Shown here one piece after another: positions 1 through 64,000 of a DNA stretch of 64,000 nucleotides (position 1 is its first letter; every line of letters begins with the position of its first letter). This DNA is from Chthoniobacterales bacterium (lineage in GTDB: Bacteria > Verrucomicrobiota > Verrucomicrobiia > Chthoniobacterales > UBA10450), in contig DATENU010000020.1 in assembly GCA_035274845.1 (NCBI GenBank), forward strand, positions 62,001-126,000, in the 5' to 3' direction. The notes below the pieces were generated by a model, which was not told where the DNA came from, did no database searches, and saw only the letters and a program-made list of their open reading frames with translations. The translations under genes and the position numbers were made by a program.

Positions 1-1949
1 CGGTCGTCGTTTGATAAATCTATCCGAGGGCGGAGACTTAGCCCGTTTAGGTCTCGGCATCCGCCTGACGAAAACGCGTCTAACGCCGACTTGGTTCTGT
101 CGGTCGAGCGCCGTTCGCGCCCGCGCAGCCAAAATTCCAACGAAAGGACGCGCAGCAATGACGGCGTTGCACTGCAGAGTCCATGTTTTGCTCGAAAGAG
201 TTCGCGGAGGAATGATTCTCCGTGGATGTAGCCCAGTTTGGAGACTTCGGCATCGCTAAACATGTGCACTAAGTCGGACCAAGTACGGGACAGACCCCGC
301 AATAGTGACTCATCCGGACCTTGTTTGCTTTTACGTAATCGTATGGCCTCCGGCAAAACGCCTTTCATGGCCCGGCGATGAATGGATCGGGATTCGGTCG
401 GGCGAAGTTTTTGGCCGGCCGGAATGCCGATTAGGAATTCGACAAGGCATCTGTCTAGGAATGGATAGCTAACATCACAACATCCTTGCTCGCGGTAATA
501 GCATTGGGACGTAAAGGAAATCGCCTCATCAAGCAGTTTACGTTGTTGTCCGCGCACAACGTCGAATAGTAGTCCAGCGGGCTGCCTGTTCACTCCACGC
601 TCCGGTCGCCCCAGGCGCTCCACTAGAACAGGGCCCATCCACGACCTCGGGAAAATGGTGCTAGGTATTTGCGGTCTCCGTAGGCAAATAGACATCAGCG
701 GCCCGACCAGGCCTGTCCAGAGCAACTCCATCGTGGTGGCTTTGTGCGCATTAGCCCAGTTTTTGGCTGCGCGGAAAGCTGCGAACGGTTTCCCTCGCTT
801 CATCAGAGAAATTAGGTCCGGGCAAAGGACCTCCTCGTTCAGGGTTACTTGATCCCCTCCGAAGCCAGATAACAGGCTCGAAGCGCCCAGCGATTCGAGA
901 GTTCTCTGCAATCCTGCAAACATATCGTGAAAGAGCTCGAGACAGCTCGGTCGGAATGCCATTGACGGAGACAGCCGCACTATATTGTGATCTTCGAGAA
1001 AGAGCGTCCTCGCTTCTCGGAACTGCTCGACTTCCCTGATGAACCGTCGCTCGTCCGATGTTCGCGATCCGTCGTAAAGGTAAGAGACGGTTGCGATTTT
1101 CCCGACGTCCTTCCCCAGCACTCCAGATAACTGATCGGCGACGCAGACAATGGACGAAGAATCCAAGCCGCCACTTAGCTCGGCGATCGACACGCCGGGC
1201 ATTGTTAATCGTCGCTCCACGCTTTGAGTGAACAACTCTCGAAAGCGAGCCTCATAATCGGCGTCGCTTTCCAATCTTACCTCGTCGCATGACTCAGCAC
1301 TCCAGAAACGGCGGTGACTCACATTTTGCTCGCTAATGCACGTGACATGACCGGGCCGTATGGCAAAAATACCACGGTAAGGAGTCTTGCCATGGTCTTC
1401 AGTCGCCAGGAGATAGCTGGCGAGGTATTCCTTATCAAGTTCTGGGGCGCCTCCGAAATGCTCTACGAAATAACTTAATTCCGAACACCAAATCGCCATC
1501 GAATCGTCAATGTAATAATATAATGGTCGGGTGCCGAACGGATCTCGCGCCAGATATAATTGTCTGGTTACCGGATCCCAACAGGCTAGTGCGTAGTCAC
1601 CTATGAGACGCGACCACAGCGCCGGCCCTAGGGCTGAATATGCCTTCGCCACTAACGGAGCGTCTTCGACCCCCTCGTCATGCCATTCACAGGCCGCTGC
1701 AATACTCGATCGGTTATCAAGACGTCCATCCCATGCGAGAAGAACCTTGTTGTCATCGGACACCGGTTGAGTCGGCAACGCCAGATCCCTCATTGTTGTC
1801 ATTGACATTGCGACCCCTGCTGCTCGCGCGCTGCGCACTCGCCGCCGAGGGTCCAAGCGAAGGAGATGCGCTTCCAAGCCGGTACAAAGCTCGTGGGGAT
1901 CCTGCGAGCGTTGCCTAAAGAAAATGCCGCCGTGCCGAGTGACATTCAT
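1..1949 (-). CDS. Asparagine synthase-like lasso peptide cyclase (partial, C-terminus off left edge)
   Basis: The minus frame is open from an ATG at 1949 to the window edge, so at least 649 residues are visible and the C-terminus is missing. It begins MNVTRHGGIFFR, matching the GGIF-R start of class B asparagine synthetases but without the N-terminal nucleophile Cys. That suggests an inactive glutaminase half. The ATP-pyrophosphatase signature SGGLDSSS lies near residues 258-265, followed by SGFGGDQV and a synthetase-like YPFLDRCLVEF segment. In lasso pathways this family adenylates the ring Asp/Glu side chain and closes the macrolactam. The start lies 4 nt after the stop of the B1-B2 gene, so the two are probably translated together. 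An ordinary asparagine synthetase is the alternative, but the partner gene makes the lasso role much more likely. Confidence 0.85.
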   Translation of the reverse strand, partial: MNVTRHGGIFFRQRSQDPHELCTGLEAHLLRLDPRRRVRSARAAGVAMSMTTMRDLALPTQPVSDDNKVLLAWDGRLDNRSSIAAACEWHDEGVEDAPLVAKAYSALGPALWSRLIGDYALACWDPVTRQLYLARDPFGTRPLYYYIDDSMAIWCSELSYFVEHFGGAPELDKEYLASYLLATEDHGKTPYRGIFAIRPGHVTCISEQNVSHRRFWSAESCDEVRLESDADYEARFRELFTQSVERRLTMPGVSIAELSGGLDSSSIVCVADQLSGVLGKDVGKIATVSYLYDGSRTSDERRFIREVEQFREARTLFLEDHNIVRLSPSMAFRPSCLELFHDMFAGLQRTLESLGASSLLSGFGGDQVTLNEEVLCPDLISLMKRGKPFAAFRAAKNWANAHKATTMELLWTGLVGPLMSICLRRPQIPSTIFPRSWMGPVLVERLGRPERGVNRQPAGLLFDVVRGQQRKLLDEAISFTSQCYYREQGCCDVSYPFLDRCLVEFLIGIPAGQKLRPTESRSIHRRAMKGVLPEAIRLRKSKQGPDESLLRGLSRTWSDLVHMFSDAEVSKLGYIHGESFLRELFRAKHGLCSATPSLLRVLSLEFWLRGRERRSTDRTKSALDAFSSGGCRDLNGLSLRPRIDLSNDD

Positions 1950-1953
1950 CTGT

Positions 1954-2808
1954 TCAAAACCGATCTAGCTCGGGGTACAAGCCTTTCACACGAGCGTTGT
2001 CGTTAACGACAAATCGATGAACCTCGATCCAGGCGTGGCAATAGAAGGGCAGCCGTCGACAGCCAATTACAAATTCCGCGGGCATGCCGGCAAGCCGAAG
2101 AAGCGAAAAAGTGACAGCCGCACGTTGCAGGCACCATGATTTGCGTAAGTAAAGCGCGGCAGCTCGGTTCACCGCGCCACAAATAGTCGAGATTTTCTTT
2201 TGCGAGGGCTCGCCGATTCGCCGCGTTGCAGATAGCCAGCTCAGCGCTTGGTGCAGACGTGGAAATCCTCCCATCCAGAGAATCAGATTAACGACCAGAA
2301 AGCCTAGCCATGCTGCGCTTGTCCACCACACCTGGCTGCCGGCTCGATCAAATTCAGTTTTGGGTGGCATTTGGAGTGGATTGGCAACAGCGCCATCCTT
2401 TTCCATCGATTTCTCTCGGATCTCTGGTGTTCTCGGAAACGAATCTAGGGTTCCATCATTGGCTGGATAACGCTGCACGAGCCCTTTATGTTCGAAGGCC
2501 TGGAGGAGTCCATGGAGGTCGTCACCCATTCCCGGATTCGGTCCGAAAGCGGCCGTCATGGCTCGCAAAAGTTCGTTGGAGTCCGCGCCTTCAGGATTGT
2601 CGCGTAGGGCTTTCCAGACCACGGCGCTCGTGCGATTAAGACTATGGAAACGACCGGTGCTAAGGTCTAACACGAGGCCGCCATCCGGATCGACGATCGA
2701 TCGAAGATGCGAACACGTTCTCCAAATTTGGCACCCGTTTTCCTCTGAATCTCGCGGACTGTCTTGGCGTTCGCGCGGGTTGCAATGCGACGTTTCGAAA
2801 ATGGTCAT
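1954..2808 (-). CDS. Lasso peptide biosynthesis B1-B2 fusion (RRE plus leader peptidase)
   Basis: 284 residues. Residues about 29-115 form a PqqD-like RiPP recognition element (DLSTGRFHSLNRTSAVVW), which binds precursor leader peptides. Residues about 163-181 are a hydrophobic, possibly membrane-associated segment. Residues about 205-284 are the transglutaminase-like B2 protease with candidate catalytic Cys226 (KSWCLQRA), His258 (YCHAWIEV) and Asp270 (VVNDNARV). B1 and B2 are separate genes in Actinobacteria and Firmicutes and fused in many proteobacterial clusters; here they are fused. The protein would bind the leader and cut it before cyclisation. The ATG at 2808 has no clear Shine-Dalgarno site. 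A LuxR-type gene is transcribed divergently from 2942. Confidence 0.88.
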   Translation of the reverse strand: MTIFETSHCNPRERQDSPRDSEENGCQIWRTCSHLRSIVDPDGGLVLDLSTGRFHSLNRTSAVVWKALRDNPEGADSNELLRAMTAAFGPNPGMGDDLHGLLQAFEHKGLVQRYPANDGTLDSFPRTPEIREKSMEKDGAVANPLQMPPKTEFDRAGSQVWWTSAAWLGFLVVNLILWMGGFPRLHQALSWLSATRRIGEPSQKKISTICGAVNRAAALYLRKSWCLQRAAVTFSLLRLAGMPAEFVIGCRRLPFYCHAWIEVHRFVVNDNARVKGLYPELDRF

Positions 2809-2941
2809 GGAGGGTACAGCCGAAGGCAGGGAGTGGTTATATCCGCTGGTTACTGACAGGTTATCGCGGACTCAATTGCGCCTTAACAACCTCCTTTATC
2901 CTCTGGGCCGGGAGATTCAAAATCAGAGAAGGAGGAATCAC
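2809..2941. promoter_or_regulatory. Divergent intergenic region between lasso genes and LuxR gene
   Basis: These 133 bases separate the start of the lasso B1-B2 gene (minus) and the LuxR gene (plus), so both promoters should lie here. A strong Shine-Dalgarno site, GGAGG at about 2932-2936, precedes the GTG at 2942. I read all frames on both strands for a short lasso precursor and found no ORF with a usable start, a Thr at -2 and a suitable acceptor residue. AT-rich patches lie around 2880-3000, but I could not assign -35/-10 boxes with confidence. Confidence 0.5.
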
Positions 2942-3619
2942 GTGGGCAGATTATTATCAACCCAGAGCAGCCATGTATATACGGTGAATGCCGTACATTT
3001 GTCGCTGGCTTTTACACAGCGTAAATGCCGGACAAAAAAGATTGAGAGAATGGAATTTTCGTGTGAGATAGCAGCTTCACCTCCGGAAAGAAGACCTCCC
3101 AGAGTGGCGACTGACGAAAAACAAACGAATCAGAGACTCCGCCGGGCGCTCGTAGTCGCCAAGCCCGATTGCCAGATTCAATTCGCGGAAATCGAAGCGA
3201 AGGATTGGTTGAAGCGATTTTTTCGCAAGCCTGCTCGCGCGGGATGCCTCCCGCCGGAAGTCTGTAACTGGCTGAAGAGCGATTTTGCCGGCACGAGGCC
3301 AAAGTCAATGATTTCAAGGTGTAGAAACACTCGCTTATTCATTAGACGCCAACAACCAAGTCCCTCGAATTCCATCTCATTGTTGCTCGAAGTCGCTGAA
3401 GCAGGCAGGTGTGAACACAATCGCAGACATCGCTCACTAACCCGCCGCGAGAGCGAGGTTCTTTTCTGGCTCGGCGAGGGGAAATCGAACCGCGAAATTG
3501 CCGAAATTCTTGGAGTTGCGCCTGCTACCGTGGGTAAGCATTTGGAGCGAATCTATCCAAAGCTAGGGGTTGAAAACCGGACAGCAGCTGCGCATTTTGC
3601 GCCGCAAAAGGAGAAATGA
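2942..3619 (+). CDS. LuxR-family transcriptional regulator
   Basis: 225 residues from a GTG start chosen because GGAGG sits 6 nt upstream; an ATG at 3051 is a weaker alternative. The reading frame is open further upstream to 2558, but that part is antisense to the lasso B gene. The C-terminal 55-60 residues are a LuxR/GerE helix-turn-helix (LTRRESEVLFWLGEGKSNR, then EIAEILGVAPATVGKHLERI). The N-terminal part (ALVVAKPDCQIQFAEIEAK) resembles the PAS-like input domain found in some single-protein LuxR regulators. No receiver aspartate is evident. It may control the divergent lasso genes or the downstream dehydrogenase. The stop overlaps the start of a 51-codon ORF (ATGA at 3616). Confidence 0.75.
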   Translation: MGRLLSTQSSHVYTVNAVHLSLAFTQRKCRTKKIERMEFSCEIAASPPERRPPRVATDEKQTNQRLRRALVVAKPDCQIQFAEIEAKDWLKRFFRKPARAGCLPPEVCNWLKSDFAGTRPKSMISRCRNTRLFIRRQQPSPSNSISLLLEVAEAGRCEHNRRHRSLTRRESEVLFWLGEGKSNREIAEILGVAPATVGKHLERIYPKLGVENRTAAAHFAPQKEK

Positions 3620-3771
3620 CTAGTCCAGATGGGCTCGAATCTTTCGCGGGGTCGTCGTGGCAAGACGTCGTTCAGAAAGTGTTGCGGACGGCCGCCGACA
3701 GATTACCCAGTGTCGAGAAAACAATGACCCTTGACCATCGTCGCAAATCTTTTAACAACTGGCCGGCATGA
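3616..3771 (+). CDS. Short 51-aa ORF coupled to the LuxR gene
   Basis: A complete ATG-to-TGA frame overlaps the LuxR stop by ATGA at 3616 and overlaps the longest form of the next frame by ATGA at 3768. The peptide starts MTSPDGLESFAGSSW and ends KSFNNWPA, with an amphipathic middle (WQDVVQKVLRTAADRLPSV). I do not recognise a family. Double ATGA coupling is what a real cistron would show, but an ORF this short can occur by chance. A Thr-Ala followed by ADRLPSVE fits a lasso core with ring closure at Glu8 (Thr at -2), but the usual Y-x2-P-x-L-x3-G leader motif is absent, so that idea is weak. Confidence 0.3.
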   Translation: MTSPDGLESFAGSSWQDVVQKVLRTAADRLPSVEKTMTLDHRRKSFNNWPA

Positions 3772-3854
3772 TTCGTTCCCCTGATTTAACGCAGCACCGA
3801 AATTATTTCATGCGAACCGTACATAGTTCCGAGCATTGTTCTAGAAATCTTACC

Positions 3855-5258
3855 ATGAGAATCCGCTCTGCCCGTGTGTGTGTTTTAGTCGTCACGATGA
3901 GATTGGTGATCTCCGTCGGGCGAGCAGGTTCCGCGGAAAACCTAAACACTATAACTGCCGACGCGACGAGTACGCCGATATCAGACTGTACTCCAGCTAC
4001 TCAAATCGACCAAAAACTCGAAAATAGCCCTTCTCCAAATCATTCTGTACACCGCGGCGATTGGACCGAGGATGCTCCAGGCGTTCGCCATAGGATAGCG
4101 GTCACGGAACTGTCACCGACTCCGGAAACGTCCCCGACGATGAACCGTCCACACATCGTTGCTCGTCCTCCAGGCGCCCAACTTCATGTTCCGCGCAATT
4201 TCAAAATTGAGGAATTCGCGGTTGGCCTCTCTTACCCACGATTCCTGCTGCCTGCTCCCAATGGCGACATCTTCGTCACGGAGAGCGACATAAATACAGT
4301 AAAAGTTCTACGGGACACTGACGGCGACGGAAAATGCGACATGACCGAGATTTTTGCGGATACCGGCATGAAAGATCCCTTTGGGATTGCTTTTTATCCG
4401 CCTGGACCTGAGCCGCAATTCCTCTATGTCGCCAATACCAACGGGATCGTTAGATTTCCTTATCGAGTCGGGGATACCAAGGCGCGGGGACCGATTGAAA
4501 AACTTGGCGCGGAACTTTCAGGCGGTGGATTGCTACCTGGGGGCGGACATTGGACCCGTTGCATCGTCTTCTCCTCCGACGGCAAAAAGATGTACGTCGG
4601 GGTAGGTTCGTTTTCGGATATTTCCGATAATGCGAAGGAAGCAGATCGGGCGCGCATTTTCGAATTCAACCCGGATGGAACAGACCGGAAAGTATTCGCG
4701 TGGGGACTTCGGGACCCTGTCGGAATTGCCTTCCGCCCTGATACCAACGAGCTTTGGATGAGTGCGAATGAGAGGGATGACCTCGGTGACGATCTTGTGC
4801 CGGACTTTATCAGCCGGGTGCAGCGAGACGGATTCTACGGATGGCCGTGGTATTATATTGGTAATCACGAGGATCCACGGCACAAAGGGAAACACCCCGA
4901 ACTAGCTAGCAAAGTTCTCGTCCCCGACGTCTTGGTTCAAAGTCATTCCGCAACTCTAAACCTTTGTTTCTACGATGGCGCACAATTCCCGTCGGAATAT
5001 AAAGGCGACATCTTCGCGGCCTTTCATGGTTCCTACAATCGAACCCGGCGAACCGGTTATAAAATCGTTCGCGTTCCTTTTGACAAAGCAACGGGTAAAG
5101 CCCGTGGCGATTATGAAGATTTCGTCACTGGGTTCGTCACACCGGACGGAGACGTTTGGGGCCGGCCGGTTGGAATCACGATTGCCAAAGATGGCAGTCT
5201 TCTGTTCAGCGAGGACGGGAACAAAACGATTTGGCGGGTTAGCTATCCACGGAAATGA
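3855..5258 (+). CDS. PQQ-type sugar dehydrogenase-like / sorbosone dehydrogenase-like beta-propeller, exported
   Basis: 467 residues from the ATG at 3855, chosen because it gives a basic-hydrophobic leader (MRIRSARVCVLVVTMRLVIS, then AGSA). Upstream ATGs at 3810 and 3768 give longer forms without a clear signal peptide. After a low-complexity linker the globular part begins near HVPRNFKIEEFAVGL. It carries typical motifs of the soluble glucose/sorbosone dehydrogenase propeller: NGDIFVTES, DPFGIAFYP, WTRCIVFSSDGKKMYVGVGS, NELWMSANERDDLGDDLVPD and FAAFHGSYNRTRRTGYKI. Family members oxidise sugars or aldoses with PQQ in the periplasm, though many paralogues are not biochemically characterised. 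No PQQ synthesis gene is seen here. Confidence 0.8.
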   Translation: MRIRSARVCVLVVTMRLVISVGRAGSAENLNTITADATSTPISDCTPATQIDQKLENSPSPNHSVHRGDWTEDAPGVRHRIAVTELSPTPETSPTMNRPHIVARPPGAQLHVPRNFKIEEFAVGLSYPRFLLPAPNGDIFVTESDINTVKVLRDTDGDGKCDMTEIFADTGMKDPFGIAFYPPGPEPQFLYVANTNGIVRFPYRVGDTKARGPIEKLGAELSGGGLLPGGGHWTRCIVFSSDGKKMYVGVGSFSDISDNAKEADRARIFEFNPDGTDRKVFAWGLRDPVGIAFRPDTNELWMSANERDDLGDDLVPDFISRVQRDGFYGWPWYYIGNHEDPRHKGKHPELASKVLVPDVLVQSHSATLNLCFYDGAQFPSEYKGDIFAAFHGSYNRTRRTGYKIVRVPFDKATGKARGDYEDFVTGFVTPDGDVWGRPVGITIAKDGSLLFSEDGNKTIWRVSYPRK

Positions 5259-5509
5259 ACTGTTCCGGAACTTGCCTTTTCAAGGTGTAATCAAGGTAAG
5301 TATCGACCGGCACTTTGCGCAGGCACGTGCTGGGCTTCGGTCTTTTTCGTCGTAGGAGCAGACCGCGCCGGTCCCAATCCAAACAGAGCAGCTACTCGCC
5401 GAACTTCGAACCGAGTGGCGCCGGCGGCATGTGGATACTGCTCGTGGAATTCCACTGGTGATGCAATCGCCGTCAATATCCTATGCCAAATGATTGGTTT
5501 CGCGGTGCC

Positions 5510-6646
5510 TCATCCGTTGTTTTCGTGTCCGATTAGGTCGCTAATCTTGCGGCGCGACAGCGCACGCCTAGCTAGCAAACGGTCTTCTTGTTCTTGCGAG
5601 AGCCATTCCAGGAATCTCTGAACGCGGTGGCGGGTGGTTGTTTCGTCTCGGCAATTCGCTACGAAGATCATCTGGATCTTTTGCACGTCGTCTGCGACAT
5701 AGATCCCGAACGGCGCAGCGACCAGCACCGCATCGGGGAATCCCAATTGCCTGAGGGCCTGCCCTTCGCTGACGCTCTTCTGGCAGGCAATTAGGTGAAC
5801 GGGGCCGCCAACTCCAGCCGGAAGTTGTTTCGCGATTTCGTGATCTCTCAGGAACGGCTGCCCGACAAGTTCCCGCGCCGCGGCGACCCCCATTGAAGCC
5901 GGAATGCAATCACAGTTAAACGCAACCGATTCGCCTTCAAGACTTACGACAATCGTATTCTCCAGGCTCGGAACAACTCGTCCGCCGCGTCCTCGTAGGA
6001 AATTTACTAATGTGCCGGTAGTCACTTTCCGGCGCTGATTGAAATCGAGCCTGCTCCAGGAGAGCGCATCGCCACCATAGAACTTACCTTTACTGCTCTC
6101 GGCGACACCCTGCCGCGCTAAGCTTAGCAAAGCAGCGAGGGCTGTCGTTTGCACTGCCGCCAACGCTTCTTCGGCGGTCCCGACCTGTGGACCTAAAATG
6201 TTTTGTCGATGAAAATATTCTTGGAACATCGCGTCGGGAGAGTTTTTCTTCGCTTTTATCTCCGGCAGCATTACGGCGCGCACCTTCGCGGGAGCCCGCG
6301 TGAGCGCTTCATGCATCTCGCCATGGCAAATCCCTATGCGATCGCGGAACTGCTCGCGATCCATCGCCCAACCGCACGCTCCGTTATACAAAACAATCAC
6401 GAGATTGGCATCACGTGCCTTTTCCATGCATTTCTCCCACGAGTCCGCATCCCCTGGCTGGAACGCGTCGTCTTCGTGGATCCACACTTTGAAGAACGAA
6501 ACCCGCTCGATTTTGAGAGATTCCAGTTGCGCTTTGATCGCCCGCCGCAGAACGGACAACTCCTGAGGTTTGCCTTGGAACGTAACCTTGTCCGAGGCGC
6601 GACTCGAGAGCATCACCTGGAGAGGCTCGATTTCTGACAGGCTCAT
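5510..6646 (-). CDS. DUF4062-like protein of the conflict island
   Basis: 378 residues from the ATG at 6646, which places the conserved beginning LQVMLSSRASDKV near the N-terminus; the frame stays open upstream but overlaps the divergent TIR gene. The first 130 residues look like DUF4062 (VMLSS, then LRRAIKAQL, then VWIHEDDAF, then ANLVIVLYNGACGWA), a TIR-like alpha/beta fold common at the N-terminus of STAND ATPases. The C-terminal half contains GGPVHLIACQKSVSEGQALR and IQMIFVANCRDETTTRHRVQ; I cannot assign it to a named domain. It is transcribed away from the TIR-TPR gene, and the two share a short upstream region. A role in sensing or signalling within the island is inferred from context. 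Confidence 0.7.
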   Translation of the reverse strand: MSLSEIEPLQVMLSSRASDKVTFQGKPQELSVLRRAIKAQLESLKIERVSFFKVWIHEDDAFQPGDADSWEKCMEKARDANLVIVLYNGACGWAMDREQFRDRIGICHGEMHEALTRAPAKVRAVMLPEIKAKKNSPDAMFQEYFHRQNILGPQVGTAEEALAAVQTTALAALLSLARQGVAESSKGKFYGGDALSWSRLDFNQRRKVTTGTLVNFLRGRGGRVVPSLENTIVVSLEGESVAFNCDCIPASMGVAAARELVGQPFLRDHEIAKQLPAGVGGPVHLIACQKSVSEGQALRQLGFPDAVLVAAPFGIYVADDVQKIQMIFVANCRDETTTRHRVQRFLEWLSQEQEDRLLARRALSRRKISDLIGHENNG

Positions 6647-6836
6647 AGGAGATTGACGATCTCGCCCGAGTCTGAAGTCAGTCCGTTCAGATGGCGAGCC
6701 GAATCGGACCGCAATCCAGGCTCGTTCTTCCGCCGCGGTCGTTATAGTCTCGCGGTGTGAAACCCAGAATATTCGGCCCGCAACTCTTCGAGGACTCTCT
6801 TGGCGCGGTAAAATGGTGGGCGCAGGCCCGGCCACG

Positions 6837-8978
6837 ATGAGCGCACCGGCGGTCGCCCCGCCAAGCCGCAGGCCGCTCGCGCGGCTTTACGACTTCGTCT
6901 TCGGCTTCGACTATTTTATTTCACATCGGTGGAGGGATGCGCATCTCTACGCTGTGCAACTCGCGGCGAAGCTCGAGCCCGAATTTCATTGCTTTCTCGA
7001 TTCAAAAGATTTCGCCAAGGGCCTGCACTGGACGGTTGAAGGCAAGCGCGCGCTGACTCGCACGAGCATCCTCATCCTGGTTCTCAGTCCGGAGATTTTC
7101 GATTCTGAGCCGGTGCTGGAGGAGGTGTGTTATTTCCAAGCACACAAGCCGGCAAATCGTCTGATCGCCATCGACCCCGGCGGCCTCTTTGCCAGGACGG
7201 CCCCCGATCATCCGTTGATCGCGGCCATTGGCGAGACGCGTCTGCGCATCGACGAGCCCGCCGGGGCGTTGCAGGCCGGACCCTCCGCGGCGCTCGTCGA
7301 TACGCTGCGCCAGGATTTCGACCTCGTGAAACAGAACACGCGCCGCGCGCGTGTGCTCGCCGGAGCTGTGAGCGTGCTCGCAGTGCTGCTCGCCGCCGCG
7401 ATCGCCGCCGCCGTTTACGCTTCGCACCAGCAGCGGCTCGCGGAAAAGGCCCGCGACCGCGAAAGCTCGGCGCGCGCAGCGGCGGAGGGCTTGATCGGAC
7501 AGATTCTCGGCGACTTGCGCGACGATCTCATCCCGCTTGGAAAATCTGATCTGATGGAAAAGGCCACTGCCGCCGCCGAGCGCTACTATGAGGTTTTTCC
7601 GGAAGCCGACCGACACACAAGCGAACGGGAGCAAAGCGTGGCGATGTGGATCGAGCGTGGCGACTCTCACGCATTGCAAGGCCGGCAGCAAACCGCACGG
7701 CATTGTTTCGATGAAGCTCTGCGCATCGCCACCGCGCTTGCTGCTGAGCAACCGGCGAGCTTCGACCGCGCACGTGACGAAGCGTTTGCCCGCGCGCGGG
7801 TCGCCAACAGCCTGCGCAAGCTCGATCAGCCGGAAGAAGCGCTCGCCGCCTACGAAAAATGCCTCGCGGCCCTGCAGATCCTTCGCGCGCGCCAGCCGGA
7901 CAACGCCGAACTGCGCCGCTACGAAAGCGCCTGTCACGGCGAGATGGGCGACGCGCTTGCCGATCTCGGCCGGATGGATGAGGCGCAACGGCGTTACGAG
8001 CAATGCGTTGTCGGCCTCAAGAAGCTGGTCGCCGACACTGGCGCAAAAAGCGCGTTCCGTGACCCGCTCGCGCTGGCGCGGCTGCGCCTTGGCGGCCACC
8101 TCATAGAGACCGGAAAATTTGGGGAAGCAAAGACTGCCTTCCTCGCGCTGCACACGCTGCTGGAAGACCTCGGCCGCGAGCGGCCCGACGACATCCCGCT
8201 CCGCGCGCTCTACGCCGCCGCGTTGGAGAAACTCGGCTACGTCCATTACCGCCTTGGCGACCTCCGCGCCGCGCGCGAGTGGTTTGAGAAGCATCACGAT
8301 CTTGCGCGGACGATGCTTGCCACCGACACGAAGAACAAGGCATGGCGCCGCCAGGCCGCCGTCGCGGAATCGTGGATGGGCGAGCTCGCGCTGGCGGAAG
8401 GCAGCCGCATGTCCGCCCGCGAATCCTTCGAGGCCGCTCGCGAGCTTCTCGTCACCTTGGCCGAGGCCGAGCCGATGAATGGCGGGCTGCAAAACGACCT
8501 CGCCACGAACTACGAAAAGCTCGCCGACGTCGCGGAAGCGCCGGACGACGCCGTCGCTGCGCTCGAAAAGGCACTCACCATCCAGCAGCGCCTCACCAGC
8601 CGCTTCCCGCGATCGTCGGAGTATGCCGTCGGCGTTGTCATCTACCAGCGCCGGCTCGGAGATACCCAGCGTAGCGCCCACCACTGGGATGATGCCGCTG
8701 CGCGCTACGAGGCCGCGCGCCGCGAATGCCGCGCCGTGCTCGCTCGGCTGCCCTCTCTGATCCCCGCCCACCGCGAGCACGCGCACATCCTGCTCGGCCT
8801 CGGCGAAACCGCGCTTGCTCAGAACCGCGCGAGCGAAGCCCGCGCCGCGCTCCTCGAAGCGCGCCAGGAATTCGACGCCCTCGCCGCCGCAAACCGCCTC
8901 GACGCCACCGACGAGCGTTTCCGCGTCCGCCTCATCGAGCGGCTCGAAAACCTGCCAACCAGCGAAGAATCGAAGTGA
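6837..8978 (+). CDS. TIR domain - TM - TPR protein
   Basis: 713 residues from the ATG at 6837; an in-frame ATG at 6813 is possible. Residues about 24-140 form a TIR-like domain (GFDYFISHRWRDAHLYAVQL, FHCFLDSKDF, TSILILVLSPEIF). Residues about 172-195 are one transmembrane helix (VLAGAVSVLAVLLAAAIAAA), followed by a charged coiled coil. Residues about 240-700 are tetratricopeptide repeats (GDSHALQGRQQTARHCFDEAL; LDQPEEALAAYEKCLAAL). The usual Trp before the putative TIR catalytic Glu is absent (FDSEPVLEEV), so NADase activity is uncertain. The architecture places TIR and TPR on the two ends of a membrane segment, as a sensor-effector might be. It is divergent from the DUF4062-like gene. Confidence 0.85.
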   Translation: MSAPAVAPPSRRPLARLYDFVFGFDYFISHRWRDAHLYAVQLAAKLEPEFHCFLDSKDFAKGLHWTVEGKRALTRTSILILVLSPEIFDSEPVLEEVCYFQAHKPANRLIAIDPGGLFARTAPDHPLIAAIGETRLRIDEPAGALQAGPSAALVDTLRQDFDLVKQNTRRARVLAGAVSVLAVLLAAAIAAAVYASHQQRLAEKARDRESSARAAAEGLIGQILGDLRDDLIPLGKSDLMEKATAAAERYYEVFPEADRHTSEREQSVAMWIERGDSHALQGRQQTARHCFDEALRIATALAAEQPASFDRARDEAFARARVANSLRKLDQPEEALAAYEKCLAALQILRARQPDNAELRRYESACHGEMGDALADLGRMDEAQRRYEQCVVGLKKLVADTGAKSAFRDPLALARLRLGGHLIETGKFGEAKTAFLALHTLLEDLGRERPDDIPLRALYAAALEKLGYVHYRLGDLRAAREWFEKHHDLARTMLATDTKNKAWRRQAAVAESWMGELALAEGSRMSARESFEAARELLVTLAEAEPMNGGLQNDLATNYEKLADVAEAPDDAVAALEKALTIQQRLTSRFPRSSEYAVGVVIYQRRLGDTQRSAHHWDDAAARYEAARRECRAVLARLPSLIPAHREHAHILLGLGETALAQNRASEARAALLEARQEFDALAAANRLDATDERFRVRLIERLENLPTSEESK

Positions 8979-8999
8979 TGGCTGGAATACCCAATGAGG

Positions 9000-9726
9000 T
9001 CATTTGGACACCGCCTTTCGGCCGGGAGAAATAGCCGCTGGGCTTCCGCCAACCACACCGAGAAATACAGGCAGTATTCCAGCAACTCGCTGTCATGATC
9101 GACGAGAAGTCTGTCGGATGACAAGAATGCGACCGAATTCGACTCACGCAAAATGCCCCCGGTGTTCATACGCACCAGCGGGTTGAGATCAGGTAGCGAA
9201 TAGACCAGAATACTCTCGTCTTTGCATGCCAATGCGATCTTGGATCCGTTTGGGGAAAGGCTCAAGGCATGCGCTTCAACGTCGAGCGACAGGCATTTTA
9301 GGTCCTTGCCGGTGCTTGAGCTCCATATTTGCAGCGTCCGATCGTCCGCAAGCATTGCCTGCACGAATGTTCGTGACGCACCGCGATGTCCATGGCCGTC
9401 TGATGGCCAGCAACGCTCTCACGGCTCCACGCTTCGCGGCCACTCCGAACATCCCACGCAACGATGCGCCCCGCCTTTGTCTGTAGAAAAACGAGTTCCC
9501 CGCCGCGCGATGGCAGCGCTCGGACGACCGAATCCACGGGAAGCGAGACCGCAGGTTGCCCTGCAAAAAGCAGTTGCGCCTTTCCATCTACAAGCGCCGA
9601 CAAGACCGTTCCGTCATCGTCGATCAGGGTCATTGAGCGGCTGCCTTCACGAGACTGATGGCGGCCACGTCCGCCGCCGTAATCCGGGGTGCGAAAAATA
9701 TCGAGCAAATGCGCGGAGAGGAACAT
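9000..9726 (-). pseudogene. WD40-like gene remnant with frameshift
   Basis: Two minus-strand reading frames join into one propeller-like sequence. The upstream piece (9726 down to about 9367) reads GELVFLQTKAGRIVAWDVRS and AMDIAVRHEHS. The downstream piece (from about 9366) reads VQAMLADDRTLQIWSSSTGK, then SLSPNGSKIALACKDESILV. The register changes by one base near 9367, as expected from a single-base deletion. There is no TIR or membrane segment at its start, and its 3' end runs into the convergent TIR-TPR gene, so both ends appear lost. It is best read as the carcass of a WD40-bearing relative of the island's other propeller genes. Confidence 0.6.
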
Positions 9727-9863
9727 CAGCGCAAAATGCGAGAGCGGCGATAAACCCTTCGTAGGTGAAAACGTTCGATCTGCAATGGACCATGGGCTTG
9801 AGAGATAGACGCCGGTTTTATTGTGAGTTTGAGCGCGGCCGTCTGGGTCGCTAACTTCGCACC

Positions 9864-12800
9864 ATGGATCGGAGATTTCGCGTCTTCATCAGTTCCACAA
9901 CCCATGATTTGCGCAGCTACCGCGATGCAGCGGCAAAGATCGTTCGCGAGGAGAAGAAGCTTGAAGGCATCGATGAGGGGACATTTGCGACCATGGAGTA
10001 TCGTGCCGTGCGTCGCCATTTGTGGGAGCTGATTCAAATCAGCGACGCGGTGATCTTTTTGATCGGCTGGCAATTTGGGGGCGAACCGGCGGAGCGGCCG
10101 GCCAACGTGCCGCGTCGCTCATTCGCGCAGCTCGAATGGGATTTTGCTCGGGTGCTTGGCAAGCCGTGTCATGTGTTTTTCGCGTCGGAAAGCTGTCCCT
10201 TCGACCAGCCCGTCTGGATTGAACCAGACGAAGTGCGTTTGCTTCAACGCGAGCATCGCGATTCGATCGGAGGCGTGATGGCCGGTGGTCTTTGGCACCA
10301 TTTCGGATCGTTGGAGGAGCTGGAGCGTCTGATCCGGGCCATCGATTTTCCTACGCTCGCGCCGCAACGACCGCGCAAAGTTTGCGCGCTCCCGTTCGCG
10401 GCGATGGGTGCGCTGTTCGTCGGACGCGAGGCGGATTTGACCGCACTGGACGGTCAGCTCGGCGTGCAGGGAGCGACCGCGGCGCTCGTGCCTGCGCAGA
10501 CGATTCACGGGCTCGGAGGAATTGGTAAGACGCGGTTGGCGGTGGAATATGCGTGGGCATTTGCCGACCGCTATTCCACGTTGCTCTTCGTTTCAGCTGA
10601 AACACCGGAAGTGCTCGCGCTAAACCTGAGCCGGCTGGCGCGGCCCGAAGCGCTCGCGCTCTCTGAACCCGAAGAAGACAACGAGTCGAGGCAACTGGAA
10701 CTCGTTCTTCATTGGCTCGAACGCGAAACGGGTTGGCTGCTTATCCTCGACAACGCTGATTCGCCAGATGCGGCTGCCGCCGTTCGCGAGGTGCTGCCCC
10801 GGTTGAGCGGCGGCCGGGTGATCATTACCAGCCGCCTTGCGAGTTGGAACGCGGGTGTGCAAAAGCTCGCCTTGGGCGTGCTCAGCGAGGTGGCGTCGGT
10901 GGCATATTTATTGGGCAAATGCCTGACACGACTTGAAACCGAGAACGACGGAGAGGCCGTGGCCGCGCTCGCGCGCGATCTCGGTGGGTTGGCGCTAGCG
11001 CTCGAGCAGGCGAGCGCTTTCATTAATCTCCACGGCCTGAGCTTTGCCGAATATCGCGAGCGCTGGGCGCGCGAGGATGCCGCGGTGCGCGCGTGGTTCG
11101 ACGAAGATTTGATGCGTTATCCGCGCAGCGTGGCAACGACATGGGAGACCAGTTTCGCCGAGCTTGGCGATGACGCGCGCGCCTTGCTTCGGTTGCTTTG
11201 CTGGGTTTCCACCGATCCCGCGCCGCGCGGCCTTTTCCGCACTGAGGCAGCGGCCCGGGTGATCGCCGCGCGGCTGGCTAGCGCGCGGTCGAAACCGCTG
11301 CCCGCTTTGAAAGAGCTGGCGGACTATTCGCTGCTTCAGAGGGCCGGAAAAGACTCGGTGCAAATTCACCGTTTGGTGCAGGAAGTCACCCGGGCACGAT
11401 TGCCCGAGCCTGCGGAGCGACACGCGTGGCTGTCGGATTGTATCCATCTCGTCGATGCCTACGCAACCGGTGATCCGCACGATCCACAGACTTGGGTGGT
11501 TTGGGATCCACTGCGCCCGCATGTGCTATCCGCAGTTTCGTGGGCGGAGAAAGCAAACCTGTTTGAACCTGCTGGCAGGCTGTTGAGCCAGCTCGGGGTG
11601 TTGCTGCTGCGCAAGGCGGTTCATGTGGAATCCGCGGACTGCATGCGGCGGGCCCTTCGACTACGCGCGCGTCATTTCGGCCCGCGTAGCGCGGAGGTCG
11701 CGGGTATCGAGGGGAACCTTGGAACCGTTTCGGAGCGGCTTGATCAACTAGCGGAAGCGGAATTGCACTACCAGAGGGCGCTAGCAATCTTCGAGGAGCG
11801 GCAGCTCGGCGAGAGCGCGGATGCGGCCAACGTGTTGAACAATCTTGCCGCGCTCTACGTGAGCATGAATCGCTTCGACGAAGCGGCCGCCATCTCGGAT
11901 CGAGCCGTGACGCTTGATCGGAAGCTGCTGCCACCAGGGAGTCCAAAACTCGCTCCGGGCCTGAGCAATCGAGGCAGCCTGCTCTGGCGTCTCGGTCGCT
12001 TCGTGGAAGCAGAAGCGGCGTATCGCGAAGCGTTAGCGATCACCGAGCAGCAACATGGAAGCGCCTATCCCGAGGCATCCACGATTCGCAGCAACCTCGG
12101 TCTTTTGCTCCAAGACCTGGGCCGATTTCAAGAGGCCGAAGAGTCATTCCGTGAATCACTGGAAGCCGACACGGCCATCTTCGGCGCGGGTCATCCAGCG
12201 GTCGGCCGCGATTGCAACAATCTCGCGCTGCTTTTAAGATTGCGGGGAAAGCTAAGCGAGGCGGAGAACCTGTTGCGCGAGACGCTCGAAAAGGACCAGC
12301 GCACCTTCGGCGACAAGCACAGCGAAGTTGCCGACGGTTACAGCAATCTCGGACTCGTGCTTACCGACATGGGGCGTGACGAGGAAGCAGAGCAATGTTT
12401 CCGCCGTGCCCTCGCCATCGACGAGGAAGTGCATGGCGCCTCGCATTTACGCGTCGCCATCGTCTGCTTGAACCTTTCGTTTGTGCTGAGAAATCGAGGG
12501 GACTTGGCGGGCGCGATGACGCTTGGCCAGCGCGCGCTGGACATCCAGACCTCGAAACTGGGGGAAGATCATCCCGAAGTCGCTTCAACATGGAATAATT
12601 TAGGCCGGCTCGCGCAACTCGACGGCCGGCTTCCGCTCGCCCGGGCCGCTTTGCGTCATGCCATGTCCATCGATCGCAAAGCTTTTGGGCGCCGTCATTC
12701 GCGGCTTGGCACACGCCTAAACAATCTCGCGCACATTTACTGGCAGGAGGGGCGGCTCGATCGCGCCGAGCGCCTGTATCGCGCAGCCCTCATCGCGGAT

Positions 12801-13013
12801 CGCGCGACGCACGGTCCCGCGCATCCTGAAATCGCGGTCGATTTGTATAACTACGCCGAGTTGCTGCGCGCTCGCGGTCGGGTCGACGAAGCTCGCGCTC
12901 GGCACGCGGAAGCCGTGGAAATCGCGCGGTTATTTCTAACGGGCGACGCGGAACGTACCGACCTGAGACTGCGCGGGATTGTGGATAAATGGGAGACTTC
13001 GACGACGCCATGA
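9864..13013 (+). CDS. DUF4062 - NB-ARC (STAND ATPase) - TPR protein
   Basis: 1049 residues. Residues 5-100 are DUF4062 (RFRVFISSTTHDLRSYRDAA; SDAVIFLIGWQFG). Residues about 185-460 are an NB-ARC STAND ATPase with Walker A GLGGIGKT (216-223), Walker B LLILDNAD (292-299), GGRVIITSR (316-324) and a GLPL-like element (DLGGLALALEQA). Residues about 590-1030 are kinesin-light-chain-type TPRs, each about 42 residues (AEAELHYQRALAIFEE; NLGLLLQDLGRFQEAEESFR). STAND proteins are held off and oligomerise when the repeat region senses a trigger. Here a DUF4062 effector or adaptor would be brought together by that switch. Its stop overlaps the ATG of the TIR-WD40 gene (ATGA at 13010), so the two form one operon. 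Confidence 0.92.
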   Translation: MDRRFRVFISSTTHDLRSYRDAAAKIVREEKKLEGIDEGTFATMEYRAVRRHLWELIQISDAVIFLIGWQFGGEPAERPANVPRRSFAQLEWDFARVLGKPCHVFFASESCPFDQPVWIEPDEVRLLQREHRDSIGGVMAGGLWHHFGSLEELERLIRAIDFPTLAPQRPRKVCALPFAAMGALFVGREADLTALDGQLGVQGATAALVPAQTIHGLGGIGKTRLAVEYAWAFADRYSTLLFVSAETPEVLALNLSRLARPEALALSEPEEDNESRQLELVLHWLERETGWLLILDNADSPDAAAAVREVLPRLSGGRVIITSRLASWNAGVQKLALGVLSEVASVAYLLGKCLTRLETENDGEAVAALARDLGGLALALEQASAFINLHGLSFAEYRERWAREDAAVRAWFDEDLMRYPRSVATTWETSFAELGDDARALLRLLCWVSTDPAPRGLFRTEAAARVIAARLASARSKPLPALKELADYSLLQRAGKDSVQIHRLVQEVTRARLPEPAERHAWLSDCIHLVDAYATGDPHDPQTWVVWDPLRPHVLSAVSWAEKANLFEPAGRLLSQLGVLLLRKAVHVESADCMRRALRLRARHFGPRSAEVAGIEGNLGTVSERLDQLAEAELHYQRALAIFEERQLGESADAANVLNNLAALYVSMNRFDEAAAISDRAVTLDRKLLPPGSPKLAPGLSNRGSLLWRLGRFVEAEAAYREALAITEQQHGSAYPEASTIRSNLGLLLQDLGRFQEAEESFRESLEADTAIFGAGHPAVGRDCNNLALLLRLRGKLSEAENLLRETLEKDQRTFGDKHSEVADGYSNLGLVLTDMGRDEEAEQCFRRALAIDEEVHGASHLRVAIVCLNLSFVLRNRGDLAGAMTLGQRALDIQTSKLGEDHPEVASTWNNLGRLAQLDGRLPLARAALRHAMSIDRKAFGRRHSRLGTRLNNLAHIYWQEGRLDRAERLYRAALIADRATHGPAHPEIAVDLYNYAELLRARGRVDEARARHAEAVEIARLFLTGDAERTDLRLRGIVDKWETSTTP

Positions 13014-15586
13014 GCCTGCCTGTCCGCCGTTACCGCGCCTTCATTTCCTACCGGCACCTCGATAATCGCGAGGAGAACCGCCACTGGGCGCAATGGCTGC
13101 ACGACCGGCTCGAAGGCTATCTCGTGCCGCACGACCTCGTGCGGATCAGGCGGCAAAGTGACCCGGATTTTCCCGATTCGCTCTACCCCATCTTTCGCGA
13201 CGAGAAAGAGCTGCGGCCCGGCGGCAATCTGGCGGCGCTCATCGAAGACGCGCTGACGCGGAGCGATGCGCTGGTCGTGCTTTGCAGCCCGCGCAGCGCA
13301 CAGAGCCCTTGGGTGAAGCGGGAAATCATCGAGTTCAAGAAGCGTGGGCTGGCGGAGCGCATCATCGTCGTGGTGATCGCGGGCGAACCGGGTGCGATAG
13401 CCGCGTGGGAGGATCGTCGCGAGGGCGATCCCAACCGGGAATGTCTGCCACTCGCCTTGCGGTTCGGCGTTCCGCTGGCGCGAGGCGCCGACGACCGTTG
13501 CGCGATCGACTGGAGGAAGCCATTTGAGGAATCGTTGCGGATCGACCTGCGCGCGCCCGGTCTAGGCGGCGAAGGTTTCACGAACGCCGCCGCTTATCGC
13601 CAGGCGCTCGAGCGAGCCGATCAGCGTCTTGCCGAAGAGAGGCGGCGGACGAAAAAACAACTGCGCGCGTCCGAGGAAAACTATCAACGCACCTTGCACG
13701 AAGCAGTGTTGAAGATTATCGCCGGTGTTCTCCGTGTCGATCTCGGCGAGCTGACCCGTCGTGATATCGCCGCGCGCAGCCAGCGTTTGCGCCGGGCGCT
13801 GTATCTTGCCGTAGCAGTGCTTGTGGCCGTGGGCCTCTTCGCCGCGGCGGCCGTCTATCAAAATTATCGCCGTCAGACTTTGTTGCGCGAGGCGAGCGGT
13901 GCCGATCATGTGCGAGCAGTGGAATTGCTCCGGGAGGAAAAGTGGTCCGATGCCCTCGCGTATCTTGCCCGGGCGTTGCGCTACTGGCCGGAAAATCCCG
14001 CCGCCTCGGGTCAACTTTGGCTTTGCCTGCGCTACGGGCGCGCGGCGTCCAGCCCGGTACCGGAGCCGCCATTGTTACTGCCCGGGCATGCCAACACCCT
14101 GAGCTGGAGCGCGACTGGAAACTAGCTACTCGCGACGGCCGATGGGCAAAATGCATGGCTCGTCAAGCGGATGCAACGAAGCGCCACCGGCCCGGTCGCC
14201 GGGAGGTGGCCGGCCGGTTTTGTTCCGCCGCTCGAAGGTCAGACGCACCTTTTTTCGCGCGACGAAAAGTTTCTCGTAATCACCTCATGGCATGGGCGCT
14301 GGCTGAGCTTCTCGTGTGATCCTTTTCAACTGCTCGACTACGCGGAAGGACGCGACGATACCGATCCTGCGTGGGCGATGCCTGTCCTCCGAGGCAGCGA
14401 CGGCGTCATCCACCTGGTTCTCTCGGATCGCGAGAAGGGCACCCGTCTTCGCCCGATCGACGACGCAAATAAAGTCATTATTCTCTCGGACAAGGCCTAT
14501 CCGCTCTCAGCGGCGGACTGGCATCCGAGTGAACCATTTCTGGCCGTGTCAACCGGGGCGCAGAGCTTTGCCCTCTTTCACGCAGACACCGGCGCGCGTC
14601 TCTGCGCGGACGTTTCAGTCGCGCACCCAATCAGCTCGCTTCGCTTTCACCCCGGCGGCGATTTTTTGTTGTGCGATCATGGCGATCAAGAGGGTGACGG
14701 TTGGGTGGTGCTCAAGGCGCGCGCTCCATTTTCTGTCGTGAGCGAAGGAGTGTCGAAAGGCCAGGCTATGTGGCTTCCGGGCAAAACCGACGGGCTCATT
14801 GAGGCGCGGATGCTAGGACTACGGCGCTTTTCCGCACCGGATTTCGCCACCCCGGAGCGGCTCGATTTCGATGCGATCAATGCCACTTTCTCCGGCGTCT
14901 CCACCGATCTTCCTCGAATTTTGCTCGAGCCGCTGACCGGGCGCTTCGAGGTCTTCGACTTGCGGCTTGGCTGGCGCCTGTCGCCAAACGACGCGTTGCC
15001 TGAGGGGCTCCAGTCCCCTGTCATTGACTCTACAGGCGGCTACGTGGCGGCCACTTTGACGCCTGCTCTCGATGCGAATGACGAACGAAATCCGCATCCC
15101 ATCTCGCACCTCGGCATCTGGCAATTGCCGCTCGCGCTCCCGGCGGATCGTGGCGTGGTGCCGGATTTGCCGATTGGCGCGGATGGGCCTTCGCCGGACG
15201 GCGCGTGGAGCTTTCGCCGGCCGCGCGACAGCGCGCTGCTAATCCGCCGGCTCGGCGGAGGCGACATGGATTGGACGCTGGAACTGGAAGAGCGCGCCAT
15301 CGACGCGGCTCAATGGCAGAGAGACGGCCGAACGCTCGCGGTTCGTTATCGCGCCAATTTCGTGCAACACCTGCCGTGGCCGCCTCCCGCAGAAAGCGAT
15401 GAGGCAATTACCCGCTTCGCCGTGCTGCTTGGAGGCCGGGAGCTGAAACCCGACGGCTCGCTCGCTACGCTGTCGCTGGAAACGCAATCGACCTGGCGTG
15501 AGCATCTGCGCACCGCCCAACCGCGGCATCAGCGCTGGAAAGAATTGCGCGATTGGTGGCTGGCAGGCAGGCCCTCGACGCCGTAG
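13010..15586 (+). pseudogene. TIR - TM - WD40-like gene interrupted by one in-frame TAG
   Basis: One reading frame of 859 codons carries a single TAG at 14123-14125 (codon 372); both sides are coding in the same register. The TIR domain lies at about 8-130 (RYRAFISYRHLDNREENRHW; LVVLCSPRSAQSPWVKREI) with Trp101 and Glu105 in the canonical SPWxxxE arrangement. Residues about 262-284 are a TM helix. A WSDALAYLARALRYWPEN hinge follows, then a WD40-like propeller (LSWSATGN, stop, LLATADGQNAWLVK). The protein ends at 15586. The residues flanking the stop continue a normal propeller strand, so this is a recent nonsense mutation, a sequencing error, or readthrough. If unread, the 371-residue product keeps TIR and TM but loses its sensor. 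The ATG at 13010 overlaps the NB-ARC stop; an ATG at 12989 is less likely. Confidence 0.85.
14123..14125 (+). other. In-frame TAG splitting the TIR-WD40 gene
   Basis: The codons before are GGA-AAC and those after are CTA-CTC-GCG-ACG-GCC-GAT-GGG, giving GN*LLATADG. In WD40 strands this position normally holds a charged or polar residue. Single-base changes from AAG, CAG, GAG, TGG, TAC or TCG would each produce TAG. No second frame change is seen up to the natural stop at 15586. Confidence 0.9.
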
Positions 15587-15619
15587 CCGGCTCCGATCGA
15601 AAGGCAGGAGACTTTTAGA

Positions 15620-16159
15620 CTAAAGCCGGCCCAAGCCGCGCAGGACGAGTTCGATGATTCGGCCTGGGTCCACCGTTTCAAACAATTCGACCTGTTCTGC
15701 GGGTGCGAGCAACGGATTGAGTCCTGCCATACCTTTGCCGCGGAGGAGCGCGACAATATCCGGGTAATCCAGCCACGGGAGGACAAAGTAAAGAAAACCG
15801 GACAGAAGTTCGACAGAGACCTCTGGAAATTTGTCCAGCTCGCGCCAAGTCTCGGCATCGAAGATCTCGAGGCGCCGGCGAAACGGCCGAGCACTCAGAA
15901 AGCCGGAAGAATAGGGCTCTAAGGAATCCGCGCGTGCAGCGCCTTCTAAAAACGCTATTGCAACACCGTGCGATGCAAGGAACTCAACGACCTCAATACC
16001 AACGTTGGCGGCGATTCGCGCTCGACTCTGGTGGAGTATTCGAAGGCCAGCGCTTTCAAGTTTGACCAGGTCCTGGCGAAGGGGCCGAGCTGCCGAACGG
16101 ATTGTATTGGGCGCGTCGAGCCCGGAGCTTAGTGGTGTGATTTTGCTTCCATGGCTCAA
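15620..16159 (-). CDS. Unknown protein between TIR-WD40 and TIR-SLOG-CHAT genes
   Basis: The minus frame of up to 179 residues starts at a TTG (16159); no ATG lies near its N-terminus, so the true start is unsure. The sequence reads as plausible protein (ANVGIEVVEFLASHGVAIAF; RRRLEIFDAETWRELDKFPE; SGFLYFVLPWLDYPDIVALL) and has no clear TM segment or signal peptide. I do not recognise a family. It is convergent with the upstream TIR-WD40 gene and divergent from the CHAT gene. It could be a small regulator of the island or a decayed piece of a larger gene. Confidence 0.4.
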   Translation of the reverse strand: MSHGSKITPLSSGLDAPNTIRSAARPLRQDLVKLESAGLRILHQSRARIAANVGIEVVEFLASHGVAIAFLEGAARADSLEPYSSGFLSARPFRRRLEIFDAETWRELDKFPEVSVELLSGFLYFVLPWLDYPDIVALLRGKGMAGLNPLLAPAEQVELFETVDPGRIIELVLRGLGRL

Positions 16160-16253
16160 AGTCTGCGAGCGATGGGAAGAACCTTGGAGAAATGCTATGT
16201 CCCACTGAAACCGGCTTGCCCGTTTCCCTGTCGGGCGTCAGGATTGAATCGTC

Positions 16254-19200
16254 ATGAAGCGGCCCGTGCTGATTTTGCAGTCGGTATATTTCCATCAGTC
16301 CGATCGCGAAGAGGCGCTGCGGCTGGGGAGCGATCTCTATGGCAGGCTGACACGGCCTATCGACGATCCGTTGGCGCATGGACCGGGGATTTCGGTGTTG
16401 GTAGGCGTCGAGGCGGAATCTGTCGATGTCGCGGCGGCTGATACGGTGGTGCTCATTCCCGTACTGGGGAGCGCGACGCGCGGGCTAATGGTTAATGTGG
16501 TGCTGCGGACCCTGGCGGACTGGCACGCAGCGCTTGGGCCGGGGCATGTGTTGACGGTCCCGATTTCGGCAAACTGGCGGTCGGACGAAGGCAAGCTGCC
16601 GGGAAAACAGATGCTCTCAATGCTCTACGGCCGGGGTGACCCCCGTCGGGCGACGCTCGATGAGATCGTGCTCGCGGTGAGCCGCCTCTGGAACGCCGGG
16701 GGGCAGAGTCCGCAACTATTCATCTCCCATGCGAAGGCGGACCTTACGGCCACGGATGAAGCGGCGAAAAAGATCCACGCGTTCGCGGTGACCGACACGA
16801 CCGGGAAGGCATTCTTCGATGCGACGGATTTGCGACCAGGCGAATCGCTCGAAGGCCAGCTCGACGACGCCGTGACACGCGGGGTTTTGATTTCCGTGCG
16901 GGGTGATGTTTACAGCTCGCGCGTTTGGTGCCAACGGGAGGTGCTCGTAGCGAAGCTGCACGGAATGCCCGTGCTAGCGGTCGAAATACTGCGCCGGGGC
17001 GAACTGCGCAGTTCGCCCTATGGCGGCAATAGCCCGAGCCTCGTCTGGGACGGCAATCCCTCGCCCATCGTTTCGCAAGCGATGGTGGAATGGCTGCGTT
17101 CGGAGTTTTTCCGCCGGGAAGCGCGCCGCATCATTACGGCGGCGAATCTACCTCAAGACGTCGCGGTCGTGGCGCGACCGCCGGAGTTGCTCGACCTCGC
17201 CCAAGGGCCGTTGCGCAGCGAGCGCGCTCAACTGGTGCTGCATCCCGATCCCGAGCTCTCCGTGATCGAGCGGCGGGTGCTAAAGGCCGCACGTCCGCGC
17301 CTGCACCTAGCCACTCCCTCCACGGCCTTTCGCCGACTGCTGAGCCGCGGGGAGGAGGCGGCCGACGTGGCTTCTCCTCTGGAAGGCATGCAAGTCGCGA
17401 TGTCGCTTTCCGACAGCCCGGATGCAGGCGGTCCGGAGGGCTTCACCGCGGAGCACGCGAAGGATGCGACCGTGGCCATCGCTCGCACGCTCATCTCCGC
17501 TGGCGCGGCGATAGCGTATGGCGGCGATTTTCGCCCCGGAGGCTTCACTCCGCTGTTGGCGCAGTTGATCCAGAATTACAACCAGACGGCAACGAAGACC
17601 GCGCAGGATTTGCATAGCTATCTCGCGGCGATCATTTCCCCGGGCGACGCCCCAGAGAATATTCCGCTCAGCATTCATCATCTCGCGGCTTCTCCCGATA
17701 TGGCCGCAGAGGCGATCCTCTCCCCTCCCACGAAGGAAGGCGAGCCGCCGAACGCATTGTATTTTTCGGACATGCGCCGAGTCATGGAAAAGCACATCGC
17801 GGCGCGCGTGATCCTCGGAGGAAATGCCGATGCTCGAACGGAGGCCGGGGGTGCGGGCTATGGCGGTCGCTATCCCGGCGTGGTCGAGGAGGCGTGGCGG
17901 TCGCTGGAAATCGGCAATCCGCTCTACGTGTCGGGCGGCTTCGGTGGCGCGGCGGCGATCGTGGCGGACCTTTTGGAAGGGAAGGCCGCGCCCGAAAAAC
18001 TACAGGACGGCATCTGGATGCAGCACCCCTATTTCGCGAAGAACGCCGGCCAGCTCGACGCGCATCCGATGCGGAAAAAACTCGGGTTACCGGAGACGAT
18101 GGCAGAGCTCGCGGCGGCGATAAAGAATCTCGCCGGCGCGCTGCTGAAAAATGACGAGGCTTCCCTGGCTTGGAATGGGCTGTCCGTGAAAGAAAACCAG
18201 CTGCTCTTCCGGACCCGCGATTCTGTAATGCTCTCGGCCCTGATTTCCAAAGGCCTGCTGGGTATCGCTCGCGCGCAAGCCGCGGGCATCCTCCAGATCG
18301 AGCTGGTCCATGACAGCCTGACTGCGGCGGAGAAGCTCGATGCGGTCGCCATCGCCACGCTCGACGGAGTGCCGCTCGGCGGCGCCGGCGCGGCCATCGA
18401 CCAGCTCACCGGTGGCATCGCCTCGGAGGCGCGTTCCGCCGGCCGGACCTTGGTGAGTCTGCAAGACACGATCATCGACGCAGAATGGCTTTTCCTCGCA
18501 TCGCTCGGCGCTTTGGGCGACTCAGCCGGAATCCTAGGCAGGATCGAGCAGGCGGCGGCGGAGACTTGCGAGGAGGCGACGCGGCACGGGTTCCAGCGAG
18601 TGGGAGTGGTGAGCTTTGGCGGGAATGTACTGGCGGATACGCAGGCGGTCGCAAGCGCGATGATACGCGGTTTTTCCAAAAGCCCGCGACGTCCGGTGCT
18701 CGTATGGCATGAGACCGATGACACGCGCTTCAATACTCTCTGCGACACGCTGGGTAGAGACTCGGAGCTAAAACTGACGACGCGCCAATCGCTGGCGAGA
18801 ATCGCTGCCGAGCCCGGTCCTCGAGAACCGATGATCCTCCATGTCCGACTCGAAGACGATCACTTGGAGGCGACGTGTTTGCTGCCTTCCTCGGCTGCCG
18901 TGGTTCCCACCATCCGCACCAAATTGTCGCCGGCCGAGCTTTCCCGTCTCGCCGAAGGCAGCGGACCGCGCAAACGCAGCACGCCGAACTTGGAGACTCT
19001 CGAACAGCGAGGCGAAGAACTGGCTGAGCGGTTATTCGGGAAGCAGGCGTCGGCGATCCTCGCGGCGTGCCGGGACTCGCGGATGGTGGTGATGCACGAT
19101 ACCGCTGCGTCGAAGGTTCCTTTCGAGATGCTCCTAGCCCCGCCGGATTTGCGACCGGCGCTCGCTGGCGGCATCACGCGCCGGTTGTCCATTTCGGGCT

Positions 19201-19841
19201 TGGCGTTCGAACGCCAGTTCGCCCAGCCGCCAAAAAAAGCGAAACTCAAGATACTGCTCATCGCGAACCCAACTCGCGACCTCCCCGGCGCGGCCAGGGA
19301 GGCCGAGGCCGTGCGTAAAATTCTTCTCAGCCAAAGCGACCGCCTGGAACTTGAAGAGCTTTGGGAAAACGAGGCCACGGAAGCCAAAGTCGCCGACGCG
19401 CTCGCCAGGGCCGACATCCTGCACTACTGCGGCCATGCTTTTTTCGACGGTCCCGGGCCTGCGGAAAGCGGGCTGGTTTTGGCTGGGCCAACGCCCTTCA
19501 CCGGCGAAGACCTGGGGAGCGTCGCCCGGCTACCGCGTATCGCATTTGTTAATGCCTGCGAAGCGGGGCGCGTCCGCGGCGAGCCCGCCACCAACGCCGC
19601 CGCGTTCGCGGAGCTGTTCCTTCAGAGCGGCATGGATGCCTATCTGGGCACCTTTTGGGAAGTGGGGGATTCTGCTGCGGAGCGATTTGCCGGCACGGTG
19701 TACACCAAGCTCGCCATCGGCGAAACGCTCGAACAGGCGGCCCTCGCGGGCCGCAACGCTTTGTTCGCCGCCCGCGAACCCGATTGGGCGAACTACATGC
19801 TTGTCGGGGGCGCCAATTTCCGCCTCATCTCGGGTAGATAG
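16254..19841 (+). CDS. TIR - SLOG - CHAT protease fusion
   Basis: 1195 residues. Residues 1-147 are an alpha/beta domain (VLILQSVYFHQSDREEALRL; AADTVVLIPVLGSATRGLM), possibly a degenerate TIR. Residues 152-245 are a TIR domain (PQLFISHAKADLTATDEAAK; RGVLISVRGDVYSSRVWCQR) with Trp225 and candidate catalytic Glu229. Residues about 378-580 look like a SLOG Rossmann domain (AYGGDFRPGGF, 421-431; YVSGGFGGAAAIVADLL, 558-574). SLOG domains bind nucleotide derivatives. Residues about 1050-1195 are a CHAT caspase-like protease with His1061 (HYCGHAFF) and Cys1102 (VNACEAGR). The fusion puts a nucleotide-signal maker, a possible reader and a protease in one chain. It stands alone on the plus strand, with its own promoter expected before 16254. 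Confidence 0.88.
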   Translation: MKRPVLILQSVYFHQSDREEALRLGSDLYGRLTRPIDDPLAHGPGISVLVGVEAESVDVAAADTVVLIPVLGSATRGLMVNVVLRTLADWHAALGPGHVLTVPISANWRSDEGKLPGKQMLSMLYGRGDPRRATLDEIVLAVSRLWNAGGQSPQLFISHAKADLTATDEAAKKIHAFAVTDTTGKAFFDATDLRPGESLEGQLDDAVTRGVLISVRGDVYSSRVWCQREVLVAKLHGMPVLAVEILRRGELRSSPYGGNSPSLVWDGNPSPIVSQAMVEWLRSEFFRREARRIITAANLPQDVAVVARPPELLDLAQGPLRSERAQLVLHPDPELSVIERRVLKAARPRLHLATPSTAFRRLLSRGEEAADVASPLEGMQVAMSLSDSPDAGGPEGFTAEHAKDATVAIARTLISAGAAIAYGGDFRPGGFTPLLAQLIQNYNQTATKTAQDLHSYLAAIISPGDAPENIPLSIHHLAASPDMAAEAILSPPTKEGEPPNALYFSDMRRVMEKHIAARVILGGNADARTEAGGAGYGGRYPGVVEEAWRSLEIGNPLYVSGGFGGAAAIVADLLEGKAAPEKLQDGIWMQHPYFAKNAGQLDAHPMRKKLGLPETMAELAAAIKNLAGALLKNDEASLAWNGLSVKENQLLFRTRDSVMLSALISKGLLGIARAQAAGILQIELVHDSLTAAEKLDAVAIATLDGVPLGGAGAAIDQLTGGIASEARSAGRTLVSLQDTIIDAEWLFLASLGALGDSAGILGRIEQAAAETCEEATRHGFQRVGVVSFGGNVLADTQAVASAMIRGFSKSPRRPVLVWHETDDTRFNTLCDTLGRDSELKLTTRQSLARIAAEPGPREPMILHVRLEDDHLEATCLLPSSAAVVPTIRTKLSPAELSRLAEGSGPRKRSTPNLETLEQRGEELAERLFGKQASAILAACRDSRMVVMHDTAASKVPFEMLLAPPDLRPALAGGITRRLSISGLAFERQFAQPPKKAKLKILLIANPTRDLPGAAREAEAVRKILLSQSDRLELEELWENEATEAKVADALARADILHYCGHAFFDGPGPAESGLVLAGPTPFTGEDLGSVARLPRIAFVNACEAGRVRGEPATNAAAFAELFLQSGMDAYLGTFWEVGDSAAERFAGTVYTKLAIGETLEQAALAGRNALFAAREPDWANYMLVGGANFRLISGR

Positions 19842-19922
19842 AATCACGGCAGCACGCGCTTCACTGATCCTGCAACTACGTTAACGAACGATCTCATCGA
19901 CTCTAACCGTTCAGATCTCTGG

Positions 19923-22880
19923 CTATTTGTCCTGCTTGTTCTTTGCCCGAACGCGCTCGATCTTTTTGCCGTCCCCGAAGCTGAGCATCTCGGCTTCGTC
20001 ATAAAGCCCGGCATGGAGAAAGAATTCGAAGAGTTCGGGCACCGTTTGCTTCGCACCGGGATAGACTGGTCGGGTTGCGCGATCAGCCAGATACCAGCGG
20101 CAGAATGTCAACTCCTCATCGTCGCCCTTCGCGTCCGCCCACTCTTGCCGCAGGCGATTGACCGTGTCGCTGGAGATAGGCTGTTCGCGATTCTCCACGA
20201 CGGAAGCAACTGGCACCACATATCCATTCGTATCGGCATCCGCGCCAGTGATGGCCCGGACGAGCTGCGTGAGTCGCGTAATCGTGGGCAGAGTGTGCGG
20301 GAATCCGAGCTTGTAAGTGACCCGGTATTTCTGTTGGCCGGTATTCATGACAAACTGCAGCTTCCCCCGGGTCCACTGCAGCTCAGAAACATCAAAGAGC
20401 TGGTTTTTGTCCGCTTTCCAGCCTGCGCGAGGAGCCAGGAGATCGGAGAAAGGTGCGCGGCGTCGCCAGTCCCAAAGAAGAATGCGGCCCGCTTCATTGA
20501 TCAAGCAGAGGGTCGAAGGATCATCGCCAAAGCACAGGCCCACGATACTGCCAAAAGAGGCGCTATCGTCTAGTTCGAGCGTTTTCGGTAGCTGCTTGAC
20601 CGTTAGCAATTTCCCATTTCCCGTATCCCAAACCATCAGCGAAAAGCCTTCCTTGTCGTGAGCTGCCACCGCGACGTATTGGCCATCATTCGAAATTGCT
20701 CCCCGAGCATTCACGTTGCTAGAATCCTCAGACCACTCTAATTTAAAGTCAGGCTTGAGGGGAATCGCTTGTCTGGCGTCACGGCGTAGAGCGAGCTCAA
20801 AAGTGAAAGCATCTGGCAACTCTTTTGGATCGGATGGATCTCTTCCCAAGGTCGTCACGGTGGCCGATAGGATTATCGATGGATTGGTGGACCGTGCCAG
20901 TTCGGTGACTCCCTCGAGCAGACTCCCTCCATAGAAACGCGTGGGCGCCTCCTGCGGAACAACCTCTGGCAAGGCCATCCCTTGCTTCCCATCGAAGATA
21001 CAGTATTCGGAATGTTCGATGTCTCTGCCTTTGACCGAAGTGTGTTCAGATACGAGCGCCCCGAGAAAGAAGTCGCGCGCGCCAGCCAAATACCAAGTCA
21101 TGGGAGTAGTGATCGCCTTGATCCGAAGCTTGCCCGACGCCTCTTGGCGAAGTTTACCCAACAGGAGGCGATCTGTGCCACAAAACAGAAACAAATCTGT
21201 CCCCGGCCAAAATTGCCCTTCCGACCCGCGGCCAGCCGAGCGCTGGAGTGCCATGGGCCACTCCACATCCTGAAGCTGCTTGAGATTTGTGCCTTGAATC
21301 GCGTATGCCGGGAGAGAGGTCTTTTTGTCTCCAGAAGAGTGCGGAGGAGAGAAAGCCAGCACCGCGCCGCTCGCATCGATAGATAGGTCAGAGTACGATG
21401 GAATGGTGGCAAATTTTTCCTGCGTAGATTCCAGCGTCAGATTTTGTGTCTGGAGTTCACAAAGCCAGATGCCCTCACCCTTCACCGAGGGCATGTTGTA
21501 TAGAAACGCGAGACGCCTTTCATCTGGAAAGGGCTGGATGTGGCGAACACTGGACGTTCCAATATTCAGCTTCTGCGTAACCAATTTCGGCTCTGGACCG
21601 GCAAACCTCCAGATGTAGACGTCGATCCCATCGGGATGTTTCGACACTTCACGCTCGTTACGGTTTTCGGGCCCACCGGCGGCGACGACCAACCCCAGAG
21701 AGGGAAGCAAGGCGATTGCCGAAACTTCCTTCGGCACCTTTTGCCGAAGTTCCTTGGACGTATTCAAATCCATGACGGCCAACCAATTTTGCTCTCCGAA
21801 GCCGTCAACCGCCCTGGTGGCAAACCATCTCCCGTCGCGGCTCATGGTTCCGCTGAAGAAAGGGTCCAATCCCGAATCCGGTTTGCTCAGGTCAGCCAAT
21901 CCCATTTTGTGCTCCCCAGGCACAGAGCCTCGAAACTCATTCGGAATTCCGTTTAGTACAACGCGAAAGTTTCCATCATCCGAAACGCCGAAACCTGAAA
22001 TGCGCGAAAAACTTTGATATGCGTCCGCCGAGGCCGGCCCCGCGACCGGGATCGCAAAGGTCCGCTGGGTTAAAAGGCCATAGAGCCGGTCGGCGACCAG
22101 ACGGTTCTCCGGCCAGATCCGCAGCGCGTGGAGCAGCAGCGGAAGCGCCTCCATTTCCTCACTTTCATTGATCGCTCGCTGGGCCGCGATGTAACCCTCG
22201 TTGGAACGCTGGTGCTGTGCGTCGGCGAGCGCGTCATCTGCCTGTTTCCGCGCTTTATTCGCCTCTTGCCGCGCCGCCGCCTCGGCCGCGGCTATCTTCG
22301 TCTGCCGTAGGTAAAGTCCGAAGCTCGCCATTGCCAGCATGCTCACGGTGACGAAAGCGGTAGCGATGCCCACGCGCCGCAACGTATCAACTTGCCAGCG
22401 CCGGACATGATTGCGAAGTGTGGCGATCACTATTGTAGAAGGAACCGCCGGGTTCGGTTCCATGACGCTGCGTGGGTCGACAACTTGCTTTAGACTGCTC
22501 GAGGAATTCGCCCATCCTATCCCGCGATCCACCAGCATGATCCGCTTCTTCATCTGAACTGCGAGTCGGGCTTCGTTGAGCACAGAGGGCCTTTCTCCCG
22601 TGGCACTACCGGCTAGGATGACCACAAAGCGGCTTTCACGGAGACGCCCTGCGATGGCCTCGGAGAGGGTTTCATCTTGGTTAAGTCCTTTGATATCCAG
22701 AAAACATCTTAATCGAGGCTTCTCATTGGCGAGCTTGACGAAAAGCGCATTCGCATAGCGGCTCTCACGATCATCCTCGCGGGTGTAACAAATAAAGACA
22801 TCGAACCCGTAGAAATGGTCCATACAGCGCCGCAGTAAACTTCGCCTGGCCGCCAGGGGTTCAAGCGGATCAGTCTTCAT
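19923..22880 (-). CDS. TIR - TM - WD40-like protein
   Basis: 985 residues from the ATG at 22880; the open frame continues 13 codons upstream. The TIR domain lies at about 24-140 (YGFDVFICYTREDDRESRYA; LRCFLDIKGL; FVVILAGSATGERPSVLNEA). Residues about 168-190 form a TM helix, then an Ala/Lys-rich coiled coil and an ALPLLLHALRIWPEN hinge shared with the broken TIR-WD40 gene. Residues about 250-900 are propeller-like repeats (MSRDGRWFATRAVD; AISNDGQYVAVAAHDKEGFS). The C-terminus adds a helical ELFEFFLHAGLYDEAEMLSF segment. As in the TIR-TPR protein, the Trp before the TIR Glu is missing. It is convergent with the CHAT gene and closes the island. Confidence 0.85.
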   Translation of the reverse strand: MKTDPLEPLAARRSLLRRCMDHFYGFDVFICYTREDDRESRYANALFVKLANEKPRLRCFLDIKGLNQDETLSEAIAGRLRESRFVVILAGSATGERPSVLNEARLAVQMKKRIMLVDRGIGWANSSSSLKQVVDPRSVMEPNPAVPSTIVIATLRNHVRRWQVDTLRRVGIATAFVTVSMLAMASFGLYLRQTKIAAAEAAARQEANKARKQADDALADAQHQRSNEGYIAAQRAINESEEMEALPLLLHALRIWPENRLVADRLYGLLTQRTFAIPVAGPASADAYQSFSRISGFGVSDDGNFRVVLNGIPNEFRGSVPGEHKMGLADLSKPDSGLDPFFSGTMSRDGRWFATRAVDGFGEQNWLAVMDLNTSKELRQKVPKEVSAIALLPSLGLVVAAGGPENRNEREVSKHPDGIDVYIWRFAGPEPKLVTQKLNIGTSSVRHIQPFPDERRLAFLYNMPSVKGEGIWLCELQTQNLTLESTQEKFATIPSYSDLSIDASGAVLAFSPPHSSGDKKTSLPAYAIQGTNLKQLQDVEWPMALQRSAGRGSEGQFWPGTDLFLFCGTDRLLLGKLRQEASGKLRIKAITTPMTWYLAGARDFFLGALVSEHTSVKGRDIEHSEYCIFDGKQGMALPEVVPQEAPTRFYGGSLLEGVTELARSTNPSIILSATVTTLGRDPSDPKELPDAFTFELALRRDARQAIPLKPDFKLEWSEDSSNVNARGAISNDGQYVAVAAHDKEGFSLMVWDTGNGKLLTVKQLPKTLELDDSASFGSIVGLCFGDDPSTLCLINEAGRILLWDWRRRAPFSDLLAPRAGWKADKNQLFDVSELQWTRGKLQFVMNTGQQKYRVTYKLGFPHTLPTITRLTQLVRAITGADADTNGYVVPVASVVENREQPISSDTVNRLRQEWADAKGDDEELTFCRWYLADRATRPVYPGAKQTVPELFEFFLHAGLYDEAEMLSFGDGKKIERVRAKNKQDK

Positions 22881-23214
22881 AATTACAGGCCGTGGCTGTG
22901 CACCATCCGCCGCGGGCATTGCATTTCAGCCCCGCGTTCGCTCTTTGGGCGCCACTTCGCCGTAACCGTCTCGTGACTTTGCCTCGAAATACCTGTCTTT
23001 GGCGATGAACAAATATCTCTGGCGAATAGTAACCGTGAATAGGAAGCACGGTTTGATCCCGTTCTTCTGCAAGAGGTGCAGTTGCAATCGGCGATCCAAA
23101 ATATAGCAACCGAAGTGTGGCAAGTTTGTGTACTAGGATTTGTGCTAGTGGCCTGACCCCGGAAACGTGGACATGACATAAATGTAGTTCTGCCTTTAGA
23201 AAGGCAAAACGAAA

Positions 23215-23480
23215 ATGAAGAAGAGTCGATTTAGTTACGAAGAGAAGATAGCGATTCTGAAGGAAGTGCGAGCCGGGGCCACGGTGGTGGCGGCCTGCGC
23301 CAAGCACAATCTTTGGGGTGCAAACATACCATGGGTGGAAGCGCAAATTGGGGGATGGAAGTGGACGAGGCGCGGCGCTTACGAGCGCTGGAGGAAGAGA
23401 ACGGGCGTTTGAAGCGGGTGGTGGCGGATCTGACGGTGCAGGTGCAGATCTTAAAAGAGGTGAACGCAAAAAAATGGTAA
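23215..23480 (+). pseudogene. IS3-type OrfA remnant (HTH), frameshifted
   Basis: The start MKKSRFSYEEKIAILKEVRA is a normal IS3 OrfA helix-turn-helix. After AACAKHNL the register moves to read VQTYHGWKRKLGD, then again to MEVDEARRLRALEEENGRLK and ends KEVNAKKW. Two or more indels near 23310-23370 therefore destroy the reading frame. Confidence 0.8.
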
Positions 23481-23503
23481 GCCCGTAAAGCGGGCGCCGG
23501 GCG

Positions 23504-24262
23504 GTGAAGCTCACAGTGGAAGAAGGCTTGGGCAGCGCGGCCCAAGCCTGCCGAGCGATCGATTTGGCGCGCTCGAGTTATTATCGGCCGGCGCAGCTTA
23601 GTCGAAAGAGGCGCGGAGTGAATCGAGCCGTGATTAAACGAAGCGAGCAGCATCCCCGTTACGGTTATCGGCGCATCACAGCGCTCCTGCGACGCAGCGG
23701 TCTAAGGATCAAATCCGAAGTGCGTCCAGCGCTTGCGCCGGGTGGCGGGAATCCAGGTACGTCAAAGACAAAGACGGATGCGGCGGCTGGGACCGCAGGA
23801 GAGCACTCGAATGCGGGCGACTGTCCCAAGGCAGGTTTGGAGCTGGGATTTTGTGGAGGACCAAACGGAAAATGGAACGCGCTTCCGTATTTTGACGCTC
23901 CTTGATGAGCACACCCGAGAGTGCCTGGCGATGCACGCGGCCTGGTCCCTCCGGGTCGTGGACGCGATCACGATCATCGAAGCGACAATCGCGCATTACG
24001 GCACACCGCCACATCTGCGCAGCGACAACGGCCCGGAGTTTATCGCCTACGCCATCCAGGATTGGCTCAAAGAGCGGCAGATTAAAACCCTCTACATCAA
24101 GCCGGGCAGTCCGTGAGAAAACGGTCACATCGAGAGCTGGCGCGTGGAATATAACGAAAAGCGGCGCCACAGCTCGCTCGGCTACCAAACACCAGGAAAG
24201 TTCGCCCGAGGCGCGAACAAAATTGGGCTCCTCCCGGCCTCCTTCCGCCCAAACTTGCCAAG
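23504..24262 (+). pseudogene. IS3-type OrfB transposase remnant (DDE), broken
   Basis: The first part reads KLTVEEGLGSAAQACRAIDL and HPRYGYRRITALLRRSGL, then shifts frame near 23725. The DDE core continues as WSWDFVEDQTENGTRF (first Asp) and LRSDNGPEFIAYAI (second Asp). At 24115-24117 the expected SPWENG reads SP-stop-ENG (TGA for TGG). After HIES a block normally present before WRVEYNEKRRHSSLGYQTP is missing. Frameshift, nonsense and deletion together show a long-dead transposase. Confidence 0.85.
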
Positions 24263-24633
24263 ACTAACCAAACCGGATTTTATCAGATCAAACAACCAGC
24301 AGAACTACACTTGTAACCTGTCTAGCTTTTGGGGTCAGGCCACTAAAATGACCGCTTTTCTGCTCACCCATTCGTAGAATTGTGCAACGTCGTCGAAATC
24401 GATGCTTACCCCTCGTAAGAACATTTCCTTTTGAAACGAAAAGCGAAGCCTTGAAATCGATGATTTCGCAATCCTAAGTCTGGCGCGTCTGCCAATTTCC
24501 GCCAATGTCGCGAGCGCGCTCGCTTGGCCCGCCGGTCGCATCCTCGGCGGGGAAAGCGACCAATTGCTTCGGCACTGATGTCGGATGTTGCAAGGTTGCT
24601 TTTCATGGCCATAAATGCGTAACGATTCGTCCA

Positions 24634-24933
24634 ATGAAACGTGCTACTCCAAATTTTGATCGCTGGCTCAAAATCGTTGCCCGGGAACTCGCACCGCGCG
24701 GCGTTAAAGCAGAGCTCGCAAGGCACCTTTCCGAGCAATACGGTCGACCGCCGCGGTCCTGGGAGACGAATCTGGCGCAAATTGTCCGACGGGATTTGTT
24801 GGCGAATGCAGAAGTTCTATTAGCGATTGATGCCTGGCTTGCCCCGCGGACGGGCCGGAAAAAAAGAGTCGGTGACACTTCATCATTCTTAACTAACGCA
24901 TCGCGGCGTACGTGCTCGCCAAGGTGTTATTGA
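24634..24933 (+). CDS. Small uncharacterised protein
   Basis: 99 residues from ATG 24634 (KRATPNFDRWLKIVARELAP; LARHLSEQYGRPPRSWETNL; LANAEVLLAIDAWLAP). It looks alpha-helical and basic; I do not recognise a family. An imperfect copy of its last third lies just downstream, which argues that the frame was once a real gene. The conserved segment may end at about residue 78, with the tail altered. Confidence 0.5.
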   Translation: MKRATPNFDRWLKIVARELAPRGVKAELARHLSEQYGRPPRSWETNLAQIVRRDLLANAEVLLAIDAWLAPRTGRKKRVGDTSSFLTNASRRTCSPRCY

Positions 24934-24937
24934 TGTA

Positions 24938-25054
24938 GGCAGTTGTCCGACGGGACTTATTGCCGAACGCAGAGGTCTCTTTGGTGATTGATGCGTTGGC
25001 TCGCGCGACGGGCGGGCCGGCGAAAAAGATCGGGCGCAAGCTTACTTATTCATA
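24938..25054 (+). pseudogene. Duplicated 3' fragment of the preceding small gene
   Basis: In frame this reads VVRRDLLPNAEVSLVIDALA and ends KKIGRKLTYS-stop. The preceding gene has IVRRDLLANAEVLLAIDAWL at the same place, and the bases match closely (TTGTCCGACGGGA...TTG in both). There is no start codon and no counterpart of the first two-thirds. It is a remnant of a tandem duplication that lost its 5' part. Confidence 0.6.
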
Positions 25055-25180
25055 ACTAAACATCGCCGCGCGCGGCGTCGCCTGTCCGTGTCATTCGTTG
25101 GAGATATCCCCAGTTCGCAGAGCTGATTTCTGTTAAAAATAGCCGTGATAATGTCGCGTTATTCTGAAACATTTACCAAC

Positions 25181-25424
25181 ATGTCACGCAGGAAATGTAA
25201 CACGCCCTCGTCATCTGATTCAGATCGACAAACGGCAGACCTTATCGAGGGTTCATCTAGCGGTCGGCGGCCAAAGGCGCGGGCAAACGGTCGTCGCCCA
25301 TTATGGCGCTCGATTTTGGGCTGTTTATCGGGACGTAGAGTTGCTCGCGGTAACCGTCTACAAAAAGGGCGCGCTGGCTGTGCAGGCCGCACTCGTCGCC
25401 GCCGGATATTCGTCAGAATGACGG
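25181..25424 (+). pseudogene. Small ORF with one frameshift (HYGARFWAVY protein)
   Basis: From ATG 25181 the frame reads MSRRKCNTPSSSDSDRQTAD and RRPKARANGR. Near 25300 the sense moves to another frame, which reads VAHYGARFWAVYRDVELLAV and TVYKKGALAVQAALVAAGYS, ending SSE-stop at 25424. The second half looks like coherent protein and has no start of its own, so one indel probably broke an 80-residue gene. I do not know its function. Confidence 0.5.
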
Positions 25425-25566
25425 AAGGACCTGCTCGGCGGGGCCTGACGACTGGCGGATAATTCGTGGTTGTGCAGGCAGTATTTGGGCAATCGGTATT
25501 GCCCATATTGCCCCATTCTCTTTGTGTGCAGAATATAACATGCTCTGTTATAATCAGTTAAGATAA

Positions 25567-25640
25567 TCGGGCCGCCGGGATTCGAACCCGGGACCTCTTG
25601 AACCCCATTCAAGCGCACTACCAAGCTGTGCTACGGCCCG
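25567..25640 (-). tRNA. tRNA-Pro (anticodon GGG)
   Basis: On the minus strand the acceptor stem CGGGCCG pairs with CGGCCCG, followed by discriminator A. The anticodon arm is CTTGA-ATGGGGT-TCAAG, so the anticodon is GGG (codon CCC, and CCU by wobble). The T arm contains GGTTCGAATCC. No CCA is encoded. Confidence 0.95.
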
Positions 25641-25775
25641 ATGACGCGGCCACTATCCACTGCCCCTCTTCGGTCTGCCAACCAAAGTTTTGCAGATCGC
25701 GAAAAGGATCGCATTGAGGCGGTGAAGCCAGGTGGATCGCGCGCTACGTCGCGCGATGGTGGTTTGCGCCGTTAG

Positions 25776-26648
25776 TTATCGAGCGTCGGAGCGCTCGCTC
25801 CACCCGGCGAGAAACGCATCGATCAGCTCCGGCAACTGATCGCTGTAGCCACCTTCGAGGATCGCGCCCGCAGGGATCTTCGTTTCGCGGATCCACCGGC
25901 CGAACGTCACGAAATCTTCGGTTTCTAGAGTCATTTCCGTGATCGGATCGCCTGTAAAAGCATCGAAGCCGGCGGAGACGAGCAGCAGGTCCGGCTTGAA
26001 CGCAACCAATTGATCGAGTGCCCGGCGGACTTCGCCGACATGGTTCGCTCGCGGGCCGAGCGGCGGAACCGGGTAGTTGTGAATGTTGCCAAACGAGCGC
26101 GTTCCCGTTCCCGGATAACCGGGAAATTGATTAATTGAGGCGAACGCGATTCGTGGATTACCCGCCACGATATCTTCGGTTCCATTCCCGTGGTGCGCGT
26201 CGAAATCCCAGATGGCGACTCGCTCCGCGCCATTCGCCAGCGCTTCGTGAGCGGCAACGGCAATGTGGCTGAAATAGCAAAAGCCCATGGCGCGCTCACG
26301 CATGGCGTGGTGTCCCGGAGGCCGCATCAGGCTGAAAGCTGCGTTTCCGCCGAGCGCTTCGCGCGCGACGTCGACCGCGGCTCCCGTGGCTCGCGCCGCG
26401 TGCTCGAAAATGCCGGGATGCGCCGCTGTGTCGGCATCGAAGTCCGTGACCGCGCTTTTGACGCGGTCGATGTGGCCAGGAGAGTGAGCGCGGAGCAGCA
26501 TTTCTTCCGTGGCCGCTTGGGGCACCCGCCATTCCCAGTCCGGATGGCGGGATTTCAGGAGCGGAACTGTTTTCCGAATCCGGTCAGGGCGCTCCGGATG
26601 TCCCGGCGCGGAGTATTCCACGCACCGAGGATCGTGGAAAATGATCAC
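25776..26648 (-). CDS. Histone deacetylase family protein (AcuC/HDAC-like)
   Basis: 290 residues from the GTG at 26648; a TTG at 26660 is the other option. The arginase-fold deacetylase signatures are present: HPERPDRI, RPPGHHA with the His-His pair, IWDFDAHHGNGTEDIVAG with Asp and His Zn ligands, SAGFDAFTGDP with the third ligand, and AILEGGYS. Bacterial members remove acetyl groups from acetyl-lysine, acetylpolyamines or related small amides; the substrate cannot be told from sequence alone. It stands alone between tRNA-Pro and the GYF-domain gene. Confidence 0.9.
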   Translation of the reverse strand: MIIFHDPRCVEYSAPGHPERPDRIRKTVPLLKSRHPDWEWRVPQAATEEMLLRAHSPGHIDRVKSAVTDFDADTAAHPGIFEHAARATGAAVDVAREALGGNAAFSLMRPPGHHAMRERAMGFCYFSHIAVAAHEALANGAERVAIWDFDAHHGNGTEDIVAGNPRIAFASINQFPGYPGTGTRSFGNIHNYPVPPLGPRANHVGEVRRALDQLVAFKPDLLLVSAGFDAFTGDPITEMTLETEDFVTFGRWIRETKIPAGAILEGGYSDQLPELIDAFLAGWSERSDAR

Positions 26649-26714
26649 GGTTATCCCCAAGACCCGGCGGTCACAAACAGAAAAAATCGGCTCTTGGCTT
26701 GGTCGGCAAGACCG

Positions 26715-27977
26715 TCACTCGTCGTCCTCCTCTGGTGATGGCGAAGGGACTTCGCCCGGAGGATTCTTTTTTCCCTGCCGAAGACCGCCGGAATTATCGG
26801 GTTCCGAAGGTGATTGGCGAGGCTTCGCTGGGGGGCCTTTCTGTTGAGGAGCGAACTTGGCGGAAGGCGACTGGCGTGCCGAAGGCGATTCCTCCGGTTC
26901 CTGCTGTTGCCGCGGTGAGATCAGCGAATGAGGAGCGGTGCTCGATCTTGGGGACGCGGAAGGCGACGGCGACGAGCTTGGGGGCGGCGATACCGCTGGT
27001 TTCGGAGCTGCAGACGGGCTTGGCGACGCGGGCGGGGTCGTCACCTTTGGTGGCATCGACGGAATCACGGCTGGAGTTGGACTTGGCGCATTCCCCAACT
27101 TGGTGATCGATGTTTTTATCCACGAAAATGAACCCTTGGCCAGATCTTGTTCGATGGCCGCGGCGGTCAGCACTTCCCCCTGCGTGAAACCTCCAAGTGA
27201 TTTTTTTGCCGGCAGCGTCGCCGTGGGTGGCTGACCAACGGGCGCCGGGTCGTAATTTTCCTCCACGACCGGTTTGATTTCCTTTCCGCTCAAATAAGTC
27301 GTTAGGTTGGCCATGGTCACATCCGCTCCGTTTGTCGCTTTCGTGGCGGTGACCCATTGCGACTTGGCGCCATCGATGCTGCGCAAGTTCTCCATAATCT
27401 GGGTTTCGTTCTGGCGTTCCTGTTTGTCGCCCAGGAGCGCGGTGGTGAAAACCGGCACGATGTAGGCGACCGGTAGAAGGACTATGGCGGCGATTATGAG
27501 CCCGATGCCCGAGCCCGTTCCGCCTCGGCTGATGGTGATGATTCCAAGAATGATCGCGGCAATGGCGACGGGCCAGACGAGGATCCACGCGCCGCAGCCC
27601 AGAATGGGTATGCAGGAAATGAGCAGCGTGGCTCCCAGCAAGATCCATCCGACCCGGGCCATCGTTTTGTAGCTGCGGCTCCCTGTCGCTACCGGTTGGG
27701 CAGGGTAAGCACTCGGCCGGCTCGGGACTGCGGCCGGGACTGGCGCTGGCGTGGGCGCCGGCATTGGTGCGGCGCCCGCCACTGGCACGGCCGGCGCCGT
27801 CGACTCGGCCGGGGGAAGAACAACCCCCGCTACGCTCGAGAGCGGCGCCCATCCCGCGGCGCCCTCATACCAGGCCAGGTCTGTTCCCAAGAAGGTTCGG
27901 TCCGCCAGCTTTCGATTGACTTCCTCGAGTGAAAAAGGCCCGAGCTGTTGGCCGTTCTTGCCGACGTAAAGTTGCAT
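26715..27977 (-). CDS. GYF-2 domain membrane protein with proline-rich tail
   Basis: 420 residues from ATG 27977, the start that leads directly into the GYF_2 domain (MQLYVGKNGQQLGPFSLEEV; DLAWYEGAAGWAPL). Residues about 120-190 contain two or three hydrophobic segments (VGWILLGATLLISCIPILGC; IGLIIAAIVLLPVAYIVPVF), with a pilin-like stretch after them (LGDKQERQNETQIMENLRSI). The C-terminal 120 residues are rich in Pro, Ser and Ala. GYF_2 domains are thought to bind peptides. The role here is unknown. It is divergent from the transglutaminase-like gene at 28068. Confidence 0.8.
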   Translation of the reverse strand: MQLYVGKNGQQLGPFSLEEVNRKLADRTFLGTDLAWYEGAAGWAPLSSVAGVVLPPAESTAPAVPVAGAAPMPAPTPAPVPAAVPSRPSAYPAQPVATGSRSYKTMARVGWILLGATLLISCIPILGCGAWILVWPVAIAAIILGIITISRGGTGSGIGLIIAAIVLLPVAYIVPVFTTALLGDKQERQNETQIMENLRSIDGAKSQWVTATKATNGADVTMANLTTYLSGKEIKPVVEENYDPAPVGQPPTATLPAKKSLGGFTQGEVLTAAAIEQDLAKGSFSWIKTSITKLGNAPSPTPAVIPSMPPKVTTPPASPSPSAAPKPAVSPPPSSSPSPSASPRSSTAPHSLISPRQQQEPEESPSARQSPSAKFAPQQKGPPAKPRQSPSEPDNSGGLRQGKKNPPGEVPSPSPEEDDE

Positions 27978-28067
27978 GTCAAATCTTCTGAAGGAAACCG
28001 CCGGCAAGATCAAGCCCGCTTCGGCTTGGCGCTTGTCTTTTCAAAAAGAACGGCCATCCATTTGGCC

Positions 28068-29297
28068 ATGAAGTCTTTCGTCCGCCTGTTCGCCCCGATA
28101 TTCGTGTGCTTTTGTCTCTCCCTGGCCGCCGCCGCGGAGGAGGTCGAATGGACTCCGGAAGCGAACATGGACCACCAGCTTTTCCCGTCGCTGCTGATCG
28201 CGACCGCCTCGGTCCGCCCCATTGAGCCGGGCGACGAAGAAGCGGAAGCGCCCGATCCCTATTTGCTCGGGGAACGCTTTGGTTTAGTCGGCGTTTCCGT
28301 GAAGGCCCCGGCGGAAAACGCCAAAGTCAAAGTGACCGTGAAGGAAAACGATCTCATGACGGCGACCTCCTGGAACGGAGAGCTGGCCGAGGCCGGCAAG
28401 GATTACTTCATCGCGCCGAAGGTGAATTACAAATTCGAACGGCTGCGCAAGGTCACCCAGCAGGTGCCGCTCAACGTCACCTTTGAAGTGGAAGTGGACG
28501 GCGAATCGTCCGGGGAAAAGCACGAGACGCTCCAGGTGCGCTCGATCAATGATTGCCCCTTTGGCGTCGCCAAGTCCGAGGAAACCCTCGACGATGAAAA
28601 CTTCATCGCTGGATCCACCGAGCTCGGCTGGATGTTCGCCGCCTACGTCAACGAGAACCATCCGATGCTCGATAAGATTCTTCAGGAAGCGCTCGACACG
28701 AAAATCGTCAGCGCGTTCCGCGTCACCACGCACGAGCATGACGAAACGCTCCGGCAGGTTTTCGCTGTCTGGTCGGCCCTGCAAAAGCGCGGCCTGCAAT
28801 ACAGTTCCACCACCACGACGCCCGGCGGCTCCGAGACCGTCCAGAGCCAGTTCGTCCGCTTCATCGATCAATCGCTTACCAATACCCAGGCCAACTGCGT
28901 CGACGGCAGCGTCCTGTTCGCCTCCATCCTGCGCAAAATCTCGATCGAACCTTTCCTCGTGACTGTGCCCGGCCACATGTATGCCGGGTTTTATCTCGGC
29001 GCGGGCAAATCGCAGTTCATCGGTTTGGAAACCACCGTCCTGGGACTTCCCGATACCGCCGATGAAAAGAAACCGAACGATCCCGCCGCCCTGACCGCGT
29101 TACGCGACAAGCTCGACCCGGCCGTTCGGTCCCGCCGCGACTGGAAGACCTTCGCCAAGGCGGTTCAGGTCGGGACCGAAGATCTGCTCAAGAACAAAGA
29201 GAAAGTCGAGGCAGCCGATCCCAACTACCAATGGATCGACCTCGCCGAAGCGCGCGCCCAGGGGATCATGCCGATCCCTTATGCCGAGGGTAAGTAG
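28068..29297 (+). CDS. Secreted transglutaminase-like protein
   Basis: 409 residues from ATG 28068, chosen because a signal peptide starts there (MKSFVRLFAPIFVCFCLSLA, AAAEE). The middle holds a beta-rich part (VGVSVKAPAENAKVKVTVKE). Residues about 270-330 carry a Cys-His pair in a transglutaminase-like context (TQANCVDGSVLFASILRKIS; VPGHMYAGFYL). Such proteins act as peptidases or crosslinkers outside the cytoplasm, and some have lost activity. A third catalytic Asp is not certain. It is divergent from the GYF gene. Confidence 0.75.
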   Translation: MKSFVRLFAPIFVCFCLSLAAAAEEVEWTPEANMDHQLFPSLLIATASVRPIEPGDEEAEAPDPYLLGERFGLVGVSVKAPAENAKVKVTVKENDLMTATSWNGELAEAGKDYFIAPKVNYKFERLRKVTQQVPLNVTFEVEVDGESSGEKHETLQVRSINDCPFGVAKSEETLDDENFIAGSTELGWMFAAYVNENHPMLDKILQEALDTKIVSAFRVTTHEHDETLRQVFAVWSALQKRGLQYSSTTTTPGGSETVQSQFVRFIDQSLTNTQANCVDGSVLFASILRKISIEPFLVTVPGHMYAGFYLGAGKSQFIGLETTVLGLPDTADEKKPNDPAALTALRDKLDPAVRSRRDWKTFAKAVQVGTEDLLKNKEKVEAADPNYQWIDLAEARAQGIMPIPYAEGK

Positions 29298-29320
29298 CGA
29301 GCATCGCTCGCCGGCCAGGG

Positions 29321-29346
29321 GAGAGTTGAGAGTTAATAGTTGAGAG
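29321..29346 (+). repeat. GAGAGTT-type short repeat
   Basis: GAGAGTTGAGAGTT followed by AATAGTTGAGAG lies just after the transglutaminase-like gene. A similar tract occurs at 32296-32330. Both are simple repeats after a gene end; no function can be assigned. Confidence 0.6.
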
Positions 29347-29428
29347 CCGCGCGAGAGGGCTCTTGCGACAAAGTGGCAACCGGAGCGGTCGCCCTGCAAT
29401 TGCCCGGGCAGCGCTTCAGATCGCCGTC

Positions 29429-29510
29429 TGCGCCAACGGCGCAAAATCAACCTAACCTGGGGCAACGCCCCAGGACCGTGAATATCGAAATACCCGAGCG
29501 CTGAAGGCGC
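29429..29510. repeat. Cluster of three small palindromes (REP-like)
   Basis: TGCGCC-AAC-GGCGCA (29429-29443), CCTGGGGC-AAC-GCCCCAGG (29456-29474) and GCGC-TGAAG-GCGC (29498-29510) follow each other in an intergenic gap. The centre one is a perfect 8-bp stem. This looks like an interspersed extragenic repeat between convergent genes. Confidence 0.6.
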
Positions 29511-29579
29511 GCCTCAATTGGCTCGGGGGATCAGCACGGCCGGTCCTTCTTTTTTTTTGGAGCAGGCCGTATTCGCTGG

Positions 29580-29777
29580 TTAGACGCCAGCCTTTGGCTG
29601 AACCTCGACATTCCTGGCCAGCGTTTTGAAACACTCGCCGTTTTTCTGCTTAACCGTGATCGTGATGTGACCAGTCTTGCTGGTTTTGATATCGTGAACG
29701 GTCCCGGATTTTCCGGCGTGCGTGCCCCCAATGACTCGGCAAAACTCGCCCTCCTTCAGTTTGGTTTTCGATGACAT
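29580..29777 (-). CDS. Small KOW-motif protein
   Basis: 65 residues. GEFCRVIGGTHAGKSGTVHD is a KOW motif like those in ribosomal L24/L26 and NusG, which bind RNA or proteins. The remainder is a small beta-barrel-like sequence (TGHITITVKQKNGECFKTLA). It has no second domain. The likely role is RNA or ribosome binding, by homology only. Confidence 0.75.
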   Translation of the reverse strand: MSSKTKLKEGEFCRVIGGTHAGKSGTVHDIKTSKTGHITITVKQKNGECFKTLARNVEVQPKAGV

Positions 29778-29810
29778 GATGTGCCATTGTCGTTACGCTC
29801 CATCGTTTGG

Positions 29811-30206
29811 TCAGACGCTCGGGGCGACGGCGGACTTGGCTTGGAACAACAACCTGATATCAGGCTGGCGAAAACGATAGAAGAAGAAACCATTTAGGGT
29901 GGCTGCGACCAGCGTGATGGCCAGGACTGGCCATGTGACACTGTGCGGCCAAATGCACCATGCGACGAGCACGAGAGCGAACACGGCAAACGCCCAGCAA
30001 CAGCAAACGAGCGCCACGACCCGCCACGCCGGACGCAACCGAAGGATGCCGAATCCGAGAGCGACACTGAAGGCGCCCCAGAGCAACTCAAACAGGAGCT
30101 GATCAGCGTGCTGAGCTGCCAGCCCGGCCACCACGATGGACGCAGCGCTCCACAAGGCCGACCCCGCGGAGAGAAACGAGAGAGCTGCATAGACCTTGAT
30201 GGACAT
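29811..30206 (-). CDS. Small integral membrane protein
   Basis: 131 residues from ATG 30206; a GTG at 30218 adds four residues. Four hydrophobic segments follow one another (AALSFLSAGSALWSAASIVV; LLFELLWGAFSVALGFGILR; VVALVCCCWAFAVFALVLVA; WPVLAITLVAATLNGFFFYR), then a short polar tail. No family recognised. It follows the KOW gene upstream on the same strand with 33 nt between them. Confidence 0.7.
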   Translation of the reverse strand: MSIKVYAALSFLSAGSALWSAASIVVAGLAAQHADQLLFELLWGAFSVALGFGILRLRPAWRVVALVCCCWAFAVFALVLVAWCIWPHSVTWPVLAITLVAATLNGFFFYRFRQPDIRLLFQAKSAVAPSV

Positions 30207-30270
30207 TGGGAGCTTCACGCGCGTGCTTTGCGTTTAACGAGAACAAGATGAGCGACGGCGGACCTCGGTT

Positions 30271-31497
30271 TTAGCTGACGCTCAGGTTCAAGGTTAGCCC
30301 GAGCGTATTGGCCAGTTCGATGAAACGGGCGGCGTCGAGTTCTTCGGGCCAGACGATTCCCGGTTTCGTTTTTCCTTCCAGCAGCTGTAAGGCGCCGGTC
30401 GCGGCGGCGTAGCCGACGGCGACGTTTGCGGTGCCGAATAGCTCCAGGGCTTTCGCGGCTTCGTCGAAGAAGACACTGGTGACGATCCGGAAGGTCTTCT
30501 CCTTACCGCCGGCCGTTCCTTTTATCAAAATATGGGCCTGGGTGGCGGCGATGAGCGGGACCAGGTCTTTCTGGACTTGCGGATCAAGCACCGCGATGTG
30601 CACCGGCCGCGGTAACAGCGCCATGAGGACGTCGACCGCTTTCACTTTGCCTCCTTCCACTTCGACGACGCGGTCGCCGGTGAACCCGGTGGAAAAGAGG
30701 GTCGCGATGGCTGGTTCGAACGGGAACTTGTAGCAGCAATACTGAATGCCTTTCCCGATCGTCAGCGGCAGGGTGTATTGCTCGTCGTGGGCGTGATGAG
30801 TGAGCTGGATTTCGCCGAGGTTGCCCCCGAAATTGTAGGTCTCCGGCTCGTGAAACACCGGCATGTGTTCGTGTCGGCCATCGTGGAAGAGGCAGGGCGG
30901 ATCGCAGTAGTCGAAATATTGCTGCTCGGGAGACCAGGTGGGTGTCCAAGTCTTGACCATCTCTCTTTGTGCGGGAACATGGAACCCCGCCCTGATCTCG
31001 ATCCGCTCAACGGTATCGAGTTCATCGCAAAATCGGCGGCAGATAATGTTCACCACGCCGGGGCTGGCTCCGCAGCTCAGCAGCGCGGTCCGTCCCGCCG
31101 CGACGAAACGGTCGGCCAGGTCGAGCGGTTCGCCCGCGATCAACTGGGCCAGATGCTCCGGGCAGGCGGCGGTGTTCACGTAGTGAGCGTCCAACGCCAG
31201 GGTGGCTTTCATCACGTCGACCGAAATGAATGATGGAGTGAGATCGATCACCACGTCCACGGTCCCCAGGGAATCGCGGATGGCGCGGACACTGGCGTCA
31301 GGCTGGCGCGCGTCGAATTCTGCCGCGGCGACTTTCTCGCTTCCGACCCGATCGCGCACAGACGCGGCATCGGCAAGGACGCGCGTGCCGAGGAGAATTC
31401 GGCCGACGGACTCCTGGCGAGCCAGGATGGAAACGCAGGGAGCGCCCTGGGCGCCGGCGCCCACGACGAGGATATTGGCCTTTTCGTCCCGGGGCAT
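30271..31497 (-). CDS. Saccharopine dehydrogenase-like NAD(P)-binding oxidoreductase
   Basis: 408 residues from ATG 31497, two codons after a TTG. The N-terminal Rossmann motif is ILVVGAGAQGAPCVSILAR. Further motifs fit the saccharopine dehydrogenase/carboxynorspermidine synthase superfamily: DVVIDLTPSFISVDVMKATL, DAHYVNTAACPEHLAQLI and GASPGVVNIICRRF. Such enzymes reduce or oxidise amino-acid or polyamine imines. The substrate is not evident. No neighbouring lysine or polyamine gene is seen. Confidence 0.8.
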   Translation of the reverse strand: MPRDEKANILVVGAGAQGAPCVSILARQESVGRILLGTRVLADAASVRDRVGSEKVAAAEFDARQPDASVRAIRDSLGTVDVVIDLTPSFISVDVMKATLALDAHYVNTAACPEHLAQLIAGEPLDLADRFVAAGRTALLSCGASPGVVNIICRRFCDELDTVERIEIRAGFHVPAQREMVKTWTPTWSPEQQYFDYCDPPCLFHDGRHEHMPVFHEPETYNFGGNLGEIQLTHHAHDEQYTLPLTIGKGIQYCCYKFPFEPAIATLFSTGFTGDRVVEVEGGKVKAVDVLMALLPRPVHIAVLDPQVQKDLVPLIAATQAHILIKGTAGGKEKTFRIVTSVFFDEAAKALELFGTANVAVGYAAATGALQLLEGKTKPGIVWPEELDAARFIELANTLGLTLNLSVS

Positions 31498-31660
31498 CGG
31501 CAAGGATTAACAGGATTCCCGCGATTCCGGAAAGGCAAAAAGCAGGCCGTTGCTTTCGCAAATCACGTGGAAAAGTGGATGGGCTGAAACACCGGAAGTG
31601 GCACGGTCTAACCGCGCCGCTCCCCTCGACTCGGTCGGAGGAGAGCGTCAGGATATTCGC

Positions 31661-32287
31661 ATGAAAACGCTACCTACTTCACTATTCGTGAACCTGATTC
31701 GCAATGGCATTCTCGGCCTCGCTCTGATCTTCGCTTCGATGGCGTATGGCGCCATTCCGGCGCTGAACGTGACCGTGTTCGATGGCAACAGCAAAGTCGC
31801 TTTTAAGAGCGCCCTAAGTTCCAGCGGCGTGTTCTCGACCGGCAATCTGCCGGCGGGCGATTATGTGGTTCAGTTCAGTTCCCGAAGCGCGGAGCCAAAA
31901 AGCAACAGCTATCTGCTCGTTGTTTCCGCCGGGACAAAAAAGGTGATCGCTGACGCGGTGTCAGGCAGCGAGTTTAGCGGCGGTGGAGTGGCCATGAAGA
32001 TCAGGGTAGGGGGATCATTGAAGATCACCGGACAAGTCGCGCCCGACCAGGTTACGACTACCGCTGGTCCCAAGATGCGGGTTATCGACGGGAAGACCTA
32101 TGTCTGGGTAAATGGAGGGACCGGAAGTAATCTGGGCGATCATTGGGAACCCGCGGACCTGGCGAGAGCGCGAAACGTTGTCGGCCTCAGCCGGGATAAG
32201 ATTCAAAAAATGCACGATCGCGCCTACGAAGGCAGCATGCTCAACAGCCACCAGCCGTACTACGAACGCCCCGGCCACGGCTACTAA
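31661..32287 (+). CDS. Secreted hypothetical protein
   Basis: 208 residues from ATG 31661 with a signal peptide (FVNLIRNGILGLALIFASMA, YGAIPA). The mature part is beta-rich (VFDGNSKVAFKSALSSSGVF; GDYVVQFSSRSAEPKSNSYL; KMRVIDGKTYVWVNGGTGSN) with a helical end (ARNVVGLSRDKIQKMHDRAY). The middle resembles carboxypeptidase-regulatory-like sandwich folds, but I cannot name a family. It is divergent from the saccharopine-like gene. Confidence 0.7.
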   Translation: MKTLPTSLFVNLIRNGILGLALIFASMAYGAIPALNVTVFDGNSKVAFKSALSSSGVFSTGNLPAGDYVVQFSSRSAEPKSNSYLLVVSAGTKKVIADAVSGSEFSGGGVAMKIRVGGSLKITGQVAPDQVTTTAGPKMRVIDGKTYVWVNGGTGSNLGDHWEPADLARARNVVGLSRDKIQKMHDRAYEGSMLNSHQPYYERPGHGY

Positions 32288-32295
32288 GGGGGGAA

Positions 32296-32330
32296 GAGAG
32301 TTTATAGTTGAGAGTTGATTGTTGAGAGTT
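32296..32330 (+). repeat. GAGAGTT-type short repeat (second tract)
   Basis: Repeats of GAGAGTT/GTTGAGAG occur here, similar to the tract at 29321-29346. It follows the stop of the secreted protein and precedes the convergent oxidoreductase gene. Confidence 0.6.
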
Positions 32331-32425
32331 CAGCAAGGCTGCGTTTTCCAAATCGCCGTTGGGCCCGCGAATAACGCGAATGGGCGCGAATTAGAGGGTG
32401 GGGAACGGCGCTTCCAAATCGTTGC

Positions 32426-33559
32426 TTACGGTTGAGGGCCGGCCGGTGCATCGGCGATCGTGATGACGATCTTGCCTCGGGCGTGCCCGTCCTCGAGATA
32501 ACGAAGAGCTTTCGCGGTCTCGCTCATCGGATATTGCCGATCGATCACGGGAATTAGCTTCCCTTCCTGCATCAGATCGCGAAGAACGGTCAGGTCTGCT
32601 TTGAGAGTCTTGGCGATATACATTTTGAACTTCTGGGAGATGAACGGCGAAACAAAGAAGGCCTTCAAGTTGCCTAACAGGCGCAGCCACTGTCCCTCGT
32701 GCTTCCCGGCGCTGCCCATTCCAGCCAGGACACAGATGCCGTCGGGAGTCAGGACACGCCGGCGGTCGCTGATGGTATGGTTGCCGACGTTGTCGAAGAT
32801 GACGTCGTAACGTTGATCGCCCTGGGTGAAGTCTTCTTTGGTATAGTCGATCACGTGGTCCGCGCCGATTGATCGGGCCTGTTCCACGTTCCGCGAGCTG
32901 CAAACCGCGGTCACCTCCGCACCCAGCGCCTTGGCGATCTGGACGGCGAAAGTACCGACGCCTCCGGAAGCTCCGTTGATCAGGACCTTCTGCCTGGGCT
33001 TGATGTTCCCCTGGTCGCGCAGACCCTGCAAAGCAGTCAGTCCGGCGACGGCGACCGAGCCCGCTTGCTCGAACGTGATGTTGTCCGGCTTCGTGACCAC
33101 GGTCCGCTCGTTGACACAGACATATTCGGCGATTGAACCGTTCGCCGCACCGAAAACTTCATCGCCTGGCTTCAACTGGGTAATGTTCTTACCCACGGCT
33201 TCGACCGTGCCCGCGCAATCGATCCCGAAGCGCGAATCCTTCGGTTTCCGCATTCCGGAAAAAGGGCGCATCAGGTAGGAGCCGCGCAGCAGGTGTCCGT
33301 CGGCCGCGTTGAGGGAAGAAGCGCGGACTTTGATGAGGAGCTGATTGTCGGTGGGAGCAGGCCTCTCAACGTCCCGCAGCGTCAGGGAACCGTACTCGCA
33401 TTTACGAATAGCTTTCATGGGATTAGTAGGCGCAGCGGTGTTGCCTTCGCAGTCATTGGTTGACCGCCAGTAGGCGATAAAAAGGTAGAGTCCGCCTCCC
33501 AGCACTACGATGAGCATGGTGACGGCTGTCCATTTTAGAAATCGCCTAACGAGCTTCAT
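32426..33559 (-). CDS. Membrane-anchored zinc-free MDR (quinone oxidoreductase-like), copy 1
   Basis: 377 residues. The N-terminus is one TM helix (WTAVTMLIVVLGGGLYLFIA) followed by YWRSTNDC. The rest is a medium-chain dehydrogenase/reductase of the quinone oxidoreductase type: FGIDCAGTVEAVGKNI, KPGDEVFGA, GASGGVGTFAVQIAKALGAE and ADHVIDYTKEDFT. The catalytic Zn Cys/His ligands of alcohol dehydrogenases are absent. Family members reduce quinones or activated enones with NADPH. The ATG overlaps the stop of copy 2 (ATGA), so it is the last gene of the operon. Confidence 0.85.
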   Translation of the reverse strand: MKLVRRFLKWTAVTMLIVVLGGGLYLFIAYWRSTNDCEGNTAAPTNPMKAIRKCEYGSLTLRDVERPAPTDNQLLIKVRASSLNAADGHLLRGSYLMRPFSGMRKPKDSRFGIDCAGTVEAVGKNITQLKPGDEVFGAANGSIAEYVCVNERTVVTKPDNITFEQAGSVAVAGLTALQGLRDQGNIKPRQKVLINGASGGVGTFAVQIAKALGAEVTAVCSSRNVEQARSIGADHVIDYTKEDFTQGDQRYDVIFDNVGNHTISDRRRVLTPDGICVLAGMGSAGKHEGQWLRLLGNLKAFFVSPFISQKFKMYIAKTLKADLTVLRDLMQEGKLIPVIDRQYPMSETAKALRYLEDGHARGKIVITIADAPAGPQP

Positions 33560-34668
33560 TCGATCGTGATCGCGATCTTCCCCTGGACGTGGCCGGTCTC
33601 GAGGTATTTGTAGGCGGCGGCGGTCTCGGTAAGCGGATACGTTTTGGTGAGAGCGGGCGCGATCTTTCCGCTTTCCGTCATGTCGCGCAGAACCCCGAGG
33701 TCTTTCTTGCTGAAATCGACCCCAAATCTGAGGAACTTTTCCTTCGAAAAGCTCGAACGAAACGAGGCGGTGAGCCCGCCAATAAAGCGCGACAAGGTCT
33801 CCTCGTGAATGCCTGAGCCGCCGATCCCCGCCAGCACACAGATGCCACCCGGTTTGAGGACGCGGCGGCGTTCCGCAAACGAATGATTATTGATGAGATC
33901 GTAGATTACGTCATAACGCTGATCGCCTTTTGTGTAGTCTTCCTTGGTGTAGTCGATCACGTGGTCGGCCCCGAGCGATCGGACCAGGTCCAGGTTTTTC
34001 GTGCTGCAAACGCCGGTTACCTCCGCGCCGAAAGCCTTGGCGATCTGGACAGTAAACGTTCCAACGCCTCCGGACGCGCCATTGATCAACACCTTTTGTC
34101 CTGCTTTCACCCGGCCCGTATCGCGCAGGCCCTGTAAGGCAACGAGTGCGGTGGGGATCGACGCGGCCTGTTCGAAGGTACTGTTGGCCGGCTTCTTAAC
34201 TATCGCTCCGCGGTCGGCCCTGACACAGATGTATTCCGCGAGACAACCGGCCCTGACGCCGAAGACTTCATCGCCGGGCTTGAACTCGGTCACGTTTCGG
34301 CCCACTGCTTCAACCGTCCCGGCGTAGTCGGATCCCGGGATGGTATTTTTCGGCTTACGAAGTCCCAAGAGGAGTCTGCCGGGGATACTGCCGCCGAGCA
34401 TGCCGCCGTCGAAATATCTGAGGGACACGGCTCGCACGCGGACCAAAACCTGGTTGTCGTTCGGAACGGGCTTTTCGACCTGCTCGAGTTTCAGGACCTG
34501 ATCGGCCGGGCCGTATTCGCAATACCGGATCGCCTTCATCCGCTCGGCGCTGGCAGGAATGGGGCGTCCACAGTCGTTGGTCGAAGTCCAGTAGGCGAAC
34601 TGGAACCAGGCGAAGAGCAGAATGACCACTGCAAGGATGCTGCGTTTTAAGATTCGCCTCAATCGCAT
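33556..34668 (-). CDS. Membrane-anchored zinc-free MDR (quinone oxidoreductase-like), copy 2
   Basis: 370 residues from ATG 34668; the open frame continues upstream but into another gene. It has the same TM-plus-motif start (RSILAVVILLFAWFQFAYW, STNDC) and the same MDR body (GSDYAGTVEAVGRNV; GASGGVGTFTVQIAKAFGAE; ADHVIDYTKEDYTKGDQRYD). It is clearly paralogous to copies 1 and 3. Its start is 2 nt after the stop of the preceding membrane gene. Tandem duplication with copy 1 is likely. Confidence 0.85.
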   Translation of the reverse strand: MRLRRILKRSILAVVILLFAWFQFAYWTSTNDCGRPIPASAERMKAIRYCEYGPADQVLKLEQVEKPVPNDNQVLVRVRAVSLRYFDGGMLGGSIPGRLLLGLRKPKNTIPGSDYAGTVEAVGRNVTEFKPGDEVFGVRAGCLAEYICVRADRGAIVKKPANSTFEQAASIPTALVALQGLRDTGRVKAGQKVLINGASGGVGTFTVQIAKAFGAEVTGVCSTKNLDLVRSLGADHVIDYTKEDYTKGDQRYDVIYDLINNHSFAERRRVLKPGGICVLAGIGGSGIHEETLSRFIGGLTASFRSSFSKEKFLRFGVDFSKKDLGVLRDMTESGKIAPALTKTYPLTETAAAYKYLETGHVQGKIAITIE

Positions 34669-34670
34669 AG

Positions 34671-35072
34671 TTAGACCTCTTTGGCGTCGCGCGAGGAATC
34701 GCGCCAGGCCCCCTTCCACAGTGCGCGTCCTGAGAGGATGACAGAGAAGAGCGCGGTCACGCCGAGCGCAAGGAGTGTCCACACGAAGAACAGCCCGTTG
34801 CTGCGGACAGTCCCGAAGCCGACTCCCGGCCCTTTCATATGGAGGATGAGGACGACCATCATCAAAAGCGAGGCGACGAGAATGATGATGTACCCCGCTG
34901 GACGCTCGGCGAGCACGAGTGTTCCATACAGCCATACGACGCAGATGACGACCGCAACGAGGTTGGAAAGCCCTCCCCCCGACATCCCGCGGACGATATC
35001 GTCCGCCAAGTGAAACGTTGCTAAAAGGATCGAGAGGAGAGAGGCGATGGTTAGGGTTGTGTTCTGTTTCAT
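34671..35072 (-). CDS. Four-TM membrane protein (operon member)
   Basis: 133 residues from ATG 35072, which overlaps the stop of the gene before it (ATGA). Hydrophobic segments: TIASLLSILLATFHLADDIV, LSNLVAVVICVVWLYGTLVL, GYIIILVASLLMMVVLILHM and GLFFVWTLLALGVTALFSVI. The C-terminus is short and charged. I do not recognise a family. Confidence 0.75.
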   Translation of the reverse strand: MKQNTTLTIASLLSILLATFHLADDIVRGMSGGGLSNLVAVVICVVWLYGTLVLAERPAGYIIILVASLLMMVVLILHMKGPGVGFGTVRSNGLFFVWTLLALGVTALFSVILSGRALWKGAWRDSSRDAKEV

Positions 35073-35470
35073 TTGAATCTCCAGCGGTCGCCGCGCGTTT
35101 TGGCATAATTCGCCAGAACATAAGGCCAAGGAATAACCGCAATATCCACGAGAGCGCCTAGACCCATAACCCTTGTGAGTTCCTCCGAGCGGAAGGTCGA
35201 CCACATCGGCAGTGCAACGGCCAGGATCCATATCGACTTGTAGAGAAACTGCAAAAGAAGCAGAGGCACCATCTTAAGCGGATACCGAAGTCCTAAAATA
35301 CTTAGCGCCGACAACGCTGCCCAAAAACTGTAGGCAACGCCTTTCACTGGATCCCACGGTCCGGGGTGGCTAATGATTGTGGGCCAGACCTGGAGTCCGA
35401 GCATTGCGAAATTAAGGAGGTAAAGCAGCCGCATGAAATACAGGCGGAGCAGCGATGTGTCTTCAGACAT
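35069..35470 (-). CDS. Four-TM membrane protein (operon member)
   Basis: 133 residues from ATG 35470. Hydrophobic segments: LYFMRLLYLLNFAMLGLQVW, VAYSFWAALSALSILGLRYP, MVPLLLLQFLYKSIWILAVA and VMGLGALVDIAVIPWPYVLA. It has no signature I can name. It lies 38 nt after the esterase gene and overlaps the next membrane gene by ATGA. Confidence 0.75.
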   Translation of the reverse strand: MSEDTSLLRLYFMRLLYLLNFAMLGLQVWPTIISHPGPWDPVKGVAYSFWAALSALSILGLRYPLKMVPLLLLQFLYKSIWILAVALPMWSTFRSEELTRVMGLGALVDIAVIPWPYVLANYAKTRGDRWRFK

Positions 35471-35508
35471 GGTGCAATTTCTCTTTGGTTGTGCTGCGCA
35501 GTGCGTGA

Positions 35509-36486
35509 TCAACGCGCCAGTTGGAAGAAGTTCCAAATTTCCAGTGCGGCATGAAAGTCGCGGTTGGAGTTGCCCAGCAACCGGAAGCCCCACATCCCGG
35601 GATGAGGCACGCTGTGGCCACCACCTCGAATAGTCACAAGTTCCACAGTAAGGTTGCCTGGGGCGCTCCATACTTCACGTTCGGCGGTACTCCCATCGGT
35701 CTTATCAGTGTCCGGGATTTGCGTCGTTTGAGACGGAGCTGTTGCGCCGTCAAGCGCGCGGAAGTAGTCGACGCTTGCCTGGGCGGAGAGAACGGGGCCG
35801 CGGTTGCCATACACCCCGTAAAGGACCACGTCGCCGCCGGTCCATGGATTCATAGGATCCGCCGTCCCCTCCATTAGAAGCATCGACACCGGCTTGCCTT
35901 TTGGGGTGATTGCCATGTTCTCTGGGGAAGGGACATTGGAGACAACGGCAGCATAGGCGCGTGCGAAATCGGGCGTTTCTAACGCGAGACGAATGGTCAT
36001 CGCGCCCCCATTCGACACTCCGGTTATATAGACGTGACCGCGGTCGGCGTTGTGGTCCCTTACCAAACGATCGACCAGGGCCTTTAAGAAGCCTACATCA
36101 TCGACGTTCTCAGCCTTCGCAGCAAATGGCCCCTTTTTTTTACAGTCATTCCAGTGGCCCTCGTAGCCCTGTGGATAGACCGCGATGAAACCATGTTCCT
36201 CGGCGAGCAGATCGAAGTCGAACCCAAAGGACTGCCGCGCACCTTTCGACGTGCCCATGGAGCTATGCAGTGTGATCACCAGGGGTGGCTGTGCTTGCGG
36301 CTTTGAGGGCACATACGCTATCCACGTTCGAATGCGATTGCCATATTCAAGCGATCCATGCTCAAGATTACCGGGTAGCTTCGGCTCGTCGGGGTAGGTG
36401 TGACGAAACGCAGCGAGAGCGAGCCCCGCGAACAGGATGAATGTTAGAACGAGGGCGACGAAGGCTTTTTTAAAGTATCGGTACAT
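35509..36486 (-). CDS. Exported PHB-depolymerase/feruloyl-esterase-like alpha/beta hydrolase
   Basis: 325 residues from ATG 36486. An N-terminal hydrophobic segment (FVALVLTFILFAGLALAA) acts as anchor or signal. The body has the LpqC-type arrangement: PPLVITLHSSMGTSKGARQ (oxyanion region), HVYITGVSNGGAMTIRLALE with nucleophile Ser in GVSNGG, EGTADPMNPWTGG with candidate Asp, and TIRGGGHSVPHPGMWG with candidate His. These enzymes cleave short polyester or aromatic ester bonds outside the cell. The gene lies 92 nt after DUF4386, the widest gap in this operon. Confidence 0.85.
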   Translation of the reverse strand: MYRYFKKAFVALVLTFILFAGLALAAFRHTYPDEPKLPGNLEHGSLEYGNRIRTWIAYVPSKPQAQPPLVITLHSSMGTSKGARQSFGFDFDLLAEEHGFIAVYPQGYEGHWNDCKKKGPFAAKAENVDDVGFLKALVDRLVRDHNADRGHVYITGVSNGGAMTIRLALETPDFARAYAAVVSNVPSPENMAITPKGKPVSMLLMEGTADPMNPWTGGDVVLYGVYGNRGPVLSAQASVDYFRALDGATAPSQTTQIPDTDKTDGSTAEREVWSAPGNLTVELVTIRGGGHSVPHPGMWGFRLLGNSNRDFHAALEIWNFFQLAR

Positions 36487-36578
36487 TATCGCTGGACGAG
36501 TCGCCCTCCTTAACCAGTGCCGGCGCGACATTACTTTTGCGGTGAGTTTTTCGTTTCATTGGTTCATGCCGCCATAAC

Positions 36579-37322
36579 TCACGCCAGGGCGGAAGCGACG
36601 ACCGCCTGCCGATTCGGTTGAGTTTTCGCGCCCCAGATCACCATCCAGAGAAACGCCAGTTCTCCGATTCCAAGGATCATCGCGAGATCGCCAATGCCTT
36701 GCGCTGACGCGGGCAGGAAAAGAGCGACCGAGGAATTGATCAGGTAGCCGATGCCCGCAGCGATCGCCGCGATCCCGACAAAGCGTGGGATAAAACCGGA
36801 TCGCATCACGGCGATGCCGAAAGGAAAAAGCCAAAGACCCCAGAAGATTTGAGCGAGGATGATTCCCTGATTGTGGAGCCGGAGGAAGAAGAGGACGAAG
36901 GCGTCGAGCTGGGCTTTATCAAAGACAGCGGAGAGAAAAGCCGGGCCGCGAGCGAAGGTCAGCGCGGCGAGATCGTTCAGAACGTTGAGATACGAAATAG
37001 GAACCGAAATCACCAGGAGGATCATCATGGCGATCGCGTGTTTGTGACTGACCGCCTTGAACAGGCGGTAGAACGCGATCACAGCGAAAATGGCGACGGT
37101 CGCGGAGAAGAGTTCGACGGCCATGCCGAGCCGGAGCAGATACTCCGAGTCCCGGACATTCAGGGCGGTAGCCGCGGCGTTTCCGCGCACGATCAGGACG
37201 CTCGGGACGTAGAGGAGGGCGAAGGGAGCGGGCAGGCCGTTTATGAAATAGAGGAGGGCCGCCATTCTGGATTGTTTTCTGAGTGCGTTCAACGGCCGTT
37301 CTTCCAGGTGTTCAGAGTTCAT
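36579..37322 (-). CDS. DUF4386 membrane protein, copy 1
   Basis: 247 residues with about six TM helices (RMAALLYFINGLPAPFALLY; GMAVELFSATVAIFAVIAFY; GFIPRFVGIAAIAAGIGYLI). The motif YRLFKAVSHKHAIAMMIL matches the DUF4386 family, which has no known activity. Its ATG overlaps the ADOP stop (ATGA), and the same ADOP-DUF4386 pair recurs at 44959-48349. Confidence 0.85.
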   Translation of the reverse strand: MNSEHLEERPLNALRKQSRMAALLYFINGLPAPFALLYVPSVLIVRGNAAATALNVRDSEYLLRLGMAVELFSATVAIFAVIAFYRLFKAVSHKHAIAMMILLVISVPISYLNVLNDLAALTFARGPAFLSAVFDKAQLDAFVLFFLRLHNQGIILAQIFWGLWLFPFGIAVMRSGFIPRFVGIAAIAAGIGYLINSSVALFLPASAQGIGDLAMILGIGELAFLWMVIWGAKTQPNRQAVVASALA

Positions 37323-39739
37323 TCCGCGCGCAGGGCTTCGATGGGGTTGATGCGGGCCGCCCTCCGAGCGGGTAACCAGGAAGCGACGAGGCCAACACCG
37401 ATCAGCAACAGAGTGGTGGCGGCGAGAACAGGCGGGCTGTCCAAGCGCATGCCCGGATTGTCAGCAGCGAGGAAGCGGGCAACACCGAGCGCGCCGAAAA
37501 GGCCGATACCTGCGCCAATGAGTGCCAGCCTGACGCCAGTGCTGAGAACGAGCCGGGTGACGTCGCGGATGCGGGCGCCGAGCGCGAAGCGAATGGCGAA
37601 TTCGCCCGCGCGTTGCGCCATGGTTCGGGCAATGACCCCATAGATGCCCAGCGAGGCGAGGCCAAGGCCAAGCAGGGCAAACGAAGTGAAGATATCGCGC
37701 AGGATCTTGCTTTGAGAATTGGCGCGTTCGATCGTGATATCCGCGGGCTGAAGTTGGCGGACCGGAAGGTCGCGATCGAGCTCCGCCATGATTGTGCGAA
37801 CACTCTGGACAAGCGTGGCCGGCGCGACGCCGTTCGTGCGAATGGCGATTTCGTTGAATGGACGAGGCTCCTGCGCCATCGGCTGGTAAAGCTGGAGCGT
37901 TACGGGGCCCGGATCCGGCGTAATCGGTTTGATATCGGCCGCGACTCCGACGATCTCGCCCCATTGAATTGCGCCCAGGGCGGTTTGCCCAAGCCGGCGC
38001 CCAAGTGGATTTTCGTTTTCGAAGAGCGCCTTCGCCGTGGTTTGGCTGATGATGAAGACTTTGGTCGCGCTGAGATTGTCACGCTCGTTGAAGGCGCGCC
38101 CGCTTAGGATGCGCGTGCCAAAAGTGTCGAAGTAATCCGGACTGATGCCGTTGACGATTGCCGCAGGCTCCTTTCCGGGGGGTGGTAGCTCGCGGCCTTC
38201 GACGAGGTAGCGACGCACATCGCCCCAGTTAAAGAACGGGGTAAAGGATGAGATGCTGACGGACGCGGCGCCCGGCACGGCTCTCAGCCGGTCGAGGGCG
38301 AGGCGGTGAAAGGTGTTGATCTTCTCGGGATCGCCGGCCGTAGTGGCGGGTAACACGATCGTCCCGGTGAGCAGCCGATCGGATTGCCAGCCGGCGCGCG
38401 TGTTGTTGAGATCGTCCAGTCCTCGAATATAAAGAGCCGCGCCGGTGAGCAACACCATCGCGAGTGCAAACTGTCCGACGATAAGCGCGTGACGAAAACG
38501 CCGGTGCCCGCGGCCGCCGGTCGAGCCCCGCGCGCCGCTCTTCAAGGTTTCGGTGACGTTGAGCCGCAACGCGAAGAGGGCGGGCGCGAGGCCGAACGCG
38601 ACGGCGGTGATGAGGGCCGCACCGAATGCCCAGGCGAAAACGTGCCAGTCGAGCGAGAAAAGGAGGCGCTCGCCATTCTCGGAGGTGGTCCGGACGGAGA
38701 GCCAGTCTGTGACCCATTGTGCCACGACCATCGCCGCCGCGCCGCCTCCAAGAGCGAGGAGAAGGGACTCGGCAATGAGGGGCCGGAGCAACTGCCACCG
38801 CGCCGCGCCCAACGCTGCGCGGACCGCGAATTCACGCGCGCGTGCCATCGTTCGCGCGAGAAGAAGATTGGCGAGGTTAGAGCACCCGATGAGCAAGACA
38901 AAACCGGAGAGCCCGATCAGCATCGCCAGCATCTGGCGGGCACTCTTCGGAAACGCGGTCGAGTTCAGCTCGACGGGGACCCACGTCGTCCCGCCATTCA
39001 CCTCCGGGAAATCCGCGGCGAGGCGCCCGCCGAAGTTCCCGATCAACGCTTTTGATTCGGCAAAGGTGCGGCCCGGCCCGCGCCGGCCGAGGATACGCAG
39101 CATGGTCGTGCGCCGGTCAGCGGATTTCTGCTGATCGAGCGCGAGCGGGCGAAAGAAATCGAACCCACCGAGGTGCCGCCAATCGTTGAACCATGCCGGC
39201 AGGATGCCGATGATCTCGTGCGGCTCGCCGTCAACCCGGATGATGCGCCCGATGACGTCGCTGCGGCCACCGAAGCGGTTTTGCCAGACCCGCTGGTTGA
39301 GAATAACGACGCGATCGTTGCCCGGCACCTCTTCGCGCGGGAGGAAATCGCGTCCGAGCTGTGGCGGGACGCGCAATAGGGAAAACAGGTTCGCGGTGAC
39401 GCGCATGGCGCGGACTACTTCTGCCGGTTGGCCTGGCTCGGAGAGGCTCGTGTCGCCGAGCGCGTAGGCGGCGACTTCGCCGTAGCTCGTTACGTCGCGC
39501 CGGAGATCAAGGAAGTCTGCTGGCGAAACGCGGCCTTGGGGGTTCTGAGGCGTAGCGCGATCGAGGCGCTCGAGCTGCTCGTTCTGCGGGTAGGGCAGGG
39601 GCTTGAGCATGATCGTGTTCAGAATGCTGAACATGGCGGTGTTGGCGCCGATGCCGAGACCAAGAGTAACAATTGCGAGAAACGTGAAGCCCGGACTGCG
39701 CAGGAGTGAGCGAATGGCGGAGCGGAGGATCGCGAACAT
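37319..39739 (-). CDS. ADOP/MacB-FtsX type ABC permease, copy 1
   Basis: 806 residues. The protein is a fused double permease: TM near the N-terminus (SPGFTFLAIVTLGLGIGANT), an extracytoplasmic MacB_PCD domain, FtsX (CSNLANLLLARTMARAREFA), a second periplasmic domain, and a C-terminal FtsX (GLASLGIYGVIARTMAQRAG; GLVASWLPARRAARINPIEA). It has the layout of the acidobacterial duplicated orphan permease family, but lacks the 80-residue N-terminal extension present in copy 2 and is not next to PadR. It could export a compound or sense envelope stress. It starts 28 nt after the preceding secreted protein. Confidence 0.9.
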   Translation of the reverse strand: MFAILRSAIRSLLRSPGFTFLAIVTLGLGIGANTAMFSILNTIMLKPLPYPQNEQLERLDRATPQNPQGRVSPADFLDLRRDVTSYGEVAAYALGDTSLSEPGQPAEVVRAMRVTANLFSLLRVPPQLGRDFLPREEVPGNDRVVILNQRVWQNRFGGRSDVIGRIIRVDGEPHEIIGILPAWFNDWRHLGGFDFFRPLALDQQKSADRRTTMLRILGRRGPGRTFAESKALIGNFGGRLAADFPEVNGGTTWVPVELNSTAFPKSARQMLAMLIGLSGFVLLIGCSNLANLLLARTMARAREFAVRAALGAARWQLLRPLIAESLLLALGGGAAAMVVAQWVTDWLSVRTTSENGERLLFSLDWHVFAWAFGAALITAVAFGLAPALFALRLNVTETLKSGARGSTGGRGHRRFRHALIVGQFALAMVLLTGAALYIRGLDDLNNTRAGWQSDRLLTGTIVLPATTAGDPEKINTFHRLALDRLRAVPGAASVSISSFTPFFNWGDVRRYLVEGRELPPPGKEPAAIVNGISPDYFDTFGTRILSGRAFNERDNLSATKVFIISQTTAKALFENENPLGRRLGQTALGAIQWGEIVGVAADIKPITPDPGPVTLQLYQPMAQEPRPFNEIAIRTNGVAPATLVQSVRTIMAELDRDLPVRQLQPADITIERANSQSKILRDIFTSFALLGLGLASLGIYGVIARTMAQRAGEFAIRFALGARIRDVTRLVLSTGVRLALIGAGIGLFGALGVARFLAADNPGMRLDSPPVLAATTLLLIGVGLVASWLPARRAARINPIEALRAE

Positions 39740-39767
39740 GGGTCTGGTTGGTTCTACTGGATGCGGA

Positions 39768-40502
39768 TTACCTGGCCGGCCGGTAGTCGCTGTAGGTGAT
39801 CACGGTGTGGGCTTTGCCTTCCTGGCCCATTCCCGAGCCAGCCATGTCGGCGATGTGCTCGATCAAGATCGGTTTGCCCTCGGGCCCCATTTTGAAACGA
39901 GCCGTGGATTCATAGTGCTCCAGCTTCATGATCAGCTTAAGCCGCGTCGGTTTGACCGTGAGACGCACCTGCTCCGCGAACGCTGTCCCGTTCGTGTCGC
40001 TCACCGTTACGTCGGCGCTCGTGTTCGATGACACATCGGAATCCATGACGAGCGCGGTGTCCTTGGGCAGGGTTCCAAAGTGAAAAACGGTCCGGCCGCG
40101 GGAATCGGTCGAAGTCGTGGCGGTCGTCGCGAAATACCGGGCGAGCCGGTAGTAACCGGGGACGCGCCGCTTTGGGGTCTCCTTCTTATACTTGTCGAGC
40201 ACGTCCCCAGGCGGCGTTGTCCCATCCACCGAAACCAGGGTCCAACGTGCGTCGCCGGATTTTGACGGATCGTACCTGTCGATAAGGGTGCGTGTCTCCG
40301 TCTTACCGTTCGAGGTTTGTTCGGTGCGGGAAGTGCGGGTGAAGGCATAATCGTCCGGGCCGACACTTTGGGCCTGGGCGAGGATGCGCTGCTTTAGTGC
40401 GTCCGTCTTATCTTCGGCGTGGCCGCTGGAGGGATGAGGCAGGATGACCGCGGCTGCCAGAATTGTTACCTTGGCCAGGGCGATAATTATTTGTTTGTTC
40501 AT
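39768..40502 (-). CDS. Secreted hypothetical protein (operon member)
   Basis: 244 residues from ATG 40502 with a signal peptide (IIIALAKVTILAAAVILPHP, SSGHA). The mature protein has RTLIDRYDPSKSGDARWTLV, PGYYRLARYFATTATTSTDS and KLIMKLEHYESTARFKMGPE. The pattern suggests a lipid-binding or outer-membrane-associated beta-rich fold, but I cannot name it. It starts 5 nt after the permease stop. Confidence 0.75.
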   Translation of the reverse strand: MNKQIIIALAKVTILAAAVILPHPSSGHAEDKTDALKQRILAQAQSVGPDDYAFTRTSRTEQTSNGKTETRTLIDRYDPSKSGDARWTLVSVDGTTPPGDVLDKYKKETPKRRVPGYYRLARYFATTATTSTDSRGRTVFHFGTLPKDTALVMDSDVSSNTSADVTVSDTNGTAFAEQVRLTVKPTRLKLIMKLEHYESTARFKMGPEGKPILIEHIADMAGSGMGQEGKAHTVITYSDYRPAR

Positions 40503-40507
40503 GTTTG

Positions 40508-41431
40508 TTAGGTTGGCCCGCGGTAACGGCGCAGCCGCACCGCGGCGAAGAGGCAGATTGCGAAAAAGAGCAGTCCCAGCCAAAGCGCAGGCAGGCTCAG
40601 GAAATGGCCCGGAGTCATTTGGGTCACCGGATCGAGAGCCAGGCTTTCATGGCCTTTGAAGGCGAACGCTTCCGCGAACCAGCCGCCGACGCGATACTTC
40701 AGGAACGCCATGAAATGGGTGGTTTCGAACGCCATTCGCTCGATCGCGGCGATGGCGAGCAGCGGCATCACGGCCCAGAGGAAAGTCGCGCGCCGGGCCC
40801 AGCCGGAAACCAGGAGCGCCCACCCGTAAATGGGCGCATGCCAGAGTGCGATGACGATTACGCTGTAAAGCTGGAGCAACGGCGAGGGGAAGAATTTCAA
40901 CTGCGGGACGAACGACGCCGTCCCCATCCCATTCACCAGCAGGACTACGGCAGTGATCAGCGCCATGAAAACCTGGGTGATGATGATGGCCGCGCACGCG
41001 ACCAAAGGTAGAGCCACCAGCGCGACAATCGTTTTGGAGAGCACGGTGGTGAGATCCGAAACCGGCAGCGACTTCCAGAAGAGAATGCTCCGATCGCGCC
41101 GCTCGCCGGAAAGCGCGTCGAGACAGTAGAACACGCCGACAAAGAATGCCGTCACGATGATGGCAAACGCCGCCATGCCGTAGAGCGGAGTGATCGCCAT
41201 CCGCTGGTGCGCTTCGTCGAGCAACAAGACGGCGCGTCGCCGCCCCGGCAGACCTCGCGTGCTCATCAGGAAGCCAAAGAGCAGGACTGCCATGGTGATC
41301 AGCGGCGCCAGGTAGATGGACCGGTTTTCCCATAATTCTCGCCGCACCGACCAGAGGAGCGGCCGGGTTGGGGAAGGGGGCGCGGGACTAATTGGTTCTG
41401 ATTCCATTGAATTTGCCTGGGCGATGTTCAT
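40508..41431 (-). CDS. ABC-2 type transporter permease
   Basis: 307 residues with about six TM helices (IYLAPLITMAVLLFGFLMST; YGMAAFAIIVTAFFVGVFYC; LPLVACAAIIITQVFMALIT). SGERRDRSILFWKSLPVSDL is typical of ABC-2 permeases. It overlaps the ATPase by ATGA and ends just before a secreted protein. It forms a transporter with the ATPase encoded before it; the cargo is unknown. YtrA-regulated ABC transporters are often induced by cell-wall antibiotics, but this is inference. Confidence 0.88.
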   Translation of the reverse strand: MNIAQANSMESEPISPAPPSPTRPLLWSVRRELWENRSIYLAPLITMAVLLFGFLMSTRGLPGRRRAVLLLDEAHQRMAITPLYGMAAFAIIVTAFFVGVFYCLDALSGERRDRSILFWKSLPVSDLTTVLSKTIVALVALPLVACAAIIITQVFMALITAVVLLVNGMGTASFVPQLKFFPSPLLQLYSVIVIALWHAPIYGWALLVSGWARRATFLWAVMPLLAIAAIERMAFETTHFMAFLKYRVGGWFAEAFAFKGHESLALDPVTQMTPGHFLSLPALWLGLLFFAICLFAAVRLRRYRGPT

Positions 41432-42300
41432 TGAATTCCTCCGGCGTTTGCCTGCGAGTTGCCCATCACGGCGACGAACAAGTCGGCAATGCTCGGGCGG
41501 CGGACTTCGCCGAGGGCAGTGAGTTGCTGCCGCTCAGCCTGGTCGAACAGGAGCACGCTGCGCCCAAACATTTGCCGCTCGTAAATCGGCTTCAGCGCCC
41601 GGGCGGCGTCGATCCGGTCGGGATTGACCATCACTTCGAAATAGCGCGCCTCGAATTCCTCCATCGTACAATTGAGGACGATGCGGCCGCCATTGATGAA
41701 CATGAGGTCGGTCAGGACGTCCTGGACCTCTTCCACCTGATGGGTCGTCACCACGATGGTGCGGCTCCCGTCGAAATAATCGTTCAGGAGCGAGTCGTAA
41801 AATTGTTTTCGATAAAGGATGTCCAACCCGAGCGTCGGCTCGTCGAGCACGAGCAACTTCGCGTCGATCGCCATGACCAGCGCGAGGTGGAGCTGGGCGA
41901 CCATCCCTTTCGACAATTCTCGCACCTTGCTCGTGCGCTTAATGGAGGTTTTCGCCAGGAACGCTTCCGCCTTGGTGCGGTCGAATCGCGGATGGACGCC
42001 GGCGACGTAGTCAAGGATTTGCGTTACCCGAATCCAGCGCGGCACCACCGCGACGTCGGCGACGAAGGAGACGTCGCGCATGAGCGCATCACGCGAAGTC
42101 CAGGGATCGCGCCCCAAAACGCTTAGTTCCCCTTCGTAGGAAGTGAGGCCAAGAATCGCGTTCAGTGCGGTCGTTTTCCCGGCGCCGTTGGGACCGATAA
42201 GTCCGAGGATGCGTCCCTCTTCGACGCGCAGATCTACATTATCCAGCGCAACCGTCGTCCCGAATACTTTTCGCAGACCTTTTGCTTCAATGCAGGCCAT
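41428..42300 (-). CDS. ABC transporter ATP-binding protein
   Basis: 290 residues from ATG 42300. Walker A is GLIGPNGAGKTTALNAILGL, the signature-like region is LSKGMVAQLHLALVMAID (SKGM instead of LSGGQ), and Walker B is LLVLDEPTLGLD. The family pairs with ABC-2 permeases under YtrA-type GntR regulators. The start is 4 nt after the GntR stop. Confidence 0.92.
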   Translation of the reverse strand: MACIEAKGLRKVFGTTVALDNVDLRVEEGRILGLIGPNGAGKTTALNAILGLTSYEGELSVLGRDPWTSRDALMRDVSFVADVAVVPRWIRVTQILDYVAGVHPRFDRTKAEAFLAKTSIKRTSKVRELSKGMVAQLHLALVMAIDAKLLVLDEPTLGLDILYRKQFYDSLLNDYFDGSRTIVVTTHQVEEVQDVLTDLMFINGGRIVLNCTMEEFEARYFEVMVNPDRIDAARALKPIYERQMFGRSVLLFDQAERQQLTALGEVRRPSIADLFVAVMGNSQANAGGIQ

Positions 42301-42304
42301 GAGG

Positions 42305-42688
42305 TTAGCGGTTCTCCTTTCCGATTGATGCTCCATCTTTAGCGGCGGCGTCCAATTCCTTGGAGGTTAAGCCGAGCCGCTCGATCGTCGCCGCCACTCG
42401 CGGCCATTCGTCCTTGAGAAACTTCTCGCGTTCACCCTTCAGCAGGAGATCGCGCGCGCCTGGTTTGACGAACATCCCCAGGCCTCGCTTCGTCTCGACC
42501 AAGTCCTCGTCGACGAGCTGCTGATACGCCTTGAGGACGGTGAGGGGATTGACCCGATAGTCGGCCGCGACGTTGCGCACCGACGGAAGCGGATCGCCTT
42601 CCTTGAGGACGCCATCGAGAATCATATGGACGGCGCCATCGCGAAGCTGGCGATAAATCGGCTGGGCATTGTTCCATTCACGATTCAT
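42305..42688 (-). CDS. GntR-family regulator, YtrA type
   Basis: 127 residues. The winged helix covers about 9-75 (PIYRQLRDGAVHMILDGVLK; GDPLPSVRNVAADYRVNPLT; LVDEDLVETKRGLGMFVK), followed by a short helical tail (RDLLLKGEREKFLKDEWPRV) as in the YtrA subgroup, which lacks a large effector domain. It is first in a possible 11-gene operon and likely represses it through the palindrome at 42724-42753. Confidence 0.9.
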   Translation of the reverse strand: MNREWNNAQPIYRQLRDGAVHMILDGVLKEGDPLPSVRNVAADYRVNPLTVLKAYQQLVDEDLVETKRGLGMFVKPGARDLLLKGEREKFLKDEWPRVAATIERLGLTSKELDAAAKDGASIGKENR

Positions 42689-42723
42689 CGCGGGCCTCCC
42701 GGAGCGATGGCTGTTTGTCCTTC

Positions 42724-42753
42724 ATTAGTGATGTAGCTAACTATATCACTAAT
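42724..42753. promoter_or_regulatory. Candidate GntR/YtrA operator palindrome
   Basis: ATTAGTGATGTAG-CTAA-CTATATCACTAAT: the half-sites match at 12 of 13 positions. It lies 36 nt upstream of the GntR ATG, where the promoter of the operon should be. YtrA-type regulators bind dyads of this kind ahead of their own genes. Confidence 0.65.
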
Positions 42754-42939
42754 TCACGCGCAAGCTTTTTCTTTTCTTTTTTTTCGCCGCCAAAACTCGG
42801 ATTCTGGACATGCGAGCGAGCCGGGGTGCGGCGATCCCGCTTGAAGACACTGAGCCCTTCAGAATAAAGGGCTCGGCGCGACGCTCAACGAATTCGCGTC
42901 CCGGCGCCGAATCAACCGCCGGAGGAGCGGGCGGGGACG

Positions 42940-43572
42940 CTACGGCATCGGCTGAAGCTGGTAGGTGACGCCGTTAATGACCGCAGGCACGCCCGGGAAA
43001 AATGTGTAGATAAATCGCTTCTGGCTTGTCCCGCCATTCTTGGGGCTGGAGGGAATACCAAAAAACTTCGCGCACGCGATGGACGCCTCGCCCAGCTTCG
43101 CCTTGGGTCCGAAATCCATGACTCCCGCCGCGTTGAGGACTTTGCCGGTCTTGGTGTCTTTCACGGTGGCTTTGCAGCCCAGCACAACGCCCACGGCCAG
43201 AATCCGCCAATGCGATGGCAGAACAATATAGGGGACGCCCGCCGCGTCCACGTAGGCCAGCGGATCGATGCGCGAAAGTTGAGGCCAACGGTAGCTTGTC
43301 GCGCTTACATAGGCGCCCGGAGCGGGACCATCGTCATCCTGCTCCACCGGATTTCCGTTCGGTTTGCCTGTGTCCGTGACGACGCCAAACCAATTTCCGG
43401 GCTTGCCGGCATTCTCGATGAAATCCAGGCACGCGGGCGTGTAACCTTTAGGGGCATAAACCGGAACGCCTCCGGTTTGGCCATTAGCGCCATCACCGTC
43501 GATTTCCATCGCGGCGGGTGGTGTTGTGTAACTGCCGTCATCGTTCCGGGGAGGTAGTGGGACTAGTGGCAT
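42940..43572 (-). CDS. GH75 chitosanase-like protein
   Basis: 210 residues from ATG 43572; the open frame upstream has no support. The pattern matches glycoside hydrolase family 75: AAMEIDGDGANGQ, GAYVSATSYRWP, YVDAAGVPYIVLPSHWRIL, AAGVMDFGPKAKLGEASIAC and FFPGVPAVINGVTYQLQPMP. GH75 enzymes cut chitosan with an Asp/Glu pair. No signal peptide is visible, which is unusual for a secreted polysaccharidase. It stands alone on the minus strand. Confidence 0.7.
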   Translation of the reverse strand: MPLVPLPPRNDDGSYTTPPAAMEIDGDGANGQTGGVPVYAPKGYTPACLDFIENAGKPGNWFGVVTDTGKPNGNPVEQDDDGPAPGAYVSATSYRWPQLSRIDPLAYVDAAGVPYIVLPSHWRILAVGVVLGCKATVKDTKTGKVLNAAGVMDFGPKAKLGEASIACAKFFGIPSSPKNGGTSQKRFIYTFFPGVPAVINGVTYQLQPMP

Positions 43573-43844
43573 AAGCAGGGTGGGTTGGTTAGAGGTCGGA
43601 GCGAAGGCGAGGGTGCGTCGATTGAAACTTGGGCTCCTCAGGCGTGTCGAGAACTTTCTTGGGAATGCGGACTCAAGCCGGGCGCTGTCCGATTGCACGG
43701 GTCGCATCCAGGGAGGATAAGCATTGGCACCGCTGCCTGCCGTTTCCTAAGAACTCAATTACACCGCGATCGTCCGGGGCGCGGGCGGGAGCAGCGGAGT
43801 GGCGGTGGTGGAGGCGTACCGGCTTCCGTAGGACCGCCAGTCGG

Positions 43845-44954
43845 TTACTCCACGCTGACCACTACTTTCCCTCGGGCGTGGCCTTCTTCGACATACCGGA
43901 CGGCCGTGGGCACTTCGCTTAACTTGTAGGTCCGGTCGATTACGGATTTCATTTTCCCGCTCTTCATCAGTTCGGCCAGGGCGGTCAGGTCCTTGTTGTT
44001 CATGTCTGCGATCATCATGGTCAATTTCTGGCTGATGAACGGCGAGAGCAGCAGCGCTTTGATCGGGCGAGCCAGCGGTCCAATCCAATTTCCCTCATGC
44101 GGCCCACCGCCACCGATCATGACGCAGATCCCGTTGGGCTTCAGGACTTGCCTGAATCCGGACAACGGCTGGGTTCCGACATTATCGAGAATGACGTCAT
44201 AACGTTCCGCGCTCTTGGTGAAATCCTCTTTCGTGTAATCGATCACGTGGTCTGCGCCGAGCGATTGGACCAGTTCGACATTCCTTCCACTGCACACCGC
44301 GGTCACCTCCGCGCCGAGGCTTTTGGCGATCTGCACGGCGAACGTCCCCACACCGCCCGACGAGCCGTTGATCAAAACCTTCTGTCTCGGCTGCACCTTT
44401 CCTCTGTCCCGAAGAGCCTGAAGCGCGGTGATGGCCGCCACCGGGAGAGAAGCAGCCTGCTCAAAGCTGATCTCGGCTGGTTTCAGGGCCAATCTCGACT
44501 TTCCGAGGCAGTACTCTCCCCAGGCGCCGTTGCAGATCCCGAAGACGTCATCGCCTGGCTTGTATTGCGTGACGTTTTTGCCTACCGCCTCGACCGTTCC
44601 CGCAACGTCACTGCCAATCCGGAGGACCTTCGGTTTTCGAAGTCCGGCGTCGAGGCGGAAGATGTACGGGATCCCCCTGATGAAATGCCAGTCGTAAGGA
44701 TTGATCGAAGCCGCGCGGACTTTGATCAGGACTTGATCGTCATTCGGGACCGGCTTTTCGATCTGCTCGAGTTTCAGGACGTCCGGTGCGCCGTAGTCGC
44801 AATAGACAATCGCTTTGATTGGATTAGCCGGAGCCGCGGTCTTGCCGCAGTCATTTGTCGACCTCCAGTAGCCAATAAACAGGCCGAGAACGATGAGAAG
44901 GAAGAGAACGACGATGACCCGGAACGTCCACTTCACGATGCGCTTTAGTTTCAT
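43845..44954 (-). CDS. Membrane-anchored zinc-free MDR (quinone oxidoreductase-like), copy 3
   Basis: 369 residues from ATG 44954, 4 nt after the DUF4386 stop. It has a TM start (FRVIVVLFLLIVLGLFIGYW, RSTNDC) and an MDR body (GSDVAGTVEAVGKNVTQYKP; GSSGGVGTFAVQIAKSLGAE; ADHVIDYTKEDFTKSAERYD). It is paralogous to copies 1 and 2, with the same STNDC anchor region. It ends the second ADOP operon. Confidence 0.85.
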   Translation of the reverse strand: MKLKRIVKWTFRVIVVLFLLIVLGLFIGYWRSTNDCGKTAAPANPIKAIVYCDYGAPDVLKLEQIEKPVPNDDQVLIKVRAASINPYDWHFIRGIPYIFRLDAGLRKPKVLRIGSDVAGTVEAVGKNVTQYKPGDDVFGICNGAWGEYCLGKSRLALKPAEISFEQAASLPVAAITALQALRDRGKVQPRQKVLINGSSGGVGTFAVQIAKSLGAEVTAVCSGRNVELVQSLGADHVIDYTKEDFTKSAERYDVILDNVGTQPLSGFRQVLKPNGICVMIGGGGPHEGNWIGPLARPIKALLLSPFISQKLTMMIADMNNKDLTALAELMKSGKMKSVIDRTYKLSEVPTAVRYVEEGHARGKVVVSVE

Positions 44955-44958
44955 AAGC

Positions 44959-45669
44959 TTAAGGAGCGGATTGTTCGGTTGAAGGTTGCTCCCGAGCACC
45001 CCGGAACAAAAGCCAAATCATGGTTGGAAGTCCGCCCAGCGCGCCCAACGCCATCGCCAGCGTGGTGAAGGTCGCGGGATAAAATTGGGGAGCTAGAAAC
45101 TTGGTCAGAGTATTGATGGCGTAGCCTGCGCTCATCATGATCAGGAGAAAGCCAAGGATTTTCGGGAGGTATCTCGATTTGATGACGAGCAATCCGAAGG
45201 CAAAGAAGTACGGCGTCCAGAATAACTCGACGAGGGCCTGGCCAGAACTGTTGTTCAGCCGGAGAAAGACCATCGCCAGGGCATTACGCTGTTCGGGGGT
45301 GAACGCCTTTAGATAATCGGTGGGACCCAGGAGCGCCATGGCGGCAAAGAGGTTGAGCGTGTTAACGACCGCGATGCCGACAGTAATCAGGATCGAGGTC
45401 AGCAGCACGAGGGCACTGCACCGATCGACCGCCTTGAACAAGCGATACAAAGCCAGACCGAAGAAGAGCAGGAAGACTTGCGAAAGAAGGATCCCGACGA
45501 TCGCCGCGCGGAATAGATTCTCAGAAGCAACCAGATGAGTTGCGGTCGCGGCAGCGTCGCCCGGAACAAGAATGTTCGAGCGGATGTACGACATGCCCCA
45601 GCCGCCGGTAGCCGTGCACAACAGCCAAAGAAGGCCGGCGAGGTGTCCTTGTTTCTTAATTGAGTTCAT
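44959..45669 (-). CDS. DUF4386 membrane protein, copy 2
   Basis: 236 residues from ATG 45669. About six TM helices and the same YRLFKAVDRCSALVLLTSIL motif as copy 1. It starts 19 nt after the ADOP stop and ends 4 nt before the oxidoreductase, repeating the order seen at 37 kb. Confidence 0.85.
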   Translation of the reverse strand: MNSIKKQGHLAGLLWLLCTATGGWGMSYIRSNILVPGDAAATATHLVASENLFRAAIVGILLSQVFLLFFGLALYRLFKAVDRCSALVLLTSILITVGIAVVNTLNLFAAMALLGPTDYLKAFTPEQRNALAMVFLRLNNSSGQALVELFWTPYFFAFGLLVIKSRYLPKILGFLLIMMSAGYAINTLTKFLAPQFYPATFTTLAMALGALGGLPTMIWLLFRGAREQPSTEQSAP

Positions 45670-45688
45670 AGAACTTGATGGCAAAGCG

Positions 45689-48349
45689 CTAATCTGCGCG
45701 GAGAGCGTCAATCGGGTTGATCCGCGCGGCTCGGCGGGCTGGAAGCCAGCAGGCGACCAGAGCCACGGTGATGAGAACGAGCGTGGTCCCGATCATTACG
45801 GAAGGGCGGTTGAGATGCATCCCGGGATGGCCGGCGGCAAGAAACCGGCCCACGGCGATTGCTCCCAGCATGCCGAGCGCAGATCCGATGATCGCCAGTT
45901 TTATTCCCGATGCGAGAACGATGCGCGTGATGTCTCGCAGGCACGCTCCTAACGCGAGCCGAATGGCGAATTCGCCGGTGCGTTGCGCCATCGTGCGGGC
46001 GATGATGCCGTAAACTCCGAGCGACGCCAGGCCAAGTCCGAGCAAGGCAAATGAGGTAAGAATGTCGCGCAGGACAGCAGTTTGATAGTTGGCGCGCTCG
46101 ACGGTTGCGTCCGCGGGTTGGAGCTGACGCACGGGCAAGTCCGGGTCGAGCTCGGCCATGAGATTTCGAATGGAATCGACGAGGCTGGCGGGCGCGGCAC
46201 CCGAGGTGCGGATGGCAATTTCGTTGTTGGGCCCGGGCTCTTGCGCCATGGGTTGGTAGAGTTGAAAAGTGACCGGCCCGGGGTCTGGCATGACCGATTT
46301 CACGTCGGTCGCCACGCCCACGATTTCGCCCCATTGCGGATTTGTCCCGGCCTGCGCGAGACGCCGGCCGATGGGATTCTCGTTGCCAAACAGCCCCCGG
46401 GCCATCGCCTGATTGATGATGAAGACTCTTGGCGATGTCGCAGTGTCTTTTTCGCTGAAGGAGCGGCCGGAGAGCATGCGTGTCTCGACGGTTTCGAAAT
46501 AGCGGGCCGTGACGCTGTTTACGACCGCAGCCGGTTCGTGACCGCGCTGGGGAAGCTCATGACCTTCGATCAGATATTTGCGCGTGTCCGGCCAATTGAA
46601 GAACGGCGTGAAGGCAGAAATGCTGGCCGAGGCGACGTCGGGTTGCGACTCCAGTCGTTCCAGGACAAGCCGATGGAACGCGGTAATTTTGTCCGGATTG
46701 GAATAGCGGGTCGCGGGGAGCACGACGGTTCCGGTGAGGAGACGATCGGATTGCCAGCCGGCGCGACGGTGGTTCAATTCGTCGAGCCCGCAGATGAAAA
46801 GGGCGGCGCCGGAAAGCAGCACCATCGCGAGAGCGAACTGCCCGACAATGAGCGCCTGACGAAAGCGGCGATGGCCGCGACCGCCGGTCATGCCGCGCGC
46901 GCCGCTCTTGAGCGTGTCGTTTACATTGAGCCGCAAAGCGAAAAGCGCCGGCGCCAGTCCAAAGGCGAGAGCGGTGACGAGCGAGGCCGCAAAGGCCCAA
47001 CCGAACACCCGCCAGTCAAACTCGAGGATAACCTGCTCGCCGTTATCGCCCGTGGATCGAGCGGCGAGCCAATCGACGCCCCATTGCGCAACGAGAAGAG
47101 CGCAGACGGCGCCGGCCAGCGCGAGCAAAAGCGACTCAGCGATCAAGGGGCGGAGCAATTGCAGGCGCGATGCGCCGAGAGCAGAGCGCACTGCGAACTC
47201 CCGGGCGCGCGACATGGTGCGCGCGAGAAGAAGGTTCGCCAGATTCGAGCAGGCGATGAGGAGGACAAACCCTGAAAGCCCGATGAGCATCCACATCATC
47301 CGGGAAGAGGTCTTTCCCTGCACCGTGTTTTCCAAGGGGATGGTGCGCCAGGTACTGCCCGCGTTGACCTCGGGAAAGTCCTTTGCCAGCCGCGCCCCGA
47401 AGGAGGCGATGAAACCGTTCGCCTCCGCACGAGAGAGGTTGTCGGCGCGCCGGCCGATGAGCCGGAGAAAGGTGCTTTGGCGATCAGCAGATTTCTGCTG
47501 GTCGAGAGCGAGCGGCCGGAAAAGGTCGACCCACCCCATGTGGCGCCAGTCGTTAAACGAAGCCGGCAGGACGCCGATGATTTCGTGTGGCTCGCCGTCA
47601 ATCCGGATGGAGCGGCCGATAATGTCAGCGCTGCCGCCGAAGCGATTCTGCCACAAGCGGGGACTGATAATCACCACGCGGTCGTTGCCGGGCCGGTCTT
47701 CTCCAGGCCGGAAGTCACGGCCGAGCTGAGGTTGAACGCCGAGGATGGAAAAGAAATTGGCCGTGGTGCGGAGGGCATCGGCCATGTCGGCCGGTTGTCC
47801 GCGCTCGGCAAGAGTCGCGTCTCCGGGCGCGTAGGCGGCGATTTCGCCATAGCCATTCATCTCCTTTTGAAGGGCGAGGAAATCAGCGGGCGAAACGCGG
47901 CCCTCCGGATTCTGCGGTGTCACCCGGTCGATTCGATCGAGCCGCTCGCTGTCGGGGTAGGGCAGCGGTTTGACCACCAGGCCATTGAAGGCGCTGAACA
48001 TCATTGTGTTTCCGCCGATGCCGAAGCCCAGTGTGATAATGGCCAGCACTGTGAAGCCGGGACTTCGGGCCAGGGAGCGAAATGCAAAGCGCAGGCTGCG
48101 CCACAGGTCCGCCAGTTGGGGAGGGCGCCAGGTGTCGCGGACTTCCTCGCGGTAGGCGGCGGCGGCGGCTCCGAACTCGCGTTGTGCTGCGAGACGCGCA
48201 TCTCTCTCCGACATGCCTTCGGCGCGATATTCGGCCGTCAGTTGGTCGAGGTGGAACTGCATCTCGGCCTCGAGCGCCGCTTCCTGTTTGCGGCGGCGAA
48301 AAAGCCGGCTGCATTTTGTGCGGAGCCAGCGAAAACGTTCAGGCATCAT
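45689..48349 (-). CDS. ADOP/MacB-FtsX type ABC permease, copy 2
   Basis: 886 residues. Residues 1-85 form the N-terminal extension typical of ADOP proteins (MQFHLDQLTAEYRAEGMSER). Then come the MacB-type double permease segments (ACSNLANLLLARTMSRAREF; GLASLGVYGIIARTMAQRTG; ALVACWLPARRAARINPIDA). GGAG lies 7 nt before the ATG at 48349. A PadR regulator is directly upstream, as is usual for ADOP genes. It is clearly paralogous to the 37-kb copy. Confidence 0.92.
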   Translation of the reverse strand: MMPERFRWLRTKCSRLFRRRKQEAALEAEMQFHLDQLTAEYRAEGMSERDARLAAQREFGAAAAAYREEVRDTWRPPQLADLWRSLRFAFRSLARSPGFTVLAIITLGFGIGGNTMMFSAFNGLVVKPLPYPDSERLDRIDRVTPQNPEGRVSPADFLALQKEMNGYGEIAAYAPGDATLAERGQPADMADALRTTANFFSILGVQPQLGRDFRPGEDRPGNDRVVIISPRLWQNRFGGSADIIGRSIRIDGEPHEIIGVLPASFNDWRHMGWVDLFRPLALDQQKSADRQSTFLRLIGRRADNLSRAEANGFIASFGARLAKDFPEVNAGSTWRTIPLENTVQGKTSSRMMWMLIGLSGFVLLIACSNLANLLLARTMSRAREFAVRSALGASRLQLLRPLIAESLLLALAGAVCALLVAQWGVDWLAARSTGDNGEQVILEFDWRVFGWAFAASLVTALAFGLAPALFALRLNVNDTLKSGARGMTGGRGHRRFRQALIVGQFALAMVLLSGAALFICGLDELNHRRAGWQSDRLLTGTVVLPATRYSNPDKITAFHRLVLERLESQPDVASASISAFTPFFNWPDTRKYLIEGHELPQRGHEPAAVVNSVTARYFETVETRMLSGRSFSEKDTATSPRVFIINQAMARGLFGNENPIGRRLAQAGTNPQWGEIVGVATDVKSVMPDPGPVTFQLYQPMAQEPGPNNEIAIRTSGAAPASLVDSIRNLMAELDPDLPVRQLQPADATVERANYQTAVLRDILTSFALLGLGLASLGVYGIIARTMAQRTGEFAIRLALGACLRDITRIVLASGIKLAIIGSALGMLGAIAVGRFLAAGHPGMHLNRPSVMIGTTLVLITVALVACWLPARRAARINPIDALRAD

Positions 48350-48353
48350 TTGT

Positions 48354-48686
48354 TTACTCCATGTTCAGGACGCTGGTCATCGCCGAGGCGAACGAGAGCC
48401 AATGCTCTTTCTCGACCTCGAGCTCCTTCCGGCCGGCCTTGGTTAGGCGATAGAACTTGGCGCTCCGCCCGGCTTCGGAGACACCCCATTCAGCCTCGAT
48501 CCAACCGCGTCCCTCGAGGCGGTGGAGAGCCGGGTAGAGCGAGCCTTGCTTGAGCGACAGCCGATCTTTGGAGACGACCGCGATGCGTTTTGAGATGTCC
48601 CAGCCGTGCAGGGAAGCGGCTGAGAGAGCCTTCAAGATCAGGAGATCGAGCGTTCCCTGGAGCAATTCGTTGCGTACTTTGTCCAT
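48354..48686 (-). CDS. PadR-family transcriptional regulator
   Basis: 110 residues. The winged helix (LLQGTLDLLILKALSAASLH; GSLYPALHRLEGRGWIEAEW; AKFYRLTKAGRKELEVEKEH) is characteristic of PadR. The short C-terminus would dimerise. PadR genes next to ADOP permeases are common, and it probably represses its own operon. The stop is 4 nt before the ADOP start. Confidence 0.92.
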   Translation of the reverse strand: MDKVRNELLQGTLDLLILKALSAASLHGWDISKRIAVVSKDRLSLKQGSLYPALHRLEGRGWIEAEWGVSEAGRSAKFYRLTKAGRKELEVEKEHWLSFASAMTSVLNME

Positions 48687-48804
48687 GTTGGAGCGGACCT
48701 TAGTGTCGTGCTTCTACACGAGTCAAGCACTATTTGTCGAAGGTCGACAACAAAGGATGATCCGGCTCAATCTCGACGGAACGCGGTTGGTGCGTTCGCC
48801 TGGG

Positions 48805-49686
48805 CTATTTAGAAATCGACGAGCCGGATATCGGCTTCGACTTTCCTCCGAGCGCCCTTACCACCGCGGATCGCACCTCTTCATATTCTGGGCGCGTCTT
48901 AAAAAAGGCGAACGTTCTGTGTCCAGTGTCGGTGTATTCGTCGAGGTGATACAATCGCTCGTCCTCTTTGAGCTCACCCAGCTCGCGGGCGATAGCCGTC
49001 GTATCGTCGTAACTCCCCAGAGAGAGGTAATAATCAACCTCGCCCTTCTTATTCAGTATGCAGAATCGGAGATATTGCGGTCGCGGCCCGGGCGGGGCGA
49101 AATACTCGAAAACGAAAACGCTCCGGTTGGCAATCACACCCTGCTCGCGGCAAAATCGCTCAGCAGTGTTGACCTTTGGATCGGACGAATTGTTGCGGAA
49201 TTCATAAAGCGACTTGATTTCGTCATCCCGCGCTTTGACGTCGCCAAGCGCTTGATAAGCCTGAACGAGCTTTGCCCTTGCGGCCCAGTCGTCTGGCTCA
49301 ATCCGGCGGTAGCTTTGCCAGGTCTCGACGGCCTTTGAGTGTTCTCCGGTTGCGGCAAATGCCAGACCGAGATTCCACAGGACCGAACCGTCATCGGGAA
49401 GTTCCCGTTGGACCCGGGAGAGGTACGGAATCGCGCGCTTGAATTCTCCTTTGCCCATCAATTCAGTCGCAGTCTTGAACGCCGCCTCACTGGAGAGTTT
49501 ATCTGGACTGCTCTCCGCAAAGGCGAAGCTGTTGAGGATCAGAGATATTGCTACGACCGCCGATATTGGCGCCGTTCGAAGCGCGATAAAGACTGGAGGC
49601 ACGAAGGACGGTTCGTCGAAACAGATGAATCGGCAAGGGGAGCTTGCCGCGAATTGAAAACCGTTGGCGAACCCACCAAACTGCAT
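48805..49686 (-). CDS. TPR-containing exported protein
   Basis: 293 residues from ATG 49686, preceded by AGAGG at a good distance. A hydrophobic segment near residues 30-58 (TAPISAVVAISLILNSFAFA) is a late signal or anchor; a GTG at 49602 would put it at the N-terminus. Two or three TPRs follow (AAFKTATELMGKGEFKRAIP; GSVLWNLGLAFAATGEHSKA). The C-terminal 120 residues form an unnamed globular part (VFVFEYFAPPGPRPQYLRFC; LYHLDEYTDTGHRTFAFFKT). Confidence 0.7.
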   Translation of the reverse strand: MQFGGFANGFQFAASSPCRFICFDEPSFVPPVFIALRTAPISAVVAISLILNSFAFAESSPDKLSSEAAFKTATELMGKGEFKRAIPYLSRVQRELPDDGSVLWNLGLAFAATGEHSKAVETWQSYRRIEPDDWAARAKLVQAYQALGDVKARDDEIKSLYEFRNNSSDPKVNTAERFCREQGVIANRSVFVFEYFAPPGPRPQYLRFCILNKKGEVDYYLSLGSYDDTTAIARELGELKEDERLYHLDEYTDTGHRTFAFFKTRPEYEEVRSAVVRALGGKSKPISGSSISK

Positions 49687-49812
49687 GGGAGACCTCTTTT
49701 GCAACAAACGCAGGCTTGACGCCGCGGGCCACTTTTAATTAATCGATCTCGCCGCAACCCGCGCCGAAAGCATTCATGCCGATCCCGTCCTCATCCGGAA
49801 AATAGAGAATCG

Positions 49813-50226
49813 ATGAAGCTTTCACGTGTGGAACCTCGCCTTTCGCCTGACGGCTCCCGTCCTCGTGTCCTTTGCGTCGACGACAACGACCTTATTCTCG
49901 GCACGCTCAAGGCTGCGTTTAAGGCCGATGGGTTTGAGGTCGAGACCGCCTACAACGGCTTCAATGCCCTCGGGAAACTCACCAAAAACCCTCACGCTCT
50001 CCAGGCGCTCATAACGGACCTTCGCATGCCCGGGGTCGATGGGTTCGGCCTGATCGAAAAGAGCCGGGCGGCCGGTTATGCCGGGCCCATTGTGGTTTAT
50101 GCCGCTTCCATCACCGGGGATGCCCGGCAGCGGCTGGTAGAGCTCGGGATAAAACACGTCATCGAAAAGCCAGCCCGCAGCAGCGAGCTGATCGCCGCCG
50201 TCCGCGAATCGCTGAGCGGCGCTTAA
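49813..50226 (+). CDS. Response regulator receiver-domain protein
   Basis: 137 residues. The CheY-like receiver has the acidic pair CVDDND, phospho-acceptor Asp in ALITDLRMPGVDGFG and the conserved Lys in VIEKPARSSE. No output domain follows, so it acts through another protein. No histidine kinase is adjacent. Confidence 0.9.
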   Translation: MKLSRVEPRLSPDGSRPRVLCVDDNDLILGTLKAAFKADGFEVETAYNGFNALGKLTKNPHALQALITDLRMPGVDGFGLIEKSRAAGYAGPIVVYAASITGDARQRLVELGIKHVIEKPARSSELIAAVRESLSGA

Positions 50227-50625
50227 ACGCGCGGAGGATCGCGAAACTGTTTTCTCACGTCGCTCCATCTTTTCAGCAAATCCCATTGCCGGAGTTAATC
50301 GTCCATGGGCGGGACCCGAATTTCTTTCGTGAAGCGCTCATGCTGCCGCAAACCCGAAATAAAGCGCCGGGCCATCGATTGTCATCAGACTCAGCTCCTG
50401 CTTTCCCGCCGCCGCTTTCTCAGCTAAGCCGCTTCCCCGAATGTTGCGGACCGTCTGACGCAAAAGAGCAGACATTTTACCGAAACATGCTCCGAAGCAT
50501 GATGCTGATCCCGTATTCGGCGACGAGGTAGTCTGCCCTTTCGCGTTCGCACTATTGGCGCTGGTCGCAAGAATCTTGACAAGAACGTCACGCTTTTCCT
50601 ATCAAGTGGTCTCGGTCTTATCCTC
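50227..50625. other. Intergenic stretch before the STAND-CHAT module
   Basis: About 400 bases with no gene I can support. An 81-codon plus-strand ORF at 50286-50531 has no recognisable sequence pattern. A small dyad CATGCT-CCGA-AGCATG lies near 50488. The promoter for the zinc-ribbon/STAND-CHAT genes is expected in the last 100 bases. Confidence 0.5.
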
Positions 50626-50754
50626 GTGAACGGTTCCCTCTGTCACTGCCCTATCTGTGGTGACAGACTGAAATGCAACCATTGCGCTAACCATTACATC
50701 GAGAGCCAATCGAATCCGAAACAAGGCAGATGCTGTTTGGAACTGAGCCGTTAG
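50626..50754 (+). CDS. Short zinc-ribbon ORF overlapping the STAND-CHAT gene
   Basis: 42 residues from GTG 50626. LCHCPICGDRLKCNHCANHY has two closely spaced Cys pairs (CPIC and CNHC), with more Cys at CC near the end, as in small zinc ribbons. It overlaps the next gene's ATG (50730) by 25 nt in another frame, so expression would be coupled. No strong Shine-Dalgarno site is seen. The Cys spacing is the main evidence. Confidence 0.45.
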   Translation: MNGSLCHCPICGDRLKCNHCANHYIESQSNPKQGRCCLELSR

Positions 50755-53723
50755 AATTTCCGCTGGGCGATCGGGTTAAGGTGCCGCGACGCTTGGAATG
50801 GCCTCGTGTAAGCGCGGATGAGCTTATCTGGCGCGTTCTCCATAATGGAGAGAATGTTCTGTTGCACGGTCACAATGGTGTCGGCAAGACCTCATTACTA
50901 AATGAAATTGCTTTTCGCGCTAGATCCGAGCGTGCTGGTCTCGTCACCTTAGGTCGGGAAAGCCTGGCACAGGTAGCAATTGGTCCTAAGGACAAACAGT
51001 GGGATGATCTGCTTTTCGCGTTAAATGCGGGCTCTCGCTACCAACTGGGCTTTTCCGGCATTTTCCCAGCGTCAGTTCGCGTGGACGAATTATTCCGGGT
51101 TATCGAGACGGTTGCAAACCAGCAGCGGCTCACTTTCCTCTTAATCCTCGACGATTGCGAAAAGTTGCCAGCCAGGGCCAAAGAGCATTTATTCCAGACC
51201 CTGTATCGGTGGCAGCATCAGCCGCCAGCGCGAGTTCTGCTCGCATGCGCAGGCGATTTTCTCGACGAGGAATTGCAGAACAAGCCGATCTTGCACGGTG
51301 CCCTGGGTGCGTTTGACGAGTTGGAAATGAATGCGCTTTTCGCGCAAGCGGAGGAACGGTTGAGGGTTCGACTAGATTTAGGTGCGCGCGAAAAAATCCA
51401 AAGCTGGACCCAGGGAGTGCCTTCCTTCGTCCAGGGGCTATTAGAAAGAATCGAGAGATCGGCCCAGCCACCCAACTATACCATCACCCAAAACGATATT
51501 GAGAGCTTGCAAGATGAATTTCTGCACAACGCCCATTTCATGTACCACTTTGCGGGTTCCGGTAAACTCCTGTCATTGCGCGGTGACTTGCTTGACCAGA
51601 CGGAGAACGTTATCGGCGTATTCAAAGAAAGCGGCACTCTCCCGGATGATCTAATCAGAAGCCCAGCCTTGTTAAAGCTTCGCCGAATGGGGCTCCTAAA
51701 ATATTCCCGGGACAAATTGAGTTGGATAAATCCGATGGTTGCGCACTGGTTTACCCGGGGCAGCTCTTGGAGAGAGTATATGAATTTCGGAGCAGGTCCA
51801 CGTCCTCACAAGACGATAGCGCGCAAAAAGATACCGCACAGAAAAAAGCAACGTCGACGCGCGGGGCCACCAAGTCATTCCGCTCAGCAACCAAGAGAGG
51901 ACAGAGCGCAGCCGGTCGAACGCTATGTGAATCTCTGGTTTGTTTCAGATCGCTTCAAGGAAAATCATTTCGCCAAAGGACAGCCACTGCGGATTGGGCA
52001 GACCGTGTTTCTCCGAGTAAATATCGCCCCATTTGATGAGCGCACGATCTTGGAGGAAGCACAGCCGTTCCCAAGCGAGCGGGAAATAGGACATGCTTTT
52101 CCCGAAACCAAGAACAAGCCGGTACCATTGGAAATAACAATTTTCAGTAATGATTTTGAAACTCAGCCAGACGACCGTACGCAGCGATTGAATTTGGTAC
52201 CGGGCATGCCGACCGAGACCCGAGATTTTTCGCTTAAGGCTCTCAAACTAGGGCGGGCGTTTCTAAGATTATGTATTTTTTACCGGAATCATTTGCTGCA
52301 AGCACTCCGTGTTTCCACCGATGTAGTGGCTGGCCAAGAGAATGCAAGGGAACCGCAGCGTGCGATCATAGAGCTTACATTTAGTGCGGACTTTGCGCGG
52401 GTGGAGGACCTGCCGCCGCGCGGTTTGTGGCTGGGACTTAATCAAGGGACGGATGAGACGCATACCTTAAATGTTAAGGGTGACGATGTCGCGCTGAGTC
52501 GCGATTTGGGCCGGAAAATTGAAAACGCGTTGGATCAGGCGCGAACGGTAATGCTGGAAATCTCCTTTGATCCAAAAAAGGACGATAATGGCGAGGTCCG
52601 GATCAATGCAGAAACCGGTCTTCCGGAGAAGCAGTACCGATTCAAGAGCGATCATACCCCGAGTTCCGCTGACGCTAGGAAAAGGTTCAAAGAGGACTTG
52701 ACGAAGCTCGCCCGAGTAGGGAGCAATTTCTATCAAGCTCTCCTCGGCACCGGCGCGGTCCCAACCGCGGAGGAGCGTGAGTCAGCGGAAAAGCTTGTCC
52801 AACACCTCAAACAAGCATTGCGCGACGAGCAGGTCATTCAGATTTCGCGCCTAAAAAACTTGGGAGATATCTGGCCCTGGGCTTTGGTCTATGATCTACC
52901 TTTGGATCCGGACCGCGTGCAGACAGCTTGTGAAGCGTTTCGTGCCGAGGACGGAACGGCTTTACCGTACGCGGAAGGGGTTAAACGATGTACGCATCGT
53001 GATCCGGTCACCGGCCGGTTCAACGACGACGTCGTTTGTCCATACGGTTTTTGGGGATTCAAACACATTGTCGAGCAACCAACCCAGCCGGGCGGCGCCA
53101 AAGCATTCGCGGATCTCGTTCGCGAGGTTCGAGCAGGGAACGCACCGATTTTGAAAATGCCACTGGCTACGGAATTGTTAAGCGGGGAGTCTGATCACAT
53201 CGATAAGATGAGGGCCCTGCATTTTTCGACTCTCGAATCGTGGAAGGAGCTCAAAGCGGCCCTCGATCCCTTGTTGAGTCCCCCTGAGCCGCACGTCATG
53301 TATTTTTTTTGTCACGGCAAATACGATTCGTCCAAAAACCCTTATCTTCAGATCGGCAAGAACGACTCGCTTCGCCCTGCAGCCTTGGACGACCTGGATT
53401 TCAAGTGGCTCAATACGCACGGTTTGGTTTTTATTAATGGCTGCCATACCGCCGATCTCCAACCAAAGGATTTGTCGATTATTATGGCGCCCTTCATTAA
53501 GGCATATGCATCGGGAATTATAGGAACCGAAATCACCGTCCACACGTTTTTGGCTCGTTATTTCGCCCAAAAGTTTTTCGAACGCTTGCTGCCGAACGGC
53601 AGTGGGGGTCAATGCGTGGGTCAAATCATAAGAGATCTGCGGCTGGAGCTGTTACTGAAATACAATCCTCTGGGCCTTGTCTATACAGCCTACTGCTCGG
53701 CGGATTTGCATCTGACAAAATGA
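50730..53723 (+). CDS. STAND/AAA ATPase - CHAT protease protein
   Basis: 997 residues. The ATPase domain covers about 25-300, with Walker A GHNGVGKTS (47-55) and Walker B LLILDDCEK (137-145). A basic linker lies near 360-400. Residues about 400-550 are a beta-sandwich-like region (ERYVNLWFVSDRFKENHF; QTVFLRVNIAPFDERTILEE). The C-terminal CHAT domain has His862 (YFFCHGKYD) and Cys905 (FINGCHTADL). CHAT is a caspase-like protease family; STAND proteins switch on when ligand causes oligomerisation. It probably forms an operon with the zinc ribbon before it and the membrane protein after it. Confidence 0.88.
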   Translation: MLFGTEPLEFPLGDRVKVPRRLEWPRVSADELIWRVLHNGENVLLHGHNGVGKTSLLNEIAFRARSERAGLVTLGRESLAQVAIGPKDKQWDDLLFALNAGSRYQLGFSGIFPASVRVDELFRVIETVANQQRLTFLLILDDCEKLPARAKEHLFQTLYRWQHQPPARVLLACAGDFLDEELQNKPILHGALGAFDELEMNALFAQAEERLRVRLDLGAREKIQSWTQGVPSFVQGLLERIERSAQPPNYTITQNDIESLQDEFLHNAHFMYHFAGSGKLLSLRGDLLDQTENVIGVFKESGTLPDDLIRSPALLKLRRMGLLKYSRDKLSWINPMVAHWFTRGSSWREYMNFGAGPRPHKTIARKKIPHRKKQRRRAGPPSHSAQQPREDRAQPVERYVNLWFVSDRFKENHFAKGQPLRIGQTVFLRVNIAPFDERTILEEAQPFPSEREIGHAFPETKNKPVPLEITIFSNDFETQPDDRTQRLNLVPGMPTETRDFSLKALKLGRAFLRLCIFYRNHLLQALRVSTDVVAGQENAREPQRAIIELTFSADFARVEDLPPRGLWLGLNQGTDETHTLNVKGDDVALSRDLGRKIENALDQARTVMLEISFDPKKDDNGEVRINAETGLPEKQYRFKSDHTPSSADARKRFKEDLTKLARVGSNFYQALLGTGAVPTAEERESAEKLVQHLKQALRDEQVIQISRLKNLGDIWPWALVYDLPLDPDRVQTACEAFRAEDGTALPYAEGVKRCTHRDPVTGRFNDDVVCPYGFWGFKHIVEQPTQPGGAKAFADLVREVRAGNAPILKMPLATELLSGESDHIDKMRALHFSTLESWKELKAALDPLLSPPEPHVMYFFCHGKYDSSKNPYLQIGKNDSLRPAALDDLDFKWLNTHGLVFINGCHTADLQPKDLSIIMAPFIKAYASGIIGTEITVHTFLARYFAQKFFERLLPNGSGGQCVGQIIRDLRLELLLKYNPLGLVYTAYCSADLHLTK

Positions 53724-53781
53724 ACATATCGACTGGTGGCTAATCAAATCACCTCCGGTCGTTTTATTGAAAGCAAGCAAA

Positions 53782-54099
53782 ATGGAAAAATTCATCTTCT
53801 TAACTGTCATGGCAGGCGCGCTCGCCTTCGGCAGTGTAATCGGTTGGACAACATATTTTATTTTACGGCGGGCCAAGCCAACGGCTCTCAGCGACCTCAC
53901 TACTATCATTGGCACACTAGGCGGCGCGACGATTCTCGGGTTGTTCGATGCCAAGGGCCCAATGTTCGGCGCTTACTCGATTGGCTTGGCCATCGGTTTC
54001 TTTGGGTACTACCTCAAGTATTCAAAGATCGTGGGCACGACAGCCATTCGGGAAAGCTTGATCAAGAAGCAGGGCGAAGACGGGACTGTTTTGGAGTGA
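53782..54099 (+). CDS. Small multi-TM protein next to the STAND-CHAT gene
   Basis: 105 residues from ATG 53782. Three hydrophobic segments are visible (FIFLTVMAGALAFGSVIGWT; LTTIIGTLGGATILGLFDA; MFGAYSIGLAIGFFGYYLKY), followed by a polar tail (SKIVGTTAIRESLIKKQGED). The gap after the CHAT gene is 58 nt. Function unknown. A small membrane protein beside a protease is a plausible substrate or pore-forming effector. Confidence 0.7.
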   Translation: MEKFIFLTVMAGALAFGSVIGWTTYFILRRAKPTALSDLTTIIGTLGGATILGLFDAKGPMFGAYSIGLAIGFFGYYLKYSKIVGTTAIRESLIKKQGEDGTVLE

Positions 54100-54219
54100 A
54101 CGTCAAGAGACAGCTTCGGCCGAGTCAGTAATTCGCGATGCAGGCGCGGTGCGACTTCCTGCAGGAGGGCAGCGCGTCAAAATGATACGGGCTCCGCGAT
54201 CGGGCAAGATTCCGAAATC

Positions 54220-54242
54220 GTGCGCGATGCAGGGTTCGAACC
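54220..54242 (-). repeat. 23-bp copy of tRNA-Val 3' end (repeat a)
   Basis: The sequence equals the T-arm and 3' acceptor half of tRNA-Val (GGTTCGAACCCTGCATCGCG on the minus strand, plus CAC). It lies beyond the GIY-YIG gene, 321 bp from the same sequence within the tRNA. Confidence 0.9.
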
Positions 54243-54244
54243 CC

Positions 54245-54276
54245 CGCCCGCATCGCTACGCGAAGCGTTGCGGGCG
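54245..54276. terminator. Strong hairpin at the GIY-YIG gene end
   Basis: CGCCCGCATCGCT and AGCGTTGCGGGCG pair at 12 of 13 positions around a 6-base loop. It covers the last codons and stop of the GIY-YIG gene. No T-run follows, so it may be structural or a weak terminator. Confidence 0.5.
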
Positions 54277-54525
54277 CGGTGCGACTATTCGTTCAAACGC
54301 CGCTTCAGGTACGCGCGTCCAAATCCCAGTTTTCAGCTGTTTTTCCCTCTTGCGGGCCCCCATTTCAGATTGGCACGCCTCGTAATATTCCGAACACACG
54401 GGCAGGCGGTACGCAGTTGCAGCCACTTGACCGCCCCTGTGTTGGGCGAAACGGGTTTTCAGATCGCCCGTCGAGCCGACGTAGAGCTCCCCGTCACTAC
54501 ATCTGAGCATGTAGGTGTAGAACAT
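54256..54525 (-). CDS. GIY-YIG family nuclease
   Basis: 89 residues. FYTYMLRCSDGELYVGSTGD carries the family's Y-x-Y and YVGST elements; LKTRFAQH gives the catalytic Arg, and GARKREKQLKTG is the usual Lys-rich tail with a Glu nearby. It is a stand-alone UPF0213-type nuclease without a DNA-binding domain. It starts 13 nt after the tRNA-Val 3' end on the same strand. A 23-bp copy of the tRNA 3' end lies just past its stop. Confidence 0.9.
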   Translation of the reverse strand: MFYTYMLRCSDGELYVGSTGDLKTRFAQHRGGQVAATAYRLPVCSEYYEACQSEMGARKREKQLKTGIWTRVPEAAFERIVAPRPQRFA

Positions 54526-54538
54526 CAGGGCGATGAGA

Positions 54539-54613
54539 TGGTGCGCGATGCAGGGTTCGAACCTGCGACTTCTTGCGTGTGAAGCAAGCGCTCTACCACT
54601 GAGCTAATCGCGC
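54539..54613 (-). tRNA. tRNA-Val (anticodon CAC)
   Basis: On the minus strand the acceptor stem GCGCGAT pairs with ATCGCGC, followed by A and an encoded CCA. The anticodon arm is CTTGC-TTCACAC-GCAAG, giving anticodon CAC (codon GTG). The D arm (TTAGCTCAGTGGTAGAGC) and T arm (CAGGTTCGAACCCTG) are normal. Confidence 0.95.
54541..54563 (-). repeat. 23-bp tRNA-Val 3' end (repeat b)
   Basis: Identical to 54220-54242. It lies inside the intact tRNA-Val gene. Together the two repeats bracket the GIY-YIG gene as attachment-like sites. Confidence 0.9.
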
Positions 54614-54890
54614 GGGGTGGCGGGCAGCATAAAACGCGACCGTTCGCTTTCCAGAAGAATTTGGCGGACGCGCTCTGCTCGACGCAACCGCTTTTTGATC
54701 AAATCGGCCTCGCGCATGTCGGATGGAGGATGACGAGCGCTCTCCCCTGGCAATTCCAATACGGGACCGACCGGAAAGAGACCGCACCGCGGAAATCTTG
54801 TCTCCGATTGAAGGATTGTTCCGGCCGGTTGCTACGAAGAGTACGAGAACGCCCCTCAGGGCACTGACAATGAAATCATAACCTCAAACA

Positions 54891-55586
54891 ATGCCTTCCT
54901 CCGTCACCGCCTTTCCCAGCGTCATTTCTGAAGGAGCGGCGAAGACTGCCGCGGCGCCAGTTCCTATGAAGCCATGGCCGGGCCCCGCGCCGAAAGATTC
55001 GAAGCTGGCCGAAATCGAGCGGCTGGGAGAGCGATGCCGGGCTGGGGACGCCAGCGCGTGGACGGCGCTTTTCCCCATCGTTTGGCCGGTGCTCGTGACG
55101 TTCGTTCACCGGCTTTACCATTCTCTCGATGAACAGGACGCCGAGGATGTCGCGCAGACATCGCTCGAGGCGGCCATTAGAGGCATCCACACCTATTCGG
55201 GCGATGGACTCTTTCGAGCGTGGCTCTTTGGCATTGCGTCCCAGCAGGCGCGCGGGCTTTTCCGCCGAAAATTCGCGGCCAAGCGAGGCTTGAAGGTTCT
55301 CGCTCCGATAAGCCACTCGACCGACCGCACCGACGACACCGCCAAATCGCCGTCGGATGCGACCGCGGAGAGCGATCGGGCGACCATCTTGCACCGCGCC
55401 CTGGAACAGTTGCCAGAAGAAGACCGCGATTTGGTTCACCTGCATTTTTTTGGAGAACTAACTTTCAAGGAAATCGGGGCGGTGCGGAAGATGAACCCGA
55501 AAACCGTTTACACCCGGGTTTCGCGCTCCAAGGCGAAGCTCCTGGACCTCCTGATCCGTTCCAACCTGACGAGGGCCGATGGATAG
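54891..55586 (+). CDS. ECF-type RNA polymerase sigma factor
   Basis: 231 residues. Region 2 lies at about 60-125 (FVHRLYHSLDEQDAEDVAQT; YSGDGLFRAWLFGIASQQAR) and region 4 at about 165-220 (ALEQLPEEDRDLVHLHFFGE; FKEIGAVRKMNPKTVYTRVS; RSKAKLLDLLI). The first 35 residues are a low-complexity extension. It overlaps the next gene (stop at 55586, start 55579), so the pair is co-translated, as sigma/anti-sigma pairs usually are. Confidence 0.9.
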   Translation: MPSSVTAFPSVISEGAAKTAAAPVPMKPWPGPAPKDSKLAEIERLGERCRAGDASAWTALFPIVWPVLVTFVHRLYHSLDEQDAEDVAQTSLEAAIRGIHTYSGDGLFRAWLFGIASQQARGLFRRKFAAKRGLKVLAPISHSTDRTDDTAKSPSDATAESDRATILHRALEQLPEEDRDLVHLHFFGELTFKEIGAVRKMNPKTVYTRVSRSKAKLLDLLIRSNLTRADG

Positions 55587-56238
55587 ACAGATTGACGGCC
55601 TGGCGGGCGCGATGCGCCAGATCGCTGAACAGCGCGACAGCCAATTGTGCGAAGCGGAAGCAATATCCCCTGATCGGCTCGAGCAATTGCAGGCATTTTT
55701 GGCAGCGGCGCTGCCGGTCGAAACGGCCCTGCTCGCCGCGGCGCGACGACGCGATGCCTCACTGGGTCTGACTCAGCCGAGTCTTCCAGCGGCGGTGCAC
55801 CTCGCCCTTGTCGAACAGGCAGTTCGCGTCTCAGGGCACCCTGCCGGTATTTTTTGGTCATTGGTCGCTTGGTTTCAGAGGTCAGACCTCGCCGCTCTAT
55901 CCCGAACCGCGGCGGCTGCGGCGCTCGCTGTTGCCCTTGCCTGGACGGGACTGCATTTCTCCAGCTCGCGCCATTCAGCGGCTCAAATTTCGCAGGAGTC
56001 GGCTGGCGCTTCCAACGTCAACCCATGGCCGGCGGCCTTTTCGAACCGCGATGCCTTCAAGCGTTCCGCCAATGATCTCACGCTGGGTGTGAGCCGGATC
56101 GATTTGGCCTCCCTGGACCCCTCGCTTCTGACAAACGGCCGCGCGTTCCCCGACCTCGCCCTGCCGGACCGCGGGCTGCTGCTCGACCTTCCGATCAGGC
56201 AAATTCGTCTCGATGTCGAGGCGATGAGAACGCCGTAA
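55579..56238 (+). CDS. Putative anti-sigma factor (single TM)
   Basis: 219 residues. One TM helix (SRTAAAAALAVALAWTGLHF) divides a helical N-terminal part (RLEQLQAFLAAALPVETALL) from a secreted part (GVSRIDLASLDPSLL). The overlap with the sigma gene and the single TM fit an anti-sigma factor, but no zinc-binding HxxxCxxC motif is present. The family is not recognised. Confidence 0.6.
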   Translation: MDRQIDGLAGAMRQIAEQRDSQLCEAEAISPDRLEQLQAFLAAALPVETALLAAARRRDASLGLTQPSLPAAVHLALVEQAVRVSGHPAGIFWSLVAWFQRSDLAALSRTAAAAALAVALAWTGLHFSSSRHSAAQISQESAGASNVNPWPAAFSNRDAFKRSANDLTLGVSRIDLASLDPSLLTNGRAFPDLALPDRGLLLDLPIRQIRLDVEAMRTP

Positions 56239-56264
56239 CCGGCAGACCAGCTCCTCCACACCTT

Positions 56265-56900
56265 ATGATCAATGATTATTCTCCTGTCAGGCGTTTGATG
56301 CTCTCCGTCACCTTGTTGTCTTCCGTCGCGCTGGCCCACGTTGCGCGAGCGGAACTGAGCGTCGGCACGGTCGACGTAAACCGAGTCTTCAAGGAGTATC
56401 GCAATACCAGGGAGTCTGAAAAAAAGGTCAATGCCGCCAAGGACGCCGCCACGAAGGAGTTAGACGAGCGCGCGGATGCTTATAAGAAGGAACTGGAAGC
56501 GATCAACAAGCTGAACGCCCAACTTGATACGCCGATTCTGGCGGCGGCGGCAAAAGCGCAAAAAGTAAAAGAGCGCGACGAAAAGATTGAGACGATCAAA
56601 AGCATGGAACGGGAGATGACCGACTTTCGCCAAACGCGCGAGCGGCAGCTCCAGCAATTGGTGCGGAATCTCCAGGAAAATCTCATCAAGGAAATCACAG
56701 CGGTCGTGCTCGAGCAGGCGAAGAGGAAGAACTTCGACCTGGTGTTCGACACCTCGGGCGCCAGCCTCAACCAGTTCCCTCCCGTTCTGTTTTCGAGGGA
56801 GCGTGCTGACTTCACCGCGGATGTTGTGGCCGCGTTAAACAAACCGCCTGCTCCAACGGCCACGCCGACACCCACGCCTTCGTCCTCGTCGAAGCCCTGA
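56265..56900 (+). CDS. Skp/OmpH-like periplasmic chaperone
   Basis: 211 residues. Signal peptide (RLMLSVTLLSSVALAHVARA), then SVGTVDVNRVFKEYRNTRES typical of Skp/OmpH, long coiled-coil helices (AAKDAATKELDERADAYKKE) and a C-terminal DLVFDTSGASLNQFPPVLF segment. The tail is Pro/Thr/Ser rich. Skp binds unfolded outer-membrane proteins in the periplasm. Confidence 0.85.
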   Translation: MINDYSPVRRLMLSVTLLSSVALAHVARAELSVGTVDVNRVFKEYRNTRESEKKVNAAKDAATKELDERADAYKKELEAINKLNAQLDTPILAAAAKAQKVKERDEKIETIKSMEREMTDFRQTRERQLQQLVRNLQENLIKEITAVVLEQAKRKNFDLVFDTSGASLNQFPPVLFSRERADFTADVVAALNKPPAPTATPTPTPSSSSKP

Positions 56901-56945
56901 CCATCTCCGCCTTGTCAGGCAGAGGCGGGCATGTATTTAGAAGGC

Positions 56946-57392
56946 ATGTCCGAACACAAAGTTACGCTCAACTGGCAACGCGGCGATAAGCCGTTCGAGT
57001 ATCAGAAGTATTCGCGCGATCACACCTGGAAATTCGACGGCGGGCACGAGATGATGGCCTCGGCGGCGCCGGCTTATCTTGGGAATCCGGCGAACACCGA
57101 TCCGGAAGAAGCGTTCGTGGCGTCGCTCTCCAGTTGCCACATGCTCACGTTTCTCGCCGTGGCCTGCAAAAAGAAGTTCGTCCTCGACGAATACACGGAC
57201 GCTGCCGTTGGCCACATGGAAAAGAATGAGAACGGCAAGATGGCGATTACGCGGGTGGAGCTGCATCCGAAGATCAAGTTTTCCGGCGAGAAACAGCCGA
57301 CCGAGCAGGAGCTCGATGAGATGCATCACTTCGCGCACACCGAGTGTTTCATCGCGAACTCGGTGAAGACCAAAGTGACGGTCGAGAAATAA
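56946..57392 (+). CDS. OsmC-family peroxide reductase
   Basis: 148 residues from ATG 56946, preceded by AGAAGG; an ATG at 56931 adds five residues. The two redox cysteines lie in VASLSSCHMLTFLAVA and AHTECFIANSVKTKV. OsmC/Ohr proteins reduce organic hydroperoxides with thiols. Length and motifs are normal. Confidence 0.9.
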   Translation: MSEHKVTLNWQRGDKPFEYQKYSRDHTWKFDGGHEMMASAAPAYLGNPANTDPEEAFVASLSSCHMLTFLAVACKKKFVLDEYTDAAVGHMEKNENGKMAITRVELHPKIKFSGEKQPTEQELDEMHHFAHTECFIANSVKTKVTVEK

Positions 57393-57395
57393 TTA

Positions 57396-57479
57396 ACCGC
57401 GGATGACGCGGATTACTCGGATGTTTTTGAACTGGAGATTTGCCCTCTTTTCATCCGTGGCATCCGCGTAATCCGCGGT
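57396..57479. repeat. Imperfect 28-bp inverted repeat between OsmC and glycyl-tRNA synthetase
   Basis: Arms 57396-57423 and 57452-57479 match at 24 of 28 positions (ACCGCGGAT-ACGCGGAT pattern). The sequence ATCCGCGTAATCCGCGG looks like a dispersed repeat; a related half occurs near 32366 (CGCGAATAACGCGAATGG). It may act as a terminator or be a REP-like element. Confidence 0.7.
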
Positions 57480-57494
57480 AGCCATTTTTTCATC

Positions 57495-58856
57495 ATGAGC
57501 GACAAGCCAGACGCCCAGCGCATGGAGAAGATCGTCAGCCTATGCAAGCGGCGGGGATTCATTTTCCAATCGAGCGAAGTCTACGGCGGATTGAACGGCT
57601 GCTGGGATTACGGCCCGCTCGGCGTCGAACTGAAGCGGAACGTGAAAGATTACTGGTGGCGCGTCATGGTGCGCGGGCGGGACGATGTCGTGGGGATGGA
57701 CGGCGCGATCCTGATGAGCCGCGCGGTCTGGAAAGCCAGCGGCCACGAGGCCACATTCACCGACCCGATGGTGGATTGCCGGACCTGCAAAGCTCGGCTG
57801 CGGGCGGACCAGCTCCCCGAGAAAAACGGGGTCAAACAATGCCCGAACTGCGGTGGAAAGGACCTCACCGAGCCGCGCGCGTTCAACCTGATGTTCAAAA
57901 CCTTCGTCGGCGCGACGGAAGACGAAGACGCCGTGACCTATCTTCGACCCGAAACGGCGCAGTCGATTTTTGTTCAATTCAAGAACGTGCTCGATACGGC
58001 GAGGAAGAAACTGCCGTTCGGGATCGCGCAGATCGGGAAAGCGTTCCGGAACGAGATCAATCCGCGCAATTACATCTTTCGTTCCCGTGAGTTCGAGCAG
58101 ATGGAGTTGGAGTATTTCTGCCGGCCGGAGCAGGGGATGGAACTGCTCGAATACTGGAAGGAAGAGCGCCTGAAGTTCTACGAGAACATTGGGTTGGCGC
58201 GCGAAAAACTCCACGTACTCACGGTTCCTGATGCCGACCGCGCCTTTTATTCGAAGGGCACCTACGACATCGAATACGATTTCCCCTTCGGCCGCCAGGA
58301 GTTGGAAGGTGTCGCCTATCGCACGGATTACGATTTGAAGCAGCACCAGGAAGCGAGCGGAAAACCGCTCGACTATTTCGATGAGGAAACGAAACAGCGT
58401 TTCATTCCGCACGTTGTCGAGCCGAGCGCCGGGGTGGACCGGACCGTTCTCGCGCTTCTCTGCAATGCCTATGACGAGGAGACCGTGACGGACGAGAAAG
58501 GGAAGAGCGAGACGCGAATCGTGATGCGTTTTCATCCGCGGATCGCGCCAGTGAAAGTGGGGGTGTTTCCGCTCTTGAAGAATAACGAGCAACTCGTGAG
58601 TAAGGCACGAGAGATCGTGGCGTTGCTTCGTGCCCACATGAACGTCTTTTACGACGAAACGGGCGCGATCGGCCGGCGGTACCGGCGCCAGGATGAAGCC
58701 GGAACGCCGTTTGGCGTCACGGTCGATTTCGAAACCCTGGAGGAAAAAGATCCGGCTTTGCGCGACACCGTTACCTTGCGTGAACGCGACTCGATGAAGC
58801 AGGAGCGCGTGAAAATCGGCGATTTGTTACAACTTCTGACCGCCCGAGTTACGTAA
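57495..58856 (+). CDS. glyQS: Glycyl-tRNA synthetase (single-chain class II)
   Basis: 453 residues. It charges tRNA-Gly with glycine in the cytoplasm. The class II motifs appear as YGGLNGCWDYGPLGVELKRN, FNLMFKTFVGATEDE, YLRPETAQSIFVQFKNV, FRNEINPRNYIFRSREFEQM and PSAGVDRTVLALL. A zinc ribbon (CRTCKARLR, CPNCGGKDL) is inserted. The anticodon-binding domain follows (RIAPVKVGVFPLLKNNEQLV). The start is an ATG after a large inverted repeat. Confidence 0.97.
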   Translation: MSDKPDAQRMEKIVSLCKRRGFIFQSSEVYGGLNGCWDYGPLGVELKRNVKDYWWRVMVRGRDDVVGMDGAILMSRAVWKASGHEATFTDPMVDCRTCKARLRADQLPEKNGVKQCPNCGGKDLTEPRAFNLMFKTFVGATEDEDAVTYLRPETAQSIFVQFKNVLDTARKKLPFGIAQIGKAFRNEINPRNYIFRSREFEQMELEYFCRPEQGMELLEYWKEERLKFYENIGLAREKLHVLTVPDADRAFYSKGTYDIEYDFPFGRQELEGVAYRTDYDLKQHQEASGKPLDYFDEETKQRFIPHVVEPSAGVDRTVLALLCNAYDEETVTDEKGKSETRIVMRFHPRIAPVKVGVFPLLKNNEQLVSKAREIVALLRAHMNVFYDETGAIGRRYRRQDEAGTPFGVTVDFETLEEKDPALRDTVTLRERDSMKQERVKIGDLLQLLTARVT

Positions 58857-58884
58857 TTACCTTTGGGATTTCCCGGAGGTAATT

Positions 58885-60465
58885 ATGGCTATAGATCAAG
58901 AGGAACGGGCGGGGGCAAATTTGTCATTTTGGGAGGCGACGGATGCCGAGCCGGCGCTGCACCCGCTTCGCGAAAACAGTTCGGCGGACGTTTGCATCGT
59001 CGGCGCGGGGATCGCGGGGCTCTCGATTGCGTATGAGCTCAGTCACGCCGGCAAGAAAGTGATCGTCCTGGATGACGGCTCCATCGGCCGTGGGATGACG
59101 GCGCGAACGACGGCGCACCTGGTGAACGCGCTGGACGATCGCTATTACGACCTCGAGAAATATCATGGCGAAGATGGCGCGCGGATGGCGGCGCAAAGCC
59201 ATAGCGCGGCGATCGATCGGGTGGAGAGAATTGTCGAGACGGAGAACATCGACTGCGATTTTGAGCGGCTGGATGGCTATCTCTTCGAGCCGCCGAACGA
59301 GTCGCTGAAGAATTTGGAAAAAGAGTTCGAGGCGTGTCAGCGGGCTGGGATCGCGGTGACATGGGTCAAGAACGCGCCGATCGAAGGATTCGAAACCCAT
59401 CGAGCGATTCGTTTTCCGAACCAGGCCCAAATCCATCCTTTGAAATATCTGCAAGGGCTGGCGGCGGCGGTCACCCGGCGCGGCGGGCAGATCTTTACCG
59501 GGACGAAGGTCGAGGAAGCCGTCGGCGGAGAGAATGCGCGGGTGACGACGACCAACAAATTGAATGTGACGGCCAAGGCGGTGGTGGTCGCAACCAATTC
59601 ACCGATCAACGACCGCTACGTCATTCACACCAAGCAGGCGCCATACACGACCTATGTCATCGGGTTGCAGGTGCGTTCGGGAGATGTCACGCGAGCTCTC
59701 TTTTGGGACACGGCCGAACGCGCCGGAATGGAGACCGGTCTCGGGGCGGTGCCGTACCATTACGTCCGGACCGCAAGAGGCGATGACGCGGATAACGAGG
59801 TCTTGATTGTGGGCGGAGAAGATCACAAGACCGGCCAGGCCGATGATTTCGAGCAGCGGTTTCAGCGTCTGGAGGATTGGGCGCGCGCCCGCTGGCCGAA
59901 AGCCGGCGACATTCTTTTCCAGTGGTCGGGCCAGGTCATGGAGCCGGTGGACGGCCTTGGTTACATCGGGCGCAACCCTGCAGACGAAGCGAATGTTTAC
60001 ATTGCCACCGGCGATTCCGGGAACGGGATGACGCACGGGGTGATCGCGGGAATGCTCATTTCTGAGCTGATCCGGCGGGGCGATCACGCCTGGGCGAAGC
60101 TCTACGAGCCGTCGCGCGTTACCCTGAGGGCGAGCGCGGATTTCGCGAAGGAGAACATCAACGTGGCCGCGCAATTCGCCGATTATTTCACTGGCGGCGA
60201 TGCTGGTTCCCCGGAGGATTTGAAACCGGGCGAAGGCGCCGTGATTCGGAGAGGCGTGAAGAAAATCGCAGTGTATCGTGACGAGGCGGGCGCGCTGCAC
60301 GAGATGACGGCGGTCTGCCCCCACTTGAAATGCATCGTGCACTGGAACCGGACGGAAACGACCTGGGATTGTCCCTGCCACGGCTCCCGCTTCGACGCGC
60401 TCGGGAAAGTCCTGAATGGTCCGTCGGTCGCCGACCTGGCGCCAGTCGAGGGGAACGGCACGTAA
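58885..60465 (+). CDS. FAD-dependent oxidoreductase with C-terminal Rieske domain
   Basis: 526 residues. GGAGG lies 6 nt before the ATG. DVCIVGAGIAGLSIAYELSH is the FAD-binding motif of the DadA/glycine oxidase fold, and EANVYIATGDSGNGMTHGVI is the C-terminal FAD contact. Residues about 435-526 are a Rieske domain with C-x-H (478/480) and C-x2-H (496/499) ligands for a 2Fe-2S cluster. The protein probably passes electrons from an amine or related donor. The substrate is unknown. Confidence 0.9.
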   Translation: MAIDQEERAGANLSFWEATDAEPALHPLRENSSADVCIVGAGIAGLSIAYELSHAGKKVIVLDDGSIGRGMTARTTAHLVNALDDRYYDLEKYHGEDGARMAAQSHSAAIDRVERIVETENIDCDFERLDGYLFEPPNESLKNLEKEFEACQRAGIAVTWVKNAPIEGFETHRAIRFPNQAQIHPLKYLQGLAAAVTRRGGQIFTGTKVEEAVGGENARVTTTNKLNVTAKAVVVATNSPINDRYVIHTKQAPYTTYVIGLQVRSGDVTRALFWDTAERAGMETGLGAVPYHYVRTARGDDADNEVLIVGGEDHKTGQADDFEQRFQRLEDWARARWPKAGDILFQWSGQVMEPVDGLGYIGRNPADEANVYIATGDSGNGMTHGVIAGMLISELIRRGDHAWAKLYEPSRVTLRASADFAKENINVAAQFADYFTGGDAGSPEDLKPGEGAVIRRGVKKIAVYRDEAGALHEMTAVCPHLKCIVHWNRTETTWDCPCHGSRFDALGKVLNGPSVADLAPVEGNGT

Positions 60466-60488
60466 TTTTTTCGTTCACTGTCCGGCGA

Positions 60489-60872
60489 TTGAAATGGCTC
60501 GCGCGAATTCCGGGAGCGCCGCATTTCTTCGACACAATGCTGCTAGGGGCGACGGGAGTGTTTCACCCCAGACGGCTCCGCGCGATAAGCACTATTGAAG
60601 CGATGGTGCGCAGCTGGCCCGGCATGGGGGTCGGCGTCCATCGCCTGGGAGGCATCGGCTTCTTCTTTCGCGGCAGGGAGTGCAGCCACATCCACGGGAA
60701 TGGACTGCTGGATTGCTTTGTTGGCCGGGAGAAGCGCGATCAACTGGTGGCCAACGGGCAGGCCTTGCCGCATCATGTTTTTCCCAATTCCGGCTGGATT
60801 AGTTTCTGGGTTGAAAACGAAACCGATATTGAGGCAGCGCTCGGGTTGATCCGGATTGCCGCGGCCGAATGA
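60489..60872 (+). CDS. DUF5519/luciferase-like protein
   Basis: 127 residues from a TTG at 60489 (LKWLARIPGAPHFFD); an ATG at 60537 is the other option but loses the conserved start. The pattern VHRLGGIGFFFRGRECSHIH and PNSGWISFWVENETDIEAAL is that of DUF5519, a small protein of unknown function. It overlaps the next gene (ATGA at 60869). Confidence 0.75.
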   Translation: MKWLARIPGAPHFFDTMLLGATGVFHPRRLRAISTIEAMVRSWPGMGVGVHRLGGIGFFFRGRECSHIHGNGLLDCFVGREKRDQLVANGQALPHHVFPNSGWISFWVENETDIEAALGLIRIAAAE

Positions 60873-61207
60873 ACGCCGAGAGCTTCCGCGCTTATTGTCT
60901 GGCCAAGCAGGCGGCGACGGAAGGGATGCCGTTCGGTCCCGATAACATCGTCTTCAAGGTGAAGGGCAAAATGTTTGCCCTTCTCGCGCTCGACGAAATT
61001 CCGCCGCAGGTGAATCTAAAGTGCGATCCGGACCTTGCGTTGGAATTGCGAGACCGCTACGAGCAGGTCGAGCCGGGTTACCACATGAACAAGAAACATT
61101 GGAACACGGTGGTGCTCGATGGGGTGATTCCGGACGGCGAAGTGCGAGGAATGATCGACCATTCCTACGAACTGGTCGCGCAGAGCCTGCCGAAGAAAAA
61201 GCGTTAG
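60869..61207 (+). CDS. MmcQ/YjbR-family protein
   Basis: 112 residues. TEGMPFGPDNIVFKVKGKMF, NLKCDPDLALELRDRYEQVE and HMNKKHWNTVVLDG are the family's motifs. The fold is CyaY-like; some members bind double-stranded DNA. It is coupled by ATGA to the DUF5519 gene. Confidence 0.9.
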   Translation: MNAESFRAYCLAKQAATEGMPFGPDNIVFKVKGKMFALLALDEIPPQVNLKCDPDLALELRDRYEQVEPGYHMNKKHWNTVVLDGVIPDGEVRGMIDHSYELVAQSLPKKKR

Positions 61208-61295
61208 GTGGAACGGGCGCTACGCGCGCGATATCGACGAGTTGAACTTGAACAGACGTATCGCGCGACGGAGCGCGCGATCCACCCGCATCTCA

Positions 61296-62126
61296 TCACA
61301 ACGTGCGCAGTTCCACTTCCCCCACGTCCAGCTGCAATGCTTCGCGGGCGACCCGGAGGAACGCGTCTGGCGGATCGGTTAGCGCGACTCGAAGCACACC
61401 GCAATCGCTCTCCGGGCCGCCGAGATTCTCGCGTTCCAGAAGATCGCGGACAGCGAGGGCACAGTTCTGCGCGGAATCGACCAGAGCGACTTTGTCCCCC
61501 ACCAGGCGCGCGATGGCGTTTCGCAAAAGCGGATAATGGGTGCAACCGAGCACCAGCGTATCAACGCCATCATTCATCAGGGGCGCGAGATATTGCAGAA
61601 TGATCTCGTCGGTGATGGGACTCTCCAGCCAACCTTCCTCAATGAGCGGCACCAGCAGCGGACAAGCCCGGGCGGTCACTTGGATTTCCTCATTGAGCGA
61701 TCGCAGCGCTCGTTCGTAGGCGCCGCTCGCGATCGTCGCCCTCGTGCCAATCACGCCAATATGCCCGCTGCGAGTTTGCGCAATGGCCGCGCGCGCCCCA
61801 GGAAGAATGACGCCGGTCACGGCGACCGGCAGCGTTTCCTCCAAACGTGGCAGGGCCAGAGCGGAAGCGGTATTGCAGGCGACTACGACGGTCTTTGCTC
61901 TTTCCTGGAGCAACATCTCCGCGATTTCGAGACTGTAGCGTTGAACGGTTGCGGCACTTTTCCCGCCGTAGGGAACGCGAGCGGTGTCGCCGAGATAAAA
62001 GATCGATTCGTTAGGCAAGAGCGCCCGTAATGCGCTCACTACCGTCAATCCGCCGATCCCGGAGTCGAAGACGCCAATCGGCTGGGCGGCCCTGTCCGAT
62101 CCCGGGTTTGCTCTGTCGCTATTCAC
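61296..62126 (-). CDS. murI: Glutamate racemase
   Basis: 276 residues from GTG 62126, which overlaps the amidase stop. It converts L-Glu to D-Glu for peptidoglycan in the cytoplasm. The motifs are IGVFDSGIGGLTVVSALRAL (first Asp/Ser), VVACNTASALALPRLEE (first catalytic Cys) and LVLGCTHYPLLRNAI (second catalytic Cys). PYGGK is typical. The longer open frame starts at 62210 but lies inside the amidase gene. Confidence 0.95.
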   Translation of the reverse strand: MNSDRANPGSDRAAQPIGVFDSGIGGLTVVSALRALLPNESIFYLGDTARVPYGGKSAATVQRYSLEIAEMLLQERAKTVVVACNTASALALPRLEETLPVAVTGVILPGARAAIAQTRSGHIGVIGTRATIASGAYERALRSLNEEIQVTARACPLLVPLIEEGWLESPITDEIILQYLAPLMNDGVDTLVLGCTHYPLLRNAIARLVGDKVALVDSAQNCALAVRDLLERENLGGPESDCGVLRVALTDPPDAFLRVAREALQLDVGEVELRTL

Positions 62127-63237
62127 CGGCGCTAATCGAAATGGACGGCGGGTGATGTTGCTGTTCGGGGGGCATGTCCGCGCCGAGGGGTTCGCTGATC
62201 GGCCGGCCATGAGGCGGCAGCGTCACTTTCGCCACCGCGAAGTTCGCGCCCTGCGTCCGATAATTTACCGCCGCGTTGTAATTCTGAATGCCCTGCGCAA
62301 TCGCCACGGCAAGCTGTTGCCGGTAATAACTCGTCGCAATGCGTTCCCCCTCGGCGACGCTGCTGATGAAACCGCCTTCCACCAGCACGGCCGGAATCTT
62401 CACATCGCGCAGGACATGAAACCGGGCATGCCGCACGCCGCGGTCGAACGCCGCGAGCTTCGACAAGACGTTTGCGTGGATAGACGCGGTCAACGCGATA
62501 TTTCGTTCGTCCTGAACATTTCCGGCATGCCGGGCCACATCGGCCGCCGAGACATGGTGCTCGCTGGACATATTAGAGGTCACTCCTTCTGGGGCCAGCG
62601 CGTAAGTTTCCACGCCGGTGGCGTCCCCGGCCGACGAGTTGAAATGAATGCTGACGAAAACCGCGCGCGGAAACCGATTCGCGAAATTTACTCGATCCTC
62701 CAGGGAGACAGCGGTATCGGTCGCACGCGTCATTTCAACGCGGTAGCCGGCCCGGATCAATTCCCGGCGAGCGGCCAGGGCGACGTCGAGGGTAAAGAAT
62801 TTTTCGCTGCCCCAACTGCTCGAGGCCCCGTTGTCGCTGCCGCCGTGTCCGGGATCGAGCACGACGGTGTCCACCTTCTCCGATCTCGCAATCCGGCTCG
62901 GCCTTAGGACCGGCTCAATGATCTTGCTCACATCCATGACTGAGATCAGATCTTCCCCGTTGTTGTTGAGGAGCGGAAAATGGGTGAAGAACCGGACGCC
63001 GTTGATGGAAAGTTCGCTCGTTCCGGCCTGGGCGCGGATCGTGCGCCGCTCGCTGCGAAGCGAGACGGTGCGGCTAACCCGGGTGTATTCGGGGAATTGA
63101 TAGAATTGCGCGACGTTCCCGAAGGTCACGTAAGGCCGGTTGTTCGGCCGCAGGACCGTCCAATCGTCGGCGAATATGGTGCAGACAAAAAGGCCTACGG
63201 TTACGAGCGGCCAAAGGAATTTTTTTGCGGACGACAC
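62119..63237 (-). CDS. N-acetylmuramoyl-L-alanine amidase (Amidase_3)
   Basis: 372 residues from GTG 63237. Signal peptide (FLWPLVTVGLFVCTIFA), an N-terminal domain (LSINGVRFFTHFPLLNNNGE), then the zinc amidase: VVLDPGHGGSDNGASS (His), SLEDRVNFANRFPRAVFVSI (region before the second His), HFNSSAGDATGVETY and AVLVEGGFISSVAEGERI (catalytic Glu). It cuts the amide bond between MurNAc and the stem peptide outside the membrane. It is encoded with murI. Confidence 0.93.
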   Translation of the reverse strand: MSSAKKFLWPLVTVGLFVCTIFADDWTVLRPNNRPYVTFGNVAQFYQFPEYTRVSRTVSLRSERRTIRAQAGTSELSINGVRFFTHFPLLNNNGEDLISVMDVSKIIEPVLRPSRIARSEKVDTVVLDPGHGGSDNGASSSWGSEKFFTLDVALAARRELIRAGYRVEMTRATDTAVSLEDRVNFANRFPRAVFVSIHFNSSAGDATGVETYALAPEGVTSNMSSEHHVSAADVARHAGNVQDERNIALTASIHANVLSKLAAFDRGVRHARFHVLRDVKIPAVLVEGGFISSVAEGERIATSYYRQQLAVAIAQGIQNYNAAVNYRTQGANFAVAKVTLPPHGRPISEPLGADMPPEQQHHPPSISISAGE

Positions 63238-63380
63238 AGTCAGGAAGCGGTTTAACGCGCGAACGGAAGAGAATGGCGCGAAAGACGAGGTTGGTCGAAT
63301 TGGAAGATCGTCCGATCCAGAAAAAGCATTCCCCTGCGTTTACGGACCGGCCGCCGCGAAATTGGAGCAACCTTCGCGGT

Positions 63381-64000
63381 TCAGTCAGTAGTCAGTCCGA
63401 GGATTTGCTGGCCACTCTTAATTTTCGCTGGGGATTTTCCGGCCGGCAATTCGGTCAGCCCGCGCTGGGCGTCGATCTTAAAAATTGCAATCTGGCGTGC
63501 CAGCGAGGCAACTGCGTACAAAAACCGGCCGTCCTTCGAGAGCACCATATCTTTTGTATCGGGATCTCCCGCTCCCCGCCGATCGACCGAACCCAAAAGA
63601 ACGAGCTTGCCGTCGTCCCGCACGTTGAACCCGCTGATCGTATTGCTGGCGAAATTGGCGGTGTAAAGGGTCTTGCCGTCAGCGGAAAGAGCGGTCCAGC
63701 AAGCAGCCGATCCGTCGGTCGGGTGGGCGGCCCCGTTTTGCGTCAAGCTGCCAGTCTTCGGGTCCACGTCGAAAACGATGATCGAGCTCCGGCGAAAGTT
63801 AGAAACGTAAACGCGGTTCCCCGCTGCATTCCAGGAGAAGCCGACCGGGCCGGACGCACCTGCGGGACGGACGGGAGAGCCAGGGGATTTCTTCAGCGTC
63901 GAGTCCGGTTGAACTTTGAAGCTGTGCACCCGGCTCGTTTCTGCGTCCTGGAAGCCGGAGGTCACTACCACAATTTTTCCGCTGGGATTGAACGCAATCT
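63381..64000 (-). CDS. Beta-propeller protein of the 6-phosphogluconolactonase/YncE type (partial at right edge)
   Basis: At least 206 residues; the frame is open to the window edge, and the N-terminus is beyond it (IAFNPSGKIVVVTSGF at the edge). Propeller repeats follow: GFSWNAAGNRVYVSNFRRSS, WTALSADGKTLYTANFASNT and MVLSKDGRFLYAVASLARQI. The pattern fits lactonase or surface-layer propeller proteins. Too little is present to choose between enzyme and binding protein. Confidence 0.85.
   Translation of the reverse strand, partial: IAFNPSGKIVVVTSGFQDAETSRVHSFKVQPDSTLKKSPGSPVRPAGASGPVGFSWNAAGNRVYVSNFRRSSIIVFDVDPKTGSLTQNGAAHPTDGSAACWTALSADGKTLYTANFASNTISGFNVRDDGKLVLLGSVDRRGAGDPDTKDMVLSKDGRFLYAVASLARQIAIFKIDAQRGLTELPAGKSPAKIKSGQQILGLTTD

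What the first reader, a model, noticed from the sequence alone, without database searches (positions are those of the whole stretch)
16254..19841. Single protein joining TIR, SLOG and CHAT
In Thoeris-type defence, TIR enzymes make NAD-derived signals and SLOG domains read them in a separate protein. Here an apparently intact TIR (Trp225/Glu229), a SLOG region and a CHAT protease (His1061/Cys1102) are in one chain. This could be an all-in-one signal-and-protease unit. SLOG and the first domain were assigned by motif, not by search.
Basis: partly seen in the sequence, partly recalled or inferred. Interest (0 to 1): 0.85.

Follow-up and report, generated by a model that had tools for sequence, protein, structure and literature searches.

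The report
TIR-SLOG-macro-CHAT protease in one protein
One large bacterial protein carries an NAD-cutting enzyme domain, two kinds of NAD-derivative-binding domains and a caspase-like protease; the same chain occurs in distant bacteria next to other TIR immune genes, so it is probably a phage-defence switch that joins parts usually found in separate proteins.

Summary
The intact 1195-residue ORF (16254-19841 +) has five folded parts. 1-150 is a TIR/receiver-like Rossmannoid domain. ~154-245 is a TIR with W225xxxE229. Five further intact chains of this architecture occur in Verrucomicrobiota, Gammaproteobacteria, Myxococcota/'Deltaproteobacteria' and an unplaced bin. With the window protein they form one clade (SH-aLRT 99) among 77 TIR-SLOG rows, and all catalytic residues are invariant, so this is no fusion artefact.

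The 'all-in-one' reading is only partly supported. TIR-SLOG loci are strongly linked to separate TIR genes, and five of the six four-domain loci have one or more adjacent. A ThsB-like partner may therefore make the signal, with the cis TIR acting as an effector.

Most likely this is a Thoeris-like abortive-infection effector: an NAD-derived nucleotide read by SLOG and/or macro switches on the CHAT protease. Ligand, activity and defence function are untested. It meets no NCBIfam or PADLOC model. I rate it a new variant of a known kind.

The parts
16254..19841 (+). Complete gene, 1195 aa, N-terminal domain - TIR - SLOG - macro - CHAT
   Evidence: Open reading frame ATG..stop; five further intact chains of the same architecture in other bacteria
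16254..16703 (+). Residues 1-150: TIR/receiver-like Rossmannoid domain without a catalytic Glu motif; conserved in TIR-SLOG relatives
   Evidence: AlphaFold pLDDT 91.5; VIA Z ~10 tied among TIR (3ub2, 9lmq, 8fex, 7uxr) and receiver domains; hhalign to the TIR profile weak, prob 3.6, E 0.012; no Pfam or NCBIfam hit
16704..17153 (+). Residues ~151-300: TIR domain, core 154-245
   Evidence: Pfam TIR_2 E 0.0019 below cut-off; relatives' profile to solved TIR NADases E 1.5e-7 to 2.7e-6
16926..16940 (+). W225-C226-Q227-R228-E229, WxxxE motif with catalytic Glu
   Evidence: E229 and C226 invariant in 31 relatives, W225 in at least 90%; E aligned to the Glu of TcpB, PdTIR and AbTIR
17379..18257 (+). 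Residues 376-668: SLOG domain, Pfam LD_cluster2 (PF18163), with its helical C-terminal part
   Evidence: 149.7 bits, E 1.6e-43; invariant or nearly invariant S384, S386, G423, G424, R508, P541-G542, E545-E546, G564-G565
18279..18767 (+).
   Evidence: VIA Z 17.7-19.2 to macro domains incl. PARP9-macro2, 2dx6, AF1521; profile hits 2dx6 0.0024-0.014 and TARG1 0.02-0.07; Pfam M17_N in two relatives, best 7e-8; loops
18819..19826 (+). Residues ~856-1191: pseudo-caspase-like half plus CHAT caspase-like protease domain
   Evidence: Pfam CHAT 98.1 bits; VIA Z 20.0 to Csx29 (7y9x) and 19.4 to separase (5fc2)
19434..19436 (+). Catalytic His1061 (HYCGH)
   Evidence: Invariant in 13 macro-CHAT rows; end of strand 1055-1064
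19557..19559 (+). Catalytic Cys1102 (NAC)
   Evidence: Invariant in 13 macro-CHAT rows; end of strand 1096-1102
19923..22919 (-). Neighbouring convergent TIR + beta-propeller-like gene (998 aa), candidate partner
   Evidence: Pfam TIR_2 1.9e-7, ThsB_TIR 1.8e-5; a long TIR gene is also convergent in ortholog locus L033
12989..15586 (+). Upstream TIR + WD40-like gene, interrupted by one in-frame stop at 14123-14125; candidate partner or remnant
   Evidence: Pfam TIR_2 5.3e-14, ThsB_TIR 1.8e-7; single stop on read-through

Best explanation
A Thoeris-like abortive-infection effector in one chain. Inferred mechanism: (1) phage infection activates TIR NADase activity, most likely of adjacent ThsB-like TIR proteins and possibly of the protein's own TIR (E229), giving an NAD+-derived nucleotide. 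(2) The SLOG domain and probably the macro domain bind such a nucleotide (cyclic ADP-ribose isomer, ADP-ribose or a derivative) and change the assembly state. (3) This releases the CHAT protease (H1061/C1102), which cleaves cellular or partner proteins, while the cis TIR may also deplete NAD+, so the infected cell stops phage production. Shown here: the domains, intact and conserved catalytic residues, conserved architecture, and linkage to other TIR genes. Inferred: ligand, activation, substrates, antiphage role.
For: Domains. All catalytic residues invariant in the four-domain clade. One clade across phyla, SH-aLRT 99. Separate TIR genes next to TIR-SLOG genes: 0.50 per flank within 1 kb against ~0.01 beyond 3 kb; ThsB_TIR partners in L065 (66-68 bits against cut-off 21.2) and L033 (27 bits). 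Macro-CHAT is a recurrent effector module also found without a detected input domain or behind a lipase. Precedents: SLOG of type I ThsA reads 3'cADPR and the macro domain of type II ThsA reads TIR-made nucleotides (PMC11204291; PMC12948488); type IV Thoeris uses N7-cADPR to activate a caspase-like protease (PMC12847820).
Against: No biochemical data. The SLOG is LD_cluster2, not the STALD family of ThsA, so its ligand cannot be carried over. The macro domain lacks the catalytic Asn and its first loop is eroded in some relatives, so it may be structural only. In the window the TIR neighbours are not in one operon with the gene: 12989-15586 is broken and 19923-22919 is convergent. L036 has no detected TIR neighbour. 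No PADLOC hit.
Confidence: 0.5

Rival explanations
1. Self-contained unit: the cis TIR makes the signal, the SLOG (and/or macro) of the same or a neighbouring protomer reads it, and CHAT is switched on. No partner gene is needed; the N-terminal domain or TIR is itself the infection sensor.
For: Intact catalytic Glu in cis in all relatives aligned; all parts in one chain; L036 has no detected TIR neighbour; in the window no partner is co-directional and intact.
Against: Separate TIR genes are tightly linked to TIR-SLOG genes in general and to five of the six four-domain genes. TIR and SLOG are separate adjacent genes in 36 of 77 rows, so the cis arrangement is not needed for function.
Confidence: 0.25
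2. The cis TIR is an effector, not the signal maker: TIR-SLOG works like ThsA with its SIR2 replaced by a TIR. Partner ThsB-like TIRs make the signal, SLOG binds it, the cis TIR degrades NAD+, and macro-CHAT is a second effector perhaps triggered by the ADP-ribose that the TIR releases.
For: About 70 relatives have TIR-SLOG with no macro-CHAT, fused or split, many beside ThsB-like TIRs, parallel to SIR2-SLOG plus ThsB in type I Thoeris (PMC11204291). A macro domain sits between SLOG and CHAT.
Against: The catalytic motif does not separate depleting from signalling TIRs. No activity data. Window partners are not in one operon with the gene.
Confidence: 0.35
3. Fusion or assembly artefact, or a decayed gene without function.
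For: The surroundings are scarred: a TIR gene with an in-frame stop at 14123-14125, a SLOG fragment at 15620-15775 minus strand, transposase-like fragments at 23.5-24.1 kb.
Against: Five independent intact chains with 33-59% identity and invariant catalytic residues in other genomes and phyla; one supported clade.
Confidence: 0.02
4. The protease has a housekeeping or regulatory target (for example processing of a linked lipase or STAND protein) and is not antiphage.
For: Macro-CHAT is fused to an alpha/beta hydrolase in several genomes, and a separate lipase gene lies next to the ortholog in L033.
Against: Patchy distribution across phyla: no full-length copy in 213 genomes searched from the window's own order other than its own. 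Surrounded by TIR and DUF4062 genes, as expected of a defence island.
Confidence: 0.12

Closest known systems
Type I Thoeris (ThsA SIR2-SLOG + ThsB TIR)
   Same: SLOG as candidate reader of a TIR-made NAD derivative; ThsB-like TIR genes adjacent in ortholog loci
   Different: SLOG is Pfam LD_cluster2, not the STALD family; no SIR2; TIR in cis; adds macro and CHAT
Type IV Thoeris (TIR, N7-cADPR, caspase-like protease)
   Same: TIR signalling coupled to a caspase-fold protease as effector (PMC12847820)
   Different: There TIR and protease are separate genes of one operon; here all are in one chain with SLOG and macro.
Type III Thoeris (NCBIfam ThcA SLOG-related, ThcB4 TIR)
   Same: Closest annotated relatives: TIR-SLOG proteins match ThcB4 (up to 56 bits) and weakly ThcA (23 bits)
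   Different: All far below cut-offs (220 and 110 bits); the target scores 15.8 bits to ThcB4 and none to ThcA; no CHAT or macro in those models
Type II Thoeris (TM-macro ThsA)
   Same: A macro domain as reader in a TIR system (PMC11204291)
   Different: No transmembrane part; the macro is M17_N-like and precedes a protease
SAVED-CHAT (8tl0) and Craspase TPR-CHAT/Csx29
   Same: CHAT protease behind a regulatory module; profile E 2.7e-8 to SAVED-CHAT, Z 20.0 to Csx29
   Different: Input domains are TIR-SLOG-macro, not SAVED or TPR with a guide-RNA complex
TIR-SLOG (LD_cluster2) proteins, fused or split
   Same: The same N-terminal domain, TIR and SLOG; 35 fused and 36 split relatives
   Different: They lack macro-CHAT
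Lipase-macro-CHAT proteins (e.g. own genome C10, Rhizobium plasmid NZ_CP071627)
   Same: The same macro-CHAT module with invariant H and C
   Different: N-terminal input is an alpha/beta hydrolase in place of TIR-SLOG

Membership tests
Pfam LD_cluster2 (SLOG cluster 2) | Score above curated cut-off (25.3 bits) | tested here: met
   149.7 bits, 376-650
CHAT protease | Pfam cut-off and conserved His/Cys dyad | tested here: met
   98.1 bits against 24; H1061 and C1102 invariant in 13 rows
CHAT protease | Proteolytic activity | not testable with these tools
   Needs biochemistry
TIR NADase | TIR domain with catalytic Glu | tested here: met
   Single-sequence Pfam below cut-off (19.1 against 28), but relatives' profile E 1.5e-7 to 4c7m with E229 aligned; ortholog L036 passes the cut-off at 36.5 bits
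TIR NADase | NAD+ cleavage and its product | not testable with these tools
   Needs biochemistry
Macro domain | Macro fold | tested here: met
   Z 17.7-19.2 over 148-161 residues to macro domains
Macro domain | ADP-ribose binding | not testable with these tools
   Loop glycines partly kept, catalytic Asn absent
Type I Thoeris ThsA | SIR2 effector domain and STALD-type SLOG | tested here: not met
   Neither family listed in the Pfam scan at E up to 10; no STALD hit in the own genome
Type I Thoeris | Separate ThsB TIR gene | tested here: inconclusive
   Met in ortholog loci L065 and L033; in the window the neighbours are TIR-WD40 type, one broken, one convergent
Type III Thoeris (ThcA/ThcB4) | NCBIfam cut-offs 110/220 bits | tested here: not met
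   15.8 bits to ThcB4, none to ThcA
Type IV Thoeris | Homology to the described caspase-like effector | not tested
   Primary paper and its sequences not held
Type IV Thoeris | Activation by N7-cADPR | not testable with these tools
   Needs ligand assays
CBASS SAVED-CHAT | SAVED input domain | tested here: not met
   No SAVED family listed in the Pfam or PADLOC scans; the region upstream of CHAT is a macro domain
Any known defence system in PADLOC 2.0.0 | Model match | tested here: not met
   No family at E up to 1

The most novel reading that the evidence does not exclude
A single polypeptide that makes an NAD-derived second messenger with its TIR, reads NAD derivatives with two different readers in cis (SLOG and macro), and executes with its own CHAT protease: a complete caspase-like immune pathway in one chain.
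Probability: 0.25. Interest if true: 0.85.

Novelty: new variant of a known kind. Interest (0 to 1): 0.66.

Why it matters
Thoeris systems are known with three kinds of effector (SIR2-SLOG, transmembrane-macro, caspase-like), each switched by a TIR-made nucleotide. This protein puts a SLOG, a macro domain and a caspase-fold protease on one chain with an intact TIR, conserved across phyla. It is a compact, expressible test case for how NAD-derived signals gate a protease, which reader matters, and whether one TIR can be both signal maker and effector. It also exposes a macro-CHAT module that appears behind TIR-SLOG, behind lipases and apparently alone.

Tried and rejected
Fusion artefact: rejected by five orthologs. 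Phage-borne origin: two viral-contig scans gave no relative. Close homologs in the family, order or class: only partial matches. STALD comparison for the ThsA pocket: only two weak hits in 388 genomes, too little for a profile comparison. N-terminal domain as a second TIR: fold matches are tied between TIR and receiver domains at Z ~10, the hhalign link is weak and PDB profile hits are only chance-level, so left as TIR/receiver-like. A first macro-CHAT tree had L036 in the wrong frame and was redone. No held paper contains 'SLOG-CHAT', 'TIR-CHAT' or 'macro-CHAT', which does not prove that the architecture is undescribed.
Full report
What is there. The ORF at 16254-19841 (+) is open over 1195 codons. 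Pfam finds SLOG LD_cluster2 at 376-650 (149.7 bits, cut-off 25.3) and CHAT at 920-1185 (98.1 bits, cut-off 24). The TIR match is below its cut-off when the single sequence is used (19.1 against 28 bits). A profile of 20 relatives settles the TIR: solved TIR NADases are found at E 1.5e-7 (4c7m), 3.6e-7 (3h16) and 2.7e-6 (AbTIR), with E229 opposite their motif Glu. The motif is W225-C-Q-R-E229. E229 and C226 are invariant in 31 aligned relatives.

What was missed. AlphaFold2 on a 31-row alignment gives mean pLDDT 80.8 and pTM 0.76. Residues 676-838 align to macro domains with Z 17.7-19.2 over about 150-160 residues (PARP9 macro 2, Thermus 2dx6, AF1521), and the C-terminal third aligns to Csx29 (Z 20.0) and separase (Z 19.4). 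The macro assignment is independently seen by sequence: profile hits to 2dx6 (E 0.0024) and TARG1/C6orf130 (0.02-0.07), and Pfam Peptidase_M17_N in two relatives at best E 7e-8. The Asn of hydrolytic macro domains is absent, while glycines of the two nucleotide loops are mostly kept in the four-domain clade (the role of the Asn is from general knowledge). This suggests a reader rather than an eraser, or a structural remnant. The N-terminal 150 residues, folded alone at pLDDT 91.5, are a TIR/receiver-like Rossmannoid domain: Z about 10, tied between TIR and receiver structures. A profile link to the TIR domain is only weak.

The middle domain is SLOG. H1061 and C1102 lie at the ends of strands 1055-1064 and 1096-1102 of the caspase-like sheet and align to the 'LHFIGHG' and 'NACC' stretches of SAVED-CHAT. 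I could not measure their distance. They are invariant in all 13 macro-CHAT proteins compared.

Not an isolated fusion. A scan of 84,980 genomes with a TIR-SLOG profile returned 80 loci. Domain mapping gives five further four-domain chains: L033 Verrucomicrobiales, L034 Gammaproteobacteria, L035 unplaced bin, L065 'Deltaproteobacteria' and L036 Kofleriaceae. L036 has a more diverged macro region and N-terminus. The other loci are TIR-SLOG fusions without CHAT, or adjacent TIR and SLOG genes, apart from a few truncated or interrupted ones. In a tree of TIR+SLOG (77 rows) the six four-domain proteins are one side of a branch with SH-aLRT 99. The macro-CHAT part is compatible with one origin: the five closest form a supported group (96/96), while including L036 is weak (63/39). 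The architecture therefore most likely arose once and spread between phyla. The scan used a single ten-residue pattern and most relatives come from metagenome bins, so frequencies are lower bounds. No relative was found in viral contigs.

Context. TIR-SLOG genes are strongly linked to further TIR genes: 73 TIR ORFs over 145 flanks within 1 kb, 22 over 136 at 1-2 kb, and almost none beyond 3 kb. Of 57 loci with at least 2.5 kb on both sides, 37 have one within 2.5 kb. For the four-domain genes: L065 has two ThsB_TIR proteins directly downstream (66 and 67.7 bits, cut-off 21.2). L033 has a TIR directly upstream, a long TIR gene convergent and a lipase gene. L034 has TIRs on both sides. L035 has a partial TIR downstream (24.5 bits, below the cut-off of 28). 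No TIR neighbour was detected for L036. In the window a TIR-WD40-like gene is convergent (19923-22919) and another lies upstream with one in-frame stop (12989-15586). PADLOC names the small partner TIRs ThsB. NCBIfam's nearest names for TIR-SLOG proteins are Thoeris type III ThcB4 and ThcA, far below cut-offs.

Modularity. The macro-CHAT module also occurs behind an alpha/beta hydrolase (own genome contig C10, family members, Rhizobium plasmid p1, L125) and without a detected input domain (L126, L124). Macro-CHAT thus looks like an interchangeable effector unit, and in the present clade its input is TIR-SLOG.

Mechanism. Published precedents: SLOG in type I ThsA reads 3'cADPR; the macro domain in type II ThsA reads TIR-made nucleotides (PMC11204291; PMC12948488); N7-cADPR activates a caspase-like protease in type IV Thoeris (PMC12847820). 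By analogy the best-supported reading is a nucleotide-gated CHAT protease. Two matters are open. First, who makes the signal, the cis TIR or the partner TIRs? The strong linkage to separate TIR genes, and the existence of TIR-SLOG proteins without macro-CHAT, favour partner signalling with the cis TIR as a SIR2-like NADase effector. An intact TIR in cis, and L036 without a detected neighbour, keep the self-contained reading alive. Second, which reader gates CHAT? The macro domain sits directly before CHAT in every macro-CHAT protein compared, including those without SLOG, so it is the more likely direct gate, with SLOG adding or replacing an input. This is inference. The confidences given for the best explanation and the rivals overlap, because the best explanation covers both signal sources.

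Novelty. Each part and the pairs TIR-SLOG (called 'TIR-SLOG-based antiviral systems' in PMC9503650), TIR-to-macro and TIR-to-protease are known. I found no held paper that describes SLOG, TIR and CHAT in one chain, but the likely source, Burroughs 2015, is not held. I therefore rate it a new variant of a known kind.

Noticed in passing
window 15620-15775 (-), inside ORF 15620-16159 (-): About 50 codons match the C-terminal end of SLOG LD_cluster2 proteins (50% identity to L044); the rest of the ORF does not match. Looks like the remnant of a second TIR-SLOG gene directly upstream of the finding.
   Followed up: partly
window 12989-15586 (+): TIR + beta-propeller-like gene of 865 codons interrupted by a single in-frame stop at 14123-14125.
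   Followed up: partly
window 9864-13013 (+): DUF4062 domain followed by an FxSxx-type NTPase-TPR (NF040586, 342.8 bits, above cut-off). DUF4062 was recently described as a TIR-like NADase ('Swarozyc', PMC13174449)..
   Followed up: partly
window 5510-8978: Further TIR-related genes: a weak DUF4062 match (5510-6835 minus) and a TIR-TPR protein (6813-8978 plus), so the region holds at least five TIR-like genes.
   Followed up: no
window 23504-24116 (+): Fragments that read like an IS3-type transposase next to the TIR cluster, by eye only.
   Followed up: no
L024 (own genome contig C10), 5094-8690: Lipase-macro-CHAT protein of about 1199 aa in the same genome, followed by a STAND-type NTPase-WD40 gene.
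   Followed up: partly
L073, L074, L075, L078, L079, L085, L100 and similar Bacteroidota loci: Operon-like sets of three different ThsB-like TIR genes, a TIR gene with the N-terminal domain and a SLOG gene; resembles but does not meet NCBIfam type III Thoeris models.
   Followed up: partly
L053 (Lokiarchaeota MAG): A TIR-SLOG gene with a ThsB-like TIR gene directly upstream in an Asgard archaeal bin.
   Followed up: no
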